Source of the DNA: an uncultured Microbacterium sp.
Lineage (GTDB): Bacteria > Actinomycetota > Actinomycetes > Actinomycetales > Microbacteriaceae
Assembly (NCBI GenBank): GCA_913774845.1
Contig: CAJYJO010000017.1
Coordinates: 1 to 64,000, forward strand
DNA: 64,000 bases
Reading direction: 5' to 3'
Of the stretch, positions 1-64,000 are shown piece by piece. Positions within the stretch are counted from its first letter, which is position 1; the number at the start of each line of letters is the position of its first letter. The notes under the pieces were generated by a model. It was not told the origin of the DNA. It was given only the letters and a program-made list of their open reading frames with translations, and did no database searches. A program made the position numbers and the translations under genes.

Positions 1-587
1 CCCGCACCGACGACGGACCCGGCACCCTCGGCGCCATCCGAGCCCGCGTGCAAGTCGTCGTCCCGGCGCTGTCGGTTCTCGACCCGGGACGGGAGAACAT
101 CGACCCCGCCGAACTCGTCGGACACGGCCCCATCGACATCGACACCGCCCGACACCTCGCCGAAGCGACGAGAGTGCCCTGGGACCGGGTACTGACAAAC
201 CCCGTCACCGGGGCCGTGCTGTGCACCGACACGTACCAGCGGACCGCGGCGATCGACCGATACCTCCGCGCCCGCGACCGGCACTGCCGCTGGCCCGGCT
301 GCACCGCCCCCGCCGTGCGCTGCGAAGTGGACCATAACCTCGACTACGCCCTCGGCGGGAAGACCCACGTGTGCAACCTCTGCCACTTCTGCCAACGGCA
401 CCACACCCAGAAACAATTCACCCGCTGGCAGGTCAGACAACTCCCCGGCGGGGTCATCGAGTTCACCTCACCCACCGGGCGGGTCTACACCGACCACCCA
501 CTCCCGTACTCACCGGCCGTGCGATTCACGGCCGACGACCCACCCGCCTCGACTCTCCCCCAGGGCACGCAGTCCGCGCCCTTCTGA
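1..587 (+). CDS. DUF222/HNH endonuclease domain protein, 3' part only
   Basis: The reading frame is open from the window edge to the TGA, so the gene starts upstream and only the C-terminal part is seen. The visible part carries an HNH nuclease core of the actinobacterial DUF222/13E12 type: a Cys-rich stretch RHCRWPGCTAP, then CEVDHNLDYALGG (the DH of the HNH motif) and a closing CxxC-x-RHHTQK segment. These proteins are multicopy, very variable in actinobacteria and sometimes described as part of repeat elements; their substrates are unknown. The first in-frame start codons visible (GTG at 48) are internal. Nothing downstream belongs to an operon with it. The HNH assignment is certain; a role as an active nuclease is inference. 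Confidence 0.85.
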   Translation, partial: RTDDGPGTLGAIRARVQVVVPALSVLDPGRENIDPAELVGHGPIDIDTARHLAEATRVPWDRVLTNPVTGAVLCTDTYQRTAAIDRYLRARDRHCRWPGCTAPAVRCEVDHNLDYALGGKTHVCNLCHFCQRHHTQKQFTRWQVRQLPGGVIEFTSPTGRVYTDHPLPYSPAVRFTADDPPASTLPQGTQSAPF

Positions 588-1192
588 CAGGCATCGCCGA
601 GGTCCGTGCAGCGTTGCTCGAAGATGCTCGAGCGTGCATGTCTGCAGTGACACACATCGTGAGTATGGACGTTGCTCCTCACGCCTGTGCGGCGCTGCGC
701 TTCGCGTGAGATCGCGCTGTTCCTGAAATTGCGTTGTCCCTGAGACCGCGCGGCTCCCCAGACCACGCCGCGCCCGAAACCACGCTGCACCCAAGACCAC
801 CCCGCGCCCGAGGCCACACCGCGTCTGAAACCACGCGGCGCCTGAGCCCATGCGGCGCCTCGTCCGAGACTTTCGGCGTGCCTCCACCACGGCCCCGCGC
901 GCGAGCGAACCTGCGCCCCGCGCGCTCGACCACAGGAGCGGCGTTGCCACCGAGACCCGACCCCCTGCCCCCCCCCCCCCAGCCGGACGGCATCCATCTC
1001 TTCGCCATGCAAACCCGACGCCCCTCCCCCGGGGTCCCGTTACACAGCGGTCGAGACAGACAGGTCGGAAGCGCACCCGTCGCAGCCCACGTCCGCGACT
1101 CGCGCGGTGGCTACGCAGACGCCCCTGCCATCGGAGACCTCGTCACACCGGTATCCACCGCTCCGCACGCACCATCCCGGCCGACAAAGGGG
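588..1192. other. Non-coding region with tandem repeats and a poly-C run
   Basis: About 600 bp with no convincing gene. Open frames on both strands are long only because of GC content; their translations are low-complexity and show no family features. The stretch holds a 17-bp tandem repeat block (694-863) and a run of 13 cytosines (968-980). It lies between the HNH gene and the terminator of the next gene, so it may be a degenerated or recombined site near the HNH locus. Confidence 0.6.
694..863. repeat. Degenerate 17-bp tandem repeat, about 10 units
   Basis: Units line up at exact 17-bp steps, for example 711-727 ATCGCGCTGTTCCTGAA, 762-778 ACCACGCCGCGCCCGAA, 779-795 ACCACGCTGCACCCAAG, 796-812, 813-829 and 830-846, with more diverged units at each end. 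Consensus is roughly ACCRCGCNGCGCCTGAR. A 17-bp period does not keep a reading frame, so this is not a coding repeat. No inverted symmetry or unique spacers are present, which argues against CRISPR. Confidence 0.75.
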
Positions 1193-1225
1193 AAGGGCCC
1201 CGGAATCGAAGATTCCGGGGCCCTT
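1193..1225 (-). terminator. Hairpin terminator of the binding-protein gene
   Basis: A perfect 15-bp stem (AAGGGCCCCGGAATC) with a 3-nt loop lies just beyond the stop codon of the minus-strand substrate-binding protein gene. There is no strong U tract, as is common in high-GC actinobacteria. Confidence 0.8.
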
Positions 1226-1238
1226 CTCGAGCAACCGC

Positions 1239-2588
1239 TCAACCGGCGCGGAGCCAGCTGTAGTTGTTGTCGTCGCCGTACTCGAAGACACCGATCGTCG
1301 CCTCGGTGGGGTCGCCCACATCGTTGAACGTGATCGGGCCGGAGACGCCGTCGTAGTCGGCTTCGCCGCCGCCGATGATGATGTCGGCGCACGCGGCGTA
1401 CGTGGTGCACTTGGTGCCGCTACCGCTGCCGCCCGAGACGGACTGCATGTTGGCCGCCACATCGGGACCGGCAGCCGAGCCGGCCTTGAGCGCCGCGAGA
1501 GCGAGCAGGACCACCGAGTCGTAGGACTCGGGTGCGTAGGTGAAGTCCTCGAGCGCCGGGTTGCCCTTGCCGCTCCAGAACGACTCCAGCGAGCTGCGGA
1601 ACGTCGCCGTCGAGTCGGGGTCGACACTGGGGTACGTGCCCTTGGCGCCCGTGAGGGTGCCGTTCGGGAACTGGCTGCCGAAGTTCTTCAGGTTGCCGTC
1701 GACGAAGAACAGCTTGTCGGCGCTGACGCTCGCGGTCAGGTCGGGGATGATCGTCGACACCTCGTCGAACGTGATCAGGGCGATCGCGTCGGGCGACTGG
1801 GCGAGCACGTCCTCGATCTGGGCCGAGAAGTTGGTGTCACCGGTGTTGTACAGGCTGGTCGCGACGACCGAACCACCGGCGCTCTCGAACGCCTTCTTCG
1901 TGAAGCATGCCAGGCCGGTGCCGTAGGAGTCGTTCAGCACGATCATGCCGAGCGTCTCGTTGCCCTCGGAGGCGATCAGGTTGCCGAGCACCTCACCCTG
2001 GAGGACGTCGGAGGGAGCAGTCCGCCAGTACAGACCCTTGTCGTCGTAGCCGGTGAAGGCCGCCGACGTGTTGGCCGGCGAGATCTGAACGGCGTTGGCC
2101 GCGATGACCTGGTCGATGAACTGCAGCGACGTACCCGACGAGGCCGCACCGACGATGGCGGTGGCCCCGGCGCCGAGCAGACGCGGGATCTCGGTCTCGT
2201 AAGCCTTGTTGTCGGTGTCGCCCGAGTCGCCCTGGATCAGGTTGATCTGCACACCCTTGTTGGCGGCGTTGATCTCCGAGGCGGCGAATTCGGTACCGGC
2301 GATCTCGGGCGGGCCGAGGAAAGCGAGGTTACCGGTCACGGGAAGCGCCGTGCCGATGTTGTAGGTGAGGTTGGTCGCGGGGCCGGTCGAGGTCGACGAG
2401 TACTCGGGCGTGTACGAGGCGGGCTCAGCGGCGTTGCAGTCGATCGGGAAGTCGCCGCCACCGGCAGCGTTGCCGGTCTCGGACGGAGTGCTGCTGCCGG
2501 AACAACCGGCCAGGACGAGCGCGCTGACGCCGACCACGGCGAGGCCGCCGATGATCTTCGCCGAACGCGAACGGGAGAGGACACTCAT
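1239..2588 (-). CDS. Branched-chain amino acid ABC transporter substrate-binding lipoprotein (LivK-like)
   Basis: A 449-residue extracytoplasmic binding protein of the Peripla_BP_6/LivK type that would deliver branched-chain amino acids or related ligands to an ABC permease. The chosen ATG has an AAGGAG ribosome site 8 nt upstream and gives a lipoprotein signal: SRSRSAK, a hydrophobic segment and a lipobox LAGC with the lipidated Cys at residue 29. The mature part shows the family opening (YNIGTALPVTGNLAFLGPPE) and later AIVGAASSGTS, typical of type I binding folds. No permease or ATPase genes flank it, so it is an orphan here. The gene is monocistronic with its own terminator. The family is certain; the ligand is inferred from the family. 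Confidence 0.9.
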   Translation of the reverse strand: MSVLSRSRSAKIIGGLAVVGVSALVLAGCSGSSTPSETGNAAGGGDFPIDCNAAEPASYTPEYSSTSTGPATNLTYNIGTALPVTGNLAFLGPPEIAGTEFAASEINAANKGVQINLIQGDSGDTDNKAYETEIPRLLGAGATAIVGAASSGTSLQFIDQVIAANAVQISPANTSAAFTGYDDKGLYWRTAPSDVLQGEVLGNLIASEGNETLGMIVLNDSYGTGLACFTKKAFESAGGSVVATSLYNTGDTNFSAQIEDVLAQSPDAIALITFDEVSTIIPDLTASVSADKLFFVDGNLKNFGSQFPNGTLTGAKGTYPSVDPDSTATFRSSLESFWSGKGNPALEDFTYAPESYDSVVLLALAALKAGSAAGPDVAANMQSVSGGSGSGTKCTTYAACADIIIGGGEADYDGVSGPITFNDVGDPTEATIGVFEYGDDNNYSWLRAG

Positions 2589-2751
2589 ATGGGTGCTCCT
2601 TGGTGAGTAGGAACCGCGGAGATGACCGCCGCGGATTGTGACAAACCTAGTGGCGCCCTTGTGGCCGCGTTGTTGCAATGTGTTAACGGTCGATTACGCG
2701 ACCCAATCGTTACTTTTCCCGGGCGATTTCGGGCCGAGAAGCGAAGAAGGC

Positions 2752-3693
2752 TCAGACCGGTTCAGCCACATCGACGACCGCTCGACGATGCCGTCGCGAG
2801 GCGAGGACCGAGTCGACGCTCAGGATCGCGAGGGCGAGCCAGACCAGCGCGAACCCGACCCACCGTTCGATCGTCATCGGCTCGCCCAGCACCCACACGC
2901 CGATCGCGAACTGGATGATGGGGGCCACGAACTGCAACAGTCCGATCACCGTCAGCGGCACACGCCGCGCCCCCGAGGCGAAGAGCAGGAGGGGAACCGC
3001 GGTGACGGCCCCGGCGAGCAGCAGCAGCACGGTGTGCACAGCGCCGGCCGTCCCGAGGGTGATGCCGGTGAGGTCGGCGACGATCGCGAGCTGTATCGCC
3101 GCGACCGGCAGAAGCCACAGCGACTCGAGGGTCAAGCCGCTGACGGCATCCACCGCCGGACCGATCTGCTTCTTCACCAGGCCGTAGAACCCGAACGAGA
3201 ACGCGAGCGTCAACGCGATCCACGGGAACGAGCCGTACCCGACGACGATCACGGCGACCGCGACGACGGCGAGTCCGATCGCGATCCACGGCACGATCCG
3301 CAGCCGCTCGCGCAGCACGATCACACCCAGCAGCACGGTGACGATCGGGTTGATGAAGTACCCGAGACTCGTCTCGATGACGTGCTCCGAGAGGGCGCCG
3401 TAGAGGTACGTCTGCCAGTTGACGTAGATGAGGACGCCGGCGATCGCGGTCAGCCCCATGAGGCGCGGCTGTCGCACGATCGCGAGGAACGGCCGCCACA
3501 TCCGCAGAACCGTCAGCAACAGCAGGCAGAAGAGGAACGCGAGGATGATGCGCCAGGCGACGACTTCGAAGGGCCCCGTGGGAGCCAGCTGCAGGAAGTA
3601 GATCGGCAGGACTCCCCACAGCAGATACGCACCGAGCGCGTAGAGCGCGCCGCGGGTGCTCCCACCGGACGGAGCGGAGGGAGCGGGGGTCAC
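2752..3693 (-). CDS. rarD: EamA family permease RarD
   Basis: A 313-residue polytopic membrane protein with about ten hydrophobic segments. The opening GALYALGAYLLWGVLPIYFLQL, the segment FEVVAWRIILAF and the later LGYFINPIVTVLLGV are characteristic of RarD within the EamA/DMT superfamily. RarD was named in E. coli for its link to chloramphenicol sensitivity; its natural substrate is uncertain. The start is a GTG at 3693; no strong ribosome site is seen. The C-terminus is Arg-rich and cytoplasmic. It is separated from groES by a terminator, so it is probably transcribed alone. Confidence 0.88.
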   Translation of the reverse strand: MTPAPSAPSGGSTRGALYALGAYLLWGVLPIYFLQLAPTGPFEVVAWRIILAFLFCLLLLTVLRMWRPFLAIVRQPRLMGLTAIAGVLIYVNWQTYLYGALSEHVIETSLGYFINPIVTVLLGVIVLRERLRIVPWIAIGLAVVAVAVIVVGYGSFPWIALTLAFSFGFYGLVKKQIGPAVDAVSGLTLESLWLLPVAAIQLAIVADLTGITLGTAGAVHTVLLLLAGAVTAVPLLLFASGARRVPLTVIGLLQFVAPIIQFAIGVWVLGEPMTIERWVGFALVWLALAILSVDSVLASRRHRRAVVDVAEPV

Positions 3694-3780
3694 CGCCCCA
3701 GCCTACGGCTGCGCCCGACCGCAGGGCCGCCGACCGTCGCGCCTTTCCTGCCACGATCCTCGCGCGCACGCCGACACGAC

Positions 3781-3814
3781 GAAGGCCCCGGATGCCATGG
3801 CATCCGGGGCCTTC
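3781..3814 (-). terminator. Perfect 34-bp palindromic terminator after groES
   Basis: A perfect inverted repeat with 17-bp arms (first arm GAAGGCCCCGGATGCCA) directly after the groES stop codon. It would end groES transcription and shows that groES is not followed by groEL here. Confidence 0.8.
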
Positions 3815-3830
3815 AGACGATCTCGCTCGA

Positions 3831-4127
3831 TCAGCGGACGACGACCGCCAGGACGTCGCGAGCCGAGAGCACGAGGTACTCGTCGGCGCCGAACTTGACC
3901 TCGGTGCCGCCGTACTTGCTGTAGAGCACGCGGTCGCCGACGGCGACGTCGAGGGGGACACGGTTGCCGTTGTCGTCGATGCGGCCGGGGCCGACGGCGA
4001 CGACTTCGCCCTCCTGCGGCTTCTCCTTGGCGGTGTCGGGGATGACCAGGCCACTTGCGGTGGTCTGCTCAGCCTCGACCTGCTTGATGACGATGCGGTC
4101 CTCGAGCGGCTTGATGGAAACCGACAC
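3831..4127 (-). CDS. groES: Co-chaperonin GroES
   Basis: A 98-residue Hsp10 protein of normal length that caps the GroEL folding chamber in the cytoplasm. It begins [14 protein letters not shown] and contains the mobile-loop region [31 protein letters not shown] and the ending SARDVLAVV typical of GroES. The start is a GTG preceded by AGAGG. Two CIRCE operators and a 17-bp-spaced promoter lie upstream, so HrcA control is expected. groEL is not adjacent: a terminator and rarD follow. This is a stand-alone groES, and the chaperonin partner must be encoded elsewhere. Confidence 0.97.
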
Positions 4128-4161
4128 GGTCTACCTCTTCTTTCTCGTTACAGAAGACTTT

Positions 4162-4188
4162 TCAGCACTCACGCGGGGAGAGTGCTAA
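4162..4188 (-). promoter_or_regulatory. CIRCE operator (HrcA site), proximal copy
   Basis: TCAGCACTC, 9 nt, then GAGTGCTAA: the CIRCE consensus with one mismatch in one arm and the exact 9-nt spacer. It lies just downstream of the groES -10 box, where bound HrcA would block transcription. Confidence 0.93.
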
Positions 4189-4192
4189 TCCG

Positions 4193-4221
4193 AGTCTAGA
4201 GAAGCACTGGCACTCACGCAA
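4193..4221 (-). promoter_or_regulatory. groES promoter
   Basis: On the minus strand, -35 TTGCGT and -10 TAGACT are separated by exactly 17 nt. The promoter sits between and overlaps the two CIRCE boxes, consistent with heat-shock derepression. Confidence 0.7.
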
Positions 4222-4233
4222 CGCGAGTGCCAA
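4207..4233 (-). promoter_or_regulatory. CIRCE operator, distal copy
   Basis: CTGGCACTC, 9 nt, then GAGTGCCAA: a second CIRCE-type inverted repeat whose arms carry symmetric changes (GGCACTC/GAGTGCC). It overlaps the -35 region of the groES promoter. Confidence 0.85.
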
Positions 4234-4524
4234 CAGTCCTCGCACCGACCTCGACAGGCCGATTCGCGACGGGGTCATCCGCTTGCCGCAGCGCCCCTGC
4301 GTGAAGGCGGGATGGGCGCGGAGTATTGCACCTTTTGATGGCTACGTGAACACGTTTCACCCGCCCTTTCATCCGCTTCCGGGGTGTGCCACACTCAACG
4401 CAACAGCGTCGTCCGCATACAGGGGGTATCGGGCGATGAAGCACTAGGACTCGTTGACGAGTCCGAGAATCGGGGGATTCGGGGACGTTCGGCGTCCCTG
4501 CGTTTCTTCGGGGGGTCGAAATAC
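4234..4524. promoter_or_regulatory. Intergenic region upstream of the Hsp70-like gene with three inverted repeats
   Basis: No gene is seen. Three symmetric elements stand out: GTGAA-CACGT-TTCAC at 4346-4360, the 18-bp element GGACTCGT-TG-ACGAGTCC at 4447-4464, and a possible RNA hairpin GGGACG-TTCGG-CGTCCC at 4482-4498 close to the start codon. They are candidate operators or 5'-UTR structures for the Hsp70-LuxR transcript. The binding factors are unknown. Confidence 0.5.
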
Positions 4525-6537
4525 ATGGCAACGCCGTACTTTCTGGCGATCGACGTGGGAACGAGCAGGACGGCGGCGGCGACCGCGCGTTCCGCACCGG
4601 ACGGGACGCTGGTGGCCGCACCGCTCCCGCTGGGGCGCAACGCCGACAGCACACCGACCACCGTCTTCGTCTCCGACAGCGGACTGCTCTTCGGAGATGC
4701 CGCGGAGCGCCGGGGAACCGCCCAGCCCGAGCGGCTGGTGCGCGAGTTCAAGCGCCGCATCGGTGACGACGTGCCCATCGTGGCCGCCGACCGCCGCTTC
4801 TCCCCTCAAGACCTCTACGCCCTTGTCGTCGGTTGGGTGATCGGAACCGCCGTCGAACGCGAGGGCCAGCACCCCGCCGGCATCGCGGTCTCGGTGCCGG
4901 TCACCTGGGGCGAATACCGCACGCGACTGGTGCAGGATGCCATCGGGCGCCTCGGCTGGAACGACGTGCAGGTCATCACCGAACCCGAGGCCGCCGCCCG
5001 CCACTACGAGTCGACGCATCCCCTCGACAGCGACCGCGCCCTCGCCGTCTACGACTTCGGCGGCGGCACGTTCGACACCGTCATCCTGCGCAAGACCCGC
5101 GACGGTCACGTCGACTTCGTCGGCAGCCCCGTCGGCATTCCCGACCTGGGCGGCGCCGACTTCGACGACATCGTGCTGCGCCACACCGTGCGCGCCGCCG
5201 GCATCCCGGCATCCGCGATGGCCGGCGTCGCCACCGACGCGGGCGTGCGCATGGCGCTCGCTTCGCTGCGCCGCGAATGCGTCGACGCGAAGGAGTCGCT
5301 GTCGTTCGATGGCGAAGCCGTGGTCCCCGTGCTGATCGGCGACGGCCACGGGGCCGTGCGTCTGACCCGCGCCGAGTTCGAGGACATGATCGAGCCCGAG
5401 ATCGAGCGCACCGTCGAGGTGCTCGAGATGGCGCTCGAGCAGTCCGGCCTCACCGCCGCGGACCTCGACGCGATCCTCCTCACCGGCGGCACCTCGCGCA
5501 TCCCCCGGGTCGCGCAGCTGCTGTCGGAGCGATTCGACCGCCCGATCGCCATCGATGCGGACCCCAAAGCGATCATCGCCCTCGGCGCCGCCCGCACCGT
5601 CGCCCTCACCTCCGTCGCCGCACCGCTGGTCGGCCTGCACGCCGTCGACGACGACGAGGTTCAGGACGACGACGATGACGACGCCGCCCTCGGGGAGCTC
5701 GGCTTCACCGCCAGCCGCGCCGAGAAGCGCGCTCCCTGGTTTCGCCGCGTCCCCGCGACCGCGTACGTCGCGGCGGGGGTGACGGCCCTCGCCGTCGGCG
5801 TCGGTGTCGTGAGCGTCCCGGCGCTCGGTATAGGCCTCCTCGCTCGCACGAGCGCCGGAATCACCTCGCAGCCCCTCGCCGCCGACGCGGAGGTGCTGCT
5901 CTTCGACCCGATCGACCTGCCGACGGCTCCGCCGCCGAGCATCGCCGCCCCCGACGTGCAGCCGGCCGCCGAGGCGCAGCCTGCCGCGCCCGAGCAGAAA
6001 GCGGCGCCCGAGCAGCAGCGTGCGACGACCAAGGGCGAGACGCGCCAGCGGTCGCCGCAGCGCTTGACCCCACGCGCGGCCGAGGAACGCAGCCCGTCCG
6101 CCGCGGCATCCGCTCCGCAGCAGCAGCAGAGCAACGGCGGCGGCGGCAACTCCAGCGCCAATACCGGCGGAAACACCGGCGGCTCCAACAGCTCGGCCCC
6201 GGCGCCGACGCAGCAACAGCCTTCGGAGACCACTCCCGCTACGGGGGGCCAGCCGAGCGACACCCCGACGACGGGCGGCGGGTCGCCCTCCGACACTCCC
6301 TCGCCCGTCAACACCGGCGGAAGCACGCCCGGCGCGGGAGACGGCGGCAGCGGCGACGGCTCCGGCACCCCGAGCGGCGGGGACACCGGCGGTGGCGGCA
6401 CCGGCGGCGACACCGGTGCGGGCGGTTCCACCGACAGCGGTGGCCAGACCGAGACGCCTGTGCCGTCCGGGTCCGCGGAGCCTCCGGCGGACACGCCCAG
6501 CCCGGAAGCATCCGTCACCGAAACTCCCGCGGCCTGA
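4525..6537 (+). CDS. Hsp70-like ATPase with transmembrane anchor and Pro/Ala/Gly-rich extracytoplasmic tail
   Basis: A 670-residue protein. Residues 1 to about 390 are an Hsp70/actin-fold ATPase: phosphate-1 loop AIDVGTSRTAAA near residue 8, phosphate-2 YDFGGGTFDT at 176 and adenosine loop ILLTGGTSRIP at 318. Instead of an Hsp70 substrate-binding domain there is an acidic linker (DDDEVQDDDDDD), one transmembrane segment at about 410-440 and a low-complexity tail rich in Gln, Pro, Thr and Gly, predicted outside the cell. The ATG at 4525 is chosen because the ATPase fold begins there; the frame is open further upstream. The LuxR regulator follows after 29 nt and the IniB/dynamin genes come next, suggesting an envelope-sensing or scaffold role. 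That role is inference. Confidence 0.85.
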   Translation: MATPYFLAIDVGTSRTAAATARSAPDGTLVAAPLPLGRNADSTPTTVFVSDSGLLFGDAAERRGTAQPERLVREFKRRIGDDVPIVAADRRFSPQDLYALVVGWVIGTAVEREGQHPAGIAVSVPVTWGEYRTRLVQDAIGRLGWNDVQVITEPEAAARHYESTHPLDSDRALAVYDFGGGTFDTVILRKTRDGHVDFVGSPVGIPDLGGADFDDIVLRHTVRAAGIPASAMAGVATDAGVRMALASLRRECVDAKESLSFDGEAVVPVLIGDGHGAVRLTRAEFEDMIEPEIERTVEVLEMALEQSGLTAADLDAILLTGGTSRIPRVAQLLSERFDRPIAIDADPKAIIALGAARTVALTSVAAPLVGLHAVDDDEVQDDDDDDAALGELGFTASRAEKRAPWFRRVPATAYVAAGVTALAVGVGVVSVPALGIGLLARTSAGITSQPLAADAEVLLFDPIDLPTAPPPSIAAPDVQPAAEAQPAAPEQKAAPEQQRATTKGETRQRSPQRLTPRAAEERSPSAAASAPQQQQSNGGGGNSSANTGGNTGGSNSSAPAPTQQQPSETTPATGGQPSDTPTTGGGSPSDTPSPVNTGGSTPGAGDGGSGDGSGTPSGGDTGGGGTGGDTGAGGSTDSGGQTETPVPSGSAEPPADTPSPEASVTETPAA

Positions 6538-6566
6538 GCCGCGGCATCGGACCGAGAGATACGACG

Positions 6567-9149
6567 ATGTCCATCTCGAATACCGCCTCCGATGCCGCGT
6601 CCGGTGACCTCGACACGTTGCTGCTGCCCCGTGTCGCCCGGACGTTGCTCGATGCGTACCTCGGCGCCGCGGCGCCGACGCCCCTCGCGGTCGTCGGCAC
6701 GGCGGGCGCCGGAAAGTCGCGGGTGCTCCGGCACCTGTTCACCACGCTGCGCGCCGCGGGCGCCTCTCCCGTCGCGCTGACGGGAGAAGCCGACCTGCCG
6801 ACCGCCGAGGACCGCACAGCCGTGATCGTCGTCGACGACGCGCACCTGCTCGACGACTCCCTGCTCGGCACGCTCTCGACGCGCCTGCGCGACGGGAGTG
6901 CGACCGTGCTGCTGTCCACGCGCCCCGATCCCGCATCCCCGACGCTGCGCGCCCTGCTCGACGACATCGAACGGCACCAGCCGCCCATGCTCCTCGGGCA
7001 CGTCACCCCCGCCGATGCCATCGCCCACGTCGGCGTGACGCCGACGGGTGCCGCGAAAGACTGTCTCACCACGCTGTTCGACGCGACCGGCGGCCTCGCC
7101 TGGCTGACCGCCGAAGCCCTCGTGCTGCACGGCGAGGCCATCTGCGACGGTCGGTGCGACCACGACGAGATCGCGCGCTCGCTATACGACCTGGTCTCGC
7201 ACCGGATCGACTCGCTCGACCCCGCCCTGCGCCTGGCCGTCGAAGCGCTGTGCCTCGACGAGCGCTCCGCCCTCGACGGCAGCGCCGGGCCCGCGTGTGC
7301 CGCGGGATACGACGCCGGACTGCTCGACCGCGGCGGACGCACCGTCCCCCTCGTGCGCGACGCGGTCCGCGCGCGCCTGACGGCGGACCGCCTGCTCGAG
7401 CTGTACTCCGCCCGCCTGGTCAAGGACGCCGCCACCGTGCAGGCGCTGCTCGGAGGCGCGACCGACGAGCGGGTGGCATCCGCTCTGCTCGCCGACGGCG
7501 ACCGCGAACTGTCGCGAGACCCGGCCAAGGCCGCGGATCTCTTCGCGGCGGCCGACCGCGCGGGCGCCGCCCCCGAGACCCTGGCACTGCGTCGCGCGCG
7601 CGCCGCGTGGGCCCTGGGCGACGTGGATGCCGCGGGCGCCTTCATCGACGGGATGCTGTCGAGCGCTCAGGCGCCGGATGACGCCGCGCTCGACATGGCC
7701 GCGGCCGTGTGGGCGGCACGCGGAGACATGGACCTCGCCGCGCAGGTGTACGGCAGCGGCGCCCCCGCCACGCCCGAGAGCCGCGCCAAGTGGCTGATCG
7801 CCGCCATCGCCGCCGGACGCACCGACCCCGCCACACCGTCGGATGGCGCGAACGTCCGCTCCATCCCCACCGCGCACGTCGTCTCGCTCGAGCTGCTGTC
7901 GCGCGGCCTGCGCGCCTCGCTCGGCGACCACGGCGACGAGGGGCTGCAAGACCTGGTGCGGGCCAGCGAGATGTACACCGCCTCCGCCAACGACGCCCCG
8001 CTGCCCGAGCTGCCCGCCGTCCTCGCGGCGCTCGTCGCCCTCCACCTCGGGGAGGCCGCGGTCGCCCAACGAGTGCTGGATGCCGCGATCGCCGGCGCTC
8101 AGGGCGGATCGTGGGCGGCACCGCGACTGCTCCTGTGGCGGGCGTGGGTCGCCCTGCAGCTGGAGCACGCCTCCGAGGCGGAGGCGGCGCTGCGGACCGC
8201 GACGTCCTCCGGTGGCCCCCTCTCGACGCGCGACCGCTTCCTCGCGGACGCCGTCGAACTGGGTCTGGTGCGCCGCAACGGGCAGCCGTCCGAGCTCGCC
8301 CCGGTCTGGCATCGGGCGCAGGACTCCCTCCTGCGCACCCAGATCGACCTCTACACGCTGATCCCGCTGGGCGAGTTCGCCCTCTCGGCCGCCCGGGTCG
8401 GCGAGTCCGACGCGGTGCGCTCGCACCTGCGCCGGGCGGAGCTGCTGCTGGAGCATCTCGGGCAGCCGGCACTGTGGGAATCGAGCCTGCAGTGGGCCGC
8501 CCTGCACGTGAGCATCCTGCGCGGCAGCCCCGACGAGCTGACCGTGCACGCCCGCGCGCTCCTGGCCGCAGCGGCGCACTCCCCGCTCGCGGCGCGGCTC
8601 GCCCGCGCCGGTCGGGTGTGGACGGAAGTCCTTACCGGCGCCGTCGACGTGGATGCCATCGAGGAGGCCGCCGCGGGACTGGCGGCCGCCGGCTTCGCCT
8701 GGGACGGCGCGCGCCTGGCCAGCCACGGCGCCAGCAAATCCAGCGATCGACGCGTCATCGCCCGCCTCCTCGCCTGCGCGCGTCACCTGCACCCGCGCGA
8801 ACGCGCCGAAGCCCCGGTCGCCGCTCCCGCGACGTCGGCCGACACCGGGCCCATCGCCGCCCCCGTGCGTGCGGCGGAGCCCGGCGGCATCCTGAGCGAA
8901 CGGGAGCGGGAGGTCGCGGCGCTGGTCCTGCAGGGCAAGACCTACGCCGAGATCGGCGAGGAGATCTTCATCTCCCCGCGCACCGCGGAGCACCACATCG
9001 CGCGCATCCGCCGCCGACTCGGAGCCACGTCGCGCTCCGACCTGATGGCCCGCCTGCGCATGGTGCTCGAGGACGACGTCCGCGCCCCGATCACGGGCGC
9101 CGAACAGACACGGACGGTCGGGGTCCTGGCATCCGCCAACCCCCTATGA
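6567..9149 (+). CDS. Large LuxR-family ATPase transcriptional regulator
   Basis: An 860-residue cytoplasmic regulator of LAL-like architecture. It has a P-loop NTPase module with Walker A GTAGAGKS at residues 44-51 and Walker B VIVVDD at 86-91. A long alpha-helical, TPR-like middle rich in Ala and Leu follows, then a C-terminal LuxR/GerE helix-turn-helix at about 774-832 (LSEREREVAALVLQGKTYAE, then SPRTAEHHIARIRRRLG). The gene lies 29 nt after the Hsp70-like gene, probably in one operon, and directly before the first iniB-like gene, which has its own promoter with a G5-TT-C5 inverted repeat. It is the natural candidate to control the cluster; DNA binding to that box is inference. Confidence 0.88.
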   Translation: MSISNTASDAASGDLDTLLLPRVARTLLDAYLGAAAPTPLAVVGTAGAGKSRVLRHLFTTLRAAGASPVALTGEADLPTAEDRTAVIVVDDAHLLDDSLLGTLSTRLRDGSATVLLSTRPDPASPTLRALLDDIERHQPPMLLGHVTPADAIAHVGVTPTGAAKDCLTTLFDATGGLAWLTAEALVLHGEAICDGRCDHDEIARSLYDLVSHRIDSLDPALRLAVEALCLDERSALDGSAGPACAAGYDAGLLDRGGRTVPLVRDAVRARLTADRLLELYSARLVKDAATVQALLGGATDERVASALLADGDRELSRDPAKAADLFAAADRAGAAPETLALRRARAAWALGDVDAAGAFIDGMLSSAQAPDDAALDMAAAVWAARGDMDLAAQVYGSGAPATPESRAKWLIAAIAAGRTDPATPSDGANVRSIPTAHVVSLELLSRGLRASLGDHGDEGLQDLVRASEMYTASANDAPLPELPAVLAALVALHLGEAAVAQRVLDAAIAGAQGGSWAAPRLLLWRAWVALQLEHASEAEAALRTATSSGGPLSTRDRFLADAVELGLVRRNGQPSELAPVWHRAQDSLLRTQIDLYTLIPLGEFALSAARVGESDAVRSHLRRAELLLEHLGQPALWESSLQWAALHVSILRGSPDELTVHARALLAAAAHSPLAARLARAGRVWTEVLTGAVDVDAIEEAAAGLAAAGFAWDGARLASHGASKSSDRRVIARLLACARHLHPRERAEAPVAAPATSADTGPIAAPVRAAEPGGILSEREREVAALVLQGKTYAEIGEEIFISPRTAEHHIARIRRRLGATSRSDLMARLRMVLEDDVRAPITGAEQTRTVGVLASANPL

Positions 9150-9164
9150 CCCGTCCTGCGCTAT

Positions 9165-9208
9165 GGGGGTTCCCCCCGACGCGCACACGCACCCCCTCGA
9201 CCTAACGT
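9165..9208 (+). promoter_or_regulatory. Promoter of the first iniB-like gene with G5-TT-C5 inverted repeat
   Basis: An inverted repeat GGGGGTTCCCCC (9165-9176) lies 26 nt upstream of a -10-like TAACGT (9203-9208). The same element, at nearly the same distance from a -10 box, is found upstream of the third iniB-like gene. It is a candidate activator site for the adjacent LuxR regulator. Confidence 0.55.
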
Positions 9209-9238
9209 CGAACCAAGGAACAACCGTGAGGAGACCCA

Positions 9239-9979
9239 ATGAGCGTCACGCTGGCGACCATGGCAGATGCGCTGATCGAATTCATCCTGAGCCTGCTGCG
9301 TGACCCGCAGGCCGCAGCCGAGTTCGAAGAGGACCCGGAGGGCGCGATGGCAGCCCGCGGCCTGAACAACGTCTCGTACGCGGACGTGTGCTCGGTGGCC
9401 CCGGTCGTCGCGGAGAAGCCCTCCGTCGCCCCGAACCCGCAGCCGGCCCCCGTGCACGTCAAGCCGGAGCACGACAACCCGGTGGTGCGCGAGATCAAGA
9501 CGATCACGAACCAGCTGTCGTACACCCACATCGACGACCGCGACACGATCATCGACCAGTCGGTGAACCAGAACATCTGGGCCAATGGCGACGTCAACCA
9601 GACCTTCGGCAACGAAGCCGTCGTCGCCTCGGGCGACAAGGCCATCGCCGCCGGCAACGACGTCGACCAGGACACCACCCTGGACCAGTCGACCGACATC
9701 AACGCGGGCAACGACGTCAACATCGGCAACGAAGAGACGAACACCGACATCGACGGTTCCTACAACGAGAACACCGAGAACACCGAGAACACGGACAACT
9801 CGACCGACATCGACCTCACGGACTCGGCGAACGACTCCTCCACCGACGTGACCGTGGGCGACTCGTTCAACGACACCACCGACACGACGGTGGACACCTC
9901 GGTCGACGAGGACACCACCGTGGTGTTCGACTCGGGCAACGACTACGTCATCGAAGACACGACGGATGACACCCTCTGA
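9239..9979 (+). CDS. IniB N-terminal domain protein, acidic Asn/Asp-rich
   Basis: A 246-residue protein. Residues 6-57 (ALIEFILSLLRDPQAAAEFE and following, ending SVAPVV) match the N-terminal domain of mycobacterial IniB. From about 95 the sequence is very acidic and low-complexity, with a core at 104-160 (IDQSVNQNIWANGDVNQTF, then AVVASGDKAIAAGNDV) followed by DINAGNDVNIGNEE-like steps, TENTENTDNSTD repeats and many DSFND/DSGND elements. The regular short period suggests a beta-solenoid or an extended form. No signal peptide is seen. The ribosome site is GAGGAG. The stop overlaps the following membrane-protein gene by 14 nt. IniB is an envelope-stress protein in mycobacteria; the function here is inferred. 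Confidence 0.85.
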   Translation: MSVTLATMADALIEFILSLLRDPQAAAEFEEDPEGAMAARGLNNVSYADVCSVAPVVAEKPSVAPNPQPAPVHVKPEHDNPVVREIKTITNQLSYTHIDDRDTIIDQSVNQNIWANGDVNQTFGNEAVVASGDKAIAAGNDVDQDTTLDQSTDINAGNDVNIGNEETNTDIDGSYNENTENTENTDNSTDIDLTDSANDSSTDVTVGDSFNDTTDTTVDTSVDEDTTVVFDSGNDYVIEDTTDDTL

Positions 9980-10667
9980 CACGCCCTCGGAACGGCGGGT
10001 GGGCTCGAACGAGCTCACCCGCCGTTCCGGTGCGTCCGCCCCTTCCGCCGCCCGCTCCGAGGTGCGCCGCTCACCGGCACCGCCGGCGTACCAACCTGCG
10101 GCGAAGCCGTCGGCACCGGAACGTCCCGCGCTCCACGACAAGGCCGCCGCCCCGGTGATGGTGAAGATGCCGCCGCCCGCCGCGGTGCGCTTCGCGCAGA
10201 TTTCCTGGGTGCTGAGCCTCATCGTCGGCGCGATCGGCGTCGGCTATCTCTTCATCATCCGAGAGTCGCTGCGGCCCGACATCGAGGCGCTCGTGCGCGC
10301 CGTCGACGATTCCCGTCCCGCCGAGACGGTCACCACGGCGTCCGACATCGTCTATTGGTGCGTGTTCGGCGGTCTCGTGGCCGTCCTGCTCGTGCAGGTG
10401 ACCTCGCTGGTGTCGTTCAACAACCGCCGCAACAACGCCCGCTGGTGGATGCTCGGCATCCTCGTCTTCCAGACGATCGTCTTCCTCGCGGCACGGCAGT
10501 TCGTCGTGCTGGGGGAACGCGGCATCCCGCTCGAGCGCGTGCTGCTCATCCAGCTGGGCCTGTCGGCCCTGGGGCTGCTGTTCTCGCTGATCCCGGCGGC
10601 TCTACGCTGGACCCGACGAAAGCACGACATCCGCCGCGGAGTCGGCGGAGGCGTTCCCGAGCTGTGA
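9966..10667 (+). CDS. Hypothetical 4-TM membrane protein of the IniB/dynamin cluster
   Basis: A 233-residue protein. The first ~65 residues are Pro/Ala/Ser-rich and presumably cytoplasmic. Four hydrophobic segments follow (ISWVLSLIVGAIGVGYLFII, IVYWCVFGGLVAVLLVQVTS, WWMLGILVFQTIVFLAA and VLLIQLGLSALGLLFSLIP), then a basic tail RWTRRKHDIRR. No family was recognised. The ATG lies 14 nt inside the upstream iniB-like gene, so translation is probably coupled. Its last 66 nt overlap, on the opposite strand, the end of the second dynamin gene. It may be the membrane partner of the IniB-like or dynamin proteins. Confidence 0.75.
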   Translation: MTPSDTPSERRVGSNELTRRSGASAPSAARSEVRRSPAPPAYQPAAKPSAPERPALHDKAAAPVMVKMPPPAAVRFAQISWVLSLIVGAIGVGYLFIIRESLRPDIEALVRAVDDSRPAETVTTASDIVYWCVFGGLVAVLLVQVTSLVSFNNRRNNARWWMLGILVFQTIVFLAARQFVVLGERGIPLERVLLIQLGLSALGLLFSLIPAALRWTRRKHDIRRGVGGGVPEL

Positions 10668-12149
10668 CGACGGGGCGGTGTCCGAACCGAGCAGGTCGGA
10701 TGCCGCCCCCTCCACGCTGCGCACCACACCGCGGCACAGATCCGCCGTGTGCCGGTCGGTCAGCGGCGACTCCGCGATCGAGCGCCAGTGCGTGAGCAGG
10801 TCGTCGACGCGTTCGCGCTGCACGCGCGGCTCGGCGTCATCGCTCAGACCGAGACGACGCGCCGCGGACAGCCCGCCGCCGCCGACGATGCGCTCCGCCT
10901 CGGCGAGGGTCGCGGCATCGAGCTCGGGCGGCGCCGTCCGCAGCTCGGCGAGCAGCGACAGCTCGCGCAGATCGTGGCTCTGCGCCGTGAGCCGCTCGAT
11001 GGCGCTGAGGATCCCCGCGGTGTTCTGCTTCGGTCGCTCGCGCACGAGCCGCTCGACGCTGTGCAGGATGCCACGAGCCTTGAGCGCGAACGCACGCCCG
11101 CGGAACTGATCCTCCACGAAGCGCTGCACCTCGATGAGACCGCTCTGCTGGACCAGCCGGTCGGACAGCGCCGACGACGAGGAGGCGCCACCGCGGATGA
11201 GCGCGGCGGCCAGACGCACGCCGAACAGGCCGAAACGGCGCAGGAGTCCGCGACGGATCTCCACGCTCAGCGCCGTGTCGTCGGTGGCACGGGTGAATCG
11301 ATCGACGGTCAGCAGCAGACGGTCACGCGCGGCGCGGTCCATCATCGCGATGTGGCGCAGCGCGATGAACTCGCTCTCGCGGAGCGTACGACCGCCCTCG
11401 GCGAGCAGACCGGCCACCGGGATGACGTCGAGCGCGAGCGAGCGCAGCTCGCCGTCGCGACGGTAGCGGTCGGCGATCTTCGCCGCCGACAGGAGCGAGT
11501 CGATGCGTCCCGACCCGATCTCGTCGGCGCGCGAGAGCGCCGCGAGGGCGTTCACCGTCTGCGATTCGCCCGCGGCGGTGTCGCGGAAGGCCTCGAGGAA
11601 CTTGAGGTCCTCGGCGTGCACGTGCCGGAGCAGGTAGATGATGGCATCCGCCGCCGTGGGCGTGTCCTTCGGGATGAAGAAGTCGGTCGAACGCGCCGAG
11701 TTCTCCACCGTGAGCGAGGCGATGCCGGGGGTGTCGATGAGCACGGTCGAGCGCAGGTTCTCGCTCGGCCAGGCCACGTCGATCCACGCGACCTCCTCGG
11801 CGCTGTAGCCGCCCATGTCGAGTACGAGACGACCCTCGGACCGACGCACGGGACGCGAGATGCGCCGGCCGTCGTGCATGCGCAGATCGACCCGCGCGGT
11901 GGACCCGTAGCGGTACCACGTGATGGTGCGCGTGCACTCCCCCGCGTCGGTGGGCGCGATGCGCTCCCCGATGAGCGCGTTCAGCAGCGTGGACTTGCCC
12001 GCCTTGACGATGCCGGCCACGGCCAGGCGCAGCGGCTCGCGCAGACGTCCGCGGAACGACTCGAGCACCTCGACCGCGGCCGCGTCGTCGCCGTACGCCT
12101 CGAGGGCGTCGTCGACGATGCGCGCGACCTCGGGCAGACCGGCGCTCAT
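10602..12149 (-). CDS. Dynamin-like GTPase, IniC-like
   Basis: A 515-residue GTPase. P-loop GIVKAGKS at residues 46-53 (followed by TLLNALIGERIAPT) and G3 motif IDTPGIASL place it in the bacterial dynamin-like group; length and position after a longer dynamin resemble mycobacterial IniC (493 aa). The long helical C-terminus has no clear transmembrane segment. The start ATG overlaps the stop of the larger dynamin gene in an ATGA, so the two are translationally coupled and likely form a hetero-pair, as in other bacterial dynamin pairs. The 3' end overlaps the convergent membrane-protein gene by 66 nt. A membrane remodelling role is inferred from the family. Confidence 0.85.
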   Translation of the reverse strand: MSAGLPEVARIVDDALEAYGDDAAAVEVLESFRGRLREPLRLAVAGIVKAGKSTLLNALIGERIAPTDAGECTRTITWYRYGSTARVDLRMHDGRRISRPVRRSEGRLVLDMGGYSAEEVAWIDVAWPSENLRSTVLIDTPGIASLTVENSARSTDFFIPKDTPTAADAIIYLLRHVHAEDLKFLEAFRDTAAGESQTVNALAALSRADEIGSGRIDSLLSAAKIADRYRRDGELRSLALDVIPVAGLLAEGGRTLRESEFIALRHIAMMDRAARDRLLLTVDRFTRATDDTALSVEIRRGLLRRFGLFGVRLAAALIRGGASSSSALSDRLVQQSGLIEVQRFVEDQFRGRAFALKARGILHSVERLVRERPKQNTAGILSAIERLTAQSHDLRELSLLAELRTAPPELDAATLAEAERIVGGGGLSAARRLGLSDDAEPRVQRERVDDLLTHWRSIAESPLTDRHTADLCRGVVRSVEGAASDLLGSDTAPSSQLGNASADSAADVVLSSGPA

Positions 12150-14065
12150 CGGGCGACCGCCGCACGGGCCGGACGCGCCGACTCGAGCTCGGCGGCGGGG
12201 ATGCGCCCGCGCAGCGCCTCGATCTCGCGCAGCTGCGCGTGCAACTGCGTGATGCGCTTGTCGCGATCGGCCGTGTAGGTGGCCGCGGCCTGCTTGGCCA
12301 CCAGCACCGAGTCGCTCAGGGAGCGGTGCAGCTCCTCGGCGATCGAGCCGAAATGGTCGCGCGCCGTGCGCTGCACGATGCGGAGGCGGTCCTTGAGCTG
12401 CTTGCCCACCTGGAAGACGGTGTCCTCGATGTGGCGGCGCAGGAGGTTCTTCGCTTCGTTCTGACGACGGAGGAGACGGGTGGACATGTCCTCGCGATAC
12501 GCGCGGCGCCCCACGAGCACGCCGGCCAGCAGCGAGAGCGGGTTGATGAGCGACAGACCGACGATGCTCGTCGCCAGACCCACCATGAGCACGCCGCCGT
12601 ACGAGCCGCGCACGCCGATGTAGATCTTCTCGGCGGCACCCATCTTGCCGTCGTCGAGGTGCTGGAGCTCCTCGACCGGATCCAGCAGACCGTCGGTGCT
12701 CGCGACGTCGATGAGCGGGATCGATTCCTCGCCCATCCGGAACTCGTCGGCCACCTGCTCGGCCAGCCACTGCGAGCGCTCGTTCGTCCAGACGAACGTC
12801 TCGGACACCGCCGCGTTGACGCGCTGGTCCACCCACTCGGCGATCTGCTCCCAGATCGGGCCCGGGTCGCCCTCGTCGATCGCGGCCTCCCCCTCGCGCT
12901 GCACCTTGCGCAGACGGTCGCGCAGATCGTGCTCGGTGTCGGCGATGAGGTCGGCGATGCCGTCAGAGAGGGTGACCTGCCACCGCGAGGTGCGGCTGCG
13001 GAAGTCGTCGGCCTTGGCCTTGGCGTCCTCGAGGCGGGCGATCATGCCCGGAGTGTCCTCGGGGTGCTCGAGCGCGTTCAACTCCGTCTTGACGGTGAGC
13101 GCGAGCTGGTCCGCGACCGTCATCAGGTCGTGGACGGCGGCCCGGCGGTTGAGGTCCTCCGCTTTGCCCAGCACGTCACGGCGCAGGTGCGCCACCAGCT
13201 CGGGGAAGCCGGACTCCTCGTTCAGGTCGCGGTCCTGCTGCTCGGCGGCGAGCAGGCGCAGGTCGCTGGAGACGGCGAACACGGGGACGTCGTCGATGCG
13301 CACGCCGAGCTCGTCGAGGTGCTTCTCGTCGACACGCTGGATCTCGCGCCACTCGGGGTACAGGTCGGTCTTGGACAACACCGCCGCGACGTTGGGCGAG
13401 ATGCGCATGGCGTGCCGCAGGAACTGGATCTCGGGCTCGGTGTACTCCTGCGAGGCGTCGGAGACGAGCAGCACCGCGTGGGCCGTGGTCAGTGCCGCGA
13501 GGGTGGCGAGCGAGCGCGTGGACTCGAGCCCGCCGACACCGGGTGAGTCGACGATGCGCAAGCCCCCCTTGAGGATCTCGCGGGGCAGGAGCACCTCGGC
13601 GCCGACCACGTCGCCGTCCTGCTCGTCGTCGGCGCGGGAGGTGACGTAGTCGGAGAGCCGATCGAAGGGGATGTCGACGCGGCGGATCTCGTGCGATTCC
13701 CCGCTCTCGCGGCGCACGAGCACGGTCGCGGAGGGCTCCTCGGCATACCCGACGGAGGTGGGCACGCTCGTGGCGATGTCGTCATCGACGGCGCACGCGG
13801 GGGCGTTGATGAGGGCGTTGACGAGCTTGCTCTTGCCCTGTTTGAACTGCCCGACGATCACGACCCGCACGTGCGGGTCCTGCAGCCGAGACCGGGTGGC
13901 CGTGAGCTTCTCGACGAGGTCCTCACGACCGACCGCACCCGAGTACGCGCGAGCGCGTTCCACCAGGGGACCCAGCTCCGCGGGCGCCGGCGGTCGGTTC
14001 GACGTTCCGCCCGGGGCGGCGCCGTTCTCGGCGCGGGAAGTCGTGGGCTGGGCCGGTGCGGACAC
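12146..14065 (-). CDS. Dynamin-like GTPase, IniA-like
   Basis: A 639-residue dynamin-family protein, essentially the length of mycobacterial IniA (640), which is a membrane-fission dynamin induced by cell-wall drugs. P-loop GQFKQGKS at residues 72-79, switch region DIATSVPTSV, G3 DSPGVGGL and G4 SKTD are all present. After a long helical stalk there is a hydrophobic hairpin (GVLMVGLATSIVGLSLINPL and following) that would insert into the membrane, then a coiled-coil C-terminus. The start is a GTG with a weak GAGAGG site. The stop overlaps the next dynamin gene (ATGA). It is expected to act on the inner face of the cytoplasmic membrane. Confidence 0.9.
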   Translation of the reverse strand: MSAPAQPTTSRAENGAAPGGTSNRPPAPAELGPLVERARAYSGAVGREDLVEKLTATRSRLQDPHVRVVIVGQFKQGKSKLVNALINAPACAVDDDIATSVPTSVGYAEEPSATVLVRRESGESHEIRRVDIPFDRLSDYVTSRADDEQDGDVVGAEVLLPREILKGGLRIVDSPGVGGLESTRSLATLAALTTAHAVLLVSDASQEYTEPEIQFLRHAMRISPNVAAVLSKTDLYPEWREIQRVDEKHLDELGVRIDDVPVFAVSSDLRLLAAEQQDRDLNEESGFPELVAHLRRDVLGKAEDLNRRAAVHDLMTVADQLALTVKTELNALEHPEDTPGMIARLEDAKAKADDFRSRTSRWQVTLSDGIADLIADTEHDLRDRLRKVQREGEAAIDEGDPGPIWEQIAEWVDQRVNAAVSETFVWTNERSQWLAEQVADEFRMGEESIPLIDVASTDGLLDPVEELQHLDDGKMGAAEKIYIGVRGSYGGVLMVGLATSIVGLSLINPLSLLAGVLVGRRAYREDMSTRLLRRQNEAKNLLRRHIEDTVFQVGKQLKDRLRIVQRTARDHFGSIAEELHRSLSDSVLVAKQAAATYTADRDKRITQLHAQLREIEALRGRIPAAELESARPARAAVAR

Positions 14066-14126
14066 GCGGGTACCTCTCGGTCGGGGCCGACGCCTCTTCG
14101 GCGTCGAAGGGGAATGGGGACGACGA

Positions 14127-14158
14127 TAGCCCCGGGCGGGAAATCCCGCCCAGGGCTA
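14127..14158 (-). terminator. Terminator after the iniB-like pair
   Basis: A hairpin with arms TAGCCC-C-GGGCGGGA and TCCCGCCC-A-GGGCTA around a 2-nt loop, 34 nt downstream of the second iniB-like stop codon. It separates the iniB-like pair from the dynamin operon, which must then have its own promoter in the short 14066-14126 gap. Confidence 0.75.
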
Positions 14159-14191
14159 CCGTCAGACGCTTCCGTGTGTACGGATGGCTGA

Positions 14192-15043
14192 TCAGACCTC
14201 GACGTCGAAGTCGGGGAGCTGAACGTCCACGACCTCGGAGTTGCCGGAGCCCCAGACGACGTCGGCGTTGATCGTCCAGTTCTCGGTCTCGGTCGTCGAG
14301 AAGTCCTCGTTGAACGAGTCCGTCACGTCGACGTTGAGCGAGCCGTCGTTGTAGGAGTTGTCGATCGACCAGTCCTGCGAGTTGTCGGTCAGCTCGACCG
14401 AGATGTCGGTCGTGTTGCCGACGTTGTCCCACGTGGTGATCTCGGTGGTGTTGTTCATGTTGATGTCGCCTTCGAGCGACGTGATGTTCGTCGACGCGTC
14501 CAGCGAACGCGAGATCGAGACATCGTCGCCAGCGGCGACCGCACCCTCACCCGAGGCGGAGACGGCGCTGTTGGCGAACGATTGCGAAACTCCGCCGCCG
14601 GCCAGGATGTTGCCGTTGACCGACTGGTCGAGGATCGTGGCCTGGCTGTGGATGGAGGCATCGCCGCCGCCGAAGCCGGCGAAGCCCTGGAAGCCGGTGT
14701 TGTACTCGCGCACACCCGCGTTGGTGGAGTTGTCGGTCATCGACTCGTCCAGGTAGGTGTTGTGCGAGTCGACCTCGATGACCGCGTCCACCGAGTTGTC
14801 CGAGTTGTCGGAGTTGTCGTTGAACGAACCGTCGATGTCCCAGTCGGTGTTGCCGGAGTCGACGTTGCCGGAGTCCACGACGGTCGTGTCGGTGGAGGTG
14901 TTCTCCTCCACCGAGGTGTCGACGTTGCCGACGTTGTCGAGGTCGACACCGAGGTTGGTGGAGTTGTTGGTGGTCGACGTGTTGCCGACGTTCACCCAGC
15001 CCTCGTTGCCCGAGTCGGTGATGTTGCCGATGTCCCAAGTCAT
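14192..15043 (-). CDS. IniB-like acidic Asn/Asp/Ser/Thr-rich protein, second copy
   Basis: A 283-residue low-complexity acidic protein without the IniB N-terminal domain. It shares with its neighbours the core ILDQSVNGNILAGGGVSQSF, then NSAVSASGEGAVAAGDDV, and with the third copy also NAGVREYNTG. Flanking parts repeat DSGN, DNSDNS, DNVGN and SFND units. The near-absence of Lys, Arg and Cys and the regular hydrophobic spacing suggest an extended, possibly beta-solenoid fold. The ATG has AGGAAAG upstream. It lies 30 nt after the third copy in the same direction (one operon) and is followed by a terminator. No signal peptide is visible, so export, if any, would need a special route. Confidence 0.78.
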   Translation of the reverse strand: MTWDIGNITDSGNEGWVNVGNTSTTNNSTNLGVDLDNVGNVDTSVEENTSTDTTVVDSGNVDSGNTDWDIDGSFNDNSDNSDNSVDAVIEVDSHNTYLDESMTDNSTNAGVREYNTGFQGFAGFGGGDASIHSQATILDQSVNGNILAGGGVSQSFANSAVSASGEGAVAAGDDVSISRSLDASTNITSLEGDINMNNTTEITTWDNVGNTTDISVELTDNSQDWSIDNSYNDGSLNVDVTDSFNEDFSTTETENWTINADVVWGSGNSEVVDVQLPDFDVEV

Positions 15044-15073
15044 GATCTGTGTCTTTCCTGTCTCGTGTGACGC

Positions 15074-15931
15074 TTAGCCGACGAAGGGGAGGGTGGTGTC
15101 GACCGAGTTGAAGCTGTCGACGACGGCCTCGATGTTGACGTCGATGTCCGTGGTGCCCTCGAAGACGTCCGAGGTGTTGAACGAGCCGTCGACCGCGTAG
15201 TTCTCGGAGAGGTCGTTGAACGAGTCGGTGACGTCGATGACCGTGGAGCTGTCGGTGTAGGAGTAGTCGAGGTTGTACTCGTTCATCGAGTCCGTGATCG
15301 TGGTGACCGTGGTCTCGTTGCCGATGTTGATGTCGCCACCGGCGATGATGTTGGTCGACTGGTCGACGTCGTAGCTCCAGTCCACGTCGCCGCCGGCCGC
15401 GATGGAACCCTCACCCGAAGCGGAGACGGCCGAGTTCGCGAAGCCCTGCGTGACGTCGCCCTCGGCGGCGATGTTCTGGTTGACCGACTGGTCGAGGATC
15501 GTGGAGTTGCTCCAGATCTCGGTGTGGCCCGAGCCGGCGGCCGCGGCCGAAGCCGAACCCGAGGCACCCCAGATACCCGTGTTGTACTCGCGCACACCGG
15601 CGTTGATGGAGTTGTCGGTGGTCGAGGCGTCGGTGAACTCGTTGTACGAGCCCTCGGTCCAGTCGAGGTCGACCGAGTTGTCGGAGTTGTCCGAGTTGTC
15701 GTTGCCCGAGTCCGTGATGACGGTCGACTCGTTGTTCGAGCCCTCGTTGAACGAGCCGTCGACGTTGGTCGTGGTCTCGTCGGTGATGACGGTGTCGTTC
15801 GTCTCGTTGAACGAGTCGGTGGCGCCCAGGTCGGTGTTGACCGAGTTGTCCTCGTTGACCTCGTTGAGCGAGTCCGCGATGACCGTGTTGAGCGAGTTGT
15901 TGATGTCGCCGGTGGTAGGCATTTCTTCCAT
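15074..15931 (-). CDS. IniB-like acidic Asn/Asp/Ser/Thr-rich protein, third copy
   Basis: A protein of about 285 residues starting MEEMPTTGDINNS; the ATG at 15922 is an equally possible start. It is built from DSFNET, DSGNDNSDNSD and similar acidic units around the cluster core ILDQSVNQNIAAEGDVTQGF, then NSAVSASGEGSIAAGGDV, preceded by NAGVREYNTG and an Ala/Ser-rich loop. It ends SFNSVDTTLPFVG. Like the second copy it lacks the IniB N-terminal domain and a signal peptide. It heads the two-gene operon; its upstream region carries two G5/C5 inverted repeats like the one before the first iniB-like gene. Function unknown. Confidence 0.78.
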   Translation of the reverse strand: MEEMPTTGDINNSLNTVIADSLNEVNEDNSVNTDLGATDSFNETNDTVITDETTTNVDGSFNEGSNNESTVITDSGNDNSDNSDNSVDLDWTEGSYNEFTDASTTDNSINAGVREYNTGIWGASGSASAAAAGSGHTEIWSNSTILDQSVNQNIAAEGDVTQGFANSAVSASGEGSIAAGGDVDWSYDVDQSTNIIAGGDINIGNETTVTTITDSMNEYNLDYSYTDSSTVIDVTDSFNDLSENYAVDGSFNTSDVFEGTTDIDVNIEAVVDSFNSVDTTLPFVG

Positions 15932-15975
15932 CCCATTTCCCGGGCCGCGGCCCGCAGGTGCTGTTCGTACTGTCG

Positions 15976-16039
15976 AGATTAGGAACGGCCCCGTTTTCCG
16001 ACATCGGGGGCACCCCCGGTATCGGGGAGGGGGTCCCCC
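15976..16039 (-). promoter_or_regulatory. Promoter of the iniB-like pair with two G5/C5 inverted repeats
   Basis: On the minus strand a -10-like TAATCT (15976-15981) is preceded after 24 nt by GGGGGTGCCCCC (16006-16017) and, 11 nt further, by GGGGGACCCCC (16029-16039), about two helical turns centre to centre. The proximal element matches the one before the first iniB-like gene. The shared layout suggests one activator. Confidence 0.55.
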
Positions 16040-16140
16040 GGGGTTTCGGGGAGGGGGGAGGGGGGTGAGGTTCGGGGATCGGCTCTCCGGGCCCCGGGGC
16101 CGCACCCGGGGCTCCCCCGATCGAGGGAGCCCCCGCCACC

Positions 16141-16146
16141 TAGGCT
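16141..16146 (+). promoter_or_regulatory. Leaderless -10 box TAGGCT
   Basis: TAGGCT ends 7 nt before the GTG of the methyltransferase gene. No ribosome site is present, so the mRNA probably starts at the GTG. Confidence 0.55.
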
Positions 16147-16153
16147 TGTCGGC

Positions 16154-17341
16154 GTGGACACCGCCGAGCTCACCGCCCTGCTGACCCCCGAGGGGCTGCG
16201 CCTGCTCGACGAGGTGGGTCCCCTCTCCTCGGTGGACGACGCCGCCCGTGCCGTGTCGCGTCTGCGCGGGGCGGGGCACTCCCCCGACCTCGTCTCGGCG
16301 GTGGTCGGTCAGGCGCGGCTGCGCGTGCGCGCCGCGACGAAGTTCGGCCCCTTCGCCGACCGGATGCTCTTCACCCGCGCCGGCCTCGAGCAGGCCACGC
16401 GTCTGCCGATCGCGGCGCGCCACGCCGGCCGGTTCCGTGCCGCGGGCATCGGCAGCGTCGCCGACCTCGGGTGCGGTATCGGCGGCGACGCCCTGGGGCT
16501 GGCGGGGCTCGGCATCCGGGTCCACGCCGTCGACGCCGACGAGGTGACCGCCGCGATCGCCGCCTTCAACCTCGCCCCGTTCGGCGAGGCCGCCACCGTC
16601 GCGCACGCGCGCGCCGAGGAGGTCGATCTCGAGGGGATGGATGCCGTCTGGCTCGACCCCGCGCGCCGCACCGCGGGACACTCCGAGACGCGTCAGGTCG
16701 CCTCCGCCGAGTGGTCCCCCTCGCTCGAGTGGGTCTTCGAGCTGCTGCGCACCACCCCGGGCGGGGTGAAGCTCGGCCCCGGCTTCGACCGCGAGCGGAT
16801 CCCCGACGACGTCGAGGCGCAGTGGATCAGCGCCGACGGCTCGACGATCGAGCTCGTCCTGTGGGCGGGCGCGCTCGCGCGGGAAGGCGTCCGGCGAGCG
16901 GCCCTCGTCGTCCGCGGCGACGACGCGTTCGAGCTGACCGCCCCCGCCGACACCGCCGACGTCGACGCGCGGGACCTCGGGGCGTTCGTGCACGAACCCG
17001 ACGGCGCCGTGATCCGCGCGCGTCTCATCGGCGAGGTCGCCCGCGCCCTCGACGCCGGCATGCTGTCCCCCGGGATCGCCTACCTCACCTCGGACGCTCC
17101 CCTGACGAGTCCCTTCGTGTCGTCGTTCCGCGTGCGCGAACAGCTGCCCGCCGACCCGAAGAAGCTCGCGCAGGCGCTGCGGGTCCGAGGCATCGGCACG
17201 CTCGAGATCAAGAAGCGCGGCGTCGACGTCGACCCCGCGGTGCTGCGCAAGAAGCTGTCGCTGCGGGGCGAGGAGTCGGCGACGCTGCTGCTGACCCGGG
17301 TCGGCTCGAAGCGTCTGGCCCTTCTCGCCGACCGCGTCTGA
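16154..17341 (+). CDS. Class I SAM-dependent methyltransferase with THUMP-like C-terminus
   Basis: A 395-residue protein. The Rossmann methyltransferase core is seen from SAM motif I (VADLGCGIGGD, residues 102-112) through VDADEVTAAIAAFN to the catalytic-type motif LDPARR. The C-terminal part (RVREQLPADPKKLAQALRVR, then IGTLEIKKRGVDVDP) is the THUMP-like domain found in actinobacterial relatives annotated as RNA or unknown methyltransferases. The GTG start is preceded by a -10 box at leaderless distance. It stands alone between the iniB-like operon (divergent) and the tsaD operon (convergent). The substrate is unknown, probably RNA by architecture. Confidence 0.85.
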   Translation: MDTAELTALLTPEGLRLLDEVGPLSSVDDAARAVSRLRGAGHSPDLVSAVVGQARLRVRAATKFGPFADRMLFTRAGLEQATRLPIAARHAGRFRAAGIGSVADLGCGIGGDALGLAGLGIRVHAVDADEVTAAIAAFNLAPFGEAATVAHARAEEVDLEGMDAVWLDPARRTAGHSETRQVASAEWSPSLEWVFELLRTTPGGVKLGPGFDRERIPDDVEAQWISADGSTIELVLWAGALAREGVRRAALVVRGDDAFELTAPADTADVDARDLGAFVHEPDGAVIRARLIGEVARALDAGMLSPGIAYLTSDAPLTSPFVSSFRVREQLPADPKKLAQALRVRGIGTLEIKKRGVDVDPAVLRKKLSLRGEESATLLLTRVGSKRLALLADRV

Positions 17342-17350
17342 CGGCGAGTC

Positions 17351-17782
17351 TCAGCCGACCGCGAGCTGTGAGAAGCCCCAGACCAACCATCCCGCGCTGA
17401 AGGCGATCGAGAGCAGCGCCAGCGCGAGCGCCCACGCGGCGACGCGACGGCTGTCGTACCGACGACGGAGTGAGACCGCGGCGAGGATCGCCCCCACGGC
17501 GCCGAGCGGCACCAGCCACCCCGTGAAGAGGGCGGCCGCGAGGGCCACGATCGACACGGTCAGGGCCCAGGGCGCGAACGACGGCGGGGTCGGCGGTACG
17601 GGCGGGACGTAGGGGATGAGGTGATCGCCGAACGCCGCCATCTCCAGCTGCGCGGTCGGCAGACGTCCGTCGTCGTCGGCGGACGACGTGTCGCCACCGT
17701 CCGCGGGGACCGCCTCCGGCAGGGGAGGCGCAGCGGCGCCGTCCTTGCGCGAACGGCGCGTGGGCGGGGGCACCTCGGTCAC
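17351..17782 (-). CDS. Small membrane protein downstream of tsaD (DUF4190-like)
   Basis: A 143-residue protein with a Pro/Lys/Arg-rich cytoplasmic N-terminus ([14 protein letters not shown]), an acidic linker and two or three hydrophobic helices ([36 protein letters not shown] and [20 protein letters not shown]). The arrangement resembles DUF4190-type proteins. The GTG start forms a GTGA overlap with the tsaD stop, which decides this start over longer in-frame extensions and makes it the last gene of the t6A operon. Function unknown; linkage to tsaD is probably transcriptional only. Confidence 0.7.
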
Positions 17783-18879
17783 GGGGCTGTCCCCGCTCGG
17801 CGCGCCGGGGGCGCGGCATCCGGGTCTTCGGCCACCTGGATCTCGGTCACGGGGAGGGTGGAGTCCGCCCCGAAGGCCAGGGTCGAGGGGCGACGCCCCG
17901 AGGAGATGAGCTCCGCGGCGAGCGCCGCGATCATCGCGCCGTTGTCGGTGCACAGGCGCAGCGGCGGGATGCGCACGGCCACCCCGGCGGCTGCGGCGCG
18001 TTCGAGGGCGACGTCGCGCAGGCGCTTGTTGGCGATCACTCCCCCACCCAGCAGCAGACGCGGCACGCCGAAGCGGGCACAGGCGTCGAGAGCCTTGGTG
18101 ACCAGCACGTCGACCACGGCCTCGCGGAACGACGCGGCGACGTCGGCGACCGGCACCGGTCGGCCCGCGGCCTCGTGCTGCTCGACCCAGCGCGCCACGG
18201 CCGTCTTCAGGCCCGAGAACGAGAAGTCGTAGCGGTGGGATGCCATGTCGGAGGCGCGCGAGAGACCGCGCGGGAAGCGGATCGCGGTGGGGTCGCCGTC
18301 GGCTGCGGCGCGGTCGATCTCGGGACCGCCGGGGTAGGGCAGCTTCAACAGACGCGCGACTTTGTCGAAGGCCTCTCCCGCCGCATCGTCCATGGTCTCG
18401 CCGAGCAGCTCGACGTCGCTCGTGAGGTCGCGCACGAGCAGGAGGGAGGTGTGCCCGCCGCTGACGAGCAGCGCCACGGTGGGGTACTCCAGCTCGCCCG
18501 CGTCGGCGTCGAGGATGTCGGCGGCGATGTGCCCGACGAGGTGGTTGACGGCGTACAGCGGCTTGTCCAGCGCGACGGCGAGGCCCTTCGCGGCGCCGAC
18601 GCCGACCATCAGGGCCCCGGCCAGGCCGGGACCGCTCGTCACGGCCACGGCGTCGAGGTCGGCGAGGGTGACGCCGGCCTCGGCGAGCGCCGCGTCGATC
18701 GAGGGCTGCAGCGCCTCGAGGTGGGCGCGGGCGGCGACCTCGGGCACGACGCCGCCGTAGCGGGCGTGCTCGTCCATGCTCGAGGCGATCGTGTTGCTCA
18801 GCAGCTGCCGACCGCGGACGATGCCGATGCCGGTCTCGTCGCAGCTGGTCTCGATGCCGAGCACGAGGGGCGCGTCCAT
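17779..18879 (-). CDS. tsaD: tRNA t6A37 threonylcarbamoyltransferase TsaD
   Basis: The 366-residue catalytic subunit that moves the threonylcarbamoyl group to A37 of ANN-decoding tRNAs. It opens [13 protein letters not shown] and has the metal-binding pair His113/His117 (NHLVGH), then the SGGHTSL and [11 protein letters not shown] motifs of the Kae1/TsaD family. The start at 18879 has AGGG 9 nt upstream and gives a TGATG junction with rimI; an ATG at 18888 is possible. The order tsaB-rimI-tsaD is the usual operon, which couples t6A synthesis with ribosomal protein acetylation. Confidence 0.97.
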
Positions 18880-19484
18880 CAGCACCATCCCTTTCCGGAG
18901 GTGGTCGTCGTCACGGATTCGGACGAGGGCACCGGGGGCGGATCTCCCGGCACCTGCGATCCGATTCCGTGCGACCGATCCGAATCTGCGAGACCGGATG
19001 CCGAGATGCCCGCTGTTTCCGCCCGCCGCGCGGCCCAGCCGCGCAGATCGAGTTGCATGACGATCGCGTCGACGTCGTCAGGTTGGTAGTAGCGCGGACG
19101 GCGGCCGACCTCGGCGAACCCCTCGGAAAGGTAGAGCGTCTGCGCGACCGGGTTGTCGGCGCGCACCTCGAGGGAGACGTCGTGCACGTCGCGACGCACG
19201 GCCTCCTCGAGCAGCGCCGTCAGCAGGGCGCGGCCACGCCCCCGCCCGCGCGCGGCCGCGGAGATCGTGATCGTCTGTACATCGGCATCCCGTGCACCGC
19301 GCACCGCCCGCAGACCCGCGTAGCCGACGAGCCGACCGGCCTCCTCGACCACGACGTACCAGCCGTGCGGTGACGCGAGCTCTTCGCGCATCATCGCCGG
19401 GCTCCACGCGTCGGTCGGGAAAGAGGCGTGCTCGAGCGCCATGATGCCGTCGAGATCGGCGAGGGTCGCGGTGCGCATGGTCAT
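18879..19484 (-). CDS. rimI: Ribosomal-protein-alanine N-acetyltransferase RimI
   Basis: A 201-residue GNAT acetyltransferase. The acetyl-CoA loop appears as [17 protein letters not shown], with [18 protein letters not shown] (the family's EV-R-N--A--LY--GF pattern) and a final RRPRYY. RimI acetylates the N-terminus of ribosomal protein S18. It carries a Ser/Thr/Pro-rich C-terminal extension of about 45 residues (up to SGKGWC) beyond the usual 150-residue fold. The start overlaps the tsaB stop in TGATG; a second ATG two codons later is also possible. Confidence 0.92.
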
Positions 19485-20116
19485 CAGCTCACCCGCTTGG
19501 GAGCGTGCGCGGCGACCACGTCGGGGCTGCGCAGGTACAGCGGCTCGGAGCCGGCGAGGGTGCGGCCGGCGTCGAGGGCGCGCGCCGCGGCGAGCGCGAT
19601 CATCGCGGCCGAGGCGGTCGTCGCGTCGTAACGGCGGGCGCCGGCGGCGTCGAGCCGGGCGTCGAGGTCGTCGCGGGGGCTGAGCTGTGCGTCCGACACC
19701 CGGACGGGCAGGCCGTCGTCGTCGATGCCCTCGTAGACGCTGTAGGCGAACTCCTTGCGCCGCGCGTCGGTGACGACGGCGAAGCGACCGGTGTCGCCGC
19801 CGGTGAGCGCGTCGGAGAGGAGGAGGCCGAGGGCGATGCCGTCGTGACTGGGCACGGGGACGGCCGGGATGCCGCGACCGAGGGCGTACACGCGGGCGGT
19901 GGCGATGCCCACCCGGAGCCCGGTGAAGGGCCCGGGACCCATGCCGATCGCCACGTGCGTGGGAGCGGGCGCGGCGGCGGTGGCCCGGCGCAGCAGATCG
20001 CCGATGACCTCGGCGTGCCCGAGGGGGTTCGCGCTCTGCTCGTCGGCGAGGATCTCGCCGTCGCGCGCGATCGCGGCGACGGCCGTGCCGAGCGAGGTGT
20101 CGATGCCGAGGATCAC
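19484..20116 (-). CDS. tsaB: t6A dimerisation protein TsaB
   Basis: A 210-residue ASKHA-fold protein, catalytically inactive partner of TsaD, that organises the TsaBDE complex. It begins MILGIDTSLGTAVAAI and contains HAEVIGDLLRRA and GMGPGPFTGLRVGIATARV, typical of TsaB. It is the first gene of the tsaB-rimI-tsaD group, with a 1-nt overlap to rimI. Upstream it is divergent from the alpha/beta hydrolase, with only 77 nt for both promoters. Confidence 0.95.
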   Translation of the reverse strand: MILGIDTSLGTAVAAIARDGEILADEQSANPLGHAEVIGDLLRRATAAAPAPTHVAIGMGPGPFTGLRVGIATARVYALGRGIPAVPVPSHDGIALGLLLSDALTGGDTGRFAVVTDARRKEFAYSVYEGIDDDGLPVRVSDAQLSPRDDLDARLDAAGARRYDATTASAAMIALAAARALDAGRTLAGSEPLYLRSPDVVAAHAPKRVS

Positions 20117-20193
20117 CGTTCCAGCGTATCCGCCGCCCCCGACGCCGAGCGTTCCGAGGCATCCGCTGCCCCGCCCGGCTCCGAAGAAGGGTC

Positions 20194-21132
20194 ATGGACG
20201 TCCTCGACCTGGGCCTGCGCCGCGTCGTCGTCCCCACGGCGGTGGGGCCGATCGTCGTGCGTGCGGGGCGGTCGTCGGGCAGTCCCGTGGCCACGGTGCT
20301 CCTGCACGGGGCGGCCGGGTCGTGGCGCACGTGGATGCCGATGATCGCGGCATCCGACGACCTCCGCCTCCCCCTCTCCGACGTGATCGCCCTCGACCTG
20401 CCCGGGTGGGGCGAGACGCCGGGCCCGGTGCCCGACCCGGCCGACCTGGCCGTCGCGGTGGCCGCCGTGGCCCGGGCGCTCGGGTATCCCCGGTGGCGGA
20501 TCATCGGCCATTCCCTCGGCGGGGTCGTCGCCCTCGACGTCGCGGCACGGTTCCCCCGCGAGACCGTCGCGGTGGGGGTGATCTCCCCCAGCGGGGCGGG
20601 AGCGCGCACCGTGACCCGACGACCGCTGGCCGGCGCGATCCGCCTGCCCTGGCTCGCCGGGATGGTCGTGGCGATGCGCGTCCTGCGCCTCCTCGGTCCG
20701 CTCGCCGGTCCCCTCTTGCGACTGCTGCGACGCACCGGGGCGCTGCGCGCACTCGCGCGGCCGTTGTTCCGGCATCCGGGATCGGTCGACCGGGCCGTGA
20801 CCGACGCTCTCGCGACCGAGATCCGCCCGACGGCGTTCCTCGCGGCCGTGCGCCTGTCACGCCATCACGACGACGGCGTCTGGCGACGGATCCTCTGCCC
20901 GGTCCGCTCGGTGCGAGGAGAGCACGACGTGTTCGTCGCCGCGAGCGACGCCCGCGCGTGGGCGCGTCTCATGCGCGACTACGACGACCGCGAGCTCGCC
21001 GACAGCGGCCACTTCGCGCACGTCGAGCAGCCCGCGGCGACCCTCCGGGCGCTGCGCGAGGTGTGGGCCGCGCACCGCGTCCCGGGCGACGGTCGACGTC
21101 GCCGTCACGGTTCGCGCACGACGACGATCTGA
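20194..21132 (+). CDS. Alpha/beta hydrolase lying between tsaE and tsaB
   Basis: A 312-residue alpha/beta hydrolase. The oxyanion strand LLHGAAGSWRTW, nucleophile elbow GHSLGG with Ser107, an acid in RGEHDVF and the histidine in SGHFAHVEQP form a complete triad. A cap region with Leu/Arg-rich helices may touch the membrane. The start ATG has AGAAGG upstream. It is on the plus strand between tsaE and tsaB, splitting a gene group that usually runs together, and converges on tsaE with 12 nt between stops. The substrate is unknown. Confidence 0.85.
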   Translation: MDVLDLGLRRVVVPTAVGPIVVRAGRSSGSPVATVLLHGAAGSWRTWMPMIAASDDLRLPLSDVIALDLPGWGETPGPVPDPADLAVAVAAVARALGYPRWRIIGHSLGGVVALDVAARFPRETVAVGVISPSGAGARTVTRRPLAGAIRLPWLAGMVVAMRVLRLLGPLAGPLLRLLRRTGALRALARPLFRHPGSVDRAVTDALATEIRPTAFLAAVRLSRHHDDGVWRRILCPVRSVRGEHDVFVAASDARAWARLMRDYDDRELADSGHFAHVEQPAATLRALREVWAAHRVPGDGRRRRHGSRTTTI

Positions 21133-21144
21133 GCGCGACCCGCC

Positions 21145-21648
21145 TCAGGGGCGACGCGAGATCGTGACGGTGCGCGGAGCGTCGGCGTCGAGTTCGACGG
21201 TGTGCACGGCGATCTCGCCGCACGCGTTGTCGACCCCGCGCCCTCCGACCTGGCGTTCGATCTCGACCTCCCACCACGAGTCCGCGAGGTGCTCCGCGAC
21301 ACCGCGGCCCCACTCCACGATCACGACGGAACCGGTGACGTCGATGTCGAGGTCGTCGAGCTCGACCGCGGCACCCAGACGGTAGGCGTCGACGTGCACG
21401 AGCGGCGTTCCGCCCGACAGCGAGGGGTGGGTGCGAGCGATCACGAACGTGGGGCTCTGCACCGGACCCCGGATGCCGAGACCCTCGCCGATGCCCCGGG
21501 TCAGGGTCGTCTTGCCGGCGCCGAGCGGACCGGTGAGCACGACCACGTCGCCCGGTTCCAGAGCACGGCCGAGCGCGCGCCCCAGCTCCTCCATGTCGGC
21601 CGGGCCCGCGATCTCGCGCTCGCCCAGCAACTCCTCGGAAACGCTCAC
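21145..21648 (-). CDS. tsaE: tRNA t6A biosynthesis ATPase TsaE
   Basis: A 167-residue P-loop ATPase needed for turnover of the TsaBDE complex. Walker A GPLGAGKT at residues 40-47, switch-like SPTFVI and the conserved HVDAYRL with a later IVEWG motif identify TsaE. The GTG start forms a GTGA overlap with the alr stop. The C-terminus is slightly extended (ACGEIAVHTVELDADAPRTV). Confidence 0.95.
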   Translation of the reverse strand: MSVSEELLGEREIAGPADMEELGRALGRALEPGDVVVLTGPLGAGKTTLTRGIGEGLGIRGPVQSPTFVIARTHPSLSGGTPLVHVDAYRLGAAVELDDLDIDVTGSVVIVEWGRGVAEHLADSWWEVEIERQVGGRGVDNACGEIAVHTVELDADAPRTVTISRRP

Positions 21649-22766
21649 GCTCCCACCTCCCGTCGCGGCACGCGCGCACCGACGCGCGTGACGATCTCGT
21701 AGTCGATGGTGTCGGCGGCATCCGCCCAGTCCCGCGCCGCGGGGACACCGAGGGTCGGGTCGCCGAAAAGGACGACCTCGTCGCCGACCGCGACGGGGTG
21801 GTCGCCGACGTCGACGACGAACTGGTCCATCGCGATGCGGCCCGCCACGGTGAAACGGCGGCCGCCGATCGTCACCGGCCCGCGGTCCGACGCCTGTCGG
21901 GGGACGCCGTCGGCATATCCCAGCGGCACGAGCGCCAGAGTCGTGTCGGTCTCGGTTCGGTACGCGTATCCGTACGACACCCCGGTTCCCGCGGGCACAC
22001 GGCGGACCGCGGCGACCGCCCCGCGCAGGGTCATCGCGGGACGAAGCCCCAGGTCGGCGGACGACCGGTCGTGGAACGGCGAGATGCCGTAGATGCCGAT
22101 GCCGATGCGCACCGCGTTCAGGCGAGCCTCGGGCAGGGCGATCGCGGCGTGCGTGGCCGCGATATGGCGCAGCGGCGGGTTCAGCCCCGCGGCGGCGGCG
22201 AGCACGACGCCCTCCTCGAACTTCGCCAGCGCCGCACGGTCGTCGGCCTCGCTCGTGTTCGAGAGGTGCGAGAAGAGCCCGACGACCCGGAGCCGCCCGA
22301 TGCGTTCGAGGCGCGCGGCCTCGGAGAACACCACGCGCCAGTCCGCGGGCGCGATGCCGTTGCGTGAGAGCCCCGTCTCGATCTTCAGGTGGACGGCGGC
22401 GGGCCGGTCGCCCTGCGCCGCCTGACCGGCGCGCAGCAACTGGTCGATGTCGGAGATCCCGAGCTCGATGTCCTCGTGCACCGCCTCGACGAACGACGCC
22501 TCCGGGGCGTGCAGCCACGCGAACAGCGGCGCGCGGACACCCCGGCGCCGCAGGGCGAGCGCTTCGTCGATGTCGGAGACGCCGATACGGGTCGCCCCGC
22601 CGCGCAGCGCCGCGAGGGCCGCGCGATGCGCGCCGTGCCCGTACCCCTCGGCCTTGACGACCGCGATGACCTCGACACCGGTGAGCCGGCGCAGGTGACG
22701 GACGTTCTCCGCGATCGCGTCGACGTCGATGAGCGCTTCTCGCAGCACTCCCGGTGCCATTCTCAT
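21645..22766 (-). CDS. alr: Alanine racemase
   Basis: A 373-residue fold-type III PLP enzyme that makes D-alanine for peptidoglycan. The PLP lysine is Lys38 in AVVKAEGYGHGA; the second-domain tyrosine region reads GYAYRTETDTTLALVPLGYA, followed by DGVPRQAS, and the PLP-binding part HLSNTSEAD is present. The ATG overlaps the acpS stop (ATGA), and its own stop overlaps tsaE (GTGA), so acpS-alr-tsaE is a tightly coupled operon. Confidence 0.97.
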   Translation of the reverse strand: MRMAPGVLREALIDVDAIAENVRHLRRLTGVEVIAVVKAEGYGHGAHRAALAALRGGATRIGVSDIDEALALRRRGVRAPLFAWLHAPEASFVEAVHEDIELGISDIDQLLRAGQAAQGDRPAAVHLKIETGLSRNGIAPADWRVVFSEAARLERIGRLRVVGLFSHLSNTSEADDRAALAKFEEGVVLAAAAGLNPPLRHIAATHAAIALPEARLNAVRIGIGIYGISPFHDRSSADLGLRPAMTLRGAVAAVRRVPAGTGVSYGYAYRTETDTTLALVPLGYADGVPRQASDRGPVTIGGRRFTVAGRIAMDQFVVDVGDHPVAVGDEVVLFGDPTLGVPAARDWADAADTIDYEIVTRVGARVPRREVGA

Positions 22767-23143
22767 GCGGTGTCCTCTCGGGTCGGCGGCGCGCCGGTTT
22801 CGGCGATCACGTACGCGGTGGCGAGCCCCGCGTCGTGCGACATCGACAGGTGCACGGCGGTGATCCCGCGCGCGGCCACGGTCGCGGCCGTCTCGCCGCT
22901 CAGGGCGAAGGCCGGGCGCCCGGACGGCTCCGACGTGACCTCGATGTCGGTCCAGTGCACGCCCTCCGATCCCCCGAGCGCTTTGATGAGCGCCTCCTTC
23001 GCGGCGTAGCGCGCCGCGAGCGAGCGGGGCTTGAGCACGCGCTCGGCGGGAGCGAAGAGCCGTGCCAGCAGGCGCGGGGTCCGGGCGAGATGCGCCTCGA
23101 ACCGCGGCACGTCGACGAGGTCGACGCCGATACCGACGATCAT
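22763..23143 (-). CDS. acpS: Holo-[acyl-carrier-protein] synthase
   Basis: A 126-residue phosphopantetheinyl transferase of normal AcpS length. It transfers 4'-phosphopantetheine from CoA to acyl carrier proteins. MIVGIGVDLVDVPRFE holds the Mg-binding Asp8 and RYAAKEALIKALG the catalytic Glu/Lys; HLSMSHD lies near the end. The ATG has a near-perfect AGGAGGGGAGAG upstream, which decides this start over a longer frame. It leads the acpS-alr-tsaE operon. Confidence 0.96.
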   Translation of the reverse strand: MIVGIGVDLVDVPRFEAHLARTPRLLARLFAPAERVLKPRSLAARYAAKEALIKALGGSEGVHWTDIEVTSEPSGRPAFALSGETAATVAARGITAVHLSMSHDAGLATAYVIAETGAPPTREDTA

Positions 23144-23288
23144 GCGCTCTCCCCTCCTGGCCTCCCGTCCATTCTGCCGGTGTCCGCCGGTTCCGGGCGC
23201 CGACGCCGCGTCCCCGCCGGACCGGGTCGCCCCGGCCGCTCGCACGACCCCAGGACTCAAGAGAACGACGAGCGTCGGCGGACGCAGA

Positions 23289-23319
23289 AGGGGCCGGATG
23301 CCACCGGCATCCGGCCCCT
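23289..23319 (-). terminator. glmS terminator
   Basis: A 14-bp perfect stem (AGGGGCCGGATGCC) with a 3-nt loop just after the glmS stop codon, separating glmS from the acpS operon. Confidence 0.8.
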
Positions 23320-23332
23320 CCCGAGATCGCGG

Positions 23333-25183
<1,851 letters not shown>

Positions 25184-25194
25184 GGAGGCCAATC

Positions 25195-26232
25195 CTACGT
25201 GGCGGGGCTGAGCAACCCCCGCCGCACACGGGCCGCCCGGGCGGCCATCCGCTCCCACGTCCCGTCGCGCACGAGCAGCAGGTCGAGGGCGATCATCGCG
25301 AGCGAGAACGGCCACAGGCCCAGCAGCACCGCGATCCCGAGGTGCATCCCCGTGATGAGCACCACCGCGACGTAGCGCGTCGGCTTCCAGAGGATCAGCA
25401 CCGGGAAGAGCATCTGCACCCACAGCGCCGCCCACGTCGCCAGGGCCACCACCGGCGCCGACTGCCACGCGAGCTGGCTGAGGGCGGGAAGCACGTGGAA
25501 CTGATCGATGCTGAGGGCGTAGTAGATGGCCGTGCCGTTCAGCCACTCCTCGCCCTGGAACTTCAGCACGCTGGAGACGAAGTACACGAGCAGGATCTGG
25601 AACACGCAGAGGATCAGCACCGTGTTGTGCGCCCAGATCCCGAGCCACGACGGTACCCCGCGCGGCATCCGGAGCGCGAACCGGGAGGGGCGGATGCCAC
25701 GGCGCGTGCGGATCCACGCGTCGACCGAGAAGTGCCGGCTGAGGTCGGCGAACACGACGAACAGCAGCACGATGCGCATCAGCGTGTCGCCGCCGTTGCC
25801 GAGCAGGGTGCTGTTGGTCGACAGCCCCACCCAGAACACCAGCAGCACCGGAGTGACCCACCGGGTCTGGAACCCCACGAGGAAGAGCACCGCGAGCACC
25901 AGCAGGACGTGGAACGAGACCTCGAACACGACCGCGTTGTCCTTAGGGAAGAGCAGGCGCAGCGGCTCCCACCATCCGCGTCGGCTCGCCTCCGGCTCGA
26001 CCCACCACGCACCGGCGCCCCACAGGTACTGCCGGTCGGCGTAGCTCGGCACGAGCACGATGAGCATCGCGATACCGAACAGGATCCGCAGGATCGAAAA
26101 GCCGATCGTGGAGTGCTTCCGCTCGATCAGCCACCCCTGCAGCCGGTTCCACAGCGCCGCGGGGGCCAGACGCTCCCGCAGGCTCGGCTTCTCGACGGGC
26201 GGCGCCTCGTCGATGGATGCCACCTTGTTCAT
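25195..26232 (-). CDS. HTTM domain membrane protein (SdpB-like)
   Basis: A 345-residue polytopic protein of the HTTM (horizontally transferred transmembrane) family. It has the family features near the N-terminus (STIGFSILRILFGIAMLIVL), LLFPKDNAVVFEVSFHVLLV, WVGLSTNSTLLGNGGDTLMR and NGTAIYYALSIDQFHVLP. HTTM proteins include vitamin K-dependent carboxylase-like and SdpB-like members. It starts in an ATGA overlap with the DUF5819 gene, a pairing that recalls sdpA-sdpB of Bacillus. A role in maturing or exporting a neighbour, perhaps the surface protein, is speculation. Confidence 0.82.
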   Translation of the reverse strand: MNKVASIDEAPPVEKPSLRERLAPAALWNRLQGWLIERKHSTIGFSILRILFGIAMLIVLVPSYADRQYLWGAGAWWVEPEASRRGWWEPLRLLFPKDNAVVFEVSFHVLLVLAVLFLVGFQTRWVTPVLLVFWVGLSTNSTLLGNGGDTLMRIVLLFVVFADLSRHFSVDAWIRTRRGIRPSRFALRMPRGVPSWLGIWAHNTVLILCVFQILLVYFVSSVLKFQGEEWLNGTAIYYALSIDQFHVLPALSQLAWQSAPVVALATWAALWVQMLFPVLILWKPTRYVAVVLITGMHLGIAVLLGLWPFSLAMIALDLLLVRDGTWERMAARAARVRRGLLSPAT

Positions 26233-27038
26233 CGTCCCGTGTACCTCTCGATGACTTCGTCGTAGATGGCGCGGACCTCGTCCGACGGCGCGACGGCGGG
26301 CTGACGCCACCCGAACGTCGTGTACGACAGCTCGCTCTGGCGCTCCTCGTCGAAACGGTGCAGGAAGTCGTTCGGACGGTCGTGCTGGATCCGCCAGCGC
26401 ACGCGCTCGACGTCTCGGTCGAAGTAGGCGCTGCCGAACGCCGATGCGAAGCGCACGAGCATGTAGTCGTAGCGCAGGTAGCCGATCAGAGCGGCGCGGC
26501 TGCCGCCCATCTTGTCGAGCTCCTCGAGCAGCGCCTCGGGGTCCATCGGCGCGTAGGCGCCGTCGTTCGTGCCGCGGATGAAGGTGTCGCGCACCCGGTC
26601 GCGCTGGTCGGAGCTCAACGCCTGGTACCGCGTCAGAAAGGCCTGGGCGGCGTTGAAGCTGTTCTTCGAGATGCGCGAGGGAGTCGGGATGCCACGGGCC
26701 GACGTGAATTCGATGTCGGTCACGTCCACCCACTCGCTGCGCTGCAGCTCCCCGCCGTCGCGCCACTGGACCTGGATCTGGAGCGAGCGGTTCACCTTCA
26801 TGATGTTCGGCGCGAACACGTTCCACCGTTGCGAGAAGTACGGCGAGAAGGCGGCCGACACGGCGGGACGCGTCGGGCTCGAGGTGATGGTGAACGACGC
26901 CGCCACGAAGGCGTAGCCGAGAACGATGGCGAGGGTCATGGCGGCGGCGACCGCCGCCATGACCCCGCCCGACCGCCGGGCGGAGGGACGCCCCTCCGAC
27001 ACCCCCGCTTCGGGGGCGCCCTCCGCCGTGGTGGTCAT
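26229..27038 (-). CDS. DUF5819 family membrane-anchored protein
   Basis: A 269-residue protein with one N-terminal transmembrane segment (VMAAVAAAMTLAIVLGYAFV) and an extracytoplasmic domain containing YFSQRWNVFAPNIMKVNRSL, characteristic of DUF5819 proteins that sit next to HTTM proteins. The start at 27038 lies 2 nt after the surface-protein stop; longer in-frame starts would overlap that gene. Together with the HTTM gene it resembles an SdpA/SdpB-type pair; this similarity is by architecture and context only. Confidence 0.75.
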   Translation of the reverse strand: MTTTAEGAPEAGVSEGRPSARRSGGVMAAVAAAMTLAIVLGYAFVAASFTITSSPTRPAVSAAFSPYFSQRWNVFAPNIMKVNRSLQIQVQWRDGGELQRSEWVDVTDIEFTSARGIPTPSRISKNSFNAAQAFLTRYQALSSDQRDRVRDTFIRGTNDGAYAPMDPEALLEELDKMGGSRAALIGYLRYDYMLVRFASAFGSAYFDRDVERVRWRIQHDRPNDFLHRFDEERQSELSYTTFGWRQPAVAPSDEVRAIYDEVIERYTGR

Positions 27039-27040
27039 CG

Positions 27041-30000
27041 TCAGCGCTGCTCTCCGCTGGCGCTCCGTCGACGCACGGTCCACAGAGTCGCACCAGCGAG
27101 GATCAGTGCCGCCGCGATGCCGCCGGTGAGCGGACCGTTCAGGTCCACACCGGTGGCCGGGAGGGCTTTACCCCCACCGCCGGCCGCGGGGACGGGTTGG
27201 GCCGTCACCGTGAAGGCGGTGTTCTCCCGCTCGGTCGGGAGTTCACCCGAGACCGAACCGCGGACGTCCACACGGTGAGCGCCGAGCTCGAAGTCGGCGC
27301 CGACCGCGAAGGTCATGCGCGCCGAGCCCGAGGGGTCAGCGGTCACCGGGGTGAGCTCGAACGGGGTGGAGTTCACCGTGGCCGAGATGGTCTCGCCGGG
27401 CTGGAAGCCCGTGAGGATCACGGTCTGGGTCACGCCGGTTCCCCGGACGATCTGCGTGAGCGCGACGTCGGCGCGCGCCTGGGTGGTCACGCCACCGTCG
27501 GTCGCGTCGCTGTCGGTCGCGTCGCTGTCGGTCGCGTCAGCGTCGGTCGCGTCAGCGTCAGCACCGTCGGCGTCCACCGCGTCGGCGGCGTCAGCGTCCA
27601 TTGCGTCGGTCGCGTCAGCGTCCATCGCGTCAGCGTCGGCGGCGTCAGCGTCCATTGCGTCGGTCGCGTCAGCGTCCATCGCATCGGCGTCCGTCGCGTC
27701 GGCGTCCATCGCATCCGCGTCCATCGCGTCGATGTCCAGCTGGTCCAGCGCGTCGGCGATGTCCAGCTGATCGATCGCGTCAGCGATGTCGAGCTGGTCA
27801 ATCGCGTCGGCGATGTCGAGCTGGTCAATCGCGTCAGCGACATCCAGCTGATCGATCGCGTCGGCGATGTCCAGCTGGTCAATCGCGTCAGCGACATCCA
27901 GCTGATCGATCGCGTCAGCGACATCCAGCTGATCGATCGCGTCAGCGACATCCAGCTGGTCAATCGCGTCAGCGACATCCAGCTGATCGATCGCGTCAGC
28001 AACGTCGAGCTGGTCCAGCGCGTCAGCAACGTCGAGCTGATCGATCGCGTCAGCGACATCCAGCTGATCGATCGCGTCGGCCACGTCGAGACCGTCCGCG
28101 TCGAGGTCGAGGACATCCAGCGCATCCACGTCAGCGGCATCCGCATCCGCCACGTCGGCGTCGGCACCGTCGGCGTCCAGCACGTCCGCGTCGGCGTCGA
28201 GGACGTCGATGTCGGTCGCGTCGGCGTCGATCAGGTCGAGACCGTCCGCGTCGGCATCGACGTCGGCCGCGTCGGCGTCGATGTCCAGGGCGTCGAGGAC
28301 GTCCGCCACATCGAGGTCGAGCACGTCCAGCGCGTCCACGTCAGCGGCATCCGCATCGGCCGCATCGGCATCCGCGTCCACCATGTCGGCATCCGCGACG
28401 TCCACGTCGGCGGCGTCGGCGTCTGCGGCCGCGGCGCTGATCGAGAACGAGGCGGTGTCGCTCGAGCCGTCGATGTCCTGCACGGCGGTGGCCGTGAACT
28501 CGCCCACGCCCACCTCGGCGAACGTGACGCTCCACGAACCGCTCGGCAGGACCGTCGCGGTCTCCACGTCGCCGTTGGAGAGCGTGACCTCGATCTCGGC
28601 GCCGGCCTGACCCGTGCCCGAGACGGTGACGGTGCGCGTCGCGTCCGGCTCGCCGACCTCGTACTCGGTGCCGTCGACCGGGGTGGTGATGGTCACCGGC
28701 GTGGCCAGCACGACCGAGAAGTCGACCGTGTCGGTCGATCCGTCGGCGTCCTGCAGGGCCGTGGCGGTGTAGTCGCCGATCGGCAGGTCCTCGAACGTGA
28801 CGAACCACTCACCGTTGTCGGCGACGATGGTGTCCTCGATGGCGCCGTTGTCGAGCTCGACCGTGACGGTCGAACCGGGCGACCCCGTGCCCGAGACGGT
28901 CACCGTGGTGACGCCGTCCTCGGCTCCGACCGCGATCTCGGTGCCGTCCGCGGGCTCCTCGATCACGACGTCGGGCGTCTCGGCGATCGAGAAGTCGACC
29001 GAGTCGGTCGATCCGTCGATCTCCTGCGTCACGGTGACGGTGTAGTCGCCGACGGGCAGGTCCTCGAACGTCGCCGTCCAGGTGCCCTCAGGCGTGACCG
29101 TCACGGTCTGCGTCTCGTCGCCGATGACGACCTCGACGTCCGACCCCGGCGAGCCGGTACCGGTGACGACCACGTCGGACGTGTCATCGGCACCGGGGAC
29201 CACGATGATCTGGTCGGGCGTCGGGGTGAGGATGGCGACGTCGGGCGCTTCGACGACCGAGAAGGTCACCTCGGCGGTGGTGCCGTCGGCATCCTGCGTG
29301 GCGGTCGCGGTGTACTCGCCGACCGGCAGGTCGGGGAACGTGACCGTCCAGGTGCCGCCTTCGCCCACCGTCGTCACCTGGTCTTCCTGACCGGGGATGG
29401 AGACGGTGATCCCGGCCTGGGGCTCACCGGTGCCGGTGATGGTGACGTCGGAGACGTCGTCGGCGTCGGGCACCACGAAGGCGGTGCCGTCCTCCGGGCT
29501 GACGATGGTCACGTCGGCGTTGTCGTCGAGCGCGTTCGGCCCGACGGTGGCGTTGGCCAGCTCGATGGTCGTCGCGATCGATCCGGGGAGGATCGTCACG
29601 ATGACGCCCGTCTCGGAGAACACGCCAGGCGAAGGCTCGCTCTGGTTGTTGACGGTCACGGTGACGAGCTGCGGCAGGATCTCGTCCAGCGCGGGTGTCA
29701 GCAGCGTGGTCACCGGGGCGGCCACGCCCCCGACGGTCGCCCCGAGGTTCGTCAGCAGCGTCTCCAGGGGCGTCGTCAAACCGTCGACGAGTCCCTGCAC
29801 GCCGCCTCCGAGCCCGAGGCCGATACCGAGCAGCTGAACGCCGGTGGTCTGGCCGTCGAGAAGAGCTCCGACCGTGGTGTTCACGGTGAGGACGTTGACA
29901 CTGCCGAGGCCGAGGTTGACAGACGCTCCGCCCGTGACGCTGAGCCCGCGAACCGCGTCGACGAGAGCCTCGTTCACGTCGTCGACGAGACCACCGACCA

Positions 30001-31051
30001 GCGCGGCGACGGCGTCGCCGATCTCGCCGACCGTCTCGGACCCGAGGATGTTCGTTCCGGGAGCGAGGCCGTTGAGGGGCTGGATCGCGTCGAGGTCGAC
30101 GATGATCTCACCCGTGGAGAGATTGATGATCACCCCGGGGTAATCGGGAGAGGTGACCTGCCCCTGCAGAAGCCCCGCGATCGCATCGGTGAGGCTCGTG
30201 GTGCTCACGGAGAGGTTCGCGGTGACCAGGCCTCCGAGCGGTCCGAGGAGCGCGGCGAGCGTGCTGTTCAGGCCGGTGTCGACGTTGTCGACCGCGCCCT
30301 GCGCGTCGGCGACCGCGGCGTTCAGGTCGGCCGTCAGAGAGGAGAGGGTCGCGCTGTCGATGACCAGCTGTCCGCCGGCGATCGTGTAGTCGCGGACCAG
30401 CTCGGGGTCGCCGTCCGCCGTCGACTGAAGAGAGGCGCGGGCCGAGACGGCATCCAGCGTGAGGTCCACCTCGGCCAGCTCGGCGACGAGATCGGCGGCG
30501 ACGGCCCCGGCGAGGGCATCGACCGCTCCGCCGAGGCTCACGTTCAGGGGGCCGGTCGCGGGCGCGCCGGTACCGATGACACCGCCCGAACCGACCGCTC
30601 CCGAGGCGCCGACGGAACCGCCGTCGGGGTCGGCCTCGGCGTACTGCCCGACCACACCGAGGGAGCCGAGGTCGACGGGGACCTGGATGCCGCCGGGCAC
30701 GGTGACGTTCACGACGCCCAGCGCCGTGAGGTCGAGGGTGTTGTAGTCGGTGACCGTCGGCTGGGTGCCGTTGTTGGTCGCCGCCGCGCCGTCGATCTCG
30801 GCGAGCGCGTCGAGGTCGATGAGGTTGAGGATCGAACCGCCCAGGAACGTCCCTGTCGCGTTCGAGGTGTCACCGGGGGCGGCGTTCGCGGCGGTGACGC
30901 CGCCGAACAGGGTCAGGGAGGCGGCCCCCACCGCCGCGGCCGTCTTGACCGCCGTCCGTCCTCCTCGGGAGCGGGACCAGAGTCCGCTCCTCTTCCGTGT
31001 CCCGGAGCGCCCGGGCGATGCCCCGGACGTCCCCACATCCTCGCGATCCAT
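27041..31051 (-). CDS. LPATG-anchored repeat surface protein
   Basis: A 1336-residue cell-wall protein. Order of parts: basic N-terminus and signal peptide (TAVKTAAAVGAASLTLFGGV, cleavage near residue 57); a Gly/Leu/Val-rich domain to about 500 that resembles the choice-of-anchor G type; four Ig-like repeats of about 90 residues at 520-870 (each with DLPVGxYTxTxxQDxDG); an Asp/Ala-rich region at 870-1187 with 13 copies of a 9-residue unit; a small folded domain; sortase signal LPATG at about 1297; a hydrophobic helix and an Arg-rich tail. The ATG has AGGAG 8 nt upstream. It heads an operon with the DUF5819 and HTTM genes. Adhesion or a calcium-binding, Asp-rich stalk are reasonable guesses. 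Confidence 0.9.
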   Translation of the reverse strand: MDREDVGTSGASPGRSGTRKRSGLWSRSRGGRTAVKTAAAVGAASLTLFGGVTAANAAPGDTSNATGTFLGGSILNLIDLDALAEIDGAAATNNGTQPTVTDYNTLDLTALGVVNVTVPGGIQVPVDLGSLGVVGQYAEADPDGGSVGASGAVGSGGVIGTGAPATGPLNVSLGGAVDALAGAVAADLVAELAEVDLTLDAVSARASLQSTADGDPELVRDYTIAGGQLVIDSATLSSLTADLNAAVADAQGAVDNVDTGLNSTLAALLGPLGGLVTANLSVSTTSLTDAIAGLLQGQVTSPDYPGVIINLSTGEIIVDLDAIQPLNGLAPGTNILGSETVGEIGDAVAALVGGLVDDVNEALVDAVRGLSVTGGASVNLGLGSVNVLTVNTTVGALLDGQTTGVQLLGIGLGLGGGVQGLVDGLTTPLETLLTNLGATVGGVAAPVTTLLTPALDEILPQLVTVTVNNQSEPSPGVFSETGVIVTILPGSIATTIELANATVGPNALDDNADVTIVSPEDGTAFVVPDADDVSDVTITGTGEPQAGITVSIPGQEDQVTTVGEGGTWTVTFPDLPVGEYTATATQDADGTTAEVTFSVVEAPDVAILTPTPDQIIVVPGADDTSDVVVTGTGSPGSDVEVVIGDETQTVTVTPEGTWTATFEDLPVGDYTVTVTQEIDGSTDSVDFSIAETPDVVIEEPADGTEIAVGAEDGVTTVTVSGTGSPGSTVTVELDNGAIEDTIVADNGEWFVTFEDLPIGDYTATALQDADGSTDTVDFSVVLATPVTITTPVDGTEYEVGEPDATRTVTVSGTGQAGAEIEVTLSNGDVETATVLPSGSWSVTFAEVGVGEFTATAVQDIDGSSDTASFSISAAAADADAADVDVADADMVDADADAADADAADVDALDVLDLDVADVLDALDIDADAADVDADADGLDLIDADATDIDVLDADADVLDADGADADVADADAADVDALDVLDLDADGLDVADAIDQLDVADAIDQLDVADALDQLDVADAIDQLDVADAIDQLDVADAIDQLDVADAIDQLDVADAIDQLDIADAIDQLDVADAIDQLDIADAIDQLDIADAIDQLDIADALDQLDIDAMDADAMDADATDADAMDADATDAMDADAADADAMDADATDAMDADAADAVDADGADADATDADATDSDATDSDATDGGVTTQARADVALTQIVRGTGVTQTVILTGFQPGETISATVNSTPFELTPVTADPSGSARMTFAVGADFELGAHRVDVRGSVSGELPTERENTAFTVTAQPVPAAGGGGKALPATGVDLNGPLTGGIAAALILAGATLWTVRRRSASGEQR
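27731..28090 (-). repeat. 27-bp coding repeat, 13 copies (LD[VI]ADA[IL]DQ)
   Basis: Thirteen in-frame 27-bp units encode LDVADAIDQ with only Val/Ile and Ile/Leu changes. The DNA units are nearly identical but differ at third positions (GATGTCC or GACATCC; GTCGGC or GTCAGC). Copies lie head to tail without spacers. The flanking 27480-27730 and 28100-28440 are looser Asp-Ala-Asp repeats. Unit number is likely to vary between strains. Confidence 0.95.
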
Positions 31052-31288
31052 AGCGATGCTCCTGTACCTGGTGCTCGGGGAGCCGCGGATGCAGCACCCT
31101 CTGCGGCCTTCCGACAGCCGTGCAAACCATTCAAAGCGGCTATGTGCAGGCTGTGAATGCGAGCAGGTACGGGGATCGCTACCGGTCAACTCCGCCGAGG
31201 ACACCGGTAGGTACTACTGAGGCGGCTGCGCACTCGGCACGCCGAGCGGCCCGTGACCGCGGGCGAGGGTGTGTCGGCGGTGCGCCGC
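31052..31288 (-). promoter_or_regulatory. Upstream region of the surface-protein operon
   Basis: 237 bp between coaA and the surface-protein gene, less GC-rich than its surroundings and with no credible gene. It should hold the promoter of the surface-protein operon. No clear -35/-10 pair was found, although an AGGAG ribosome site is present at the 3' side. Confidence 0.4.
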
Positions 31289-32242
31289 TCAGAGCTTGCG
31301 CAGCAGGACCGACTCGACGGTGTGGTCCGCGCCCTTCTGTAGCACGAGCTTCGCACGATGGCGCGTGGGCAGCACGTTCTCTTCGAGGTTGGGGAGGTTG
31401 ATGTCGCGCCAGTACCCGAGGGCGCGCGCCACGGCTTCGTCGTCGCTGATGTCGGCGAAGACGCGGAAGAACGACGTGGGATTGGTGAAGGCGTTGTCGC
31501 GCAGCGCCAGGAAGCGTTCGACGTACCAGCGCTCGATGTGCGCGGCCTCGGCGTCCACGTAGATCGAGAAGTCGAACAGATCTCCCACGGCCACCTCGTG
31601 CGGCGAGGGCGGGGGCTGGAGCACGTTGAGCCCCTCGACGATCACGACGTCGGGGCGATGGACGGTGACGTACGCGTCGGGCATGATGTCGTATCGCACG
31701 TGCGAGTAGAAGGGCGCCCGGGCCTCTTCGGCACCCGATTTCACCTCGCTGAGGAACTGCACGAGCGCGCGACGGTCGTAGGACTCCGGGAAGCCCTTGC
31801 GGTCCATGAGACCGCGACGCTCGAGCTCGGCGTTGGGGTACAGGAAGCCGTCGGTGGTGACCAGCTCCACGCGCGGGGTGTCGGGCCACCTGCTCATCAG
31901 CTCGCGCAGGAGCCGGGCGATCGTGGACTTGCCCACGGCCACGGAGCCGGCGACGCCGATCACGAAGGGGGTCGTGGCATCCGGTTCGCCGAGGAACTCG
32001 CTGGTGTCGGCGCCCAGGCGACGGGTCGCACGCGCGTAGAGGCTGAGCAGTCGGCTGAGCGGGAGGTAGACCTCGGCGACCTCGCGCGGGTCGAGGCGGT
32101 CGCCGATGCCCCGCAGCTGCACGATCTCGTTCTCGGTGAGGGGCTGTTCGAGACCGCCGGCCATGCGGGCCCAGTCGTCGCGGTCGATCTGGCGGTACGG
32201 GCTCAGCGACGGTGCGGGAGCGGCTGTCTCGGCGGCGGACAC
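31289..32242 (-). CDS. coaA: Type I pantothenate kinase
   Basis: A 317-residue bacterial-type PanK that phosphorylates pantothenate, the first step of CoA synthesis. P-loop [11 protein letters not shown] at residues 97-107, [18 protein letters not shown] and the ending TLESVLL-type motif ([11 protein letters not shown]) are typical. The GTG start is the only one consistent with the conserved N-terminus [14 protein letters not shown]. It lies in the conserved glmM-coaA-glmS neighbourhood but is cut off from glmM by a plus-strand Ppx gene and from glmS by the surface-protein module. Confidence 0.96.
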
Positions 32243-32309
32243 CCGCTCATGCTACCGGCGCGGGCATGCCCGGCCGTCGAGGCGCGGCAGGCGAACCCGG
32301 CCCGCCCAC

Positions 32310-32315
32310 TACGCT
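32310..32315 (+). promoter_or_regulatory. Leaderless -10 box TACGCT
   Basis: TACGCT ends 6 nt before the GTG of the Ppx/GppA gene; no Shine-Dalgarno sequence is present. Confidence 0.55.
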
Positions 32316-32321
32316 CGGACC

Positions 32322-33251
32322 GTGCGCCTGGGAGTCCTCGACATCGGTTCGAACACGGTCCATCTGCTCGTCGCCAACGCGCGTGCGGGAGGTCGACCGA
32401 CAGCCACGACCTCGCACCGCTCGGTCCTGCGTCTCATGCGCTACCTCCTCCCCGACGGGTCGATCTCGCCCGAGGGCGTGCGGGGCCTGGTGGATGCCGT
32501 CACCGCGGCGCGCGATCGCGCCCGCGCCGAGGGGGTCGACGAGCTCCTCGCGACGGCGACCTCGGCGGTGCGCGAGGCCACGAACGGCGAGCAGGTGATC
32601 GCGCTCATCGAGGAGGCGCTCGGGCAGAGCCTGCAGGTGCTCGGCGGGGAGACCGAGGCGCGCTACACCTACCTCGCGGTGCGCCGCTGGTTCGGGTGGT
32701 CGGCGGGACAGATCCTGTTGTTCGACATCGGCGGCGGCTCGCTCGAGATCGCCGGCGGCGCCGACGAGCTGCCCGACCTGGCCGAATCGGTCCCGCTCGG
32801 CGCCGGTCGCTCCACCGTGCGGTTCCTGCCGCACGACCCGCCCGCCGCCGACGAGATCGACGCGCTGCGTCAGCACGCGGCATCCGTCCTCGCCCCGGTC
32901 GCGGAGCGCTTCGCGGCCCTCCCCCGCCCCGACCACGTGATCGGCTCGTCCAAGGCGATCCGTTCGCTCGCGAAGCTCGCCGGCTATCCCGTGCCCGGGT
33001 GGTCGGGCATCGACCGCATGGTGCTGCCGCGGCGTGAGCTGAAGGACTGGATCCCCCGGCTCGCCCGCATCCCCGCCGACGCTCGCGAGGCGCTGCCCGG
33101 GATCACCGCCGACCGCACGTTCCAGATCGTCGCGGCGGCGATCGTGGTGGAGCGCGCGATGAAGGCGATGGACGTCGACGAGCTCGAGGTCTCGCCCTGG
33201 GCGCTGCGCGAGGGCGTGCTGCTGCGCTACATCGAGTCGCTCGAGTACTGA
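32322..33251 (+). CDS. Ppx/GppA family exopolyphosphatase/guanosine pentaphosphatase
   Basis: A 309-residue ASKHA-fold phosphatase. It begins VRLGVLDIGSNTVHLLVAN and has ATSAVREA, the phosphate-2 motif LLFDIGGGSLEIA and LGAGRSTVRFL of the Ppx/GppA family. Members hydrolyse polyphosphate or pppGpp. Its length matches the short, single-domain actinobacterial type. The GTG start follows a leaderless -10 box. It is transcribed against coaA and glmM and shares a bidirectional terminator with glmM. Which of the two activities it has cannot be told from sequence. Confidence 0.9.
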   Translation: MRLGVLDIGSNTVHLLVANARAGGRPTATTSHRSVLRLMRYLLPDGSISPEGVRGLVDAVTAARDRARAEGVDELLATATSAVREATNGEQVIALIEEALGQSLQVLGGETEARYTYLAVRRWFGWSAGQILLFDIGGGSLEIAGGADELPDLAESVPLGAGRSTVRFLPHDPPAADEIDALRQHAASVLAPVAERFAALPRPDHVIGSSKAIRSLAKLAGYPVPGWSGIDRMVLPRRELKDWIPRLARIPADAREALPGITADRTFQIVAAAIVVERAMKAMDVDELEVSPWALREGVLLRYIESLEY

Positions 33252-33254
33252 CGA

Positions 33255-33297
33255 CGACGGCTCAGGGTCCCCGGAGAACGGTGGCCCTGAGCCGTCG
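33255..33297. terminator. Bidirectional terminator between ppx and glmM
   Basis: A perfect 13-bp stem (CGACGGCTCAGGG / CCCTGAGCCGTCG) with a 17-nt loop lies between the converging ppx and glmM stop codons. Confidence 0.75.
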
Positions 33298-33310
33298 AGA
33301 ACGACGATCG

Positions 33311-34666
33311 CTACAGCGCCAGACGCTCCCGCACGACCTCGGCCAGACGGTCCGCGTGCGCGCGGGCGTCGTCTTCGGAGGCGGCCTCGACCATCACGCG
33401 TACGAGCGGCTCGGTGCCCGAGGCGCGCAGCAGCACGCGTCCGGAGTCGCCGAGCTCGGCGGTGGATACGGCCACGGCTTCCTGCACGACCTCGTCGGTC
33501 ACGCCGTCGCGGTCGACGCCGCGCACGTTGACGAGAACCTGCGGATACACCGTCATGATCGACGCGAGTTCGGCGAGCGTCTTGCCCTGCCGCGCCATCT
33601 CGGCCACGAGGTGGAGTCCCGTGAGCAGGCCGTCTCCGGTCGTGGCGAACTCGCTCATGATCACGTGACCCGATTGCTCGCCGCCGAGCGAGTATCCGCC
33701 CTCGTTCATCGCCTCGAGGACGTACCGGTCGCCGACCGCGGTCTGCAGGACCCGGATGCCGCGCTCCTTCATCGCCCGATGCAGACCGAGGTTGCTCATG
33801 ACCGTCGCCACGAGGGTGTCGTCCTTGAGGGCGCCGCGTTCCTGCATGGCGGCCGCGAGGATCGCCATGATCTGGTCGCCGTCGACGACGTTGCCCTGCG
33901 CATCGACCGCGAGGCAGCGGTCGGCGTCGCCGTCGTGCGCGATGCCGACGTCGGCGCCGAGACGAACGACCGCTTCCGCGAGCACGTCGAGATGGGTCGA
34001 GCCGACGCCGTCGTTGATGTTGAGCCCGTCGGGCTCGGCGCCGATGACGGTGACGATCGCGCCCGCGTCTTTGAAGGTCTCGGGCGAGACTCCGGCGGCC
34101 GCGCCGTGCGCGCAGTCGAGCACCACGTGGATGCCGTCGAGCCGGTGCGGCAGCGAGCCCAGCAGATGCAGGACGTACCGGTCCTCCGCGTCGGCGAAGC
34201 GCCGGATGCGGCCGACGCCGGCGCCGGTGGGCTGCAGGCGGTCCCACTCCAGTGCGCGCTCGATGCGCTGCTCGACCACGTCGGGGAGCTTGGCGCCGCC
34301 CCGGGCGAAGATCTTGATGCCGTTGTCGGGGGCGGGGTTGTGAGAGGCCGACACCATGACGCCGAAGTCGGCGTCGCGGTCGGCGATGAGGAAGGCCGTC
34401 GCCGGGGTGGGGATCACGCCCGCGTCGAGGACGTCGACACCCGAGGAGGCCAGTCCTGCCGAGACCGCGGCCGCGAGGAACTCCCCCGAGACGCGCGGGT
34501 CGCGCGCGACGACGGCCGTGAGCCGACGGCCCTCGGCCTTGCGCGCCTCCGCAGAACGGCCCTGGCCCAGGACGACAGCAGTCGCCTGGGCCAGGTGCAG
34601 CGCGAGTTCGGCGGTGAGGAGGCCGTTGGCCAGCCCCCGCACCCCGTCCGTGCCAAAGAGAGGCAT
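33311..34666 (-). CDS. glmM: Phosphoglucosamine mutase
   Basis: A 451-residue alpha-D-phosphohexomutase converting GlcN-6-P to GlcN-1-P for UDP-GlcNAc. It begins [14 protein letters not shown]; the phosphoserine is Ser108 in SASHNP, the Mg loop is DGDADR, the sugar-binding loop GEQSGH and the phosphate-binding site [12 protein letters not shown]. It follows rpsI after 14 nt, the conserved rplM-rpsI-glmM order. Confidence 0.98.
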
Positions 34667-34680
34667 ACGGAGGTTCGAAC

Positions 34681-35151
34681 TCAGCGCTTGGAGTACTGAG
34701 GCGCCTTGCGGGCCTTCTTGAGACCGGCCTTCTTGCGCTCCTTGACGCGAGCGTCGCGCGAGAGGAAGCCGGCCTTCTTCAGGGTCGGGCGGTTGTTCTC
34801 GGCGTCGATCTCGTTGAGCGCACGGGCGATGCCCAGGCGCAGCGCGCCGGCCTGACCCGAGGGGCCACCGCCGGAGATGCGCGCGATCACGTCGTACGAG
34901 CCCGCGAGCTCGAGCACCGTGAACGGGTCGTTGATCAGCTGCTGGTGCAGCTTGTTCGGGAAGTAGTCCTCGATCGTGCGGCCGTTGACCGTGATCGTGC
35001 CCGAGCCGGGGATGAGGCGCACGCGGGCGATGGCCTGCTTGCGACGGCCGACGGCTGCGCCGGGGACCGAGAGCACGGGGCGCTCGGTGGCGACGGCCGA
35101 CTGCTCGGCCGGCGTCTCGGTGCTGTAGTTGCTGGAGTCGATGTTCGACAC
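34681..35151 (-). CDS. rpsI: 30S ribosomal protein S9 (uS9)
   Basis: A 156-residue S9. An actinobacterial N-terminal extension of about 30 residues is followed by the S9 core [39 protein letters not shown] and the tRNA-contacting C-terminus [12 protein letters not shown]. The start is a GTG. It lies 24 nt after rplM and forms a ribosomal operon with it. Confidence 0.98.
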
Positions 35152-35175
35152 TGTTTCGTCCTTATCCGGCGGCGC

Positions 35176-35622
35176 TTACTGGGCGACCTGGTCGAAGGTG
35201 TATGCCGTGGGCTGCTGGGCACCGTGGGGGTGCTCGGCGCCGCGGTAGACCTTGAGCTTCTTGAGCTGCGCCGCGCCGAGGCTGTTCTTGGGCAGCATGC
35301 CGCGGATGGCCTTCTCGACCGCGCGGACGGGGTTCTTCTCGAGCAGTTCGTCGTAGGTGACGGACTTGAGGCCGCCCGGGAAGCCCGAGTGGCGGTAGGC
35401 CTTCTTCTGCGTGAGCTTCTGACCCGTGAGCGCCACCTTGTCGGCGTTGATCACGATGACGAAGTCGCCGGAGTCGATGTGGTTGGCGAAGGTGGGCTTG
35501 TGCTTGCCGCGGAGGAGGACCGCCGCGTGCGAGGCCAGACGGCCGAGAACGACGTCGGTGGCGTCGATAACGACCCACTCGCGCGTGACCTCAGCGGCCT
35601 TGGGGGTGAAAGTGCGCGTCAC
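35176..35622 (-). CDS. rplM: 50S ribosomal protein L13 (uL13)
   Basis: A 148-residue L13, first gene of the rplM-rpsI-glmM group. [50 protein letters not shown] and [15 protein letters not shown] are hallmark segments. The start GTG fits the family N-terminus; the ribosome site is weak. Confidence 0.98.
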
Positions 35623-35766
35623 AGTAGTGCTGCTTTCTTGATCGAACGGAGGAGTTCGTGAATCCCGCTCCGGTGGTCCGTTCTCCTGTCGATGACAAGG
35701 GAACAGGGCCGGTGGAGGGCTCACGTTCGGGCGACCCGCTCGCAGAGAGGCGGGCACCAACGAGCA

Positions 35767-35795
35767 AGCTTAGGGCATCGGGATGCCATCGCCAA
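35767..35795 (-). promoter_or_regulatory. Promoter of the rplM operon
   Basis: On the minus strand TTGGCG and TAAGCT are separated by exactly 17 nt, about 145 nt upstream of the rplM GTG. The long leader could host L13/S9 autoregulation, but no defined structure was identified. Confidence 0.5.
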
Positions 35796-35802
35796 ACGCA
35801 CG

Positions 35803-35838
35803 ACGATGCCCCGCCCTCCGAGGAGAGCGGGGCATCGT
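35803..35838 (-). terminator. Terminator of the alpha/beta hydrolase gene
   Basis: A perfect 12-bp stem (ACGATGCCCCGC) with a 12-nt loop lies downstream of the minus-strand hydrolase stop codon and just upstream of the rplM promoter. Confidence 0.75.
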
Positions 35839-35897
35839 GGCATCCGTTCGCGTCCTCCGCGGGTGCGGGCGAGAGAGGGGACGCGGACGGTCGGTGC

Positions 35898-36734
35898 TCA
35901 GCGCGCGAGGAAGTCGATGAGGACGCGGTTGAACTCCTCGGCGTGGCTGACGTTCACGCCGTGCGGGGCGCCGGCGACGACGTGCAGCTCGCTGCCCGCG
36001 ATCGCCTCGTGCGTGCGCTTGCCGGAGCCCTCGAACGGGACCGTGGTGTCGCTGTCGCCGTGGATGACCAGCGTCGGCACCGTCACGTTCGGCAGGTCCT
36101 CGCGGAAGTCCGTGGTCGCGAAGGCCTCCATCGACTTCAGCGCGGCGTGGTGGTCGGCCTGGTTCGCCAGGCGCTCGGCCTCCGCCCGGTCGGCCTCCGA
36201 GACGGCGAGCTCGCCGTCCACCGAGAAGAAGTCGGTCGTGAACTGGTGGTAGAAGCTCTTCTCGTCGTCCTTCAGGCCCTGCTTCATCCCGTCGGCGGTC
36301 GCCTCGTCGAGGGGGCCCTCGGGGTTGTCATCGGTCTGCGCGAGGTAGGGCGGCACCGCCGCCGCGAAAACGACGCTGTGCAGGCGGTCGGAGCCGTGGC
36401 GCGTCAGGTAGCGCGCGACCTCGCCCCCGCCCATCGAGAAGCCCACGAGGGTCGCGTCGCGCAGGTCGAGCGCTTCCAGGACCGCCTGCAGGTCGTCGGC
36501 GAAGGTGTCGTAGTCGTACCCGGACCGCGGCTTGTCGCTGCGGCCGAAGCCACGACGGTCATAGGTGACGACCCGATAACCGGCGCCCTCGAGCGCGGGT
36601 ACCTGGTGCGCCCACGATTCGCCCGAGAGGGGCCAGCCGTGGATCAGGACGACGGGGCGTCCGGCGCCGCCGGTGTCGTCGACGTGGAGGTCGATGTCGG
36701 TCAGGAGTCCGTGGTGTGCGGTGATCTCGCTCAT
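35898..36734 (-). CDS. Alpha/beta hydrolase, non-heme chloroperoxidase type
   Basis: A 278-residue enzyme. IHGWPLSGESW, YDRRGFGRSDKP, nucleophile elbow GFSMGGGE with Ser100, acid region VIHGDSDTTVPFEGSGK and histidine in APHGVNVSHAEEFN match the cofactor-free haloperoxidase/arylesterase group very closely. The ATG at 36734 is taken because the conserved fold begins there; an ATG three codons upstream is possible. It is monocistronic with its own terminator. The natural substrate is probably an ester or peracid. Confidence 0.9.
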   Translation of the reverse strand: MSEITAHHGLLTDIDLHVDDTGGAGRPVVLIHGWPLSGESWAHQVPALEGAGYRVVTYDRRGFGRSDKPRSGYDYDTFADDLQAVLEALDLRDATLVGFSMGGGEVARYLTRHGSDRLHSVVFAAAVPPYLAQTDDNPEGPLDEATADGMKQGLKDDEKSFYHQFTTDFFSVDGELAVSEADRAEAERLANQADHHAALKSMEAFATTDFREDLPNVTVPTLVIHGDSDTTVPFEGSGKRTHEAIAGSELHVVAGAPHGVNVSHAEEFNRVLIDFLAR

Positions 36735-36868
36735 GCGGCTCATGCTCTGGATGCAACCTGGACGGAAGGCGGCCATTGACGCCGTCGTGCTCGATTGGTA
36801 CACGACATGCCTCCATCCACACCTGCTTCCCGGATGCAAGCACCCCGCCGCGTCCGGTGCCGCCTCGA

Positions 36869-36874
36869 TAACCT
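36869..36874 (+). promoter_or_regulatory. Leaderless -10 box TAACCT
   Basis: TAACCT ends 6 nt before the ATG of the lipoprotein gene. Confidence 0.5.
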
Positions 36875-36880
36875 CGCGTC

Positions 36881-37360
36881 ATGGCCGCCACCCGCACTCT
36901 CGTGATCGCCCTCGCCACCGTCGGTGTACTCGCCCTCGGCGGGTGCGCGGCGGGCCCCGACACCACGGATGCCGCGACCGACCGCGAGGCCGTCCGGGCG
37001 ATCACGCTCGCCGAGTCGCAGTCGGGCGGCCGCGCGTTCGAGCTCGAGGGCGACGACGGCGAATGGGAGGTGCACGTGGCGACGGACGGGCGCGAGACCG
37101 AGGTGCGCGTGAGCGCCGACGGGGGCGAGGTGCGTTCCTCGCGCCAGGGCGACACCCTCGACGGCGATGACCAGGCTCGGCTCGATGCGGCCGTCACCAC
37201 CCTCGCCGACGCGGTGCGCATCGCCGCCGCGCGCACCCCCGGTGGTGCGCGCATCGAGAGGGTCGAACTCGACGAGGAGAGCGGAACGACCGTCTGGGAG
37301 GTCTCCCCGGGCGGCGGCACGACGGTGCGTGTCTCGGCGTCCGATGGAGCCGTGCTCTGA
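36881..37360 (+). CDS. Small lipoprotein with PepSY-like repeats
   Basis: A 159-residue secreted protein with signal TLVIALATVGVLALGGCAAG; the lipobox LGGC puts the lipidated Cys at about residue 22. The mature part contains two similar units (EWEVHVATDGRETEVRVSAD and TTVWEVSPGGGTTVRVSASD) after helical segments, a pattern typical of PepSY-like domains. No other family signal is seen. It is leaderless by its promoter spacing and stands alone. Peptidase inhibition, as proposed for PepSY, is only a possibility. Confidence 0.75.
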   Translation: MAATRTLVIALATVGVLALGGCAAGPDTTDAATDREAVRAITLAESQSGGRAFELEGDDGEWEVHVATDGRETEVRVSADGGEVRSSRQGDTLDGDDQARLDAAVTTLADAVRIAAARTPGGARIERVELDEESGTTVWEVSPGGGTTVRVSASDGAVL

Positions 37361-37427
37361 CCCGAGCAGACCGCGAACCGCCGCGCAACCCCCGCGCCCT
37401 CCTCGGGATGGGGCGCCGAGGGCTCAC

Positions 37428-37433
37428 TACACT
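37428..37433 (+). promoter_or_regulatory. Leaderless -10 box TACACT
   Basis: TACACT ends 6 nt before the ATG of the 29-residue leader ORF upstream of the CNNM/CorC-type gene. Confidence 0.5.
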
Positions 37434-37439
37434 CGGCGC

Positions 37440-37529
37440 ATGAGTCACGCTCTCGACGCCGACGGTCATAGTCCGAGCGCCCGGGTGACCCCGGGCGTCT
37501 CGTCGCTCACGGCGGGAGGTCGCCGGTGA
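37440..37529 (+). CDS. 29-residue leader ORF coupled to the CorC-type gene
   Basis: A short frame, MSHALDADGHSPSAR and 14 more residues to TAGGRR, whose ATG lies 6 nt after a -10 box and whose TGA overlaps the next gene's GTG in GTGA. It covers an inverted repeat CCCGGG-TGA-CCCCGGG (imperfect), and its end contains the GGGAGG ribosome site of the downstream gene. This arrangement suggests a leader peptide that controls or couples translation of the CNNM/CorC-type protein. It is too short for family recognition; a purely fortuitous frame remains possible. Confidence 0.5.
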   Translation: MSHALDADGHSPSARVTPGVSSLTAGGRR

Positions 37530-38815
37530 ACGACCTCGCCCTCAACATCGTGCTCGTGGTGGTCTTCGTGCTCATCGGCGGCGTCTTCGCCGCGACCGAG
37601 ATGGCCCTGGTCACGCTGCGCGAGAGCCAGGTCAACGCTCTCGCCGCTCGCGGCAGGCGCGGCCAGAAGGTCGCCGACCTCGCCCGCAATCCGAACACCT
37701 TCCTCTCCGCGGTGCAGATCGGCGTGACCGTGGCCGGTTTCGCGTCCGCCGCCTACGGCGCCTCGTCGATCGCCCCGTCGGTCACCCCGCTGTTCGTCTC
37801 CCTCGGTCTCGACCAGGGCGTCGCCGCGACCGTCGCCACCATCGCGCTCACGCTCGTGATCGCCTACCTCTCGCTCGTGCTCGGGGAGCTCGTTCCGAAG
37901 CGGCTGGCCATCCAGCGCAACGCCGCGTTCGCCTACTCCGTCGCCCCGGTGCTGAACGGGTTCGCGAAGCTCATGCGGCCCGTCATCTGGCTGCTGTCGA
38001 TCTCGACGAACCTGCTCGTGCGCCTGCTCGGAGGCGATCCGAACAAGACCGGCGAGGAGCTGACCGACGAGGAGCTGCGCGACATCGTCTCCAGTCACGA
38101 GGGGCTCCCCGCCGAGGAGCGCCGCATCCTCGACGACGTGCTCTCTTTGCGCGACCGTCACGTGAGCGAGGTGATGCGCCCGCGCCCCGAGGTGGTGACC
38201 CTGGATGCCGGCGGCACCATCGCCGCAGCGATGGATCGCGTGCGCGACCTGCCGTTCTCCCGATATCCGGTGGCCGAGCAGACGATCGACGACGTGATCG
38301 GCTTCGTGCACGTGCGCGATCTGAACGACGACCCCGAGCGTCCCCTCACCGCCGTCATGCGGGAGATCCGTTACATCCCGTCCACCGCGCGCGTGCTGCC
38401 GACGCTCACGGCGATGCGCGCCGAGGGCAGCCACATCGCCGTCGTCGTGGACGAGTACGGCGGCACCGACGGGATCGTGACGCTCGAGGACCTCGTCGAG
38501 GAGGTGGTCGGTGAGATCTTCGACGAGTACGACACCGATGCCGAGCAGCCGCTCTCGGAGGGAGAGCACGGCACCGTCGAGGGGCGCCTGAACCTGCAGG
38601 ACTTCGAGGAGGCGACCGGGGTGCCGCTCCCCCGCGGCGCATCCGACACCGTCGGGGGCTTCGTCGTCGAGCGACTCGGCCGACTGGCCCACGTGGGCGA
38701 CACCGTCGAGGTCGAGGGCGCGACGCTCCAGGTAAGCGCCGTGGACCGACGCCGGGTCGCGGAGCTGCTGGTCACCCGGCATCCGGTCGACGACACGGCG
38801 GCAGCGCTGGACTGA
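37526..38815 (+). CDS. HlyC/CorC (CNNM) family membrane protein with CBS domains
   Basis: A 429-residue protein of the usual length. The DUF21/CNNM membrane domain (residues 1-190) starts [20 protein letters not shown] and contains [15 protein letters not shown] and [12 protein letters not shown]. Two CBS domains follow at about 205-325 ([12 protein letters not shown] and [20 protein letters not shown]), and a CorC_HlyC domain at 340-420. CNNM/CorC proteins act in Mg2+ or other divalent cation efflux. The GTG has GGGAGG upstream and overlaps the stop of the leader ORF. Confidence 0.92.
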
Positions 38816-38884
38816 GTCCGGAGGCACCGCCGCGATCGCGGCGCGGGCGGTCGGCGCCGCCCTCGGACGGCGCGAGCGGGAGAC

Positions 38885-39031
38885 TCAGGCGGGGTCTCCT
38901 CCGAGCCCGGCGACCGCGTCGCCGAGCTCGAAGTGATGCCCGTTGATGGCGAGCAGGTCACGGTCGCCGTCGGGGAGGAATCCCGAGGGAGCCATGGCGC
39001 TCGCGTCGCTGCGGCTGATCATGCGACCCAT
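38885..39031 (-). CDS. Possible 48-residue protein upstream of ohrR
   Basis: A short minus-strand frame [20 protein letters not shown], ending [20 protein letters not shown] and six more residues. Its composition looks like a real folded small protein, and it lies divergent to ohrR within a 328-bp gap. No good ribosome site is seen. No family was recognised. It may belong to the ohrR-ohr regulon or be chance. Confidence 0.35.
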
Positions 39032-39108
39032 GCTCGCCCGACGGAAAGCGTCGCGGCAGGGGTTGACAGGCGCCGTCGGGGTCGGGGCGGGCGAAAGGTG
39101 TTATTCGG

Positions 39109-39143
39109 TTGTGCGCAATTTAATTGTGTGCAATAGTTTTCGT
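39109..39143 (+). promoter_or_regulatory. OhrR operator and ohrR promoter region
   Basis: An AT-rich palindrome CAATT-T-AATTG (39116-39126) within GCGCAATTTAATTGTGTGC resembles known OhrR boxes and lies just before the ohrR start, in an otherwise GC-rich region. TAGTTT (39134-39139) 4 nt before the ATG is a possible -10. Autoregulation by OhrR is expected. Confidence 0.65.
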
Positions 39144-39647
39144 ATGCCCGCCGTCGACGCCCTCGTCTGCTTCGCCCTCTACGCCGCGAACCGCACGACC
39201 ACCCAGGCCTATCGCGTGCTGCTCGACCCGTGGAACCTGACGTATCCGCAGTACATCGCGCTGGTGACACTGTGGAACGACGGCGAGCAGACGGTGGGCA
39301 GCCTCGGCGAGGCGCTGCAGCTCGACTCCGGCACCCTGTCGCCGATGCTCGCGCGCATGGAGGCCTCCGGATACGTCGTCCGCCGTCGCGACGACGACGA
39401 CGAGCGCGTCGTCACCGTCTCGCTCACCGCGCGCGGCGTCGAGATGCGCGAAGAGCTCGCCCACGTGCCGCAGTGCATCGCCTACGGCGCCGGCCTCACC
39501 GATGCCGACAGCGCCCGCGAGCTCATCGACGCCCTCCACCAGCTCACCGAGGCGATGAAGGGTCTGCGCGACCAGCCCGACACCGTCCTCGCGGCACTCG
39601 GCGCCCCCGGCCGCCCCCGGACCGCCTCGCGTCGCCGCTCCGCGTGA
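39144..39647 (+). CDS. ohrR: OhrR organic-peroxide-sensing MarR-family repressor
   Basis: A 167-residue winged-helix repressor closely resembling Bacillus OhrR: VCFALYAANRTTTQAYRVLL, NLTYPQYIALVTLWNDGEQT, LDSGTLSPMLARMEASGYV and RRRDDDDERVVTVSLTARG. The redox-sensing cysteine is Cys9, followed by the conserved Tyr in LYAANR. Oxidation by organic hydroperoxides releases the protein from DNA. The chosen ATG lets the protein begin just before the sensor Cys; the frame is open further upstream through the operator. The target gene ohr follows after 48 nt. Confidence 0.93.
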   Translation: MPAVDALVCFALYAANRTTTQAYRVLLDPWNLTYPQYIALVTLWNDGEQTVGSLGEALQLDSGTLSPMLARMEASGYVVRRRDDDDERVVTVSLTARGVEMREELAHVPQCIAYGAGLTDADSARELIDALHQLTEAMKGLRDQPDTVLAALGAPGRPRTASRRRSA

Positions 39648-39695
39648 CGCCGGAGCCCCGGCATCCCCGAACCGTCCCCAGAAAGGAACACCCCC

Positions 39696-40115
39696 ATGGA
39701 CGTCCTCTACACCGCTGAAGCCCTCTCCACCGGCGAAGGCCGCAACGGCCACGTCGTCGCCGGCGACCGCATCGACCTCGACGTCGCCGTCCCCAAGGAG
39801 ATGGGCGGCTCGGGCAACGGCACGAACCCCGAGCAGCTCTTCGCGGCCGGATACGCCGCCTGCTTCCACAGCGCCCTGCACGCGGTGGCGCGCGGCCACA
39901 AGGTGAAGCTCGAGGACTCGTCGGTCGGCGGGCGCGTACAGATCGGCCCGAACGGCCAGGGCGGCTATCAGCTCGCCGTGCTGCTCGAGGTCGTCCTGCC
40001 CGGCGTCGAGGGCGAGCTCGCGCAGCAGCTCGCCGACGAGGCGCACCAGGTGTGCCCCTACTCCAACGCCACGCGCGGAAACATCGAGGTCACCGTCACC
40101 GTCTCCGAGGACTGA
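39696..40115 (+). CDS. ohr: Organic hydroperoxide resistance protein Ohr
   Basis: A 139-residue OsmC/Ohr thiol peroxidase that reduces organic hydroperoxides using lipoylated partners. The catalytic pair is Cys56 (AACFHSAL) and Cys120 (VCPYSNATRGN); GTNPEQLFAAGYAACF is the signature. The ribosome site is AAGGAA. It forms the ohrR-ohr module and ends at a strong bidirectional terminator. Confidence 0.96.
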   Translation: MDVLYTAEALSTGEGRNGHVVAGDRIDLDVAVPKEMGGSGNGTNPEQLFAAGYAACFHSALHAVARGHKVKLEDSSVGGRVQIGPNGQGGYQLAVLLEVVLPGVEGELAQQLADEAHQVCPYSNATRGNIEVTVTVSED

Positions 40116-40174
40116 CCTTCCCGACCCCCGTGGCGGGGCGCTGAGCCCCACGTATCGCGCCCCGTCCCGGGCTC

Positions 40175-40224
40175 TTCGACAGCACGACGCCGTCCGCCTC
40201 CGCGGGCGGCGTCGTGCTGTCGAA
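40175..40224. terminator. Strong bidirectional terminator between ohr and the PIG-L gene
   Basis: A perfect 18-bp stem starting TTCGACAGCACGACG, with a 14-nt loop. The arms start with TT and end with AA, giving short T tracts on both strands, and the hairpin sits between the convergent stop codons. Confidence 0.85.
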
Positions 40225-40230
40225 GCCGCA

Positions 40231-41289
40231 TCACGCCAAGCGCAGCTCGTCCTCTCCCTTGCCGTACGACCGGCGGAGCCACTGCCCGAAGCCGGGCTGC
40301 GCGAGGCAGGCCGTCGCGCTCCCGCACGTCACCACCGGGTCCTCGGCGGAGTACGAGCGGTACACGTCGACCTTGGCGGCGAGCTCGTCGCCCGAGACGT
40401 TGGGCGGCTCATGCTGCGACGGATAGCCGATGTAGTAGGTCACGTCGGCCGGGGAGACCCCGGCCGACGGGGCGACGGCGCGCACGAGGGAGCCGACGCA
40501 GGAGTGGTCGGGGTGATCCCCGCGCGCGAACGCGCTCTCGTGCGGGATGTTCGTGGTGACGTGGTCGGGCCGCCCCGCGTGGACGAGCTCGGCGATCGTT
40601 TCGGCCAGGCGGGCGGCATCCATCGTCGGGCCCCCGTCGATCGGCTCGAGAACCGGGACGAGCCCGTTGATGAGCTGGGTGAGCCCGGCGTCCCCGGTCG
40701 CGGGGAAGCCCTTCGCGCTGAGGTTGCCGTCCGGCAGGCGCAGCATCGAGATCGACAGCCGCGGGTCGTCGGTCGGGACGAAACGGATCACCCGCGCTCC
40801 GCTGAGCAGCGTGATCTCGCTGCTCTCCCACGGCTGGTCGCTCCCCCGCATCTCGTCGTAGGCGGCTCGGATGCCGGCCTCCCGCTGTTGCGCGTAGGCG
40901 AGGCCGCGTCCCGCATCGCCGGCCGTGACGAAGACGGTGCGCAGGGTCGCCCCCGAGGCGATCACGCCCGCCAGGTGGGGGTTGGCGAAGATGATGTCGT
41001 CGTCGGCGTGCGCCCAGACCGCGACGGTCGTGTCGTCGCCCGGCTCCTCGAAGGCCGGCGAATCCCCCCGAGGCGACTCCTCGGGGACGGGGACGATGGG
41101 GCTGAGCTCGACCCACGTCCCCTCGGGACCGGCCGAGCGCCGGATGTCCCGGTAGATCAGAGCGCCTCCGCCGAGGGCGGCGAGACCCCCCACGGCGAGT
41201 CCCCCGAAGACGAGTGCGCGGCGGCTGACCCCCCGGCGCCGCGGCGGACGCGCGTCGTCGCCGCCCGAGGGCTCGTCGATGTCGCTCAC
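40231..41289 (-). CDS. PIG-L family deacetylase, membrane-anchored
   Basis: A 352-residue protein. An Arg-rich N-terminus (ARPPRRRGVSRRALVFGG) leads into one hydrophobic segment, possibly a Tat-like or uncleaved anchor, then an extracytoplasmic PIG-L/LmbE domain with metal motifs AHADDDIIFANP and DHPDHS. PIG-L enzymes remove acetyl groups from N-acetylglucosamine derivatives. The GTG has ACGGAG upstream. It is a close paralogue of the protein at 42626-43723: both end GFGQWLRRSYGKGEDEL- or KFGEWLRRSYPKAEADL-like. The substrate is likely an envelope glycan; that is inference. Confidence 0.87.
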   Translation of the reverse strand: MSDIDEPSGGDDARPPRRRGVSRRALVFGGLAVGGLAALGGGALIYRDIRRSAGPEGTWVELSPIVPVPEESPRGDSPAFEEPGDDTTVAVWAHADDDIIFANPHLAGVIASGATLRTVFVTAGDAGRGLAYAQQREAGIRAAYDEMRGSDQPWESSEITLLSGARVIRFVPTDDPRLSISMLRLPDGNLSAKGFPATGDAGLTQLINGLVPVLEPIDGGPTMDAARLAETIAELVHAGRPDHVTTNIPHESAFARGDHPDHSCVGSLVRAVAPSAGVSPADVTYYIGYPSQHEPPNVSGDELAAKVDVYRSYSAEDPVVTCGSATACLAQPGFGQWLRRSYGKGEDELRLA

Positions 41290-41509
41290 GCTCGACTCCG
41301 TCCTGTGTTGCTCGCCCCCCGGCGACGGATCACACTGCCCGCGCCCGAGGACGCCCCTCGACGCTACCGCGGCGCGGGCGTCATTCCCGACGCGAAACCC
41401 CGGGCCGCGGGACGAAGGCCGCGTCATGACGCGGGAGGCCGGTCTCTCCCGCACGGAACACATCGACGATCCTCAGCGCGCACCTAACCTCGGTCGCGAC
41501 ACTCGCCTC

Positions 41510-41791
41510 ATGCAGACGTCCTCACCGCCGCGGTCACTGTCGCCCGTAGCCCTCCGCGTCCGAGCGGTCCTGAACGAATGGGATCCCATCGGCGTGCATC
41601 ACATCGGACACGGCTGGCCCGATGACGAGTACGACGACCTGATCGTGCCGATCCTCGAAGCGCTCGACGTCGAGCCCACCGTCGACGAACTGGCCGGCGA
41701 ACTTCGCGCGGTCGTCGAGGTCGACTACGGGCTGCCGACGCCGGACGGATGCCACGAGGCGGCGCGCTCGCTCCTGGCGCTCACGCGCTGA
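41510..41791 (+). CDS. Small DUF1871-like protein
   Basis: A 93-residue acidic protein, start [10 protein letters not shown]. The segment [16 protein letters not shown], then [19 protein letters not shown] resembles DUF1871-type proteins, which are small and of unknown function, some found near toxin-immunity genes. A possible -10 TAACCT lies about 20 nt before the ATG and no ribosome site is obvious. It is divergent from the PIG-L gene. Confidence 0.65.
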
Positions 41792-41848
41792 GGCCTACCG
41801 AGCCGCGCGCTCGCGTGCAAGCCCTCCGAACCGTTCGGACGGGGCCCC

Positions 41849-41854
41849 TATCGT
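41849..41854 (+). promoter_or_regulatory. Leaderless -10 box TATCGT
   Basis: TATCGT ends 7 nt before the ATG of the PEBP gene. A nearer GTG at 41853 overlaps this box and is therefore not used as the start. Confidence 0.5.
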
Positions 41855-41861
41855 GCTCGTC

Positions 41862-42386
41862 ATGGTCGATCTCTCCCGCGCGCAGACGCCCGATCCCTAC
41901 CCGCTCCTTCCCGCCGCAGCGTCCTTCGACGTGGTCAGCGACGATGTCGTCGACGGCGCTCCGCTGAAGGACGACCAGGTCGCCGACAAGGGCAACACCT
42001 CACCCCACCTGCGGTGGAGCGGTGCGCCCGAGGGCACGAAGTCGTTCGTGGTGACGTGCTTCGACCCCGACGCCCCCACCCCGAGCGGGTTCTGGCACTG
42101 GGTGCTGGTCGACGTCCCCGCCGACGTCCACGAGCTTGCGACCGGCGCCTCCGCCGGGGAGCTCCCCGCAGGCGCCTTCCACGTGCGCAACGACGGCGGA
42201 GAGCCCGGCTTCATGGGCGCCGCACCGCCGCAGGGCGATCAGCCCCACCGTTACTTCTTCGTCGTCCACGCCGTCGGCGAGGAGACCCTCGGAGTCGATC
42301 CGGATACCACCCCCGCCGTCGTGTCGTTCAACCTGGCCTTCAAGACCCTCGGCCGGGGCATCCTGCACGGCACCTACGAGCACTGA
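41862..42386 (+). CDS. YbhB/YbcL family Raf-kinase-inhibitor-like (PEBP) protein
   Basis: A 174-residue phosphatidylethanolamine-binding-protein fold. [40 protein letters not shown] and [17 protein letters not shown] form the ligand pocket signature (DPDAP, GxxHR). Bacterial members have no clear role; some act on kinases or esters. It has a leaderless promoter, and a small helical protein gene follows after 9 nt in the same direction. Confidence 0.93.
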
Positions 42387-42395
42387 GGCCGAGCG

Positions 42396-42614
42396 ATGAC
42401 GCACCGTGACGACTCCTTCGACAAGGACGAGACCATCGCCGACGTCGAGGATCGCATCGCGTCGCGCCTCCCCGAGGCGCCCGCCGAGGTGGTCCACGAG
42501 GAAGCGGTCGTGGCCGTCGAGAAGTACGCCGACGCGCCCGTGAAGGACTTCGTCGACATCATCGCCGAGCGCGAGGCCCGCGCCGCGGTCGAGGGGACGC
42601 TCCAGGCCGACTGA
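42396..42614 (+). CDS. Small three-helix-bundle protein
   Basis: A 72-residue acidic helical protein. The pattern IADVEDRIASRLPEAPAEVV, then APVKDFVDIIAEREARA agrees with the actinobacterial three-helix bundle dimerisation domain (DUF3562-type) proteins. The ATG lies 9 nt after the PEBP gene, so they are probably cotranscribed. Its stop converges on the second PIG-L gene 11 nt away. Function unknown. Confidence 0.7.
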   Translation: MTHRDDSFDKDETIADVEDRIASRLPEAPAEVVHEEAVVAVEKYADAPVKDFVDIIAEREARAAVEGTLQAD

Positions 42615-42625
42615 GCGCCGGGGGC

Positions 42626-43723
42626 TCAGCCCATCTGCAGGTCGGCCTCGGCCTTCGGATACGAGCGCCGCAGCCACTCGCCGAACTTGCGCGTGCCGAG
42701 ACAGGCGTCGCGGTCGGCGCAGCGGATGACCTCGTCCTGCTGCGTATAGATGCGGTACGTGTCGACCTTGGTGTCGAGCGTCGCTCCGTCGACGTTGCGC
42801 GGCAGGTCGGCGGACGGGTACCCGACGAAATACTGGATGCCGGGACCCACCGCCGGGTCCGAACCCAACGTGTCGCGCACGAGCGCGCCGACCACGGAGT
42901 GGTCGGGGTGGTCGCCAGGGGCGAAGGTGCTGCCGCGGGGGATGTGGGTCAGCAGGTGGGTCGGCGCGAAGGCCCCCGCGAGCTCGCGGAGGGAGGCGAC
43001 CAGCTGGTCGCGGGAGACGCCCGCGCCCCCGTCGAAGGGCGAGATCGACGGGATGACCCCGTCATAGAGCTTCGAGAGGGTCGCGTGGCCGGTGGCGTCG
43101 AACCCGGCACCGGTGATGTTGCCGTCGGGAAGGTGGAGGAACAGCACCGAGACGCGAGGGTCGCCCTGGGGCGTCAGTCGCCGGGCGTGCAGTCCCGAAT
43201 CCAACGTCAGGTCGGTGGTGTCCCACAGGGCGTCGGCCCCGCGCATCGCGTTGTAGGCGCGCAGGATGCCGAGCTCGCGCCCGCTGACGTAGCGTCCGCC
43301 CTTGCCGGCGTCTCCCGCCGTCACGAACACCGTGCGCACGCACTCGCCCGCGGCGATGGCGCTGGAGATCGTCGGGTTGGCGAAGATGATGTCGTCGTCG
43401 GGGTGTGCCCAGATGCTCAGGGTCGTGGGCGCTCCCTCGCAGATCTGGGTCGCCGGCGACACGGGCGGGGCCGGAACGGTCGGCGCGGGCGTCGAGGGGG
43501 CTTCGGGGGTGGCCGTCGGCGTCGGCGAGGCGGTCGGCGTCGGCGCGGAGACCGTGGCGGTGGGCGACGCGGCGACCGGCGCCGGCTCGGGCCGCAGCAG
43601 GGCGAAGGCGAAGACGCCGGCGACGGCGGCGACGACGATCGCGGCGACCGCGATGGCGGCGATGAGCCCGGCGGATCCGCGCCGTCTGCGCGGCGTCCGG
43701 GACGGCGTCGTCTCGCGTGACAT
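42626..43723 (-). CDS. PIG-L family deacetylase with Pro/Thr-rich linker, second copy
   Basis: A 365-residue membrane-anchored enzyme: Arg-rich start (SRETTPSRTPRRRRGSAG), one transmembrane helix (LIAAIAVAAIVVAAVAGVFA), a Pro/Thr/Ala-rich wall-spanning linker of about 50 residues and a PIG-L domain with AHPDDDIIFANP and DHPDHS. The ATG has GGGGAGAG upstream. It differs from the first copy mainly by the long linker. It is divergent from the exopolysaccharide sugar transferase, so deacetylation of a surface polysaccharide is a reasonable hypothesis. Confidence 0.9.
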   Translation of the reverse strand: MSRETTPSRTPRRRRGSAGLIAAIAVAAIVVAAVAGVFAFALLRPEPAPVAASPTATVSAPTPTASPTPTATPEAPSTPAPTVPAPPVSPATQICEGAPTTLSIWAHPDDDIIFANPTISSAIAAGECVRTVFVTAGDAGKGGRYVSGRELGILRAYNAMRGADALWDTTDLTLDSGLHARRLTPQGDPRVSVLFLHLPDGNITGAGFDATGHATLSKLYDGVIPSISPFDGGAGVSRDQLVASLRELAGAFAPTHLLTHIPRGSTFAPGDHPDHSVVGALVRDTLGSDPAVGPGIQYFVGYPSADLPRNVDGATLDTKVDTYRIYTQQDEVIRCADRDACLGTRKFGEWLRRSYPKAEADLQMG

Positions 43724-43909
43724 CCGGCTCTCCCCCACGGCGTCGGTCGATGGCATCCGCTCCCGCTGGCGGGACGATCTCGCGATAACCGGGAACGGCT
43801 GATCCGCGCCCGAGTGTAGGCGAGGTCGGGAGCGGAGTTCAATACGCCACTCGACGGGGTAAATCAAGCCCTTCCCTCGCGGCGTTTCGGCTGAATGAAA
43901 TTTTGAGAC

Positions 43910-43944
43910 GGGTGACATTTCGGGTGACATTGGCCTGTTACTGT
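43910..43944 (+). promoter_or_regulatory. Sugar transferase promoter with 12-bp direct repeats
   Basis: Two copies of GGGTGACATT (43910-43919 and 43922-43931) at 12-bp spacing stand 9 nt before a -10 box TACTGT (43939-43944), which in turn ends 7 nt before the GTG start. A similar repeat pair lies upstream of the LuxR gene at 51274. Probable regulator site. Confidence 0.5.
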
Positions 43945-43951
43945 TCGCCGA

Positions 43952-45562
43952 GTGGGATCGGCGTTCGTCGATCGGGGGAGGCAGGCGATCGTGACGTTCG
44001 AGCTCCGCGCGGACGCATCGGCGGGAGAACCGGACGCGCCCACCCCAGCCTCCGACGGCGCTTCTGCGACAGCCACGGCCCCCTCCACAGCCCACGGCGA
44101 GTCGCTCCCCGCGGCGCCACCGCGCGACCCCTGGCGCCGCAGGTATCGGCGCAACCTCGTGCTGACCGACCTCGCCTCCCTGATCTGGGTGGTGTACGGG
44201 ACGCAACTGTTGTGGTTCGGACTCGGCAACGCGCAGCTCGCGGCCGGCCGCGACAGCCGGATCAGCGATCTGTCGTATTGGGCGTTCTCGGCCATCCTCA
44301 TCGTGACGTGGATGTGGGCATTGGCGTTCGTCGAGTCGCGCAGCGACCGCGTGATCGGCACCGGCTCCGCCGAGTACGTGCGCATCGCCGACGCGAGCTT
44401 CCGACTCTTCGGCGCCGTGGCGATCATCGCCTTCCTGACGCAGATCGACGTCGCGCGCGGGTACCTGCTGGTCAGCCTGCCCCTCGGCATCATCGTGCTC
44501 TTCTTCACGCGCTGGATGTGGCGCCAGTGGCTGGTCGTGCAGCGATCGCGCGGCCGCTACTCGGCGAACGTGCTCCTGGTGGGATCCCTGCACTCCGTGA
44601 CGCAGCTCGCCAGCGAGTTCGCGCGCACCCCGAGCGCCGGGTACCGCGTCGTGGGCGCCTGCGTGCCCAACGGGCGGATCGCCGACACCATTGCCGGAAC
44701 GGTCATTCCGATCATGGGGCACGTGGGCGACGTCACCCGCGCCCTGCAGGCCACCGGTGCCGACACCGTCGCCGTCACCAGCGCCGACGAGCTGCCCGCC
44801 GACAAGGTCAAGCAGATCTCCTGGAGCCTCGAGGCGGGCAGACAGCACCTCGTGCTCGCGCCCAGCATCGTCGACATCGCCGGCCCCCGCCTGCACACCC
44901 GCCCCGTCGCCGGGCTGCCCCTCATCCACGTCGAGACGCCCAAGTTCTCACGCGGTCAGAGCTTCCTCAAGCGCAGCGTCGACCTTCTCGCCGCCTCCGT
45001 CGGCGTCCTGCTGCTCAGCCCGCTGCTGGTGTTCCTGATGATCGCCGTGCGCCTCTCGAGCGAGGGGCCGGTGTTCTTCCGTCAGACACGCGTCGGCTTC
45101 CGCGGACGCGAGTTCACCATGATCAAGTTCCGGTCGATGGTCGTCAACGCCGAGGACCTGCTCGCCCAGCTGGCCGCCCAGCAGCGCGACGCGGGCAACG
45201 AGGTGCTGTTCAAGATGAAGAACGACCCGCGCGTGACGCCGATCGGTCGCATCATGCGTAAGTACAGCCTCGACGAGCTGCCGCAGTTGTTCAACGTCCT
45301 CGGCGGATCCATGTCGCTGGTGGGCCCGCGACCGCCGCTCCCCTCCGAGGTGGCCGTCTACGCCGACCACGTGCACCGGCGCTTCCTCGCCAAACCCGGG
45401 ATCACCGGCCTCTGGCAGGTGAGCGGACGCTCCTCCTTGTCGTGGGAGGAGTCGGTCCGGCTCGACCTGTCCTACGTGGAGAATTGGACCTTGCTGGGAG
45501 ACTTCGTCATCCTGGGAAGGACAGCCCGCGCCGCCCTGGCGCCGGGCGAGACCGCTGCGTGA
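43952..45562 (+). CDS. Undecaprenyl-phosphate sugar phosphotransferase (exopolysaccharide initiating)
   Basis: A 536-residue polyprenyl glycosylphosphotransferase. The hydrophilic N-terminus is followed by about four transmembrane helices (70-190), a CoA-binding-like central domain (VLLVGSLHSVTQLASEFART) and the catalytic bacterial sugar transferase domain with its own membrane helix (KRSVDLLAASVGVLLLSPLL), TRVGFRGREFTMIKFRSM, PIGRIMRKYSLDELPQLFNV, VGPRPPLPSE and PGITGLWQVSGRS. It would attach the first sugar-1-phosphate to the lipid carrier. The GTG start follows a leaderless promoter. The UDP-glucose dehydrogenase gene follows after 77 nt, suggesting a uronic-acid polysaccharide. Confidence 0.93.
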   Translation: MGSAFVDRGRQAIVTFELRADASAGEPDAPTPASDGASATATAPSTAHGESLPAAPPRDPWRRRYRRNLVLTDLASLIWVVYGTQLLWFGLGNAQLAAGRDSRISDLSYWAFSAILIVTWMWALAFVESRSDRVIGTGSAEYVRIADASFRLFGAVAIIAFLTQIDVARGYLLVSLPLGIIVLFFTRWMWRQWLVVQRSRGRYSANVLLVGSLHSVTQLASEFARTPSAGYRVVGACVPNGRIADTIAGTVIPIMGHVGDVTRALQATGADTVAVTSADELPADKVKQISWSLEAGRQHLVLAPSIVDIAGPRLHTRPVAGLPLIHVETPKFSRGQSFLKRSVDLLAASVGVLLLSPLLVFLMIAVRLSSEGPVFFRQTRVGFRGREFTMIKFRSMVVNAEDLLAQLAAQQRDAGNEVLFKMKNDPRVTPIGRIMRKYSLDELPQLFNVLGGSMSLVGPRPPLPSEVAVYADHVHRRFLAKPGITGLWQVSGRSSLSWEESVRLDLSYVENWTLLGDFVILGRTARAALAPGETAA

Positions 45563-45639
45563 CCTCACTCGATCTCGACTCGCCGTCGCGCGCGTGCACC
45601 CCCCGGTGTGCGGCCCGGCCGACCTGAAAGGCTCCTCCC

Positions 45640-46965
45640 GTGCGTCTATCTGTAGTGGGGTGCGGCTACCTGGGTGCCGTGCACGCCGCCGCCATGGCAT
45701 CCATCGGCCACGACGTCGTCGGCATCGACGTCGACGAGCGCAAGGTCGCCGCCCTGTCGAAGGGCGAGGCCCCCTTCTTCGAACCCGGCCTGCAGGAGAT
45801 CCTCACCGAGGGCATCGCGTCGGGGCGCCTGTCGTTCACCACCGACATGTCGGCCGCTCAGGGGGCGAAGGTGCACTTCGTCGGCGTCGGTACGCCTCAG
45901 CAGGCCGGGGGGTACGCCGCCGACCTCACTTATGTCGACGCCGCCATCGACGGCCTCCTGCCGTACCTGGCCGAGGGCGACATCGTCGCGGGCAAGTCCA
46001 CGGTCCCCGTCGGCACCGCCGCGCGATTGGCTCCGCGCGTCACGGCGACCGGGGCGACGCTGGTGTGGAACCCCGAGTTCCTCCGCGAGGGCTGGGCCGT
46101 GCAGGACACCGTCGACCCCGATCGCCTGGTCGCCGGCGTCCCCAGCGACGACGGGGCTCCCACCGCCGAGGGCGAGCGAGCCGCCGGCATCCTCCGCGAG
46201 ATCTACCACCCCTCGGTCGGCAAGGGCACGCCCTTCATCGTCACCGACTACGCCACCGCCGAGCTGGTCAAGGTCGCGGCCAACGCCTTCCTGGCGACGA
46301 AGATCTCCTTCATCAACGCCATGGCCGAGATCGCCGAGGTCACCGGGGCCGACGTCACGACCATCGCCGACGCGATCGGACACGACGCCCGCATCGGCCG
46401 CCGTTTCCTCGGCGCCGGCATCGGCTTCGGCGGCGGCTGCCTGCCCAAGGACATCCGCGCGTTCTCGGCCCGTGCCGAGGAGCTCGGTCGCGGCGAGTCC
46501 GTCGCCTTCCTTCGCGAGATGGACGCGATCAACCTCCGCCGTCGCGACCGCGCCGTCGACCTCGCCGTCGAAGCCCTCGGCGGAACGGTGTTCAAGAAGA
46601 ACGTCACCGTCCTCGGCGCCGCCTTCAAACCCCACAGCGACGACATCCGCGACTCCCCCGCCCTCGACGTCGCCGTCCGCCTGCACGGCCTCGGCGCCTG
46701 GGTCACGATCACCGACCCCGCCGCGATCGAGAACGCCCGTCGCGTCCACCCGCAGCTGAACTACGTCGACGACCGCGACGAGGCCCTGCGCGAAGCGGAC
46801 GCGGTGATCGTCGTGACGGAGTGGGACGAGTATCGCCGCGAGCTCTCCCCCGAGCACGCCGCGACCCTCGCTCGCGGGCGCATCGTGATCGACGGCCGCA
46901 ACTGCCTCGACGCCGCTTCCTGGCGCGCCGCCGGCTGGACCTACCACGGCATGGGGCGCCCCTGA
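45640..46965 (+). CDS. UDP-glucose 6-dehydrogenase
   Basis: A 441-residue UDP-sugar dehydrogenase (Ugd/TuaD type) oxidising UDP-glucose to UDP-glucuronate with NAD. N-terminal Rossmann motif VVGCGYLGAVHA, substrate loop NPEFLREGWAVQD, FLATKISFINAMAEI, catalytic Cys267 in GFGGGCLPKD and the C-terminal LGAAFKPHSDDIRDSPAL are all present. The GTG start has GAAAGG upstream. It lies downstream of the sugar transferase. Related GDP-mannose or UDP-ManNAc dehydrogenases cannot be fully excluded. Confidence 0.92.
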   Translation: MRLSVVGCGYLGAVHAAAMASIGHDVVGIDVDERKVAALSKGEAPFFEPGLQEILTEGIASGRLSFTTDMSAAQGAKVHFVGVGTPQQAGGYAADLTYVDAAIDGLLPYLAEGDIVAGKSTVPVGTAARLAPRVTATGATLVWNPEFLREGWAVQDTVDPDRLVAGVPSDDGAPTAEGERAAGILREIYHPSVGKGTPFIVTDYATAELVKVAANAFLATKISFINAMAEIAEVTGADVTTIADAIGHDARIGRRFLGAGIGFGGGCLPKDIRAFSARAEELGRGESVAFLREMDAINLRRRDRAVDLAVEALGGTVFKKNVTVLGAAFKPHSDDIRDSPALDVAVRLHGLGAWVTITDPAAIENARRVHPQLNYVDDRDEALREADAVIVVTEWDEYRRELSPEHAATLARGRIVIDGRNCLDAASWRAAGWTYHGMGRP

Positions 46966-47121
46966 TCGTCCCCGCGGACTCCCCGGCCGGAGGGTCGGGG
47001 CGTCCGCGGGTTCGGCGAGGAGACGTGACGAATCGCGCGCGGAGCACGTCTGATCAGTGACGAGCCGTGGCCGCCCACCGGGGCGCGCACCGACCGGACG
47101 CTCGTCGGACTGGAGGATGCC

Positions 47122-47346
47122 ATGCGCACCAAGCTCGTCCTGATCGGCGCCGTCGCGCTGCTCGCCTACGTCATCGGCACCCGCACGCCCCGCGTGCAGG
47201 TGAAGAACCGGGAGTCGGTCGGCCACCAGATCGTCCGTCTGTGGAACGACCCCGCAGCCCGCAAGCGCCGCCGCAAAGCCGCCAAGAAGGCCGCAGCCGC
47301 CGCCGAGAGGCGCGCCAAGAAGACGTTCCGCGAGCTCCGCGGGTGA
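47122..47346 (+). CDS. Small basic single-TM protein
   Basis: A 74-residue protein with an N-terminal membrane segment (LVLIGAVALLAYVIGTRTPR) and a strongly basic Ala/Lys/Arg tail (AARKRRRKAAKKAAAAAERR). The ATG has GGAGG 5 nt upstream. No family recognised. The topology, inside C-terminus with nucleic-acid or phospholipid affinity, resembles small actinobacterial membrane proteins of unknown role. Confidence 0.7.
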   Translation: MRTKLVLIGAVALLAYVIGTRTPRVQVKNRESVGHQIVRLWNDPAARKRRRKAAKKAAAAAERRAKKTFRELRG

Positions 47347-47433
47347 GCCTCGTGCGGTCGGTCGCCCCTCTCGCGACGGCCGCCATGCGCTCCCGTCGAC
47401 CGGCTGTGGACAACGCCCTCCCCCTGACGTGCG

Positions 47434-47451
47434 CATGTGAGAATGCACATG
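47434..47451 (+). promoter_or_regulatory. CATGTG-AGAATG-CACATG inverted repeat before the zinc-ribbon gene
   Basis: The 12-mer CATGTGAGAATG occurs with one change (CATGTGAGATTG) upstream of the XRE regulator gene (50947-50958, minus strand), in both cases 22-23 nt before the start codon. It may be an extended -10 (TGTGAGAAT) overlapped by an operator. Confidence 0.45.
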
Positions 47452-47468
47452 TCACCAGAGGAGGACCG

Positions 47469-47642
47469 ATGCAGCGGACGACGCGCGTGATCGAACCGGC
47501 CGACACCGCCGGATCCGACGAAGACGAGACCCTGAGCGGATTCGCGCCGCGCTGTGACGCCTGTTTGCTCACCGCCGAACCGTCCGGGTCGGCGCGCGCG
47601 GCGTTCTGGTCCTGTCCGGGGTGCGGGCTGGCGCTTCTCTGA
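47469..47642 (+). CDS. Small zinc-ribbon-like protein
   Basis: A 57-residue acidic protein with two CxxC knuckles, RCDACLL and SCPGCGLALL, about 20 residues apart, so a single zinc-ribbon fold is likely. Strong ribosome site AGAGGAGG. Family not recognised; such small zinc proteins often bind nucleic acid or partner proteins. The UbiB gene follows after 26 nt but has its own -10 box. Confidence 0.65.
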   Translation: MQRTTRVIEPADTAGSDEDETLSGFAPRCDACLLTAEPSGSARAAFWSCPGCGLALL

Positions 47643-47656
47643 GAGCCCCCGGCGGC

Positions 47657-47662
47657 TACGCT
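47657..47662 (+). promoter_or_regulatory. Leaderless -10 box TACGCT
   Basis: TACGCT ends 6 nt before the GTG of the UbiB/ABC1 gene. Confidence 0.55.
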
Positions 47663-47668
47663 GACCCC

Positions 47669-49672
47669 GTGGTCGCCACCATCCTCATCTCGATGGCCGC
47701 CGTCGTCTCGGCGGTGCTGGTGGGGTTCGTCGCGCGGCGCGTCCTCGGCACCCCCGTGGGCTGGCCCCGCAGCATCGCCGTCGGCCTCCTCGTCTTCTTC
47801 CTCGGCGTGCCGTCGGTCGCGTGGACGCTCCAACAGACGGGTTTCGACGGCTCCCGCGACGTGCCGCCCGAGGACGTCTGGCTCTGGCTGGGCCTGATCG
47901 TGCTGTCGTTGGCGTGGGTCTTCGCCCTCGGGGTGGCCGCCCTCGTCGCCAGTGAGGCCGTCTTCCCCACCCGCCCCCTGCCGAACCCGATCGACGTGGT
48001 CCGCGCCGCCCTGCGCCAACGCAAGCGCACGCGCCGCTACCTCGAGATCCTGACGATCGCCTCGCGGCACGGCGTGGGCTGGTTGTTCCACGGCGGACGA
48101 GCGCGCGTCGAGGCCGAGCTCAGCACGTCGGAGGAGCGGGCGCGCGCGATCGTGGCGACCATCAACGATGCCGGTGTCAGCTTCGTCAAGCTGGGGCAGG
48201 TGCTGTCCAGCCGACGCGACCTGGTCCCCGAGCCGTACCTCAGCGCTCTGGCCTCCCTGCAGACCAGCGCCGCCACCCTGCCGTGGGAGACCGTGCGCGC
48301 GGTCATCGAAGCCGACCTCGGCATCACCCTCTCGGAGGTGTTCGCCGAGGTCGATCCCGTGCCCCTCGCCGCCGCCTCGGTCGCACAGGTGCACCGAGCG
48401 CGCCTGCTCGACGGCACGACCGTCGTCGTCAAGGTGCAGCGTCCGGCCGCCCGCGCGCAGGTCGAAGCGGATGCCGACATCATCGGCCGCCTCGCGCACC
48501 GCGCCGAGACGCACACCCGCGTCGGTCGCGACCTTCGCATCGAGTCGGTGGCCCGCGGCTTCACGGCCACCCTCCTGGAGGAGCTCGACTACCGCATCGA
48601 GGCGCGCAACACCCGGATGATCGGCGCCACGCTCGAGCTCATCGACCGCGCCGACCCCGGTCGGCGCGGGATGATCGCGGTGCCCGCGATCGTCGACGCG
48701 GCCTCCCACCAGCGCGTGCTGACGATGGGGCTCGTCGACGGCGACGCCCTCGGCGACTCGGCCGAGCGCCTCGCGGCGATGGATGCCGAGCAGCGCGACC
48801 GCCTCGCCCAGGTGCTGATGTCGACCGTGATCGAGCAGATCCTCGTCTACGGCGTCTTCCACGCCGACCTGCACCCCGGGAACGTCCTGCTCACCGACGA
48901 CGGCACGCTCGGCATGATCGACTTCGGTGCGGTCGGGATCATCGAGCGCAGTCGCCGCCAGCACATGACGGCGCTCCTGCTCGCGGCGCTCAGCGAGAAC
49001 GATGTCGCTGCCGCCGATGCGCTGCTGCTCATCGTCGACGCCCCCACCGACCTCGACGTCGACGCGTTCCGACACGACGTCGGGGTGGTCCTCACCACGG
49101 AGCACCTGCGCACGAGCGGCCAGGGCTCGATCTTCACGCGGATGCTCGACGTGATCCGGCAGCACCGCATCGCCCTGCCCGGCGAACTGGCTTCCGCCTT
49201 CCGCAGCTTCGCGACGCTCGAGGGGTGCTTGCGCGTCCTCGTCGACGACTTCGACATGGTCGGCCGGGCCCTTCCGCTCATGCCGACTCTCCTGCGTCGG
49301 ACCGTCTCGATGAAACGCGTGGCCACCGACCTGCAGGCGCAGTCGGTGATCAACCTCGCGCGTCTGGAACAGATCCCGCGGCGGATCGATGCCCTGCTGA
49401 CCGGCGCGGAGAAGGGCTCGATCGGCGTCACGCTGCGCGGTACGAACGGCGACGACCTCGGCGCGCTCCTCGGTCGGACCACCAACGACGTCGCCTCGAC
49501 CCTCGTGGCCATCGCCGCCGTCGTCCTCGCGGTCGTGCTGGTGATCGCCGGCGGTGGACCGGTGCTCGGCGGCTCGATCACGCTGTTCGGCGTGCTGGGG
49601 GCGGTGATCGGCCTCTTCGGATTCCTCGGACTGCTGCGCATCATCCGCAAGACCTTCGGTGACCGAAGATGA
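47669..49672 (+). CDS. UbiB/ABC1 family atypical protein kinase-like protein
   Basis: A 667-residue protein. N-terminal membrane helices (about 1-90) are followed by the ABC1 kinase-like domain: the KxGQ motif FVKLGQVLSSRRDLVPEPYL, the modified P-loop region AAASVAQVHRARL, catalytic FHADLHPGNVL and metal-binding MIDFGAVG. A C-terminal double-helix hairpin (LVAIAAVVLAVVLVIAGGGP and LGAVIGLFGFLGLLRII) anchors it. Family members support quinone synthesis or lipid homeostasis by an ATPase activity. The VanZ gene is coupled to it by ATGA. Confidence 0.93.
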   Translation: MVATILISMAAVVSAVLVGFVARRVLGTPVGWPRSIAVGLLVFFLGVPSVAWTLQQTGFDGSRDVPPEDVWLWLGLIVLSLAWVFALGVAALVASEAVFPTRPLPNPIDVVRAALRQRKRTRRYLEILTIASRHGVGWLFHGGRARVEAELSTSEERARAIVATINDAGVSFVKLGQVLSSRRDLVPEPYLSALASLQTSAATLPWETVRAVIEADLGITLSEVFAEVDPVPLAAASVAQVHRARLLDGTTVVVKVQRPAARAQVEADADIIGRLAHRAETHTRVGRDLRIESVARGFTATLLEELDYRIEARNTRMIGATLELIDRADPGRRGMIAVPAIVDAASHQRVLTMGLVDGDALGDSAERLAAMDAEQRDRLAQVLMSTVIEQILVYGVFHADLHPGNVLLTDDGTLGMIDFGAVGIIERSRRQHMTALLLAALSENDVAAADALLLIVDAPTDLDVDAFRHDVGVVLTTEHLRTSGQGSIFTRMLDVIRQHRIALPGELASAFRSFATLEGCLRVLVDDFDMVGRALPLMPTLLRRTVSMKRVATDLQAQSVINLARLEQIPRRIDALLTGAEKGSIGVTLRGTNGDDLGALLGRTTNDVASTLVAIAAVVLAVVLVIAGGGPVLGGSITLFGVLGAVIGLFGFLGLLRIIRKTFGDRR

Positions 49673-50148
49673 GGGGCCGGTGCCGTCCCACCGCCGTCCT
49701 GCGCCGCCCCGGCCGCTCCACCCCCGGGGTCTCCCGACGCCGGCCGTCGGTCGGCGCCGTGGTCGCCGCGGTGTACCTGCTCGCCCTCGCGGTGATCCTG
49801 CTCTGGCCCGAGCATCTCGACCGGCACGCGGGCGCCGTGTACCGCGTCTTCTTCCGCCTCTTCCCCGGGGCGGGCGCCGACTCCGCCGACGTCGTGATCA
49901 ATGTGCTGCTGTTCCTCCCCCTTGGAGCCCTCCTCGCCCCGCTGTTGACGCGCAGACCGTGGGCGGCCCTCGTTGTCGCGATAGGCGTGCCCACGCTGGT
50001 CGAACTGACGCAGGCGGTCTTCCTCCCCGGGCGCACGGCCAGCGTGCTGGATGTGATCGCCAACGGCGCGGGCACGATCGCCGGCGCCGTGGCGGTCGCG
50101 CTCTGGCGCCGCCGCGCGAGCGCGCGTGAGAGGGTCAGCGGGAGCTGA
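49669..50148 (+). CDS. VanZ family protein
   Basis: A 159-residue membrane protein with an Arg-rich N-terminus and about four helices. DVVINVLLFLPLGALLAPLL, VPTLVELTQAVFLPGRTASV and LDVIANGAGTIAGAV are the VanZ-like signature. VanZ from vancomycin-resistance transposons gives low teicoplanin resistance; chromosomal homologues have unknown roles. The ATG overlaps the UbiB stop. The 3' end overlaps the convergent gene by 14 nt. Confidence 0.88.
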   Translation: MRGRCRPTAVLRRPGRSTPGVSRRRPSVGAVVAAVYLLALAVILLWPEHLDRHAGAVYRVFFRLFPGAGADSADVVINVLLFLPLGALLAPLLTRRPWAALVVAIGVPTLVELTQAVFLPGRTASVLDVIANGAGTIAGAVAVALWRRRASARERVSGS

Positions 50149-50548
50149 GCTCGCCGGCCTCAGCCCGGTGCGCGTCCGCGCGTGCCGGGGCGGCGGACGC
50201 ACCCATGGGCCCGGGCTCGAGCGGGGCACCGGCGTCGGCGAGTTCGCGACCGAGGCGGCATGCGAGCGCACGCGCATCGACGAGCGGAAGCGCGAGCGAC
50301 ACCCCCGCGCCCGACTCGATCGAGATCCACGTCTCGGCGTCGCCTCGGCGCCGCAGCACACCGATCTCGAAGTCGACGATCTCGCCGCCGCCGCGGGAGG
50401 AGCCGTCACGCACGCGCGCGGCGAAGCCCGAGCCCTCGCTGCGGTGGTCTTCGTCGTCGGGGTGGACCGTGCGGCCGTGGTCCGTGACGCACCACGCGTA
50501 CGCGCACCGCACCCGCTCGCGCTCGTCGGGGGAGTTCGCCGATTTCAT
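50135..50548 (-). CDS. Hypothetical protein downstream of the XRE regulator
   Basis: A 137-residue soluble protein starting MKSANSPDERERVRCAYAWC. It alternates short strands (WISIESGAGVSLALPL, VDFEIGVLRRRG) with loops, ending in an Ala/Pro-rich tail. GAGGAAGG lies 8 nt before the ATG, which favours this start over upstream frames. It follows the XRE gene by 94 nt in the same direction and may be its partner. No family recognised. Confidence 0.65.
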   Translation of the reverse strand: MKSANSPDERERVRCAYAWCVTDHGRTVHPDDEDHRSEGSGFAARVRDGSSRGGGEIVDFEIGVLRRRGDAETWISIESGAGVSLALPLVDARALACRLGRELADAGAPLEPGPMGASAAPARADAHRAEAGELSSR

Positions 50549-50642
50549 GCCAGACACCTTCCTCGCGGAGTCGCCGGCATCGCCGACGACTCGTAAAACG
50601 GTGGGCACACGATCAGTTGATCACCAACCTCCGACATCACTG

Positions 50643-50924
50643 TCAGCGACTGGGCGGCAGCCCTTTCGGCGGCGTCGGGATGAGACGGTCGAGGGGGACG
50701 TCGAGCACCTCGGAGAGCGCGACGAGGGTACGAAGGCGCGGATTGGCAGCCGTGCCGGGATTCGACTCGCCCTTCTCCAGCTTCCGGTAGGTGAAGGTGG
50801 CGAGACCGGCCGCATGGGCGACCTGCTCCTGGGACATCTTCTTCTCCGCGCGGGCACGAAGCATCCGCACACCGAGCTCTCGGGCGAATTCGGTCCAGGG
50901 ATCGGGATCGGGAGCGTCGCTCAT
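50643..50924 (-). CDS. XRE-family helix-turn-helix regulator
   Basis: A 93-residue single-domain DNA-binding protein. LGVRMLRARAEKKMSQEQVA, HAAGLATFTYRKLEKGESNP and LVALSEVLDVPLDRLIP form a complete Cro/C1-type HTH_3 fold. It is likely a dimeric repressor. The ATG starts 22 nt after the CATGTGAGATTG element, and an inverted repeat ACATG-AA-CATGT lies at 50954-50965, suggesting autoregulation. Confidence 0.9.
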   Translation of the reverse strand: MSDAPDPDPWTEFARELGVRMLRARAEKKMSQEQVAHAAGLATFTYRKLEKGESNPGTAANPRLRTLVALSEVLDVPLDRLIPTPPKGLPPSR

Positions 50925-51273
50925 CCGTCCAGCTTGGTCGGCGGGTCAATCTCACATGAACATGTAAACATTCCGTACTTGGCGCGCCTCACTTCGCCGA
51001 GGGTGAATTCTGTCATCCGATCGTCGTGCGCAGCGCCTCGGCAGCGGGACGCGTAAGCAGAGGATCCAGGGTCCTCGCGCGCGAAGATGCGGGCAACGGG
51101 TGACAGAACGGGTGAGATGTCGGTGAAGAAGGGGATGAAAGATCGCCGCCGGGCGGGGGTCGCTCCGCGATCCCGGTCAGGATCGTGGATAGGCGACCGG
51201 TCTTGCGCCGGGCCGGGTCCGGCTTCGCGATGACAGACGCGTGACGAGACCACCCTTCTCCTCCGGAGGCACC
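50925..51273. promoter_or_regulatory. Divergent promoter region between XRE and LuxR genes
   Basis: 349 bp without a credible gene. The left part is AT-rich and holds the XRE gene's CATGTGAGATTG element and ACATGAACATGT inverted repeat. At 51098-51117 a direct repeat GGGTGACA-GAAC-GGGTGAGA resembles the one before the sugar transferase gene. The LuxR gene's GGAGG ribosome site is at the right end. Confidence 0.5.
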
Positions 51274-53727
51274 ATGCTCATCGACGCGGATCCCCCTCGA
51301 CGCGGCCCCCGCCCCCAGCGCCGGTCCAGTCGCTACTGGGCCCCTCGCACCGGTTCCCTCACCGCGCTCGACGAGTCGCTGACGAGCGACGTGGTCCTCG
51401 TGCGAGGACCTTCCGGCATCGGGAAGACGGCACTGCTTCGCCAGTGGGCGGCCGAGCTCGAGCTCGATCCCGGTCACGGCGTGCGTCTCCTCGACGGCGG
51501 GCGGATCGACGCCGACGATCTGGCGCGCGTCCGCGCCGAGTTCTCCGACGGACCGGGCTCGCACGTCCTGCTCGTCGACGACTTCGTCGAGCGCCCGGGG
51601 CTCACCGGCGACGATCTCCTCACCCTGCTGCACGAGGACGCGGCGCTGCGCCTCGTGGTCGCCTCCCGGTGCGCGACGACGTTGGAGAGCCCGCGAGCCA
51701 CGCTCGACTTCGACGTGCACGTCGTCCCACCCTCGCACCTGCTCATGACGCGCGACGATGTGGCCCGCGTCCTCGCCCTCAACGGCGTGGATGCCGCGGG
51801 CGTCGGGATCGACGCCCTGGCCGAGCGCACCTACGGGTGGCCGGCCCTGATCCACCTCGCGAGCGCTCGGTTGCGCCTCGAGCAGATGCCGCTGCGCACC
51901 CGCGACGAGGCGGAGGCGGTGGCGGACGACGTGATCACGGCCCTGACCGCCGCGATGGAGGGCCGGTTGCCGGTCGAGGTGACCGACACGCTCCGGATCC
52001 TGGCCGTCGCGCCGCACCTGACGCCGGACATCATCGACGCGCTCGGGGTCCCGGCACCGACGGACACGGACGACCTCCTCCGGCTGCTGCAGAAGGCGGG
52101 GCTCGCGTGGCCGAGCTCCACCCGGTCGACACTGGCGGAGCCGATCCGTGAACGCTGGTTGCGCGCGATGGAACAGAGCGACCCCCGCCGTGTGCTGCGG
52201 GCGCGTCATCACCTGCTGGATCACCTGGCCACGGGACCCGACCCGCTCCTCGCCGCGCGTCTCGCTGCCGATCTGCGACAGCACGCGGCGCTCACCCGGA
52301 TCCTGCGATCCGCGAGTCCGGAGATCTGGGCGCGGGACGCGAACGCCTTTGGACGCTTCGTGCAGGTCCTGCGCGCACTGCCGCCGTCGCCCCCGACGCT
52401 CGAGGTGCTCCTGGCCCTCGACCCGGGGGCGGCGACCTCGTCCGACACTCCCACCGTGGCCGCAACGCTGCTGGAGAAGGTGCCGGGGTCCCGCGGCGGG
52501 GTCGACGTCCTCGCTCTCCGCGTGAGCCTGCAGAGGGCGGCGGGCCGGTTCGCCCTGGCGTCGGAGACCTCGGGCCACCTGGGCGAAGCCCTGCGCCACT
52601 CCCGCTCACTTACCTCGGAGAGCGCGTGCGAGGGGTGGTACCAGACCGGAATGTCATCCCTGGCGATGGGCGCCCTGCGCGACGCGCGATCGGGGCTGGA
52701 GCGCTCGGCGCAGACGGCCCCGCCCGCTCGGCGTCTTCGCGCTCGGGGCGTCCTCGCGCTCCTGGATCTCATCGAGGGCGATGTCGCGGCCGCGCGCGTC
52801 GCTGCGGAAGCGGGGCGAACCGACGAATGGTTCCGCTCCCCCTGGGGAGAGGCGATGCGTCTGGCCGATGCCTGGGTGCTCCTCGAGAGCGGCGATGCGA
52901 GGGGCGCTCGTACGCTCCTCGACGACCTCACCGCCACGGAGGGCGCTCGCGAGCTCTGGCCTCTCGTGGCCGCCGCGCACGCCGTCGCGGCCCTGCTCTG
53001 CGGCGACGCCCCCGACGCCGCGGGTCTGCTCCGATACTGGAGCGCCCGCGGACGGAGCACTCCCGCGCCGCATTTCCTGTCGGCTCAGCTGCTGTTCGCG
53101 CGCGCCAAGGTCCTCATCGCGCTCCGCCAGGCCCGCAAGGCGGTCTCCCTGTTCGAGGGGGCCTTCGCGCTGGCTCCCGCCACGGCCCCCGCCATCGCGT
53201 TGTCGCAGTTGTACGCCGGCCAGCCCCATGAGGCATTCGTCGTCAGCATGAAGTGGGGCCTGCACAACGAACCGTCCCCGCGCACCGCCCTCGACAACCT
53301 CGTCGTGAGCCTCGTCGCCGACGCGCGCTTGAACGGGTACGTCACGCAGATCGCCACCGCCCAGCGAGCCGAGGCGATGAGTCAGCGGCACGACCTGTGG
53401 ACACCGTGGAGCCTCGTCTCCCCCGAGGATCGACCGCTCGTCTTCGAGGCGCTGTCCCCGCGATCACGGGAGCTCATCGCGGCACGGCCGTCGCTCTTCG
53501 ACACGTCGGTGAGCGTTCCCCAGCTCACCCGACGGGAGCAGATCGTGCTCGCCCGACTGACACCGACCTCCACCGTCTCCGAGATCGCCACGGCGCTGGT
53601 GGTCTCGCCCAACACGGTCAAGACGCAGCTTCGCAGCCTCTATCGCAAGCTGCGGGTCACCGATCGCGTGAGCGCGATCCGCGCGGCGCACGCGTGGGGA
53701 CTCGTCGAGGAGGACGCGGAGATGTGA
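51274..53727 (+). CDS. Large LuxR-family ATPase regulator, second copy
   Basis: An 817-residue LAL/MalT-like regulator: Walker A GPSGIGKT at residues 45-52, sensor-type VLLVDDFV, WPALIHLASARLRLEQ of the STAND ATPase winged-helix part, a long TPR-like region and a C-terminal LuxR HTH at about 750-812 (LTRREQIVLARLTPTSTVSE, then SPNTVKTQLRSLYRKLRV). The ATG is chosen because GGAGG lies 4 nt upstream; a GTG 33 nt earlier is possible. It is not adjacent to an obvious target, but its upstream region shares a 12-bp direct repeat with the exopolysaccharide gene promoter. Inducer unknown. Confidence 0.88.
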   Translation: MLIDADPPRRGPRPQRRSSRYWAPRTGSLTALDESLTSDVVLVRGPSGIGKTALLRQWAAELELDPGHGVRLLDGGRIDADDLARVRAEFSDGPGSHVLLVDDFVERPGLTGDDLLTLLHEDAALRLVVASRCATTLESPRATLDFDVHVVPPSHLLMTRDDVARVLALNGVDAAGVGIDALAERTYGWPALIHLASARLRLEQMPLRTRDEAEAVADDVITALTAAMEGRLPVEVTDTLRILAVAPHLTPDIIDALGVPAPTDTDDLLRLLQKAGLAWPSSTRSTLAEPIRERWLRAMEQSDPRRVLRARHHLLDHLATGPDPLLAARLAADLRQHAALTRILRSASPEIWARDANAFGRFVQVLRALPPSPPTLEVLLALDPGAATSSDTPTVAATLLEKVPGSRGGVDVLALRVSLQRAAGRFALASETSGHLGEALRHSRSLTSESACEGWYQTGMSSLAMGALRDARSGLERSAQTAPPARRLRARGVLALLDLIEGDVAAARVAAEAGRTDEWFRSPWGEAMRLADAWVLLESGDARGARTLLDDLTATEGARELWPLVAAAHAVAALLCGDAPDAAGLLRYWSARGRSTPAPHFLSAQLLFARAKVLIALRQARKAVSLFEGAFALAPATAPAIALSQLYAGQPHEAFVVSMKWGLHNEPSPRTALDNLVVSLVADARLNGYVTQIATAQRAEAMSQRHDLWTPWSLVSPEDRPLVFEALSPRSRELIAARPSLFDTSVSVPQLTRREQIVLARLTPTSTVSEIATALVVSPNTVKTQLRSLYRKLRVTDRVSAIRAAHAWGLVEEDAEM

Positions 53728-53920
53728 CAGCGCGGGCACGCCGTCGCCCGGCGAGCACCAGCCCGGCCACTCGCGCGAACGCGATCACGACGACGACAGC
53801 GACCACGCCCGGGACCGTGAGCGGGACCCCCGCTCCGCGCAGCACCGCGAGGATCACCACCGCGGCGACCACGGGCAGGAGTCCGACGACGATCCTGCGA
53901 ACCCGCGACGGCCGTCTCAC
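53657..53920 (-). CDS. Small two-helix membrane protein
   Basis: An 87-residue protein: basic start (RRPSRVRRIVV), two hydrophobic helices (VGLLPVVAAVVILAVLRGAG and VPGVVAVVVVIAFARVAGLV) and a basic tail. The GTG start overlaps the DUF998 gene's stop (GTGA), so the two are coupled. The last 71 nt overlap the 3' end of the LuxR gene on the other strand. No family recognised. Confidence 0.6.
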   Translation of the reverse strand: MRRPSRVRRIVVGLLPVVAAVVILAVLRGAGVPLTVPGVVAVVVVIAFARVAGLVLAGRRRARAVTSPRPPRRVPTRAPRGSRSRDR

Positions 53921-54645
53921 GTCGTCCGAGCGGGAGAGGCGTGCACGGCTGCGCCGGCGGCAGCGGCGTGGTGACCGGATCGGACGTCCCGTTCGTCGAA
54001 GGCGACCTGGAAGCCCAGCACGCCGAACCACACGATCGCCAGGGTGGCCGCGGTGAACTCGAGGTTGCCGCCGAGCACGGTGTCCGCGCGTCCCAGCGCG
54101 ATCATCGCGCCGGTGAACGACGTCACAGCGACGGCGATCAACGTCGCCGCACTGGTGGCACGCATCCAGGGACGTGCACGGATGGCGGCGACCTGCCCCA
54201 TCGCGATGAGGGCGAGCACGAAGCCGAGGACGGCGAAGCAGATGTGCACGAGGTCCTGCGGAAGCGCCCCGGGGGTGAAGGGGACGGGGCAGCCGGGCGA
54301 GCAGGTGACCGCTGATGCCACGCCGAAGCAGAGTCCACACAACAGCAGCGTCGTGGCCACCGGCCAGCCGACGACGTAGCGGGAGCGTCCCGCGACCATC
54401 GCGCGGTCCACGACGACGGCGGCGAAGGCGAGCAGGAACAACGCGAGGTTGAACACCGGGGCCGTCGGCGCGCCGGTCGATCCCAGCTGACTGACGTAGT
54501 GGACGCTCGGGTCCCACAGGCGGCAGATCCAGATGAGCCCGGCGCTCGTGAGCGCCGCGAGCCCGCCGACGACGGCCCATCGCGATGCCCGGGATGCCAC
54601 GGGCGTCGCGCGCGGGAGGGCGCGCACCTGGTCGTCGTCTGTCAT
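53917..54645 (-). CDS. DUF998 family membrane protein
   Basis: A 242-residue protein with about six transmembrane helices. WAVVGGLAALTSAGLIWICR, HYVSQLGSTGAPTAPVFNLA and GCPVPFTPGALPQDLVHICF match DUF998-type actinobacterial membrane proteins. The ATG has AGGAG 6 nt upstream. It is followed by the coupled small membrane protein. Function unknown. Confidence 0.82.
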   Translation of the reverse strand: MTDDDQVRALPRATPVASRASRWAVVGGLAALTSAGLIWICRLWDPSVHYVSQLGSTGAPTAPVFNLALFLLAFAAVVVDRAMVAGRSRYVVGWPVATTLLLCGLCFGVASAVTCSPGCPVPFTPGALPQDLVHICFAVLGFVLALIAMGQVAAIRARPWMRATSAATLIAVAVTSFTGAMIALGRADTVLGGNLEFTAATLAIVWFGVLGFQVAFDERDVRSGHHAAAAGAAVHASPARTT

Positions 54646-54947
54646 CGCGGTCTCCTGGATGGGGCTCGGCCACACTACCGCCTCGACCCGCGCGGCTTCA
54701 CCCGCGGGTGATGGTCGCACGAACCATGGGTGAATTCGCCAGGGTTCTGGCGTCTCCGTCGCCGGTGCGCCCCGATGCTGGGTCCGCGGGTGGGGCCGGC
54801 GTCGCCTGCGAGCCGGGGGGCCGTACCGATCGACGCCCGGCTCCACCCGCGTCTCTCTGGCGGCCGGTTGTGAACCTCCCGCGAAGTCCGGCCCCGAGAT
54901 CTCGCGTGAGGTTGAATCGAGAGGCACCCGCCCCGAGGAGGATCACC
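54646..54947. other. Intergenic region before the DivIVA-like gene
   Basis: About 300 bp between two divergent genes. No gene is supported. It should contain promoters for both sides; a GAGGAGG ribosome site for the coiled-coil gene is at the right end. Short GC-rich inverted repeats occur, but none is distinctive. Confidence 0.4.
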
Positions 54948-56318
54948 GTGACCGAGCCCCACGACGACGACGTCACCCGCGACGACTCTCTCGATCCCGG
55001 AGCGTCCCGCTCCGGTTCCGACTCGCCGCTCGACGATCTGCTGCGTTCGGCGGAGGCCGGAGACGATCTCCACGCCGTCTTCCCGATCGGCTTCCGCGGT
55101 TACGACCGCGATGCGGTCGACGCCGCCGTCCGCGAACTCGGCGAGCGCGTGCGCCGCGCCACGGCCGACGTCGAAGAGGCGAAGCGCCGCGCCGAGGCGA
55201 TGTTCGCCCAGCAGCGCGCGGAGCACGACGAAGAGCTCGAAGAGGCCGCACGCCGGCACGCCGAGGAGAACGGCTCCCTGCAGGAGCAGCTGCGGGAGGC
55301 GGCCGCGCGCGCCGCCGAGGCGGAGACCCAGGTGTCGGCGCTGTCCAACGATTTCGCCGCCCGTCGCGGCGACGATGCCGATCCGCAGCAGGAGCGCCAG
55401 CAGTTCGACACGATCCTCCGCGTCGCGGAGGAGCAGGCCTCGGTGCTCGTGCAGAATGCCGTGGCGCAGGCCGACCGGCTCCTGGCGGCGGCGAAGGACG
55501 AGGCTTCGACGGTTCGCGAAGAAGCCGTCGCGGAGCAGGCGCGGCTGCGGTCCGAGGCGCAGCACGACGCCGATCAGGTGCGACTGCGCATCGAGACCGA
55601 GTCCACGGCGCACGCCGCCCGCCTCGAGCGCGAGGCCGCCCACGCGGCCGAACGGGTCGCGCAGGCGTCGCGGGAAGCCGACGCGATCCGCACGGAGGCC
55701 GAGAAGGGCGCGGCGGCGCTGCGTTCGATGGTGTCGCGCGAGACCGGCGAACTGCGGGCGAAGGCGGAGCGCGACGTTCGCGAGATGACCGCGCGCGTTC
55801 TCGAGTTCGAGGAGTCGCTCACCCGACGCCAGGACGAAGCGCAGCAGGAGTTCCTCGTGCTGCACAACCAGGCCGTCGCGCACGCGGAGCGCATCACCTC
55901 CGACGCGAGCGAGCAGGTGGAGGCCGCCCTCGCGCACGCACGTCGCATCAGCGCGCGCGCCGACGACTACGAACGCCTCGCGCGGGCGCAGGCGCAGCAG
56001 GTCGAAGCCGACGCGCAGGTGCGCGCCCGCGAGATCCTCGACGATTCGCGCGAGAAGGCGCAACGGATCGCCGACACCATCACCTCGCACGCCTCGGGCG
56101 TGCTGCGCGACGCCGAGGACCGCACCCGCGATCTGCGTTGGCAGCAGCAGCAGCTCGGCAGCTTCATGTCCGAGATGAACGAACTGCTGCGCGCCGCACC
56201 CCGCGGGGCCCGGACGGAGCACGTCGACGACGCCGCCGCCGCCGATGCACCCGACGCCGACGGCCACGCAGACGAAGTCGCCTTCGAGGAGCACTCGATC
56301 GTCGACGAACGCGCCTGA
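54948..56318 (+). CDS. DivIVA-like long coiled-coil protein
   Basis: A 456-residue cytoplasmic protein. Residues 45-75 (FPIGFRGYDRDAVDAAVREL) match the DivIVA N-terminal membrane-curvature domain pattern, and nearly all the rest, about 75-420, is continuous Ala/Glu/Arg-rich coiled coil. The C-terminus is acidic. DivIVA-like proteins of this length in actinobacteria act in polar growth or cytoskeletal scaffolds. The GTG start has GAGGAGG 6 nt upstream. It stands apart from the main cell-division cluster and is probably a second, Scy/DivIVA-type scaffold; which one is not certain. Confidence 0.75.
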   Translation: MTEPHDDDVTRDDSLDPGASRSGSDSPLDDLLRSAEAGDDLHAVFPIGFRGYDRDAVDAAVRELGERVRRATADVEEAKRRAEAMFAQQRAEHDEELEEAARRHAEENGSLQEQLREAAARAAEAETQVSALSNDFAARRGDDADPQQERQQFDTILRVAEEQASVLVQNAVAQADRLLAAAKDEASTVREEAVAEQARLRSEAQHDADQVRLRIETESTAHAARLEREAAHAAERVAQASREADAIRTEAEKGAAALRSMVSRETGELRAKAERDVREMTARVLEFEESLTRRQDEAQQEFLVLHNQAVAHAERITSDASEQVEAALAHARRISARADDYERLARAQAQQVEADAQVRAREILDDSREKAQRIADTITSHASGVLRDAEDRTRDLRWQQQQLGSFMSEMNELLRAAPRGARTEHVDDAAAADAPDADGHADEVAFEEHSIVDERA

Positions 56319-56343
56319 GCGGCCCTGCGCCCGAGACGGCGGC

Positions 56344-56349
56344 TACCGT
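56344..56349 (+). promoter_or_regulatory. Leaderless -10 box TACCGT
   Basis: TACCGT ends 6 nt before the ATG of the aldo/keto reductase gene. Confidence 0.5.
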
Positions 56350-56355
56350 GGACGG

Positions 56356-57294
56356 ATGAGAAGCGTCCCCCTCGGCTCCACGGGCCTGTCCGTCCCCAAT
56401 GTCGTCGCCGGAATGATGCGCATCGACGGCAAGAGCGACGCGGAGGTGCGCGACCTCTATGAGGCCGCCCGCGGGGCCGGCATCGATTTCTTCGATCACG
56501 CCGACATCTACGCCCGCTCCCTGCACTCCGCTGAAGAGCGTTTCGCGCAGGCCCTGCGGCTCTCCCCCTCAGAGCGCTCCGAGATCCGCCTGCAGACGAA
56601 GGCGGGCATCGTCCGCGAAGGGCCCTTCTTCGACTTCTCCTTCGATCACCTGGTCTCATCGGTCGAGGCGTCGCTGCGGGCCCTGCAGACCGACTACGTC
56701 GACGTCCTCCTGCTGCACCGCCCCGACGCCCTCGTCGAGCCCGACGAGGTCGCCCGGGCTTTCGATCATCTCGAGAGCAGCGGCAAAGTGCGCGCGTTCG
56801 GGGTGTCCAATCACACGCCGCGGCAGATCGACCTGCTGCGCACTCGCGTGCGTCAGCCGATCGTCGCGAATCAGGTGCAGCTGTCGATCGCGCACGCCCC
56901 GCTGGTCATGCAGGGGGTGGCCGCCAACATGGAATCGGCCGCTCAGTCGGTCGTGCGCGACGGCGGCGGCCTCGTGGAGTACTGCCGCGTCGAAGGGATC
57001 ACCCTCCAGGCGTGGTCGCCGCTGCAGGGAACGCGCGGCGACGGCGGCGTCTTCATCGATCACCCCGACTACCCCGAGCTCAACGAGCTGCTGCGCGAGC
57101 TCGCCGAGTCGTACGCCGTGACACCGCTGGCGGTCGCCGTCGCCTGGATCACTCGGCATCCCGCCGACATGCAGGTGGTGCTCGGTACGACGACGCCGTC
57201 GCGGGTGACCGAGGCGGCCGCGGGTTCCGACCTGCGCCTCACCCGCTCGGAGTGGTACGCACTGGTCCGGGCAGCCGGCTACCTCGTGCCCTGA
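56356..57294 (+). CDS. Aldo/keto reductase
   Basis: A 312-residue NADPH-dependent oxidoreductase. The catalytic tetrad is visible: Asp in FDHADIYARS with Tyr, Lys in LQTKAGI and His in VLLLHRPDALVEPDEVARAF. FGVSNHTPRQIDLL, then NQVQLSIAH and LGTTTPSRVTEA are the cofactor-side motifs. It resembles the YdhF type. Leaderless promoter; monocistronic. The substrate is unknown. Confidence 0.92.
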   Translation: MRSVPLGSTGLSVPNVVAGMMRIDGKSDAEVRDLYEAARGAGIDFFDHADIYARSLHSAEERFAQALRLSPSERSEIRLQTKAGIVREGPFFDFSFDHLVSSVEASLRALQTDYVDVLLLHRPDALVEPDEVARAFDHLESSGKVRAFGVSNHTPRQIDLLRTRVRQPIVANQVQLSIAHAPLVMQGVAANMESAAQSVVRDGGGLVEYCRVEGITLQAWSPLQGTRGDGGVFIDHPDYPELNELLRELAESYAVTPLAVAVAWITRHPADMQVVLGTTTPSRVTEAAAGSDLRLTRSEWYALVRAAGYLVP

Positions 57295-57461
57295 GGTCAG
57301 TCTCCGCGTCGCCGCTGCGGCGGCACCGCTCTGCGGGGACGCGGTGGTCGGCGTCGCACGTGGCGGGGCGACCACGTGACGGTAGACGGCCGTCGTCCGA
57401 CGCGATATGGCCGACGTGGGCACCCTCGCTAGGCTGGCACCATCGCGGCAGGAGAATCGGC

Positions 57462-57683
57462 ATGAGACGAGCGACGAGGCGCCCCTACGGTGCGATCGTG
57501 AGCGCGGTCGCGGCGCTCACGTGCGCGGCGCCGACGCTCGTGTTCCCGGCCGACTCCCCCATCGCACCCAAACTCGCGTTCGCGGCCGTGGGCGCGGTGT
57601 TGTTCGGCATCGCCGTGGTGCGCACGCGGAGCGAGGGCACCCCGCCCGGCGATCACGACGAGAGCGGCGACGGCGGGCGGTGA
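57462..57683 (+). CDS. Small two-TM membrane protein
   Basis: A 73-residue protein with two hydrophobic helices (AIVSAVAALTCAAPTLVFPA and APKLAFAAVGAVLFGIAVV), a basic start (MRRATRRP) and an acidic end. AGGAG lies 8 nt before the ATG and a -10-like TAGGCT about 30 nt upstream. No family recognised. Confidence 0.65.
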   Translation: MRRATRRPYGAIVSAVAALTCAAPTLVFPADSPIAPKLAFAAVGAVLFGIAVVRTRSEGTPPGDHDESGDGGR

Positions 57684-57707
57684 CCCGGACGCCGACGCCG
57701 GCGAGCC

Positions 57708-57794
57708 TCAATGAGAAGCGAGGGCGGGCACGGCCTCGGCGGGGATGATCGAGATCGGCTCGGTGGGAACGTCCCACGATGCGACGGTGTCCAT
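57708..57794 (-). CDS. Possible 28-residue peptide in the DUF7882 operon
   Basis: A short frame MDTVASWDVPTEPISIIPAE, ending AVPALASH, preceded by an AGGGAGA ribosome site and lying 22 nt after the previous stop in the same direction. The sequence is acidic and free of Lys, Arg and Cys. It would be the third gene of the operon at 58469-57708. No family recognised; it could be a small regulatory or structural peptide. Confidence 0.5.
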   Translation of the reverse strand: MDTVASWDVPTEPISIIPAEAVPALASH

Positions 57795-57816
57795 GTCTGT
57801 CTCCCTGGAGGACGGT

Positions 57817-58095
57817 TCAGCGAAGAAGCGAGGTGCGCGCCCGCGCGATCAACGCGCTCAGACCGGTGCGCCGTGGGGGCAGGGGCGGGGTGCCGAGTGC
57901 CCGGCGCGCGTCGCCCGGATCGTCGAAGACCCCGACCTGCCGGGCGTGATCGTCGAAGAGGACGTACGTCGCGGCGGATCGCCGGTCGATGTATCCGGCG
58001 AACGCGCCGGCTCGGGTGGCGACGGTGAGGTCGCCGTCGACTCGGGACCAGACGAGCTCGGGGACGCCCACTGATCGTCCGGCCTGCGCGATCAC
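57817..58095 (-). CDS. Hypothetical protein coupled to the DUF7882 gene
   Basis: A 92-residue protein. The middle part, VPELVWSRVDGDLTVATRAG, GYIDRRSAATYVLFDDHARQ and VGVFDDPGDARRAL, looks like a small beta-rich domain. The GTG overlaps the stop of the DUF7882 gene (GTGA), which supports both the start and cotranslation. No family recognised. Confidence 0.65.
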   Translation of the reverse strand: MIAQAGRSVGVPELVWSRVDGDLTVATRAGAFAGYIDRRSAATYVLFDDHARQVGVFDDPGDARRALGTPPLPPRRTGLSALIARARTSLLR

Positions 58096-58469
58096 GCGGC
58101 GCGCACGAGGGGGCGACCGGCCTTCGCCGCCGGCGCGGCAGCCCGGGCGGTGACCCGCGGCGCGACCGGCTCGTCGAGCGGAACGTCGAGGCTCAGCCCG
58201 CGCGAGGAGTTCGCGTCGTTCGCGAGGCGCTTGAGGAGCTTCTGGTCGAGAGCCTCAGGCTGCTCGGAGTCGAAGACGAAACGCAGCGGGATCGAGGGCT
58301 GGAGCCAGATGGTGGAGCGCCCGACGGGCTCTTGGGGTCCGTGCACCCAGGAGAGGGTGAAGCTCTCGCCGCGGCGGAGCTTGGTCGCCACGACGACCTT
58401 GACGTGCGCCAGCATGCGGTCGTCGATCGTGATGGGCTCGGGCGTGGTGCCGTAGAAGAGCTTCGCCAT
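58092..58469 (-). CDS. DUF7882 family protein
   Basis: A 125-residue protein opening MAKLFYGTTPEPITIDDRML, then AHVKVVVATKLRRGESFTLS and RSTIWLQPSIPLRFVFDSEQ. This matches small actinobacterial proteins (DUF7882), sometimes annotated as ATP-dependent DNA ligase because of their similarity to a ligase-associated segment, but too short to be a ligase. The C-terminal third is an Ala/Pro/Arg-rich tail. It is divergent from the MarR gene with a shared 83-bp promoter region and starts a three-gene mini-operon. Confidence 0.75.
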   Translation of the reverse strand: MAKLFYGTTPEPITIDDRMLAHVKVVVATKLRRGESFTLSWVHGPQEPVGRSTIWLQPSIPLRFVFDSEQPEALDQKLLKRLANDANSSRGLSLDVPLDEPVAPRVTARAAAPAAKAGRPLVRAA

Positions 58470-58552
58470 GATGTGTCCCTCTCTGCTCGTTGCTCGTTTT
58501 CTAACTTACTAGGTAGACTAGCGAATAGGCAAGCGAGATATTAGGAGCGTCG
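58470..58552. promoter_or_regulatory. Divergent promoter with probable MarR operator
   Basis: The AT-rich stretch 58500-58535 contains CTTACTAGGTAGACTAG and, with poor symmetry, AATAGGCAAG, partly inverted-repeated, between the DUF7882 gene and the marR-type gene. AGGAG precedes the MarR ATG. MarR proteins commonly bind such sites in divergent promoters. Confidence 0.55.
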
Positions 58553-59137
58553 ATGACAGCCGAGAGCACCTCGCCCCCGTCCTACTGGTACAGCGAGAGC
58601 ACCGAGGACGAACGCGGGGCACGCATCATGGAGGCGATGCGCGCGTACCGCGCCGCCGAGATGACGATGCGCCGGCGCACCCAGGACGCGATGGCGATGG
58701 GTGAGAACGAGCTCCTCGTCCTGCGCTACCTCACCCGCGCGTCGGGGACGGGGCGCGAGGTCACCCCGATCGACTTGGCCCGCCATCTCGGGGTCTCCAC
58801 CGCGTCGATGACGGCCCTCCTCGACCGCCTCGAGCGCTCGGGGCACCTGCGCCGCGATCCTCATCCCACCGACAGACGCAAGGTCGTGGTCTCCACCACG
58901 GGTCACGCCGACGACGAGATGCGCGAGACCCTCGCCGCCATGCACGCGCGCATGATGCAGGCGACGCGCGGCATGAGCGAGAGCGAAACCGTCGCGGTGA
59001 CCTCCTTCCTTCAGCGCATGCGCTGCGCCGTCGCCGAGATCTGCGACGTCGAGGAACGACGCTGCTGCCCGCGCGCGGCATCGCTGCCGGTCACGACCTC
59101 CGCCGCGACCGACCAGCTCCCCCCGGCCGCCGCGTGA
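58553..59137 (+). CDS. MarR-family transcriptional regulator
   Basis: A 194-residue winged-helix regulator. After a 40-residue N-terminus the MarR core is clear: MGENELLVLRYLTRA, TPIDLARHLGVSTASMTALL, DRLERSGHLRRDPHPTDRRK (wing) and the dimer helix ETLAAMHARMM. A Cys-rich C-terminal segment (ICDVEERRCCPRAA) could bind metal or sense redox, which is unusual. The transglutaminase gene is coupled to it (GTGA). Confidence 0.9.
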   Translation: MTAESTSPPSYWYSESTEDERGARIMEAMRAYRAAEMTMRRRTQDAMAMGENELLVLRYLTRASGTGREVTPIDLARHLGVSTASMTALLDRLERSGHLRRDPHPTDRRKVVVSTTGHADDEMRETLAAMHARMMQATRGMSESETVAVTSFLQRMRCAVAEICDVEERRCCPRAASLPVTTSAATDQLPPAAA

Positions 59138-59925
59138 GGACCGTCGTCACCGTCGACATCGCGCTGACGGTCTCCGTCGCCGCCGAGGTGGTGTTCTCCG
59201 TCGTCCCGGCGACCGGGTGGGCCACGGAGGAGAGACTTGACCTCGCCGCCGACGGGCACGCCATCGTCCCCGTCGAGCGCGAGGACGCGCACGGCACGCG
59301 GCTGCACCGCGCGGTCCTCCCCGCCGGCGCGGCATCCCTCACCTACCGCGCCGAGGTGTCCCCGCCCGCCGCACCCGCCACCTCGGACGATCTCGACCCC
59401 GTGCGCTACCTCCGACCCAGCCGCTACGTCCCGTCCGATCTGCTGAGCGACGAGGCGTCCGCGTTCGTCGGGCTGCCGCCGCGAGAGATCGTGACCCGCG
59501 TGCTGCGCGAGGTCGCCGCGCGCCTCGAGTACGCGCCGGGTTCGAGCGGACCCACCGACTCCGCCCTCGACGCCCTCCGCGCGGGGGTGGGCGTCTGCCG
59601 CGACTTCGCGCACGTCACCATCGCACTGCTGCGGGCGAGCGGGGTACCGGCCCGGCTCGTCTCCGCCTTCGCCCCGGGGCTGGACCCGATGGACTTCCAC
59701 GCCGTCGTCGAGGCGTTCGTGGAGGGCCGGTGGGAGGTCGTGGATGCCACCCGCCTGGCGCCTCGAGCCCATCTGGCGCGTATCGCCACGGGACGCGACG
59801 CCGCCGACACGGCGTTTCTCACCACGATCTCCGGTGCCGTCGCGCTGGACTCCGTCGAGGTCACCGCCGTCGCGCGCGGCGACCTGCAGCTCGACGACAC
59901 GGAAAGCGCGGTCCTGCTGCGCTGA
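59134..59925 (+). CDS. Transglutaminase-like cysteine protease-fold protein
   Basis: A 263-residue protein with a transglutaminase core: Cys155 (GVGVCRDFAHVTIALLRASG), His189 (PMDFHAVVEAFVEG) and Asp204 (WEVVDATRLAPR). The N-terminal 90 residues form a beta-rich domain like that of bacterial SirB/transglutaminase N proteins. No signal peptide, so it acts in the cytoplasm. The GTG overlaps the MarR stop. The substrate is unknown; amide or peptide hydrolysis is more likely than crosslinking. Confidence 0.9.
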   Translation: MRTVVTVDIALTVSVAAEVVFSVVPATGWATEERLDLAADGHAIVPVEREDAHGTRLHRAVLPAGAASLTYRAEVSPPAAPATSDDLDPVRYLRPSRYVPSDLLSDEASAFVGLPPREIVTRVLREVAARLEYAPGSSGPTDSALDALRAGVGVCRDFAHVTIALLRASGVPARLVSAFAPGLDPMDFHAVVEAFVEGRWEVVDATRLAPRAHLARIATGRDAADTAFLTTISGAVALDSVEVTAVARGDLQLDDTESAVLLR

Positions 59926-59963
59926 TCCTCCGTGCGGGGGATCCGCCGCGCGGGCCGGATCGA

Positions 59964-59969
59964 TAGCGT
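59964..59969 (+). promoter_or_regulatory. Leaderless -10 box TAGCGT
   Basis: TAGCGT ends 6 nt before the ATG of the DUF2207 gene. Confidence 0.55.
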
Positions 59970-59975
59970 CGACTC

Positions 59976-61826
59976 ATGGACGTCCTCGCCCGACCGCGCC
60001 CCTTCCTCCGCTTCATCTCGGCGGCGGCGCTGCTCCTGCTGGCCGCACTGCTGACGGTGGGAGCTCCCCTCCCCGCTCGGGCCGATACCGACGACTTCAC
60101 CTTCGATGCTATCGACGCCGACATGACCCTGTCCCGCGGCGCCGACGGTCACGCCGAGCTGGCCGTGACCGAGACTCTGGTCGCGCGCTTCCCCGACGAG
60201 GATCAGAACCGCGGTCTCGTCCGCGTGATCCCCGACGACTACGACGGCGTCCCCCTGCACACCCGGATCGTGTCGGTCACCGACGCCGCGGGCGCCGCCG
60301 TGCCCTTCGAGGTCGAGACCGACCGTCGCCAGGTGACCGTCCTCACCGGGGACGACGAGTACGTCCGGGGCGTGCAGACGTACGTCCTCCGCTACACGCA
60401 GCGCGACACCATCCGCGCGTTCGCCGACACCGACGCCGACGAGTTCTATCGCGACATCAACGGCACCGACTGGGCGCAGCCGTTCGGCGAGGTGACCGCG
60501 CGCCTGCGGCTGGATCCGGCGCTCGAGTCGGCGGCCCTCGACGGCGCCGCCGCCTGTTACGTCGGCGCGCAGGGGTCGACCGCCCGGTGCGATATCGCCC
60601 GGTCCGGCGGCGATGGGGCCCCGCTCGTGTACGAGGCGGGCGCGACCGGTCTCGGGCCCGGGGAGAACGTCACCATCGCGATCGGACTCACGGCGGGGAC
60701 GTTCGTCCCCGGCGAGGTCGTGCGCACCCCGATCGAGCAGTTCTCCGTCGACGCCGCGCCGGTGCTGGCCGCGTCGTCCCTCGGCGCGCTGGTCCTCGCC
60801 CTCGCCGGCGTCGCCACGGCCCTCCTCGCACGTCGTCGCGGTCGTGACGCCCCGGGGCGCGGTGTGATCGTCCCCGAGTACGAGCCGCCCGCCGGCGTCG
60901 ACGTGCTCGAGGGCGCGGAGTTGGCGGATCGCCGGGGTGCCGGCATCCCGGCCGCCCTCCTCGACACGGCGGTGGCCGGACACCTGCGCATCATCGAGGT
61001 GCCGGATCGGCCCAAGGCGCTCGAGCTCGAATTCGTCACCGGGGAGCGCGCGACGCCGTTGCGCTCCGCGGTGCTGCGGGCTGTCTTCGGCGACGCCCCC
61101 TCCCCCGGCGCGCGCGTCGTTCTCGGCGCCGATCGTCAGGACGTGGCGAAGGCGCTGCAGAAGCTGCCGTCCGCGGCGTCCGCGGAACTCCGCGCCCGCG
61201 GGTGGACGAGCCGTCAGCGGGTCGGCACGCGGGTGGCCGCCGGCCTGCTCGCCGTCGGCGCCTTCATCGTGGCGGTGCTCGTCGTCATTCTCGCCGCCCA
61301 GGGCACCGCTCCCGCGTGGTGGCAGATCGCCGCCGTCCCCGCCACGGTGGTCGTCGGCATCCTGGCCTTCGTGCTCCTGCGGTACCGCGATCGGATCACG
61401 GATGCCGGCGCTCCCGCGCGCGACCACCTCCGGGGACTGCGCGACTACCTGCAGCTGGCGGAGGCGGACCGCCTGCGCGTCCTGCAGAGCCCGGAAGGGG
61501 CGGAACGGCGCCGAATCGACCCCGGCGATGCCGCCGAGATGCTCCATCTGTACGAGCGCCTGCTGCCCTGGGCCGTCGTGTGGGGCGTCGAGAGGGAGTG
61601 GGCGCACGCTCTCGACACGCGGGTGCGCGAGGCGGGCGGCGACCTGTCGTGGTACGCCGGCCCCCAGGGCTTCTCGAGTGCGGCGTTCACGACGACGCTG
61701 GGTTCGATGCGTGCCGCGAGCATACCGGTGACGACCAGCAGCGGATCGGGGAGCTTCTCCGGCGGATCCTTCGGCGGGGGCTTCTCGGGCGGCGGGATGG
61801 GCGGTGGCGGCGGCGGCGGGCGCTGA
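59976..61826 (+). CDS. DUF2207 domain membrane protein
   Basis: A 616-residue protein. Signal peptide (FISAAALLLLAALLTVGAPL, cleaved near ARA-D), an extracytoplasmic DUF2207 domain (SRGADGHAELAVTETLVARF, EDQNRGLVRVIPDDYDG), a transmembrane helix near residue 265 (VLAASSLGALVLALAGVATA), a cytoplasmic part, two more helices near 425-470 and a C-terminal tail of Ser/Gly repeats (SGSFSGGSFGGGFSGGG). This is the usual DUF2207 layout, including the glycine-rich tail. Leaderless start. Function unknown. Confidence 0.9.
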   Translation: MDVLARPRPFLRFISAAALLLLAALLTVGAPLPARADTDDFTFDAIDADMTLSRGADGHAELAVTETLVARFPDEDQNRGLVRVIPDDYDGVPLHTRIVSVTDAAGAAVPFEVETDRRQVTVLTGDDEYVRGVQTYVLRYTQRDTIRAFADTDADEFYRDINGTDWAQPFGEVTARLRLDPALESAALDGAAACYVGAQGSTARCDIARSGGDGAPLVYEAGATGLGPGENVTIAIGLTAGTFVPGEVVRTPIEQFSVDAAPVLAASSLGALVLALAGVATALLARRRGRDAPGRGVIVPEYEPPAGVDVLEGAELADRRGAGIPAALLDTAVAGHLRIIEVPDRPKALELEFVTGERATPLRSAVLRAVFGDAPSPGARVVLGADRQDVAKALQKLPSAASAELRARGWTSRQRVGTRVAAGLLAVGAFIVAVLVVILAAQGTAPAWWQIAAVPATVVVGILAFVLLRYRDRITDAGAPARDHLRGLRDYLQLAEADRLRVLQSPEGAERRRIDPGDAAEMLHLYERLLPWAVVWGVEREWAHALDTRVREAGGDLSWYAGPQGFSSAAFTTTLGSMRAASIPVTTSSGSGSFSGGSFGGGFSGGGMGGGGGGGR

Positions 61827-61840
61827 CGTCCGGCGGGCCG

Positions 61841-62545
61841 TCACTCCGCGACGCGGACGACCTCGGCGATCACGCGCGGGTCGGCGAGCACGCGGAAATG
61901 TCCTCCGCCGTCGAGGCGGACGTTGCGCGCTCCGGCGAGTTCGCTGCCCTCGGGGATGTGCGGGTCGAACGCGCCGTACACCGAGGTGATGCGGGCGTTC
62001 GCCTCGGCGGCGGCGGCGAGGGCGCGCATCGTCGCGTCGCCCGAGCGGAATGCGCGCAGCGACGGCGTCGGCATGAGGCTGCTGTAGCGCGACCCGCCGA
62101 ACGGGGTGGCGACGGCGACCATCGCACGCACCCGTTCGCCCGCCGGGTCGAAGGCCATCACGTGCTTGCCGATCAGCCCGCCCTTGCTGTGCGCGACGAG
62201 GACGACGTCGTCGAGCCCCCGCTCGATCAGGAGCGCGGCCACGCGACCCGCCGCCTCGGCGATGGGACGGCGGTTGTCGCCGAGCGCGGTGACGGCGTGA
62301 ACGGGGTGGCCGCGATCGTGGAGCACGCGGGCGAGCGGTTCGAGGAAGCGCCAGGTCTCGTAGATCCCGGGCAGCAGCACGAGCGGGGTGCCTTCGCCCC
62401 TGGCGAGGTCGTCCGGGACGCTGCGTCCGAGGAGCGCGCGCACCTGCCCGTTCAGCGCGTACGCGTAGTCGCGTACCCACCAGTCGAGGTCGCGGACCCC
62501 CGCGGCGATCCGCGAGACGTGGCGTGGTCCGGCATCCGTCGACAT
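61841..62545 (-). CDS. Lipase-like alpha/beta hydrolase
   Basis: A 234-residue protein: LVLLPGIYETWRFLEPLARV (oxyanion strand), nucleophile elbow VAHSKGGLIGKHVM, AVATPFGGSRYS and the acid/histidine region ELAGARNVRLDGGGHFRVLA. This is the PGAP1/triacylglycerol-lipase-like group. The ATG has GGAGG upstream; the longer in-frame start would run into the divergent gene's promoter. No signal peptide. It converges on the DUF2207 gene with 14 nt between stops. Confidence 0.87.
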   Translation of the reverse strand: MSTDAGPRHVSRIAAGVRDLDWWVRDYAYALNGQVRALLGRSVPDDLARGEGTPLVLLPGIYETWRFLEPLARVLHDRGHPVHAVTALGDNRRPIAEAAGRVAALLIERGLDDVVLVAHSKGGLIGKHVMAFDPAGERVRAMVAVATPFGGSRYSSLMPTPSLRAFRSGDATMRALAAAAEANARITSVYGAFDPHIPEGSELAGARNVRLDGGGHFRVLADPRVIAEVVRVAE

Positions 62546-62647
62546 GCCCCCATCCTCCCGGGGGCCGCGGAGAAGGCCAGGCGGGTTGCGCCGCCGCACA
62601 TCACGGCTCGTCGCGCAACCCCGGGATCCGGCGATGGGGAGCCGCTC

Positions 62648-62653
62648 TAGCGT
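62648..62653 (+). promoter_or_regulatory. Leaderless -10 box TAGCGT
   Basis: TAGCGT ends 7 nt before the ATG of the following 79-residue protein gene. Confidence 0.5.
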
Positions 62654-62660
62654 GTGGGCC

Positions 62661-62900
62661 ATGGACATCTCGGACATCCGTTGGAACGAACCCGCCCGTC
62701 AGAAGATCCTCGACGACGCCGACTCCGTGCTCCGCGAGGCCGTCGTCGCCATCGCCCGCGAGAGCGACGGCATCTCGTCGGACGAGGCGTTCGCGCAGAT
62801 CAACGCCCGCATCAAGGACCGCTTCATCGACTACGAACCGGGCCCGGACATCCGCACCTACGCCGACGCGATCGCCGCCGGCGAGGTCCCTACCGACTGA
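62661..62900 (+). CDS. Small helical hypothetical protein
   Basis: A 79-residue acidic protein, mostly helical by pattern: PARQKILDDADSVLREAVVA, SDEAFAQINARIKDRFIDYE, then PDIRTYADAIAAGEVPTD. Leaderless promoter. Many actinobacteria carry similar short proteins; no function is assigned. Confidence 0.7.
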   Translation: MDISDIRWNEPARQKILDDADSVLREAVVAIARESDGISSDEAFAQINARIKDRFIDYEPGPDIRTYADAIAAGEVPTD

Positions 62901-63103
62901 CGACGCCCCGGAGGGGGCGAATGCGCTCGGCGCCTCCTTGGGATCAGCTGGGACATCGCGTCACGACGGCGACGCGAGCGTACTGTTCTGTCGTATCCCA
63001 CCCCGGCATCGCCGGCGCGGATGACGCCGCTCATGGCGTCCCCGACGACTCCCGCCCGTCGAGCCCGTCCCCCACCGGCTCCGGACGGGAGTCGTCGTCC
63101 GTC
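62901..63103. other. Short non-coding region
   Basis: About 200 bp between convergent small genes, with no supported gene. Its right part forms the terminator described for the next gene. Confidence 0.4.
63043..63097 (-). terminator. Terminator-like inverted repeat after the small charged protein gene
   Basis: Arms CGACGACTCCCG and CGGGAGTCGTCG form a 12-bp stem around a 31-nt loop, immediately after the minus-strand stop codon. Confidence 0.55.
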
Positions 63104-63292
63104 TCAGCGGTCTTCGCCGTAGCCGCGGATGCTGCGCAGGTCGTCCTTGAGATCCTCCTGCGCGAGGTCGTCGTCGGCGACGGCGGCGTCCGCCGCACGC
63201 TGCTCGCGCGCGCCGTCCTTCTTCTCCTCCACGCCCGCGTCGGTGGCACCGTCCATGACGGGGGCGTCCTGGGTCTCTTCGCGTTCGGTCAT
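63104..63292 (-). CDS. Small charged hypothetical protein
   Basis: A 62-residue Asp/Glu/Ala/Lys-rich protein (MTEREETQDAPVMDGATD, then KKDGAREQRAADAAVADDDL and a final IRGYGEDR). AGGAGG precedes the ATG. Low complexity and probably disordered. It lies 90 nt downstream of the MMPL gene in the same direction. Confidence 0.6.
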   Translation of the reverse strand: MTEREETQDAPVMDGATDAGVEEKKDGAREQRAADAAVADDDLAQEDLKDDLRSIRGYGEDR

Positions 63293-63382
63293 CGTCGTCC
63301 TCCTCGGAAAGGGTGTCGTCTCGGAATCCTGACAACCGCAGCCGACCGGACGGCGGGGCTTGCGCCCCGCACCGCCGGGTGC

Positions 63383-64000
63383 TCAGACCCCGTGAGGGGA
63401 CGGGTGACGGCGCTCGAGCGCCGATCCTTCGACATCGACGTTCGGCCCGATGCGGTCGAGCCACGTCGGCAGCCGCCGCGCAGCCCCGCCCAGCACGTGC
63501 ATGCCGGCGGGCATGAGGAGCATGCGCACGACGAACGCGTCGAAGAGCACACCGAGGCCGAGACCCAGACCGGACGACGTGATGATGACGGCCTCCGAGG
63601 TGATGAAGCCCGAGAACATCGAGACCATGATGATGGCCGCGGCGATCACGTGGGTGCGTCCGGCCCGGAATCCCTGGGCCACCGCGAGCCGCGGAGCCGC
63701 TCCGTGCGCCCACGCCTCGCGCATGCCCGTGGTGAGGAAGAGCTGGTAGTCCATGGCCAGACCGAACAGGATGCCGACGAGGATCACCGGCAGGAAGCTC
63801 AGGATCGGGCCGGGGTCGTGCACCCCGAAGAGCACGCTCAGCCAGCCCCATGGGAAGACGGCGGTCACCGCCCCGTAGGTGGCGAACAGCGACAGCACGA
63901 AGCCGAGCGTCGCAATGAGGGGCACGAGGAGCGAGCGGAAGACCATCACCATGATGAGGAACGGCAGGCCGACGACCACGACGAGGTAGAGGGACAGCAC
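63383..64000 (-). CDS. MMPL/RND family transporter, C-terminal part
   Basis: The frame is open to the window edge, so the gene begins outside. The 205 visible residues hold five or six membrane helices of the second MMPL half: FLIMVMVFRSLLVPLIATLG, ILSFLPVILVGILFGLAMDY, the hallmark FGLAMDYQLFL, SSGLGLGLGVLFDAFVVRML and LMPAGMHVLGG. MMPL proteins export lipids or drugs by proton motive force. It ends in a short hydrophilic tail. Confidence 0.92.
   Translation of the reverse strand: MLSLYLVVVVGLPFLIMVMVFRSLLVPLIATLGFVLSLFATYGAVTAVFPWGWLSVLFGVHDPGPILSFLPVILVGILFGLAMDYQLFLTTGMREAWAHGAAPRLAVAQGFRAGRTHVIAAAIIMVSMFSGFITSEAVIITSSGLGLGLGVLFDAFVVRMLLMPAGMHVLGGAARRLPTWLDRIGPNVDVEGSALERRHPSPHGV

Follow-up and report, generated by a model that had tools for sequence, protein, structure and literature searches.

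The sequence shows the locus described here to be an extended and divergent version of the iniR–iniB–iniA–iniC locus of mycobacteria; its LuxR/STAND gene is homologous to iniR, whose product is published as the activator of iniBAC. In most of the relatives examined, iniR has as its neighbour a gene whose product, an Hsp70-like protein anchored in the membrane, may be an envelope sensor. A GGGG-N4-CCCC dyad, a new finding here, precedes both iniB-like operons of the window, by which we mean the whole 64-kb stretch of Microbacterium DNA that was analysed.

Organization of the locus

Eight genes were confirmed at the coordinates given in Table 1, with ATG or GTG starts and without internal stops. 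The hsp70-like gene and iniR run in the same direction, hsp70-like first, with 29 bp between them. The window holds two operons, iniB–4TM and iniBc–iniBb–iniA–iniC, the last two genes of the latter overlapping by 4 bp. Antisense ORFs (e.g., 9161–10222 on the minus strand and 10749–12278 on the plus strand) were rejected, since they overlap genes with family support, and Rfam and tRNA scans of the 64-kb window returned nothing. The checked coordinates, the family matches, and the co-conservation counts given below indicate that the eight-gene grouping, which an earlier note on this DNA had proposed, is real and not due to chance.

Table 1. Genes and candidate operators of the locus, in window positions.
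Feature	Position	Strand	Evidence or remark
Hsp70-like membrane protein gene	4525-6537	+	Pfam HSP70 139.9 bits
IniR-like LuxR/STAND regulator gene	6567-9149	+	NF038181 IniR 353.5 bits; GerE 51.7 bits
Candidate IniR operator 1	9160..9183	.	GGGG-N4-CCCC dyad, 55 bp before iniB, 14.0 bits
iniB, IniB N-domain and acidic Asn/Asp/Ser/Thr-rich region	9239-9979	+	NF038175 74.9 bits
4-TM protein gene	9966-10667	+	Four hydrophobic stretches
IniC-like dynamin, 515 aa	10602-12149	-	Dynamin_N 50.3 bits
IniA-like dynamin, 639 aa	12146-14065	-	PDB 6j72 IniA 440.9 bits; Dynamin_N 66.9 bits
Acidic IniB-like protein b	14192-15043	-	IniB core, without N-domain; alignment
Acidic IniB-like protein c	15074-15931	-	IniB core, without N-domain; alignment
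Candidate IniR operator 2	16000..16023	.	68 bp before IniB-like c/b/IniA-like/IniC-like genes, 16.3 bits

The regulator has a P-loop domain (VGTAGAGKSR), a long middle region, and a C-terminal LuxR-type HTH. Its score with the IniR model lies under the 750-bit equivalog cut-off, which marks it as a homologue and not as an equivalog. The same three parts are shared by MalT-type STAND regulators and IniR, according to PMC5760070; the MalT model gives only 10.7 bits on the window protein, which the IniR model fits better.

The N-terminal domain of IniB is recognised by IniB_NTERM (NF038175) above the cut-off of 40 bits, and the protein is acidic (D+E 21.1%, K+R 3.3%). The note had counted two further acidic IniB-like proteins. 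The likeness stands for the core, shared with a hhalign probability of 99.9 (IniB family alignment against that of the IniB-like proteins), and fails for the N-terminal domain, whose model finds no match in proteins b and c. AlphaFold gives no confident fold for protein c (mean pLDDT 33.5), and neither IniB alignment had a significant hit in PDB profile searches.

The four hydrophobic stretches claimed for the 4-TM protein are confirmed, two of them just above the threshold used, and its N-terminus is basic and contains proline. The two coupled dynamins of IniA/IniC size, likewise read by the note, are borne out by their Dynamin_N matches and their overlapping genes. The longer one is of IniA type, matching M. 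smegmatis IniA (PDB 6j72) over its residues 34–614 (E 5.9e-131); the second, shorter dynamin lies beside it and gives no match to any curated IniC model.

Relation to mycobacterial iniBAC

In mycobacteria, iniBAC widely serves as a reporter for cell-wall drugs, and the locus there is iniR–iniB*–iniB–iniA–iniC, which we take to be Rv0339c–Rv0343. The window shares with it an IniR-type regulator, a protein with the IniB N-domain, IniA- and IniC-type dynamins, and, with five of six Mycobacterium loci, a GGGG-N-CCCC dyad before iniB. It differs in carrying a TM-Hsp70 gene before iniR (as do, directly upstream, at least 47 of the 69 iniR genomes in a Mycobacterium-like genus sample), in adding a 4-TM protein and two converging iniB-like operons, and in an IniB core that is Asn/Asp-rich, not Gly-rich. 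The host of the window locus is presumably without mycolic acids.

According to PMC5760070, IniR is the activator of iniBAC and gives a ChIP peak at the iniBAC promoter, and the mycobacterial protein responds to cell-wall drugs and trehalose. The signals proposed for IniR are trehalose (same source) and ATP level (PMC6104191), and IniA performs membrane fission (PMC6715688). An Hsp70-like gene at the M. smegmatis locus receives one sentence in the available text of PMC5760070, where no function is proposed for it; this gene is common to M. smegmatis and the window, and the window and most loci examined have it upstream of iniR. In view of what that text contains, the locus is not, as a whole, the undescribed system that the earlier note took it for. 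Nor is the note's picture of iniBAC upheld, in which there is a single IniB and neither an Hsp70 nor a LuxR partner; on LuxR it is wrong, IniR being that partner. An NCBIfam IniR model exists, and the window's LuxR gene matches it. Our literature search found no experiment on a non-mycobacterial member of the iniR–iniBAC type.

Conservation of the gene set

A search of 150 genomes from the window's family found IniR (E <= 1e-112) in 11, and these are also the ones that have the IniB N-domain. Hsp70 accompanies the two in all 11, with E <= 1e-40 in 10 and E 1.3e-30, at the same locus, in the eleventh (G132). Of 14 genomes matched in this search, three had only weak matches confined to the HTH (E ~1e-10) and were not counted as having IniR. 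Two genomes (G056 and G118) have a TM-Hsp70 without IniR, and weak IniB matches below the cut-off were seen in G438 (L043, where the other locus genes are absent), G346, and G401.

Loci were also collected with the IniA-like dynamin alone, and the best 80 of 562 confirmed loci were kept. Within these 80, Hsp70 is present in 68, IniR in 72, IniB in 79, DynC in 80, and the 4-TM gene in 73, and all 12 Hsp70-less loci have a contig end on that side. The spacing between hsp70 and iniR is −25 to +33 bp in 51 of the 68. For Mycobacteriaceae-family loci, hsp70 lies directly before iniR in 63 of 67 (60 by script and three by eye), the remaining four being three contig ends and one real exception. The 4-TM gene is kept in Micrococcales-type loci and present in a same-genus locus (L028); it gave no match in loci L029–L050 or L131–L189, including the Mycobacteriaceae-family loci scanned. 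The Hsp70 and LuxR genes are thus co-conserved with the iniB-like and dynamin genes, the point on which the note had staked its grouping.

The Hsp70-like protein

The Pfam HSP70 match spans profile positions 31–372 of 599, which is the nucleotide-binding part only (about residues 7–359; PDB match to residues 7–357). It is followed by one TM helix predicted from hydropathy at about residues 421–439 and by a C-terminal tail of about 230 residues, low-complexity, acidic, and rich in Pro, Gly, Ser, and Thr. These features fit the note's description of a membrane-tethered Hsp70-like ATPase. It has the nucleotide-binding domain in common with DnaK and differs from DnaK/Hsp70 chaperones in its missing substrate-binding domain, its TM helix, and its predicted extracytoplasmic tail. 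The predicted N-in/C-out orientation has a weak K/R bias in the window protein (two before the TM, one after). In two sets of homologues, the first from the best 80 of 562 loci, a TM follows the ATPase domain in 63/68 and 55/56, and K/R are commoner before it than after it in 61/63 and 54/55.

The window protein retains each of the four active-site residues examined (D, K, E, T); at least two of them are lost in 61 of 61 Mycobacteriaceae-family Hsp70s checked. In 11 of 26 Microbacterium-type loci, an Hsp70 minus one to four of these residues accompanies an IniR with its P-loop. The IniR P-loop domain is gone in 34 of 42 Micrococcaceae/Agromyces/Georgenia-type loci while Hsp70 keeps the four residues in every one of the 42, as though ATP sensing had passed to Hsp70. 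A strict swap is countered by those 11 Microbacterium-type loci and, among other Mycobacteriaceae-family genera, by 19 of 56 loci, where a P-loop-less IniR and a degenerate Hsp70 occur together, some of these IniR ORFs being possibly start-truncated. An apparent Hsp70–IniR fusion (L105, one 1359-aa ORF) was rejected and left unused because its junction reads as a frameshift.

A candidate operator

A matrix made from 53 sites in the iniR–iniB regions of other genomes ranks operators 2 and 1 first and second in the 64 kb, and none of the 12 best sites lies before hsp70. When the matrix is built from Microbacterium-type sites alone, the second window site scores 13.6 bits and is closely followed by a third at 43394 (12.1 bits). 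In 18 of 25 loci, against 3.1 expected, the best further site falls 0.5–2.6 kb upstream of DynA; this test left out loci with less than 1.3 kb before DynA as well as L076, L085, L089, L104, and L129, and three of its positives (L058, L062, L075) are weak sites of 6.7–7.6 bits. The best site lies before hsp70 in 4 of 41 loci (0.8 expected). These location tests are fairer than a shuffle comparison, in which 60 of 69 iniR–iniB regions score at least 14 of 20 matches against a shuffled mean of 12.4 and which favours the dyad because the consensus was read by eye from these regions.

In other Mycobacteriaceae-family genera, 45 of 56 loci have GGGG-N4-6-CCCC ahead of iniB, and 62 of 2800 random stretches contain it; the pattern had first been noticed on the same loci. 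Mycobacterium loci have the dyad before iniB in five of six and lack it before iniB* in six of six; in other classes, it is present in two of five. Genome-wide, a pattern from the two window sites gives 245 and 250 matches on the two strands at up to three mismatches, against 74 and 70 for a reversed-pattern control; its two exact matches exist by construction, because the pattern was made from those sites. A blind motif sampler settled mostly on the iniB coding start and led nowhere. The occurrence of the dyad before both iniB-like operons suggests that both probably answer to IniR through this candidate operator, which fits the earlier proposal that the LuxR protein controls the iniB-like genes.

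A model for signalling and its alternatives

The reading towards which we lean, with modest conviction, is that the locus is an envelope stress module of the iniR–iniBAC type, in which a transmembrane Hsp70-like sensor would tune IniR and so induce the IniB proteins and dynamins; the sensor step is one that we infer. The Hsp70-like tail would read the state of the wall or membrane, and through contact with IniR the nucleotide-binding domain would relay this signal or the ATP level. The regulator would then bind the dyad, switching on both operons under envelope stress. Once induced, the dynamins IniA and IniC may excise or seal plasma membrane that has been damaged, and the 4-TM protein and the acidic IniB proteins would serve as putative membrane adaptors. 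By analogy, the mycobacterial drug and trehalose response and the fission by IniA would extend to Microbacterium.

Alternatively, the Hsp70-like protein may be an effector that uses ATP, as a scaffold on the membrane, to build or take apart dynamin/IniB coats, much as Hsc70 acts on clathrin, with IniR itself sensing trehalose or ATP. Hsp70 distances track those of DynA best (r 0.78) and those of IniR less (0.58; n = 45 loci), and an effector role therefore fits too. In the other-class loci L040, L042, and L044–L047, hsp70 neighbours iniB or lies beyond the dynamins and is not adjacent to iniR; L048 differs in that hsp70 adjoins iniR. In a second kind of cluster (L026, L027), a similar TM-Hsp70 stands with a response regulator and a protein that weakly resembles DynC. 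In addition, IniR functions in M. marinum and M. tuberculosis, and Boot et al. (PMC5760070) describe nothing but iniB* between iniR and iniBAC there; therefore, an adjacent Hsp70 is not needed everywhere. We nevertheless judge an effector unlikely, given the hsp70–iniR order with near-zero spacing in Micrococcales and Mycobacteriaceae, the want of a clear dyad copy before hsp70 in the window or most of the 41 loci, and the loss of ATPase residues throughout the Mycobacteriaceae-family loci.

An ordinary accessory chaperone, travelling with the locus without mechanistic link, would account for the sequence kinship with DnaK; it is very improbable for a protein with a conserved TM and outer tail in place of a substrate-binding domain, whose gene still stands beside iniR in a whole family that has lost the ATPase-cycle residues. 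We give similarly little credence to an anti-phage dynamin defence module in place of an envelope-drug response: PADLOC scores the IniA-like dynamin at 69.2 bits for LeoBC and 59.4 bits for LeoA and presence in the family is patchy, but that dynamin matches IniA far better and Leo is not its best family, iniBAC has the same IniR and IniB partners, and the other six proteins give nothing beyond LeoA at 24.6 bits (DynC) and CARF3 at 20.0 bits (within the HTH of IniR).

Implications

How damage reaches IniR is unsettled, and the conserved TM Hsp70-like partner, together with a defined candidate operator, makes the question testable in laboratory strains of Microbacterium or Arthrobacter. It is conceivable, though we hold it doubtful, that TM-Hsp70 and IniR are the ancestral sensor–regulator pair of the iniBAC response across Actinomycetota, with the Hsp70 nucleotide-binding domain of a chaperone recast as a transmembrane sensor of the envelope or ATP level, and that the lineages studied for iniBAC have lost or degraded the Hsp70. 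If the sensor model is true, an Hsp70 ATPase domain would be serving as a membrane signalling part.

The locus and its gene products

Each of the eight genes described in the earlier note was found where it had been placed, and the flanking genes look unrelated to the locus. Among the best 80 of 562 confirmed relatives, the closest named relative of the IniA-like dynamin (DynA) is that of Microbacterium testaceum, with 93% identity in the best segment, which makes a Microbacterium host very likely. Elsewhere in the window, a 1387-aa ORF (27041-31204, minus strand) has Big_6, DUF2141, and Cna_B matches and is probably a large surface protein.

Coordinates in the window of the locus genes and their flanks
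Gene	Position	Strand	Remark
Hsp70-like	4525-6537	+	
LuxR/STAND	6567-9149	+	IniR homologue
IniB-domain protein	9239-9979	+	
4-TM protein	9966-10667	+	
Acidic protein	15931-15074	-	IniB-like
Acidic protein	15043-14192	-	IniB-like
Dynamin, 639 aa	14065-12146	-	IniA-like
Dynamin, 515 aa	12149-10602	-	
Thump_like methyltransferase	16154-17341		Flank, one side; Pfam
ORF	1107-2606		Opposite flank; no Pfam match
ORF	2638-3924		Opposite flank; no Pfam match

By sequence, the LuxR gene encodes a homologue of IniR; it scores 353.5 bits against NF038181, the NCBIfam IniR model, below the equivalog cut-off of 750 bits. DynA matches IniA (PDB 6j72) over nearly its full length, at 440.9 bits, and the IniB N-terminal domain (IniB_N) is present in the first acidic protein at 74.9 bits (cut-off 40). 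The two further acidic proteins, which the earlier note called IniB-like, share the core of the first, and a profile search did not find the N-domain in them, so that they are IniB-like in the core part only. The computed pI is 4.05 for all three, which is the calculator's floor, and their K+R content is 0.4-3.3%. Non-significant PDB matches of the IniB profile in its N-domain part (positions 12-46, E 0.24-0.28) include proteins with a LigA domain, one of them SonA, a RiPP precursor.

Mycobacterial iniBAC had been taken to have one IniB and neither a LuxR nor an Hsp70 partner. In passages of Boot et al. 2017 (PMC5760070), IniR (Rv0339c, MMAR_0612) is the dedicated activator of iniBAC, whose promoter shows a ChIP peak, and iniB* lies between iniR and iniBAC. 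The LuxR partner and the second IniB were thus already known, and those two statements are wrong; the third is countered by a single sentence there on a dnaK-like gene for M. smegmatis. Among the matches listed by full-text searches of open-access literature, no paper developed an iniBAC-Hsp70 link. Excerpts of other papers state that IniA performs fission (PMC6715688), connect IniA and IniC with vesicle release (PMC11832169, citing Gupta et al. 2023), and propose that an ATP burst is linked to iniBAC induction (PMC6104191).

Co-conservation of Hsp70 and iniR with the iniB and dynamin genes

That these genes belong together, as the earlier note supposed, is borne out both in the window's family and in the best 80 of the 562 relatives. 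Among 150 genomes of the family, IniR (E <= 1e-112) and the IniB N-domain occur in the same 11, and Hsp70 (E <= 1e-40) in 12, 10 of which are among those 11; genome G132 has a weaker Hsp70 (E 1.3e-30) within its IniR/IniB locus. All ten further loci fetched from the family have the IniA-like dynamin and nine have the IniC-like one (DynC), with L017 reaching a contig end. Two genomes of the window's genus (G106, G462) gave neither an IniB_N nor an IniR match, and the distribution in the family is patchy.

The Hsp70 matches outside the 11 (G056, G118) belong to a different cluster, a second kind in this family (L026, 5060-9615; L027, 5779-10311). It comprises a membrane Hsp70 (TM-Hsp70) ORF of 769-1029 aa, a response regulator with REC and LuxR HTH domains, and a 586-600-aa protein with a weak hit to the DynC profile (42-45 bits) and none to Pfam at E 0.01. 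IniB was not found in these clusters.

The relatives came from a contig scan with the IniA-like dynamin alignment alone. Hosts among the best 80 of 562 are Microbacterium, Agromyces, Naasia, Agreia, Rhodoglobus, Arthrobacter, Pseudarthrobacter, Paenarthrobacter, Georgenia, and Phycicoccus, together with a few genomes from metagenomes and a single record that bears the title Planococcus. These 80 loci contain DynC (80), IniB (79), the 4-TM protein (73), IniR (72), and Hsp70 (68); each of the 12 without Hsp70 ends at a contig end on the expected side. Hsp70 and iniR are codirectional in 68/68, with a gap of -25 to +33 bp in 51, a more negative one in 14, probably from ORFs extended 5′ of the true start, and 1.3-2.7 kb in three. 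Among the 14 is L105 (3991-8070), where a 1359-aa ORF would fuse Hsp70 to IniR; its junction looks like an assembly frameshift, and the fusion is unproven. The dynamins run with iniR in 44 loci and opposite to it in 28, as in the window.

Across the phylum (396 genomes), IniR (E <= 1e-20) occurs in 16, IniB_N in 18, and both in 15. An Hsp70-like gene lies within the stretch read in all 16 IniR genomes, past the dynamins in G299 and not adjoining iniR in loci L040, L042, and L044-L047. In the family of mycobacteria and relatives, IniR is present in 66 of 131 genomes. Among 67 loci of this family, a script placed Hsp70 immediately 5′ of iniR in 60, and inspection by eye added L029, L141, and L182, where the iniR ORF was overlong; L049, L132, and L140 meet contig ends, and L038 (G299) is the real exception. 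The genus of G187 has IniR in 69 of 98 sampled genomes; because 66 pass the IniR cut-off, it is probably Mycobacterium in the wide sense. Hsp70 is directly upstream of iniR in at least 47 of the 69; among the matches listed, three are at contig starts, seven have Hsp70 elsewhere within 12 kb, and 12 have none near iniR.

In the Mycobacterium-like genus, some loci, such as L035 (15494-16936) and L036 (15590-17347), have a second TM-Hsp70 gene 3′ of iniR besides the upstream copy. This second gene could be the one that Boot et al. call dnaK-like in M. smegmatis. Downstream Hsp70-like matches, mostly weak, occur in 16 of the 67 loci.

Over 45 loci, distances correlate at 0.58 (Hsp70-IniR), 0.78 (Hsp70-DynA), and 0.85 (IniR-DynA), values that none of 2000 permutations reached. 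The correlations fit common inheritance and would also fit species history.

The Hsp70-like protein

The predicted protein has a nucleotide-binding domain only, followed by one TM helix, in line with the membrane tether of the earlier note, and then a low-complexity tail. In 63 named homologues, K/R residues average 3.7 ahead of the helix against 0.3 behind it, which predicts the ATPase inside and the tail outside; the window protein has just 2 before and 1 after. A TM helix above threshold was not found in 5/68 named and 1/56 Mycobacteriaceae-family homologues. In L040, L041, and L042, from another class, plain repeats of the tail are replaced by a conserved terminal region with HVHFFFDT and two Cys, possibly a folded sensor domain.

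Four active-site residues were checked, and all are present in the window protein, in 42/42 Micrococcaceae/Agromyces/Georgenia-type loci, in 15/26 Microbacterium-type loci (window included), and in 5/5 of other classes. Mycobacteriaceae-family loci have lost two or more of them in 61/61 cases. IniR lacks a P-loop in 34/42, 2/5, and 19/61 loci of the first, third, and last groups. A chaperone role is unlikely for an Hsp70 that is retained beside iniR despite lost catalytic residues.

A candidate operator

The iniR-iniB intergenic regions of Micrococcales contain a dyad close to GGCATCGGGG-N4-CCCCGATGCC. From other genomes, 53 such sites were combined into a palindromic matrix, which on the 64-kb window ranks 16000-16023 first (16.3 bits), 5′ of the IniB-like/dynamin operon and in a region outside the matrix training; 9160-9183, 5′ of iniB, is second (14.0), and a site elsewhere, at 43394, third (9.2). 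With a Microbacterium-type matrix only, the scores are 16.7 (9160), 13.6 (16000), and 12.1 (43394). Leaving the iniR-iniB region aside, the top-scoring site is 0.5-2.6 kb 5′ of DynA in 18/25 Microbacterium-type loci (3.1 expected). The whole genome has no third exact match to the pattern built from the two window sites, and one more place with one mismatch.

Among other Mycobacteriaceae genera, GGGG-N4-6-CCCC occurs 5′ of iniB in 45/56 loci (62/2800 random stretches of those loci), and in other classes in 2/5 (2/250). In a Mycobacterium-like genus it was found 5′ of iniB* in 0/6 (random 1/300) and 5′ of iniB in 5/6, over a longer stretch without its own control. We infer that the dyad may be the IniR site. 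With the published ChIP peak, as excerpted, the dyad shares only its position before iniB, and it differs from the site of the repressor HpoR at the iniBAC promoter (excerpt of PMC13413693). Within the L081-L130 set, 4/41 loci (0.8 expected) have the best site 5′ of hsp70, and a weak copy there is possible in some loci.

Proposed mechanism

Most likely, TM-Hsp70 would tune IniR according to the state of the envelope, and IniR would switch on both iniB-like operons via the dyad; the dynamins, together with the IniB proteins, would then remodel the membrane. The regulator-operator part is better supported than the sensor part, for which the topology, the order of the genes, and the absence of a clear dyad 5′ of hsp70 speak. 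In the main rival, less likely but plausible, Hsp70 would act on the dynamin/IniB coat.

The earlier note saw here an undescribed envelope-stress system. As a kind, iniR-iniBAC is known; the locus is an iniR-iniBAC with a conserved TM-Hsp70 partner, which has one mention in the literature excerpted, and a candidate operator.
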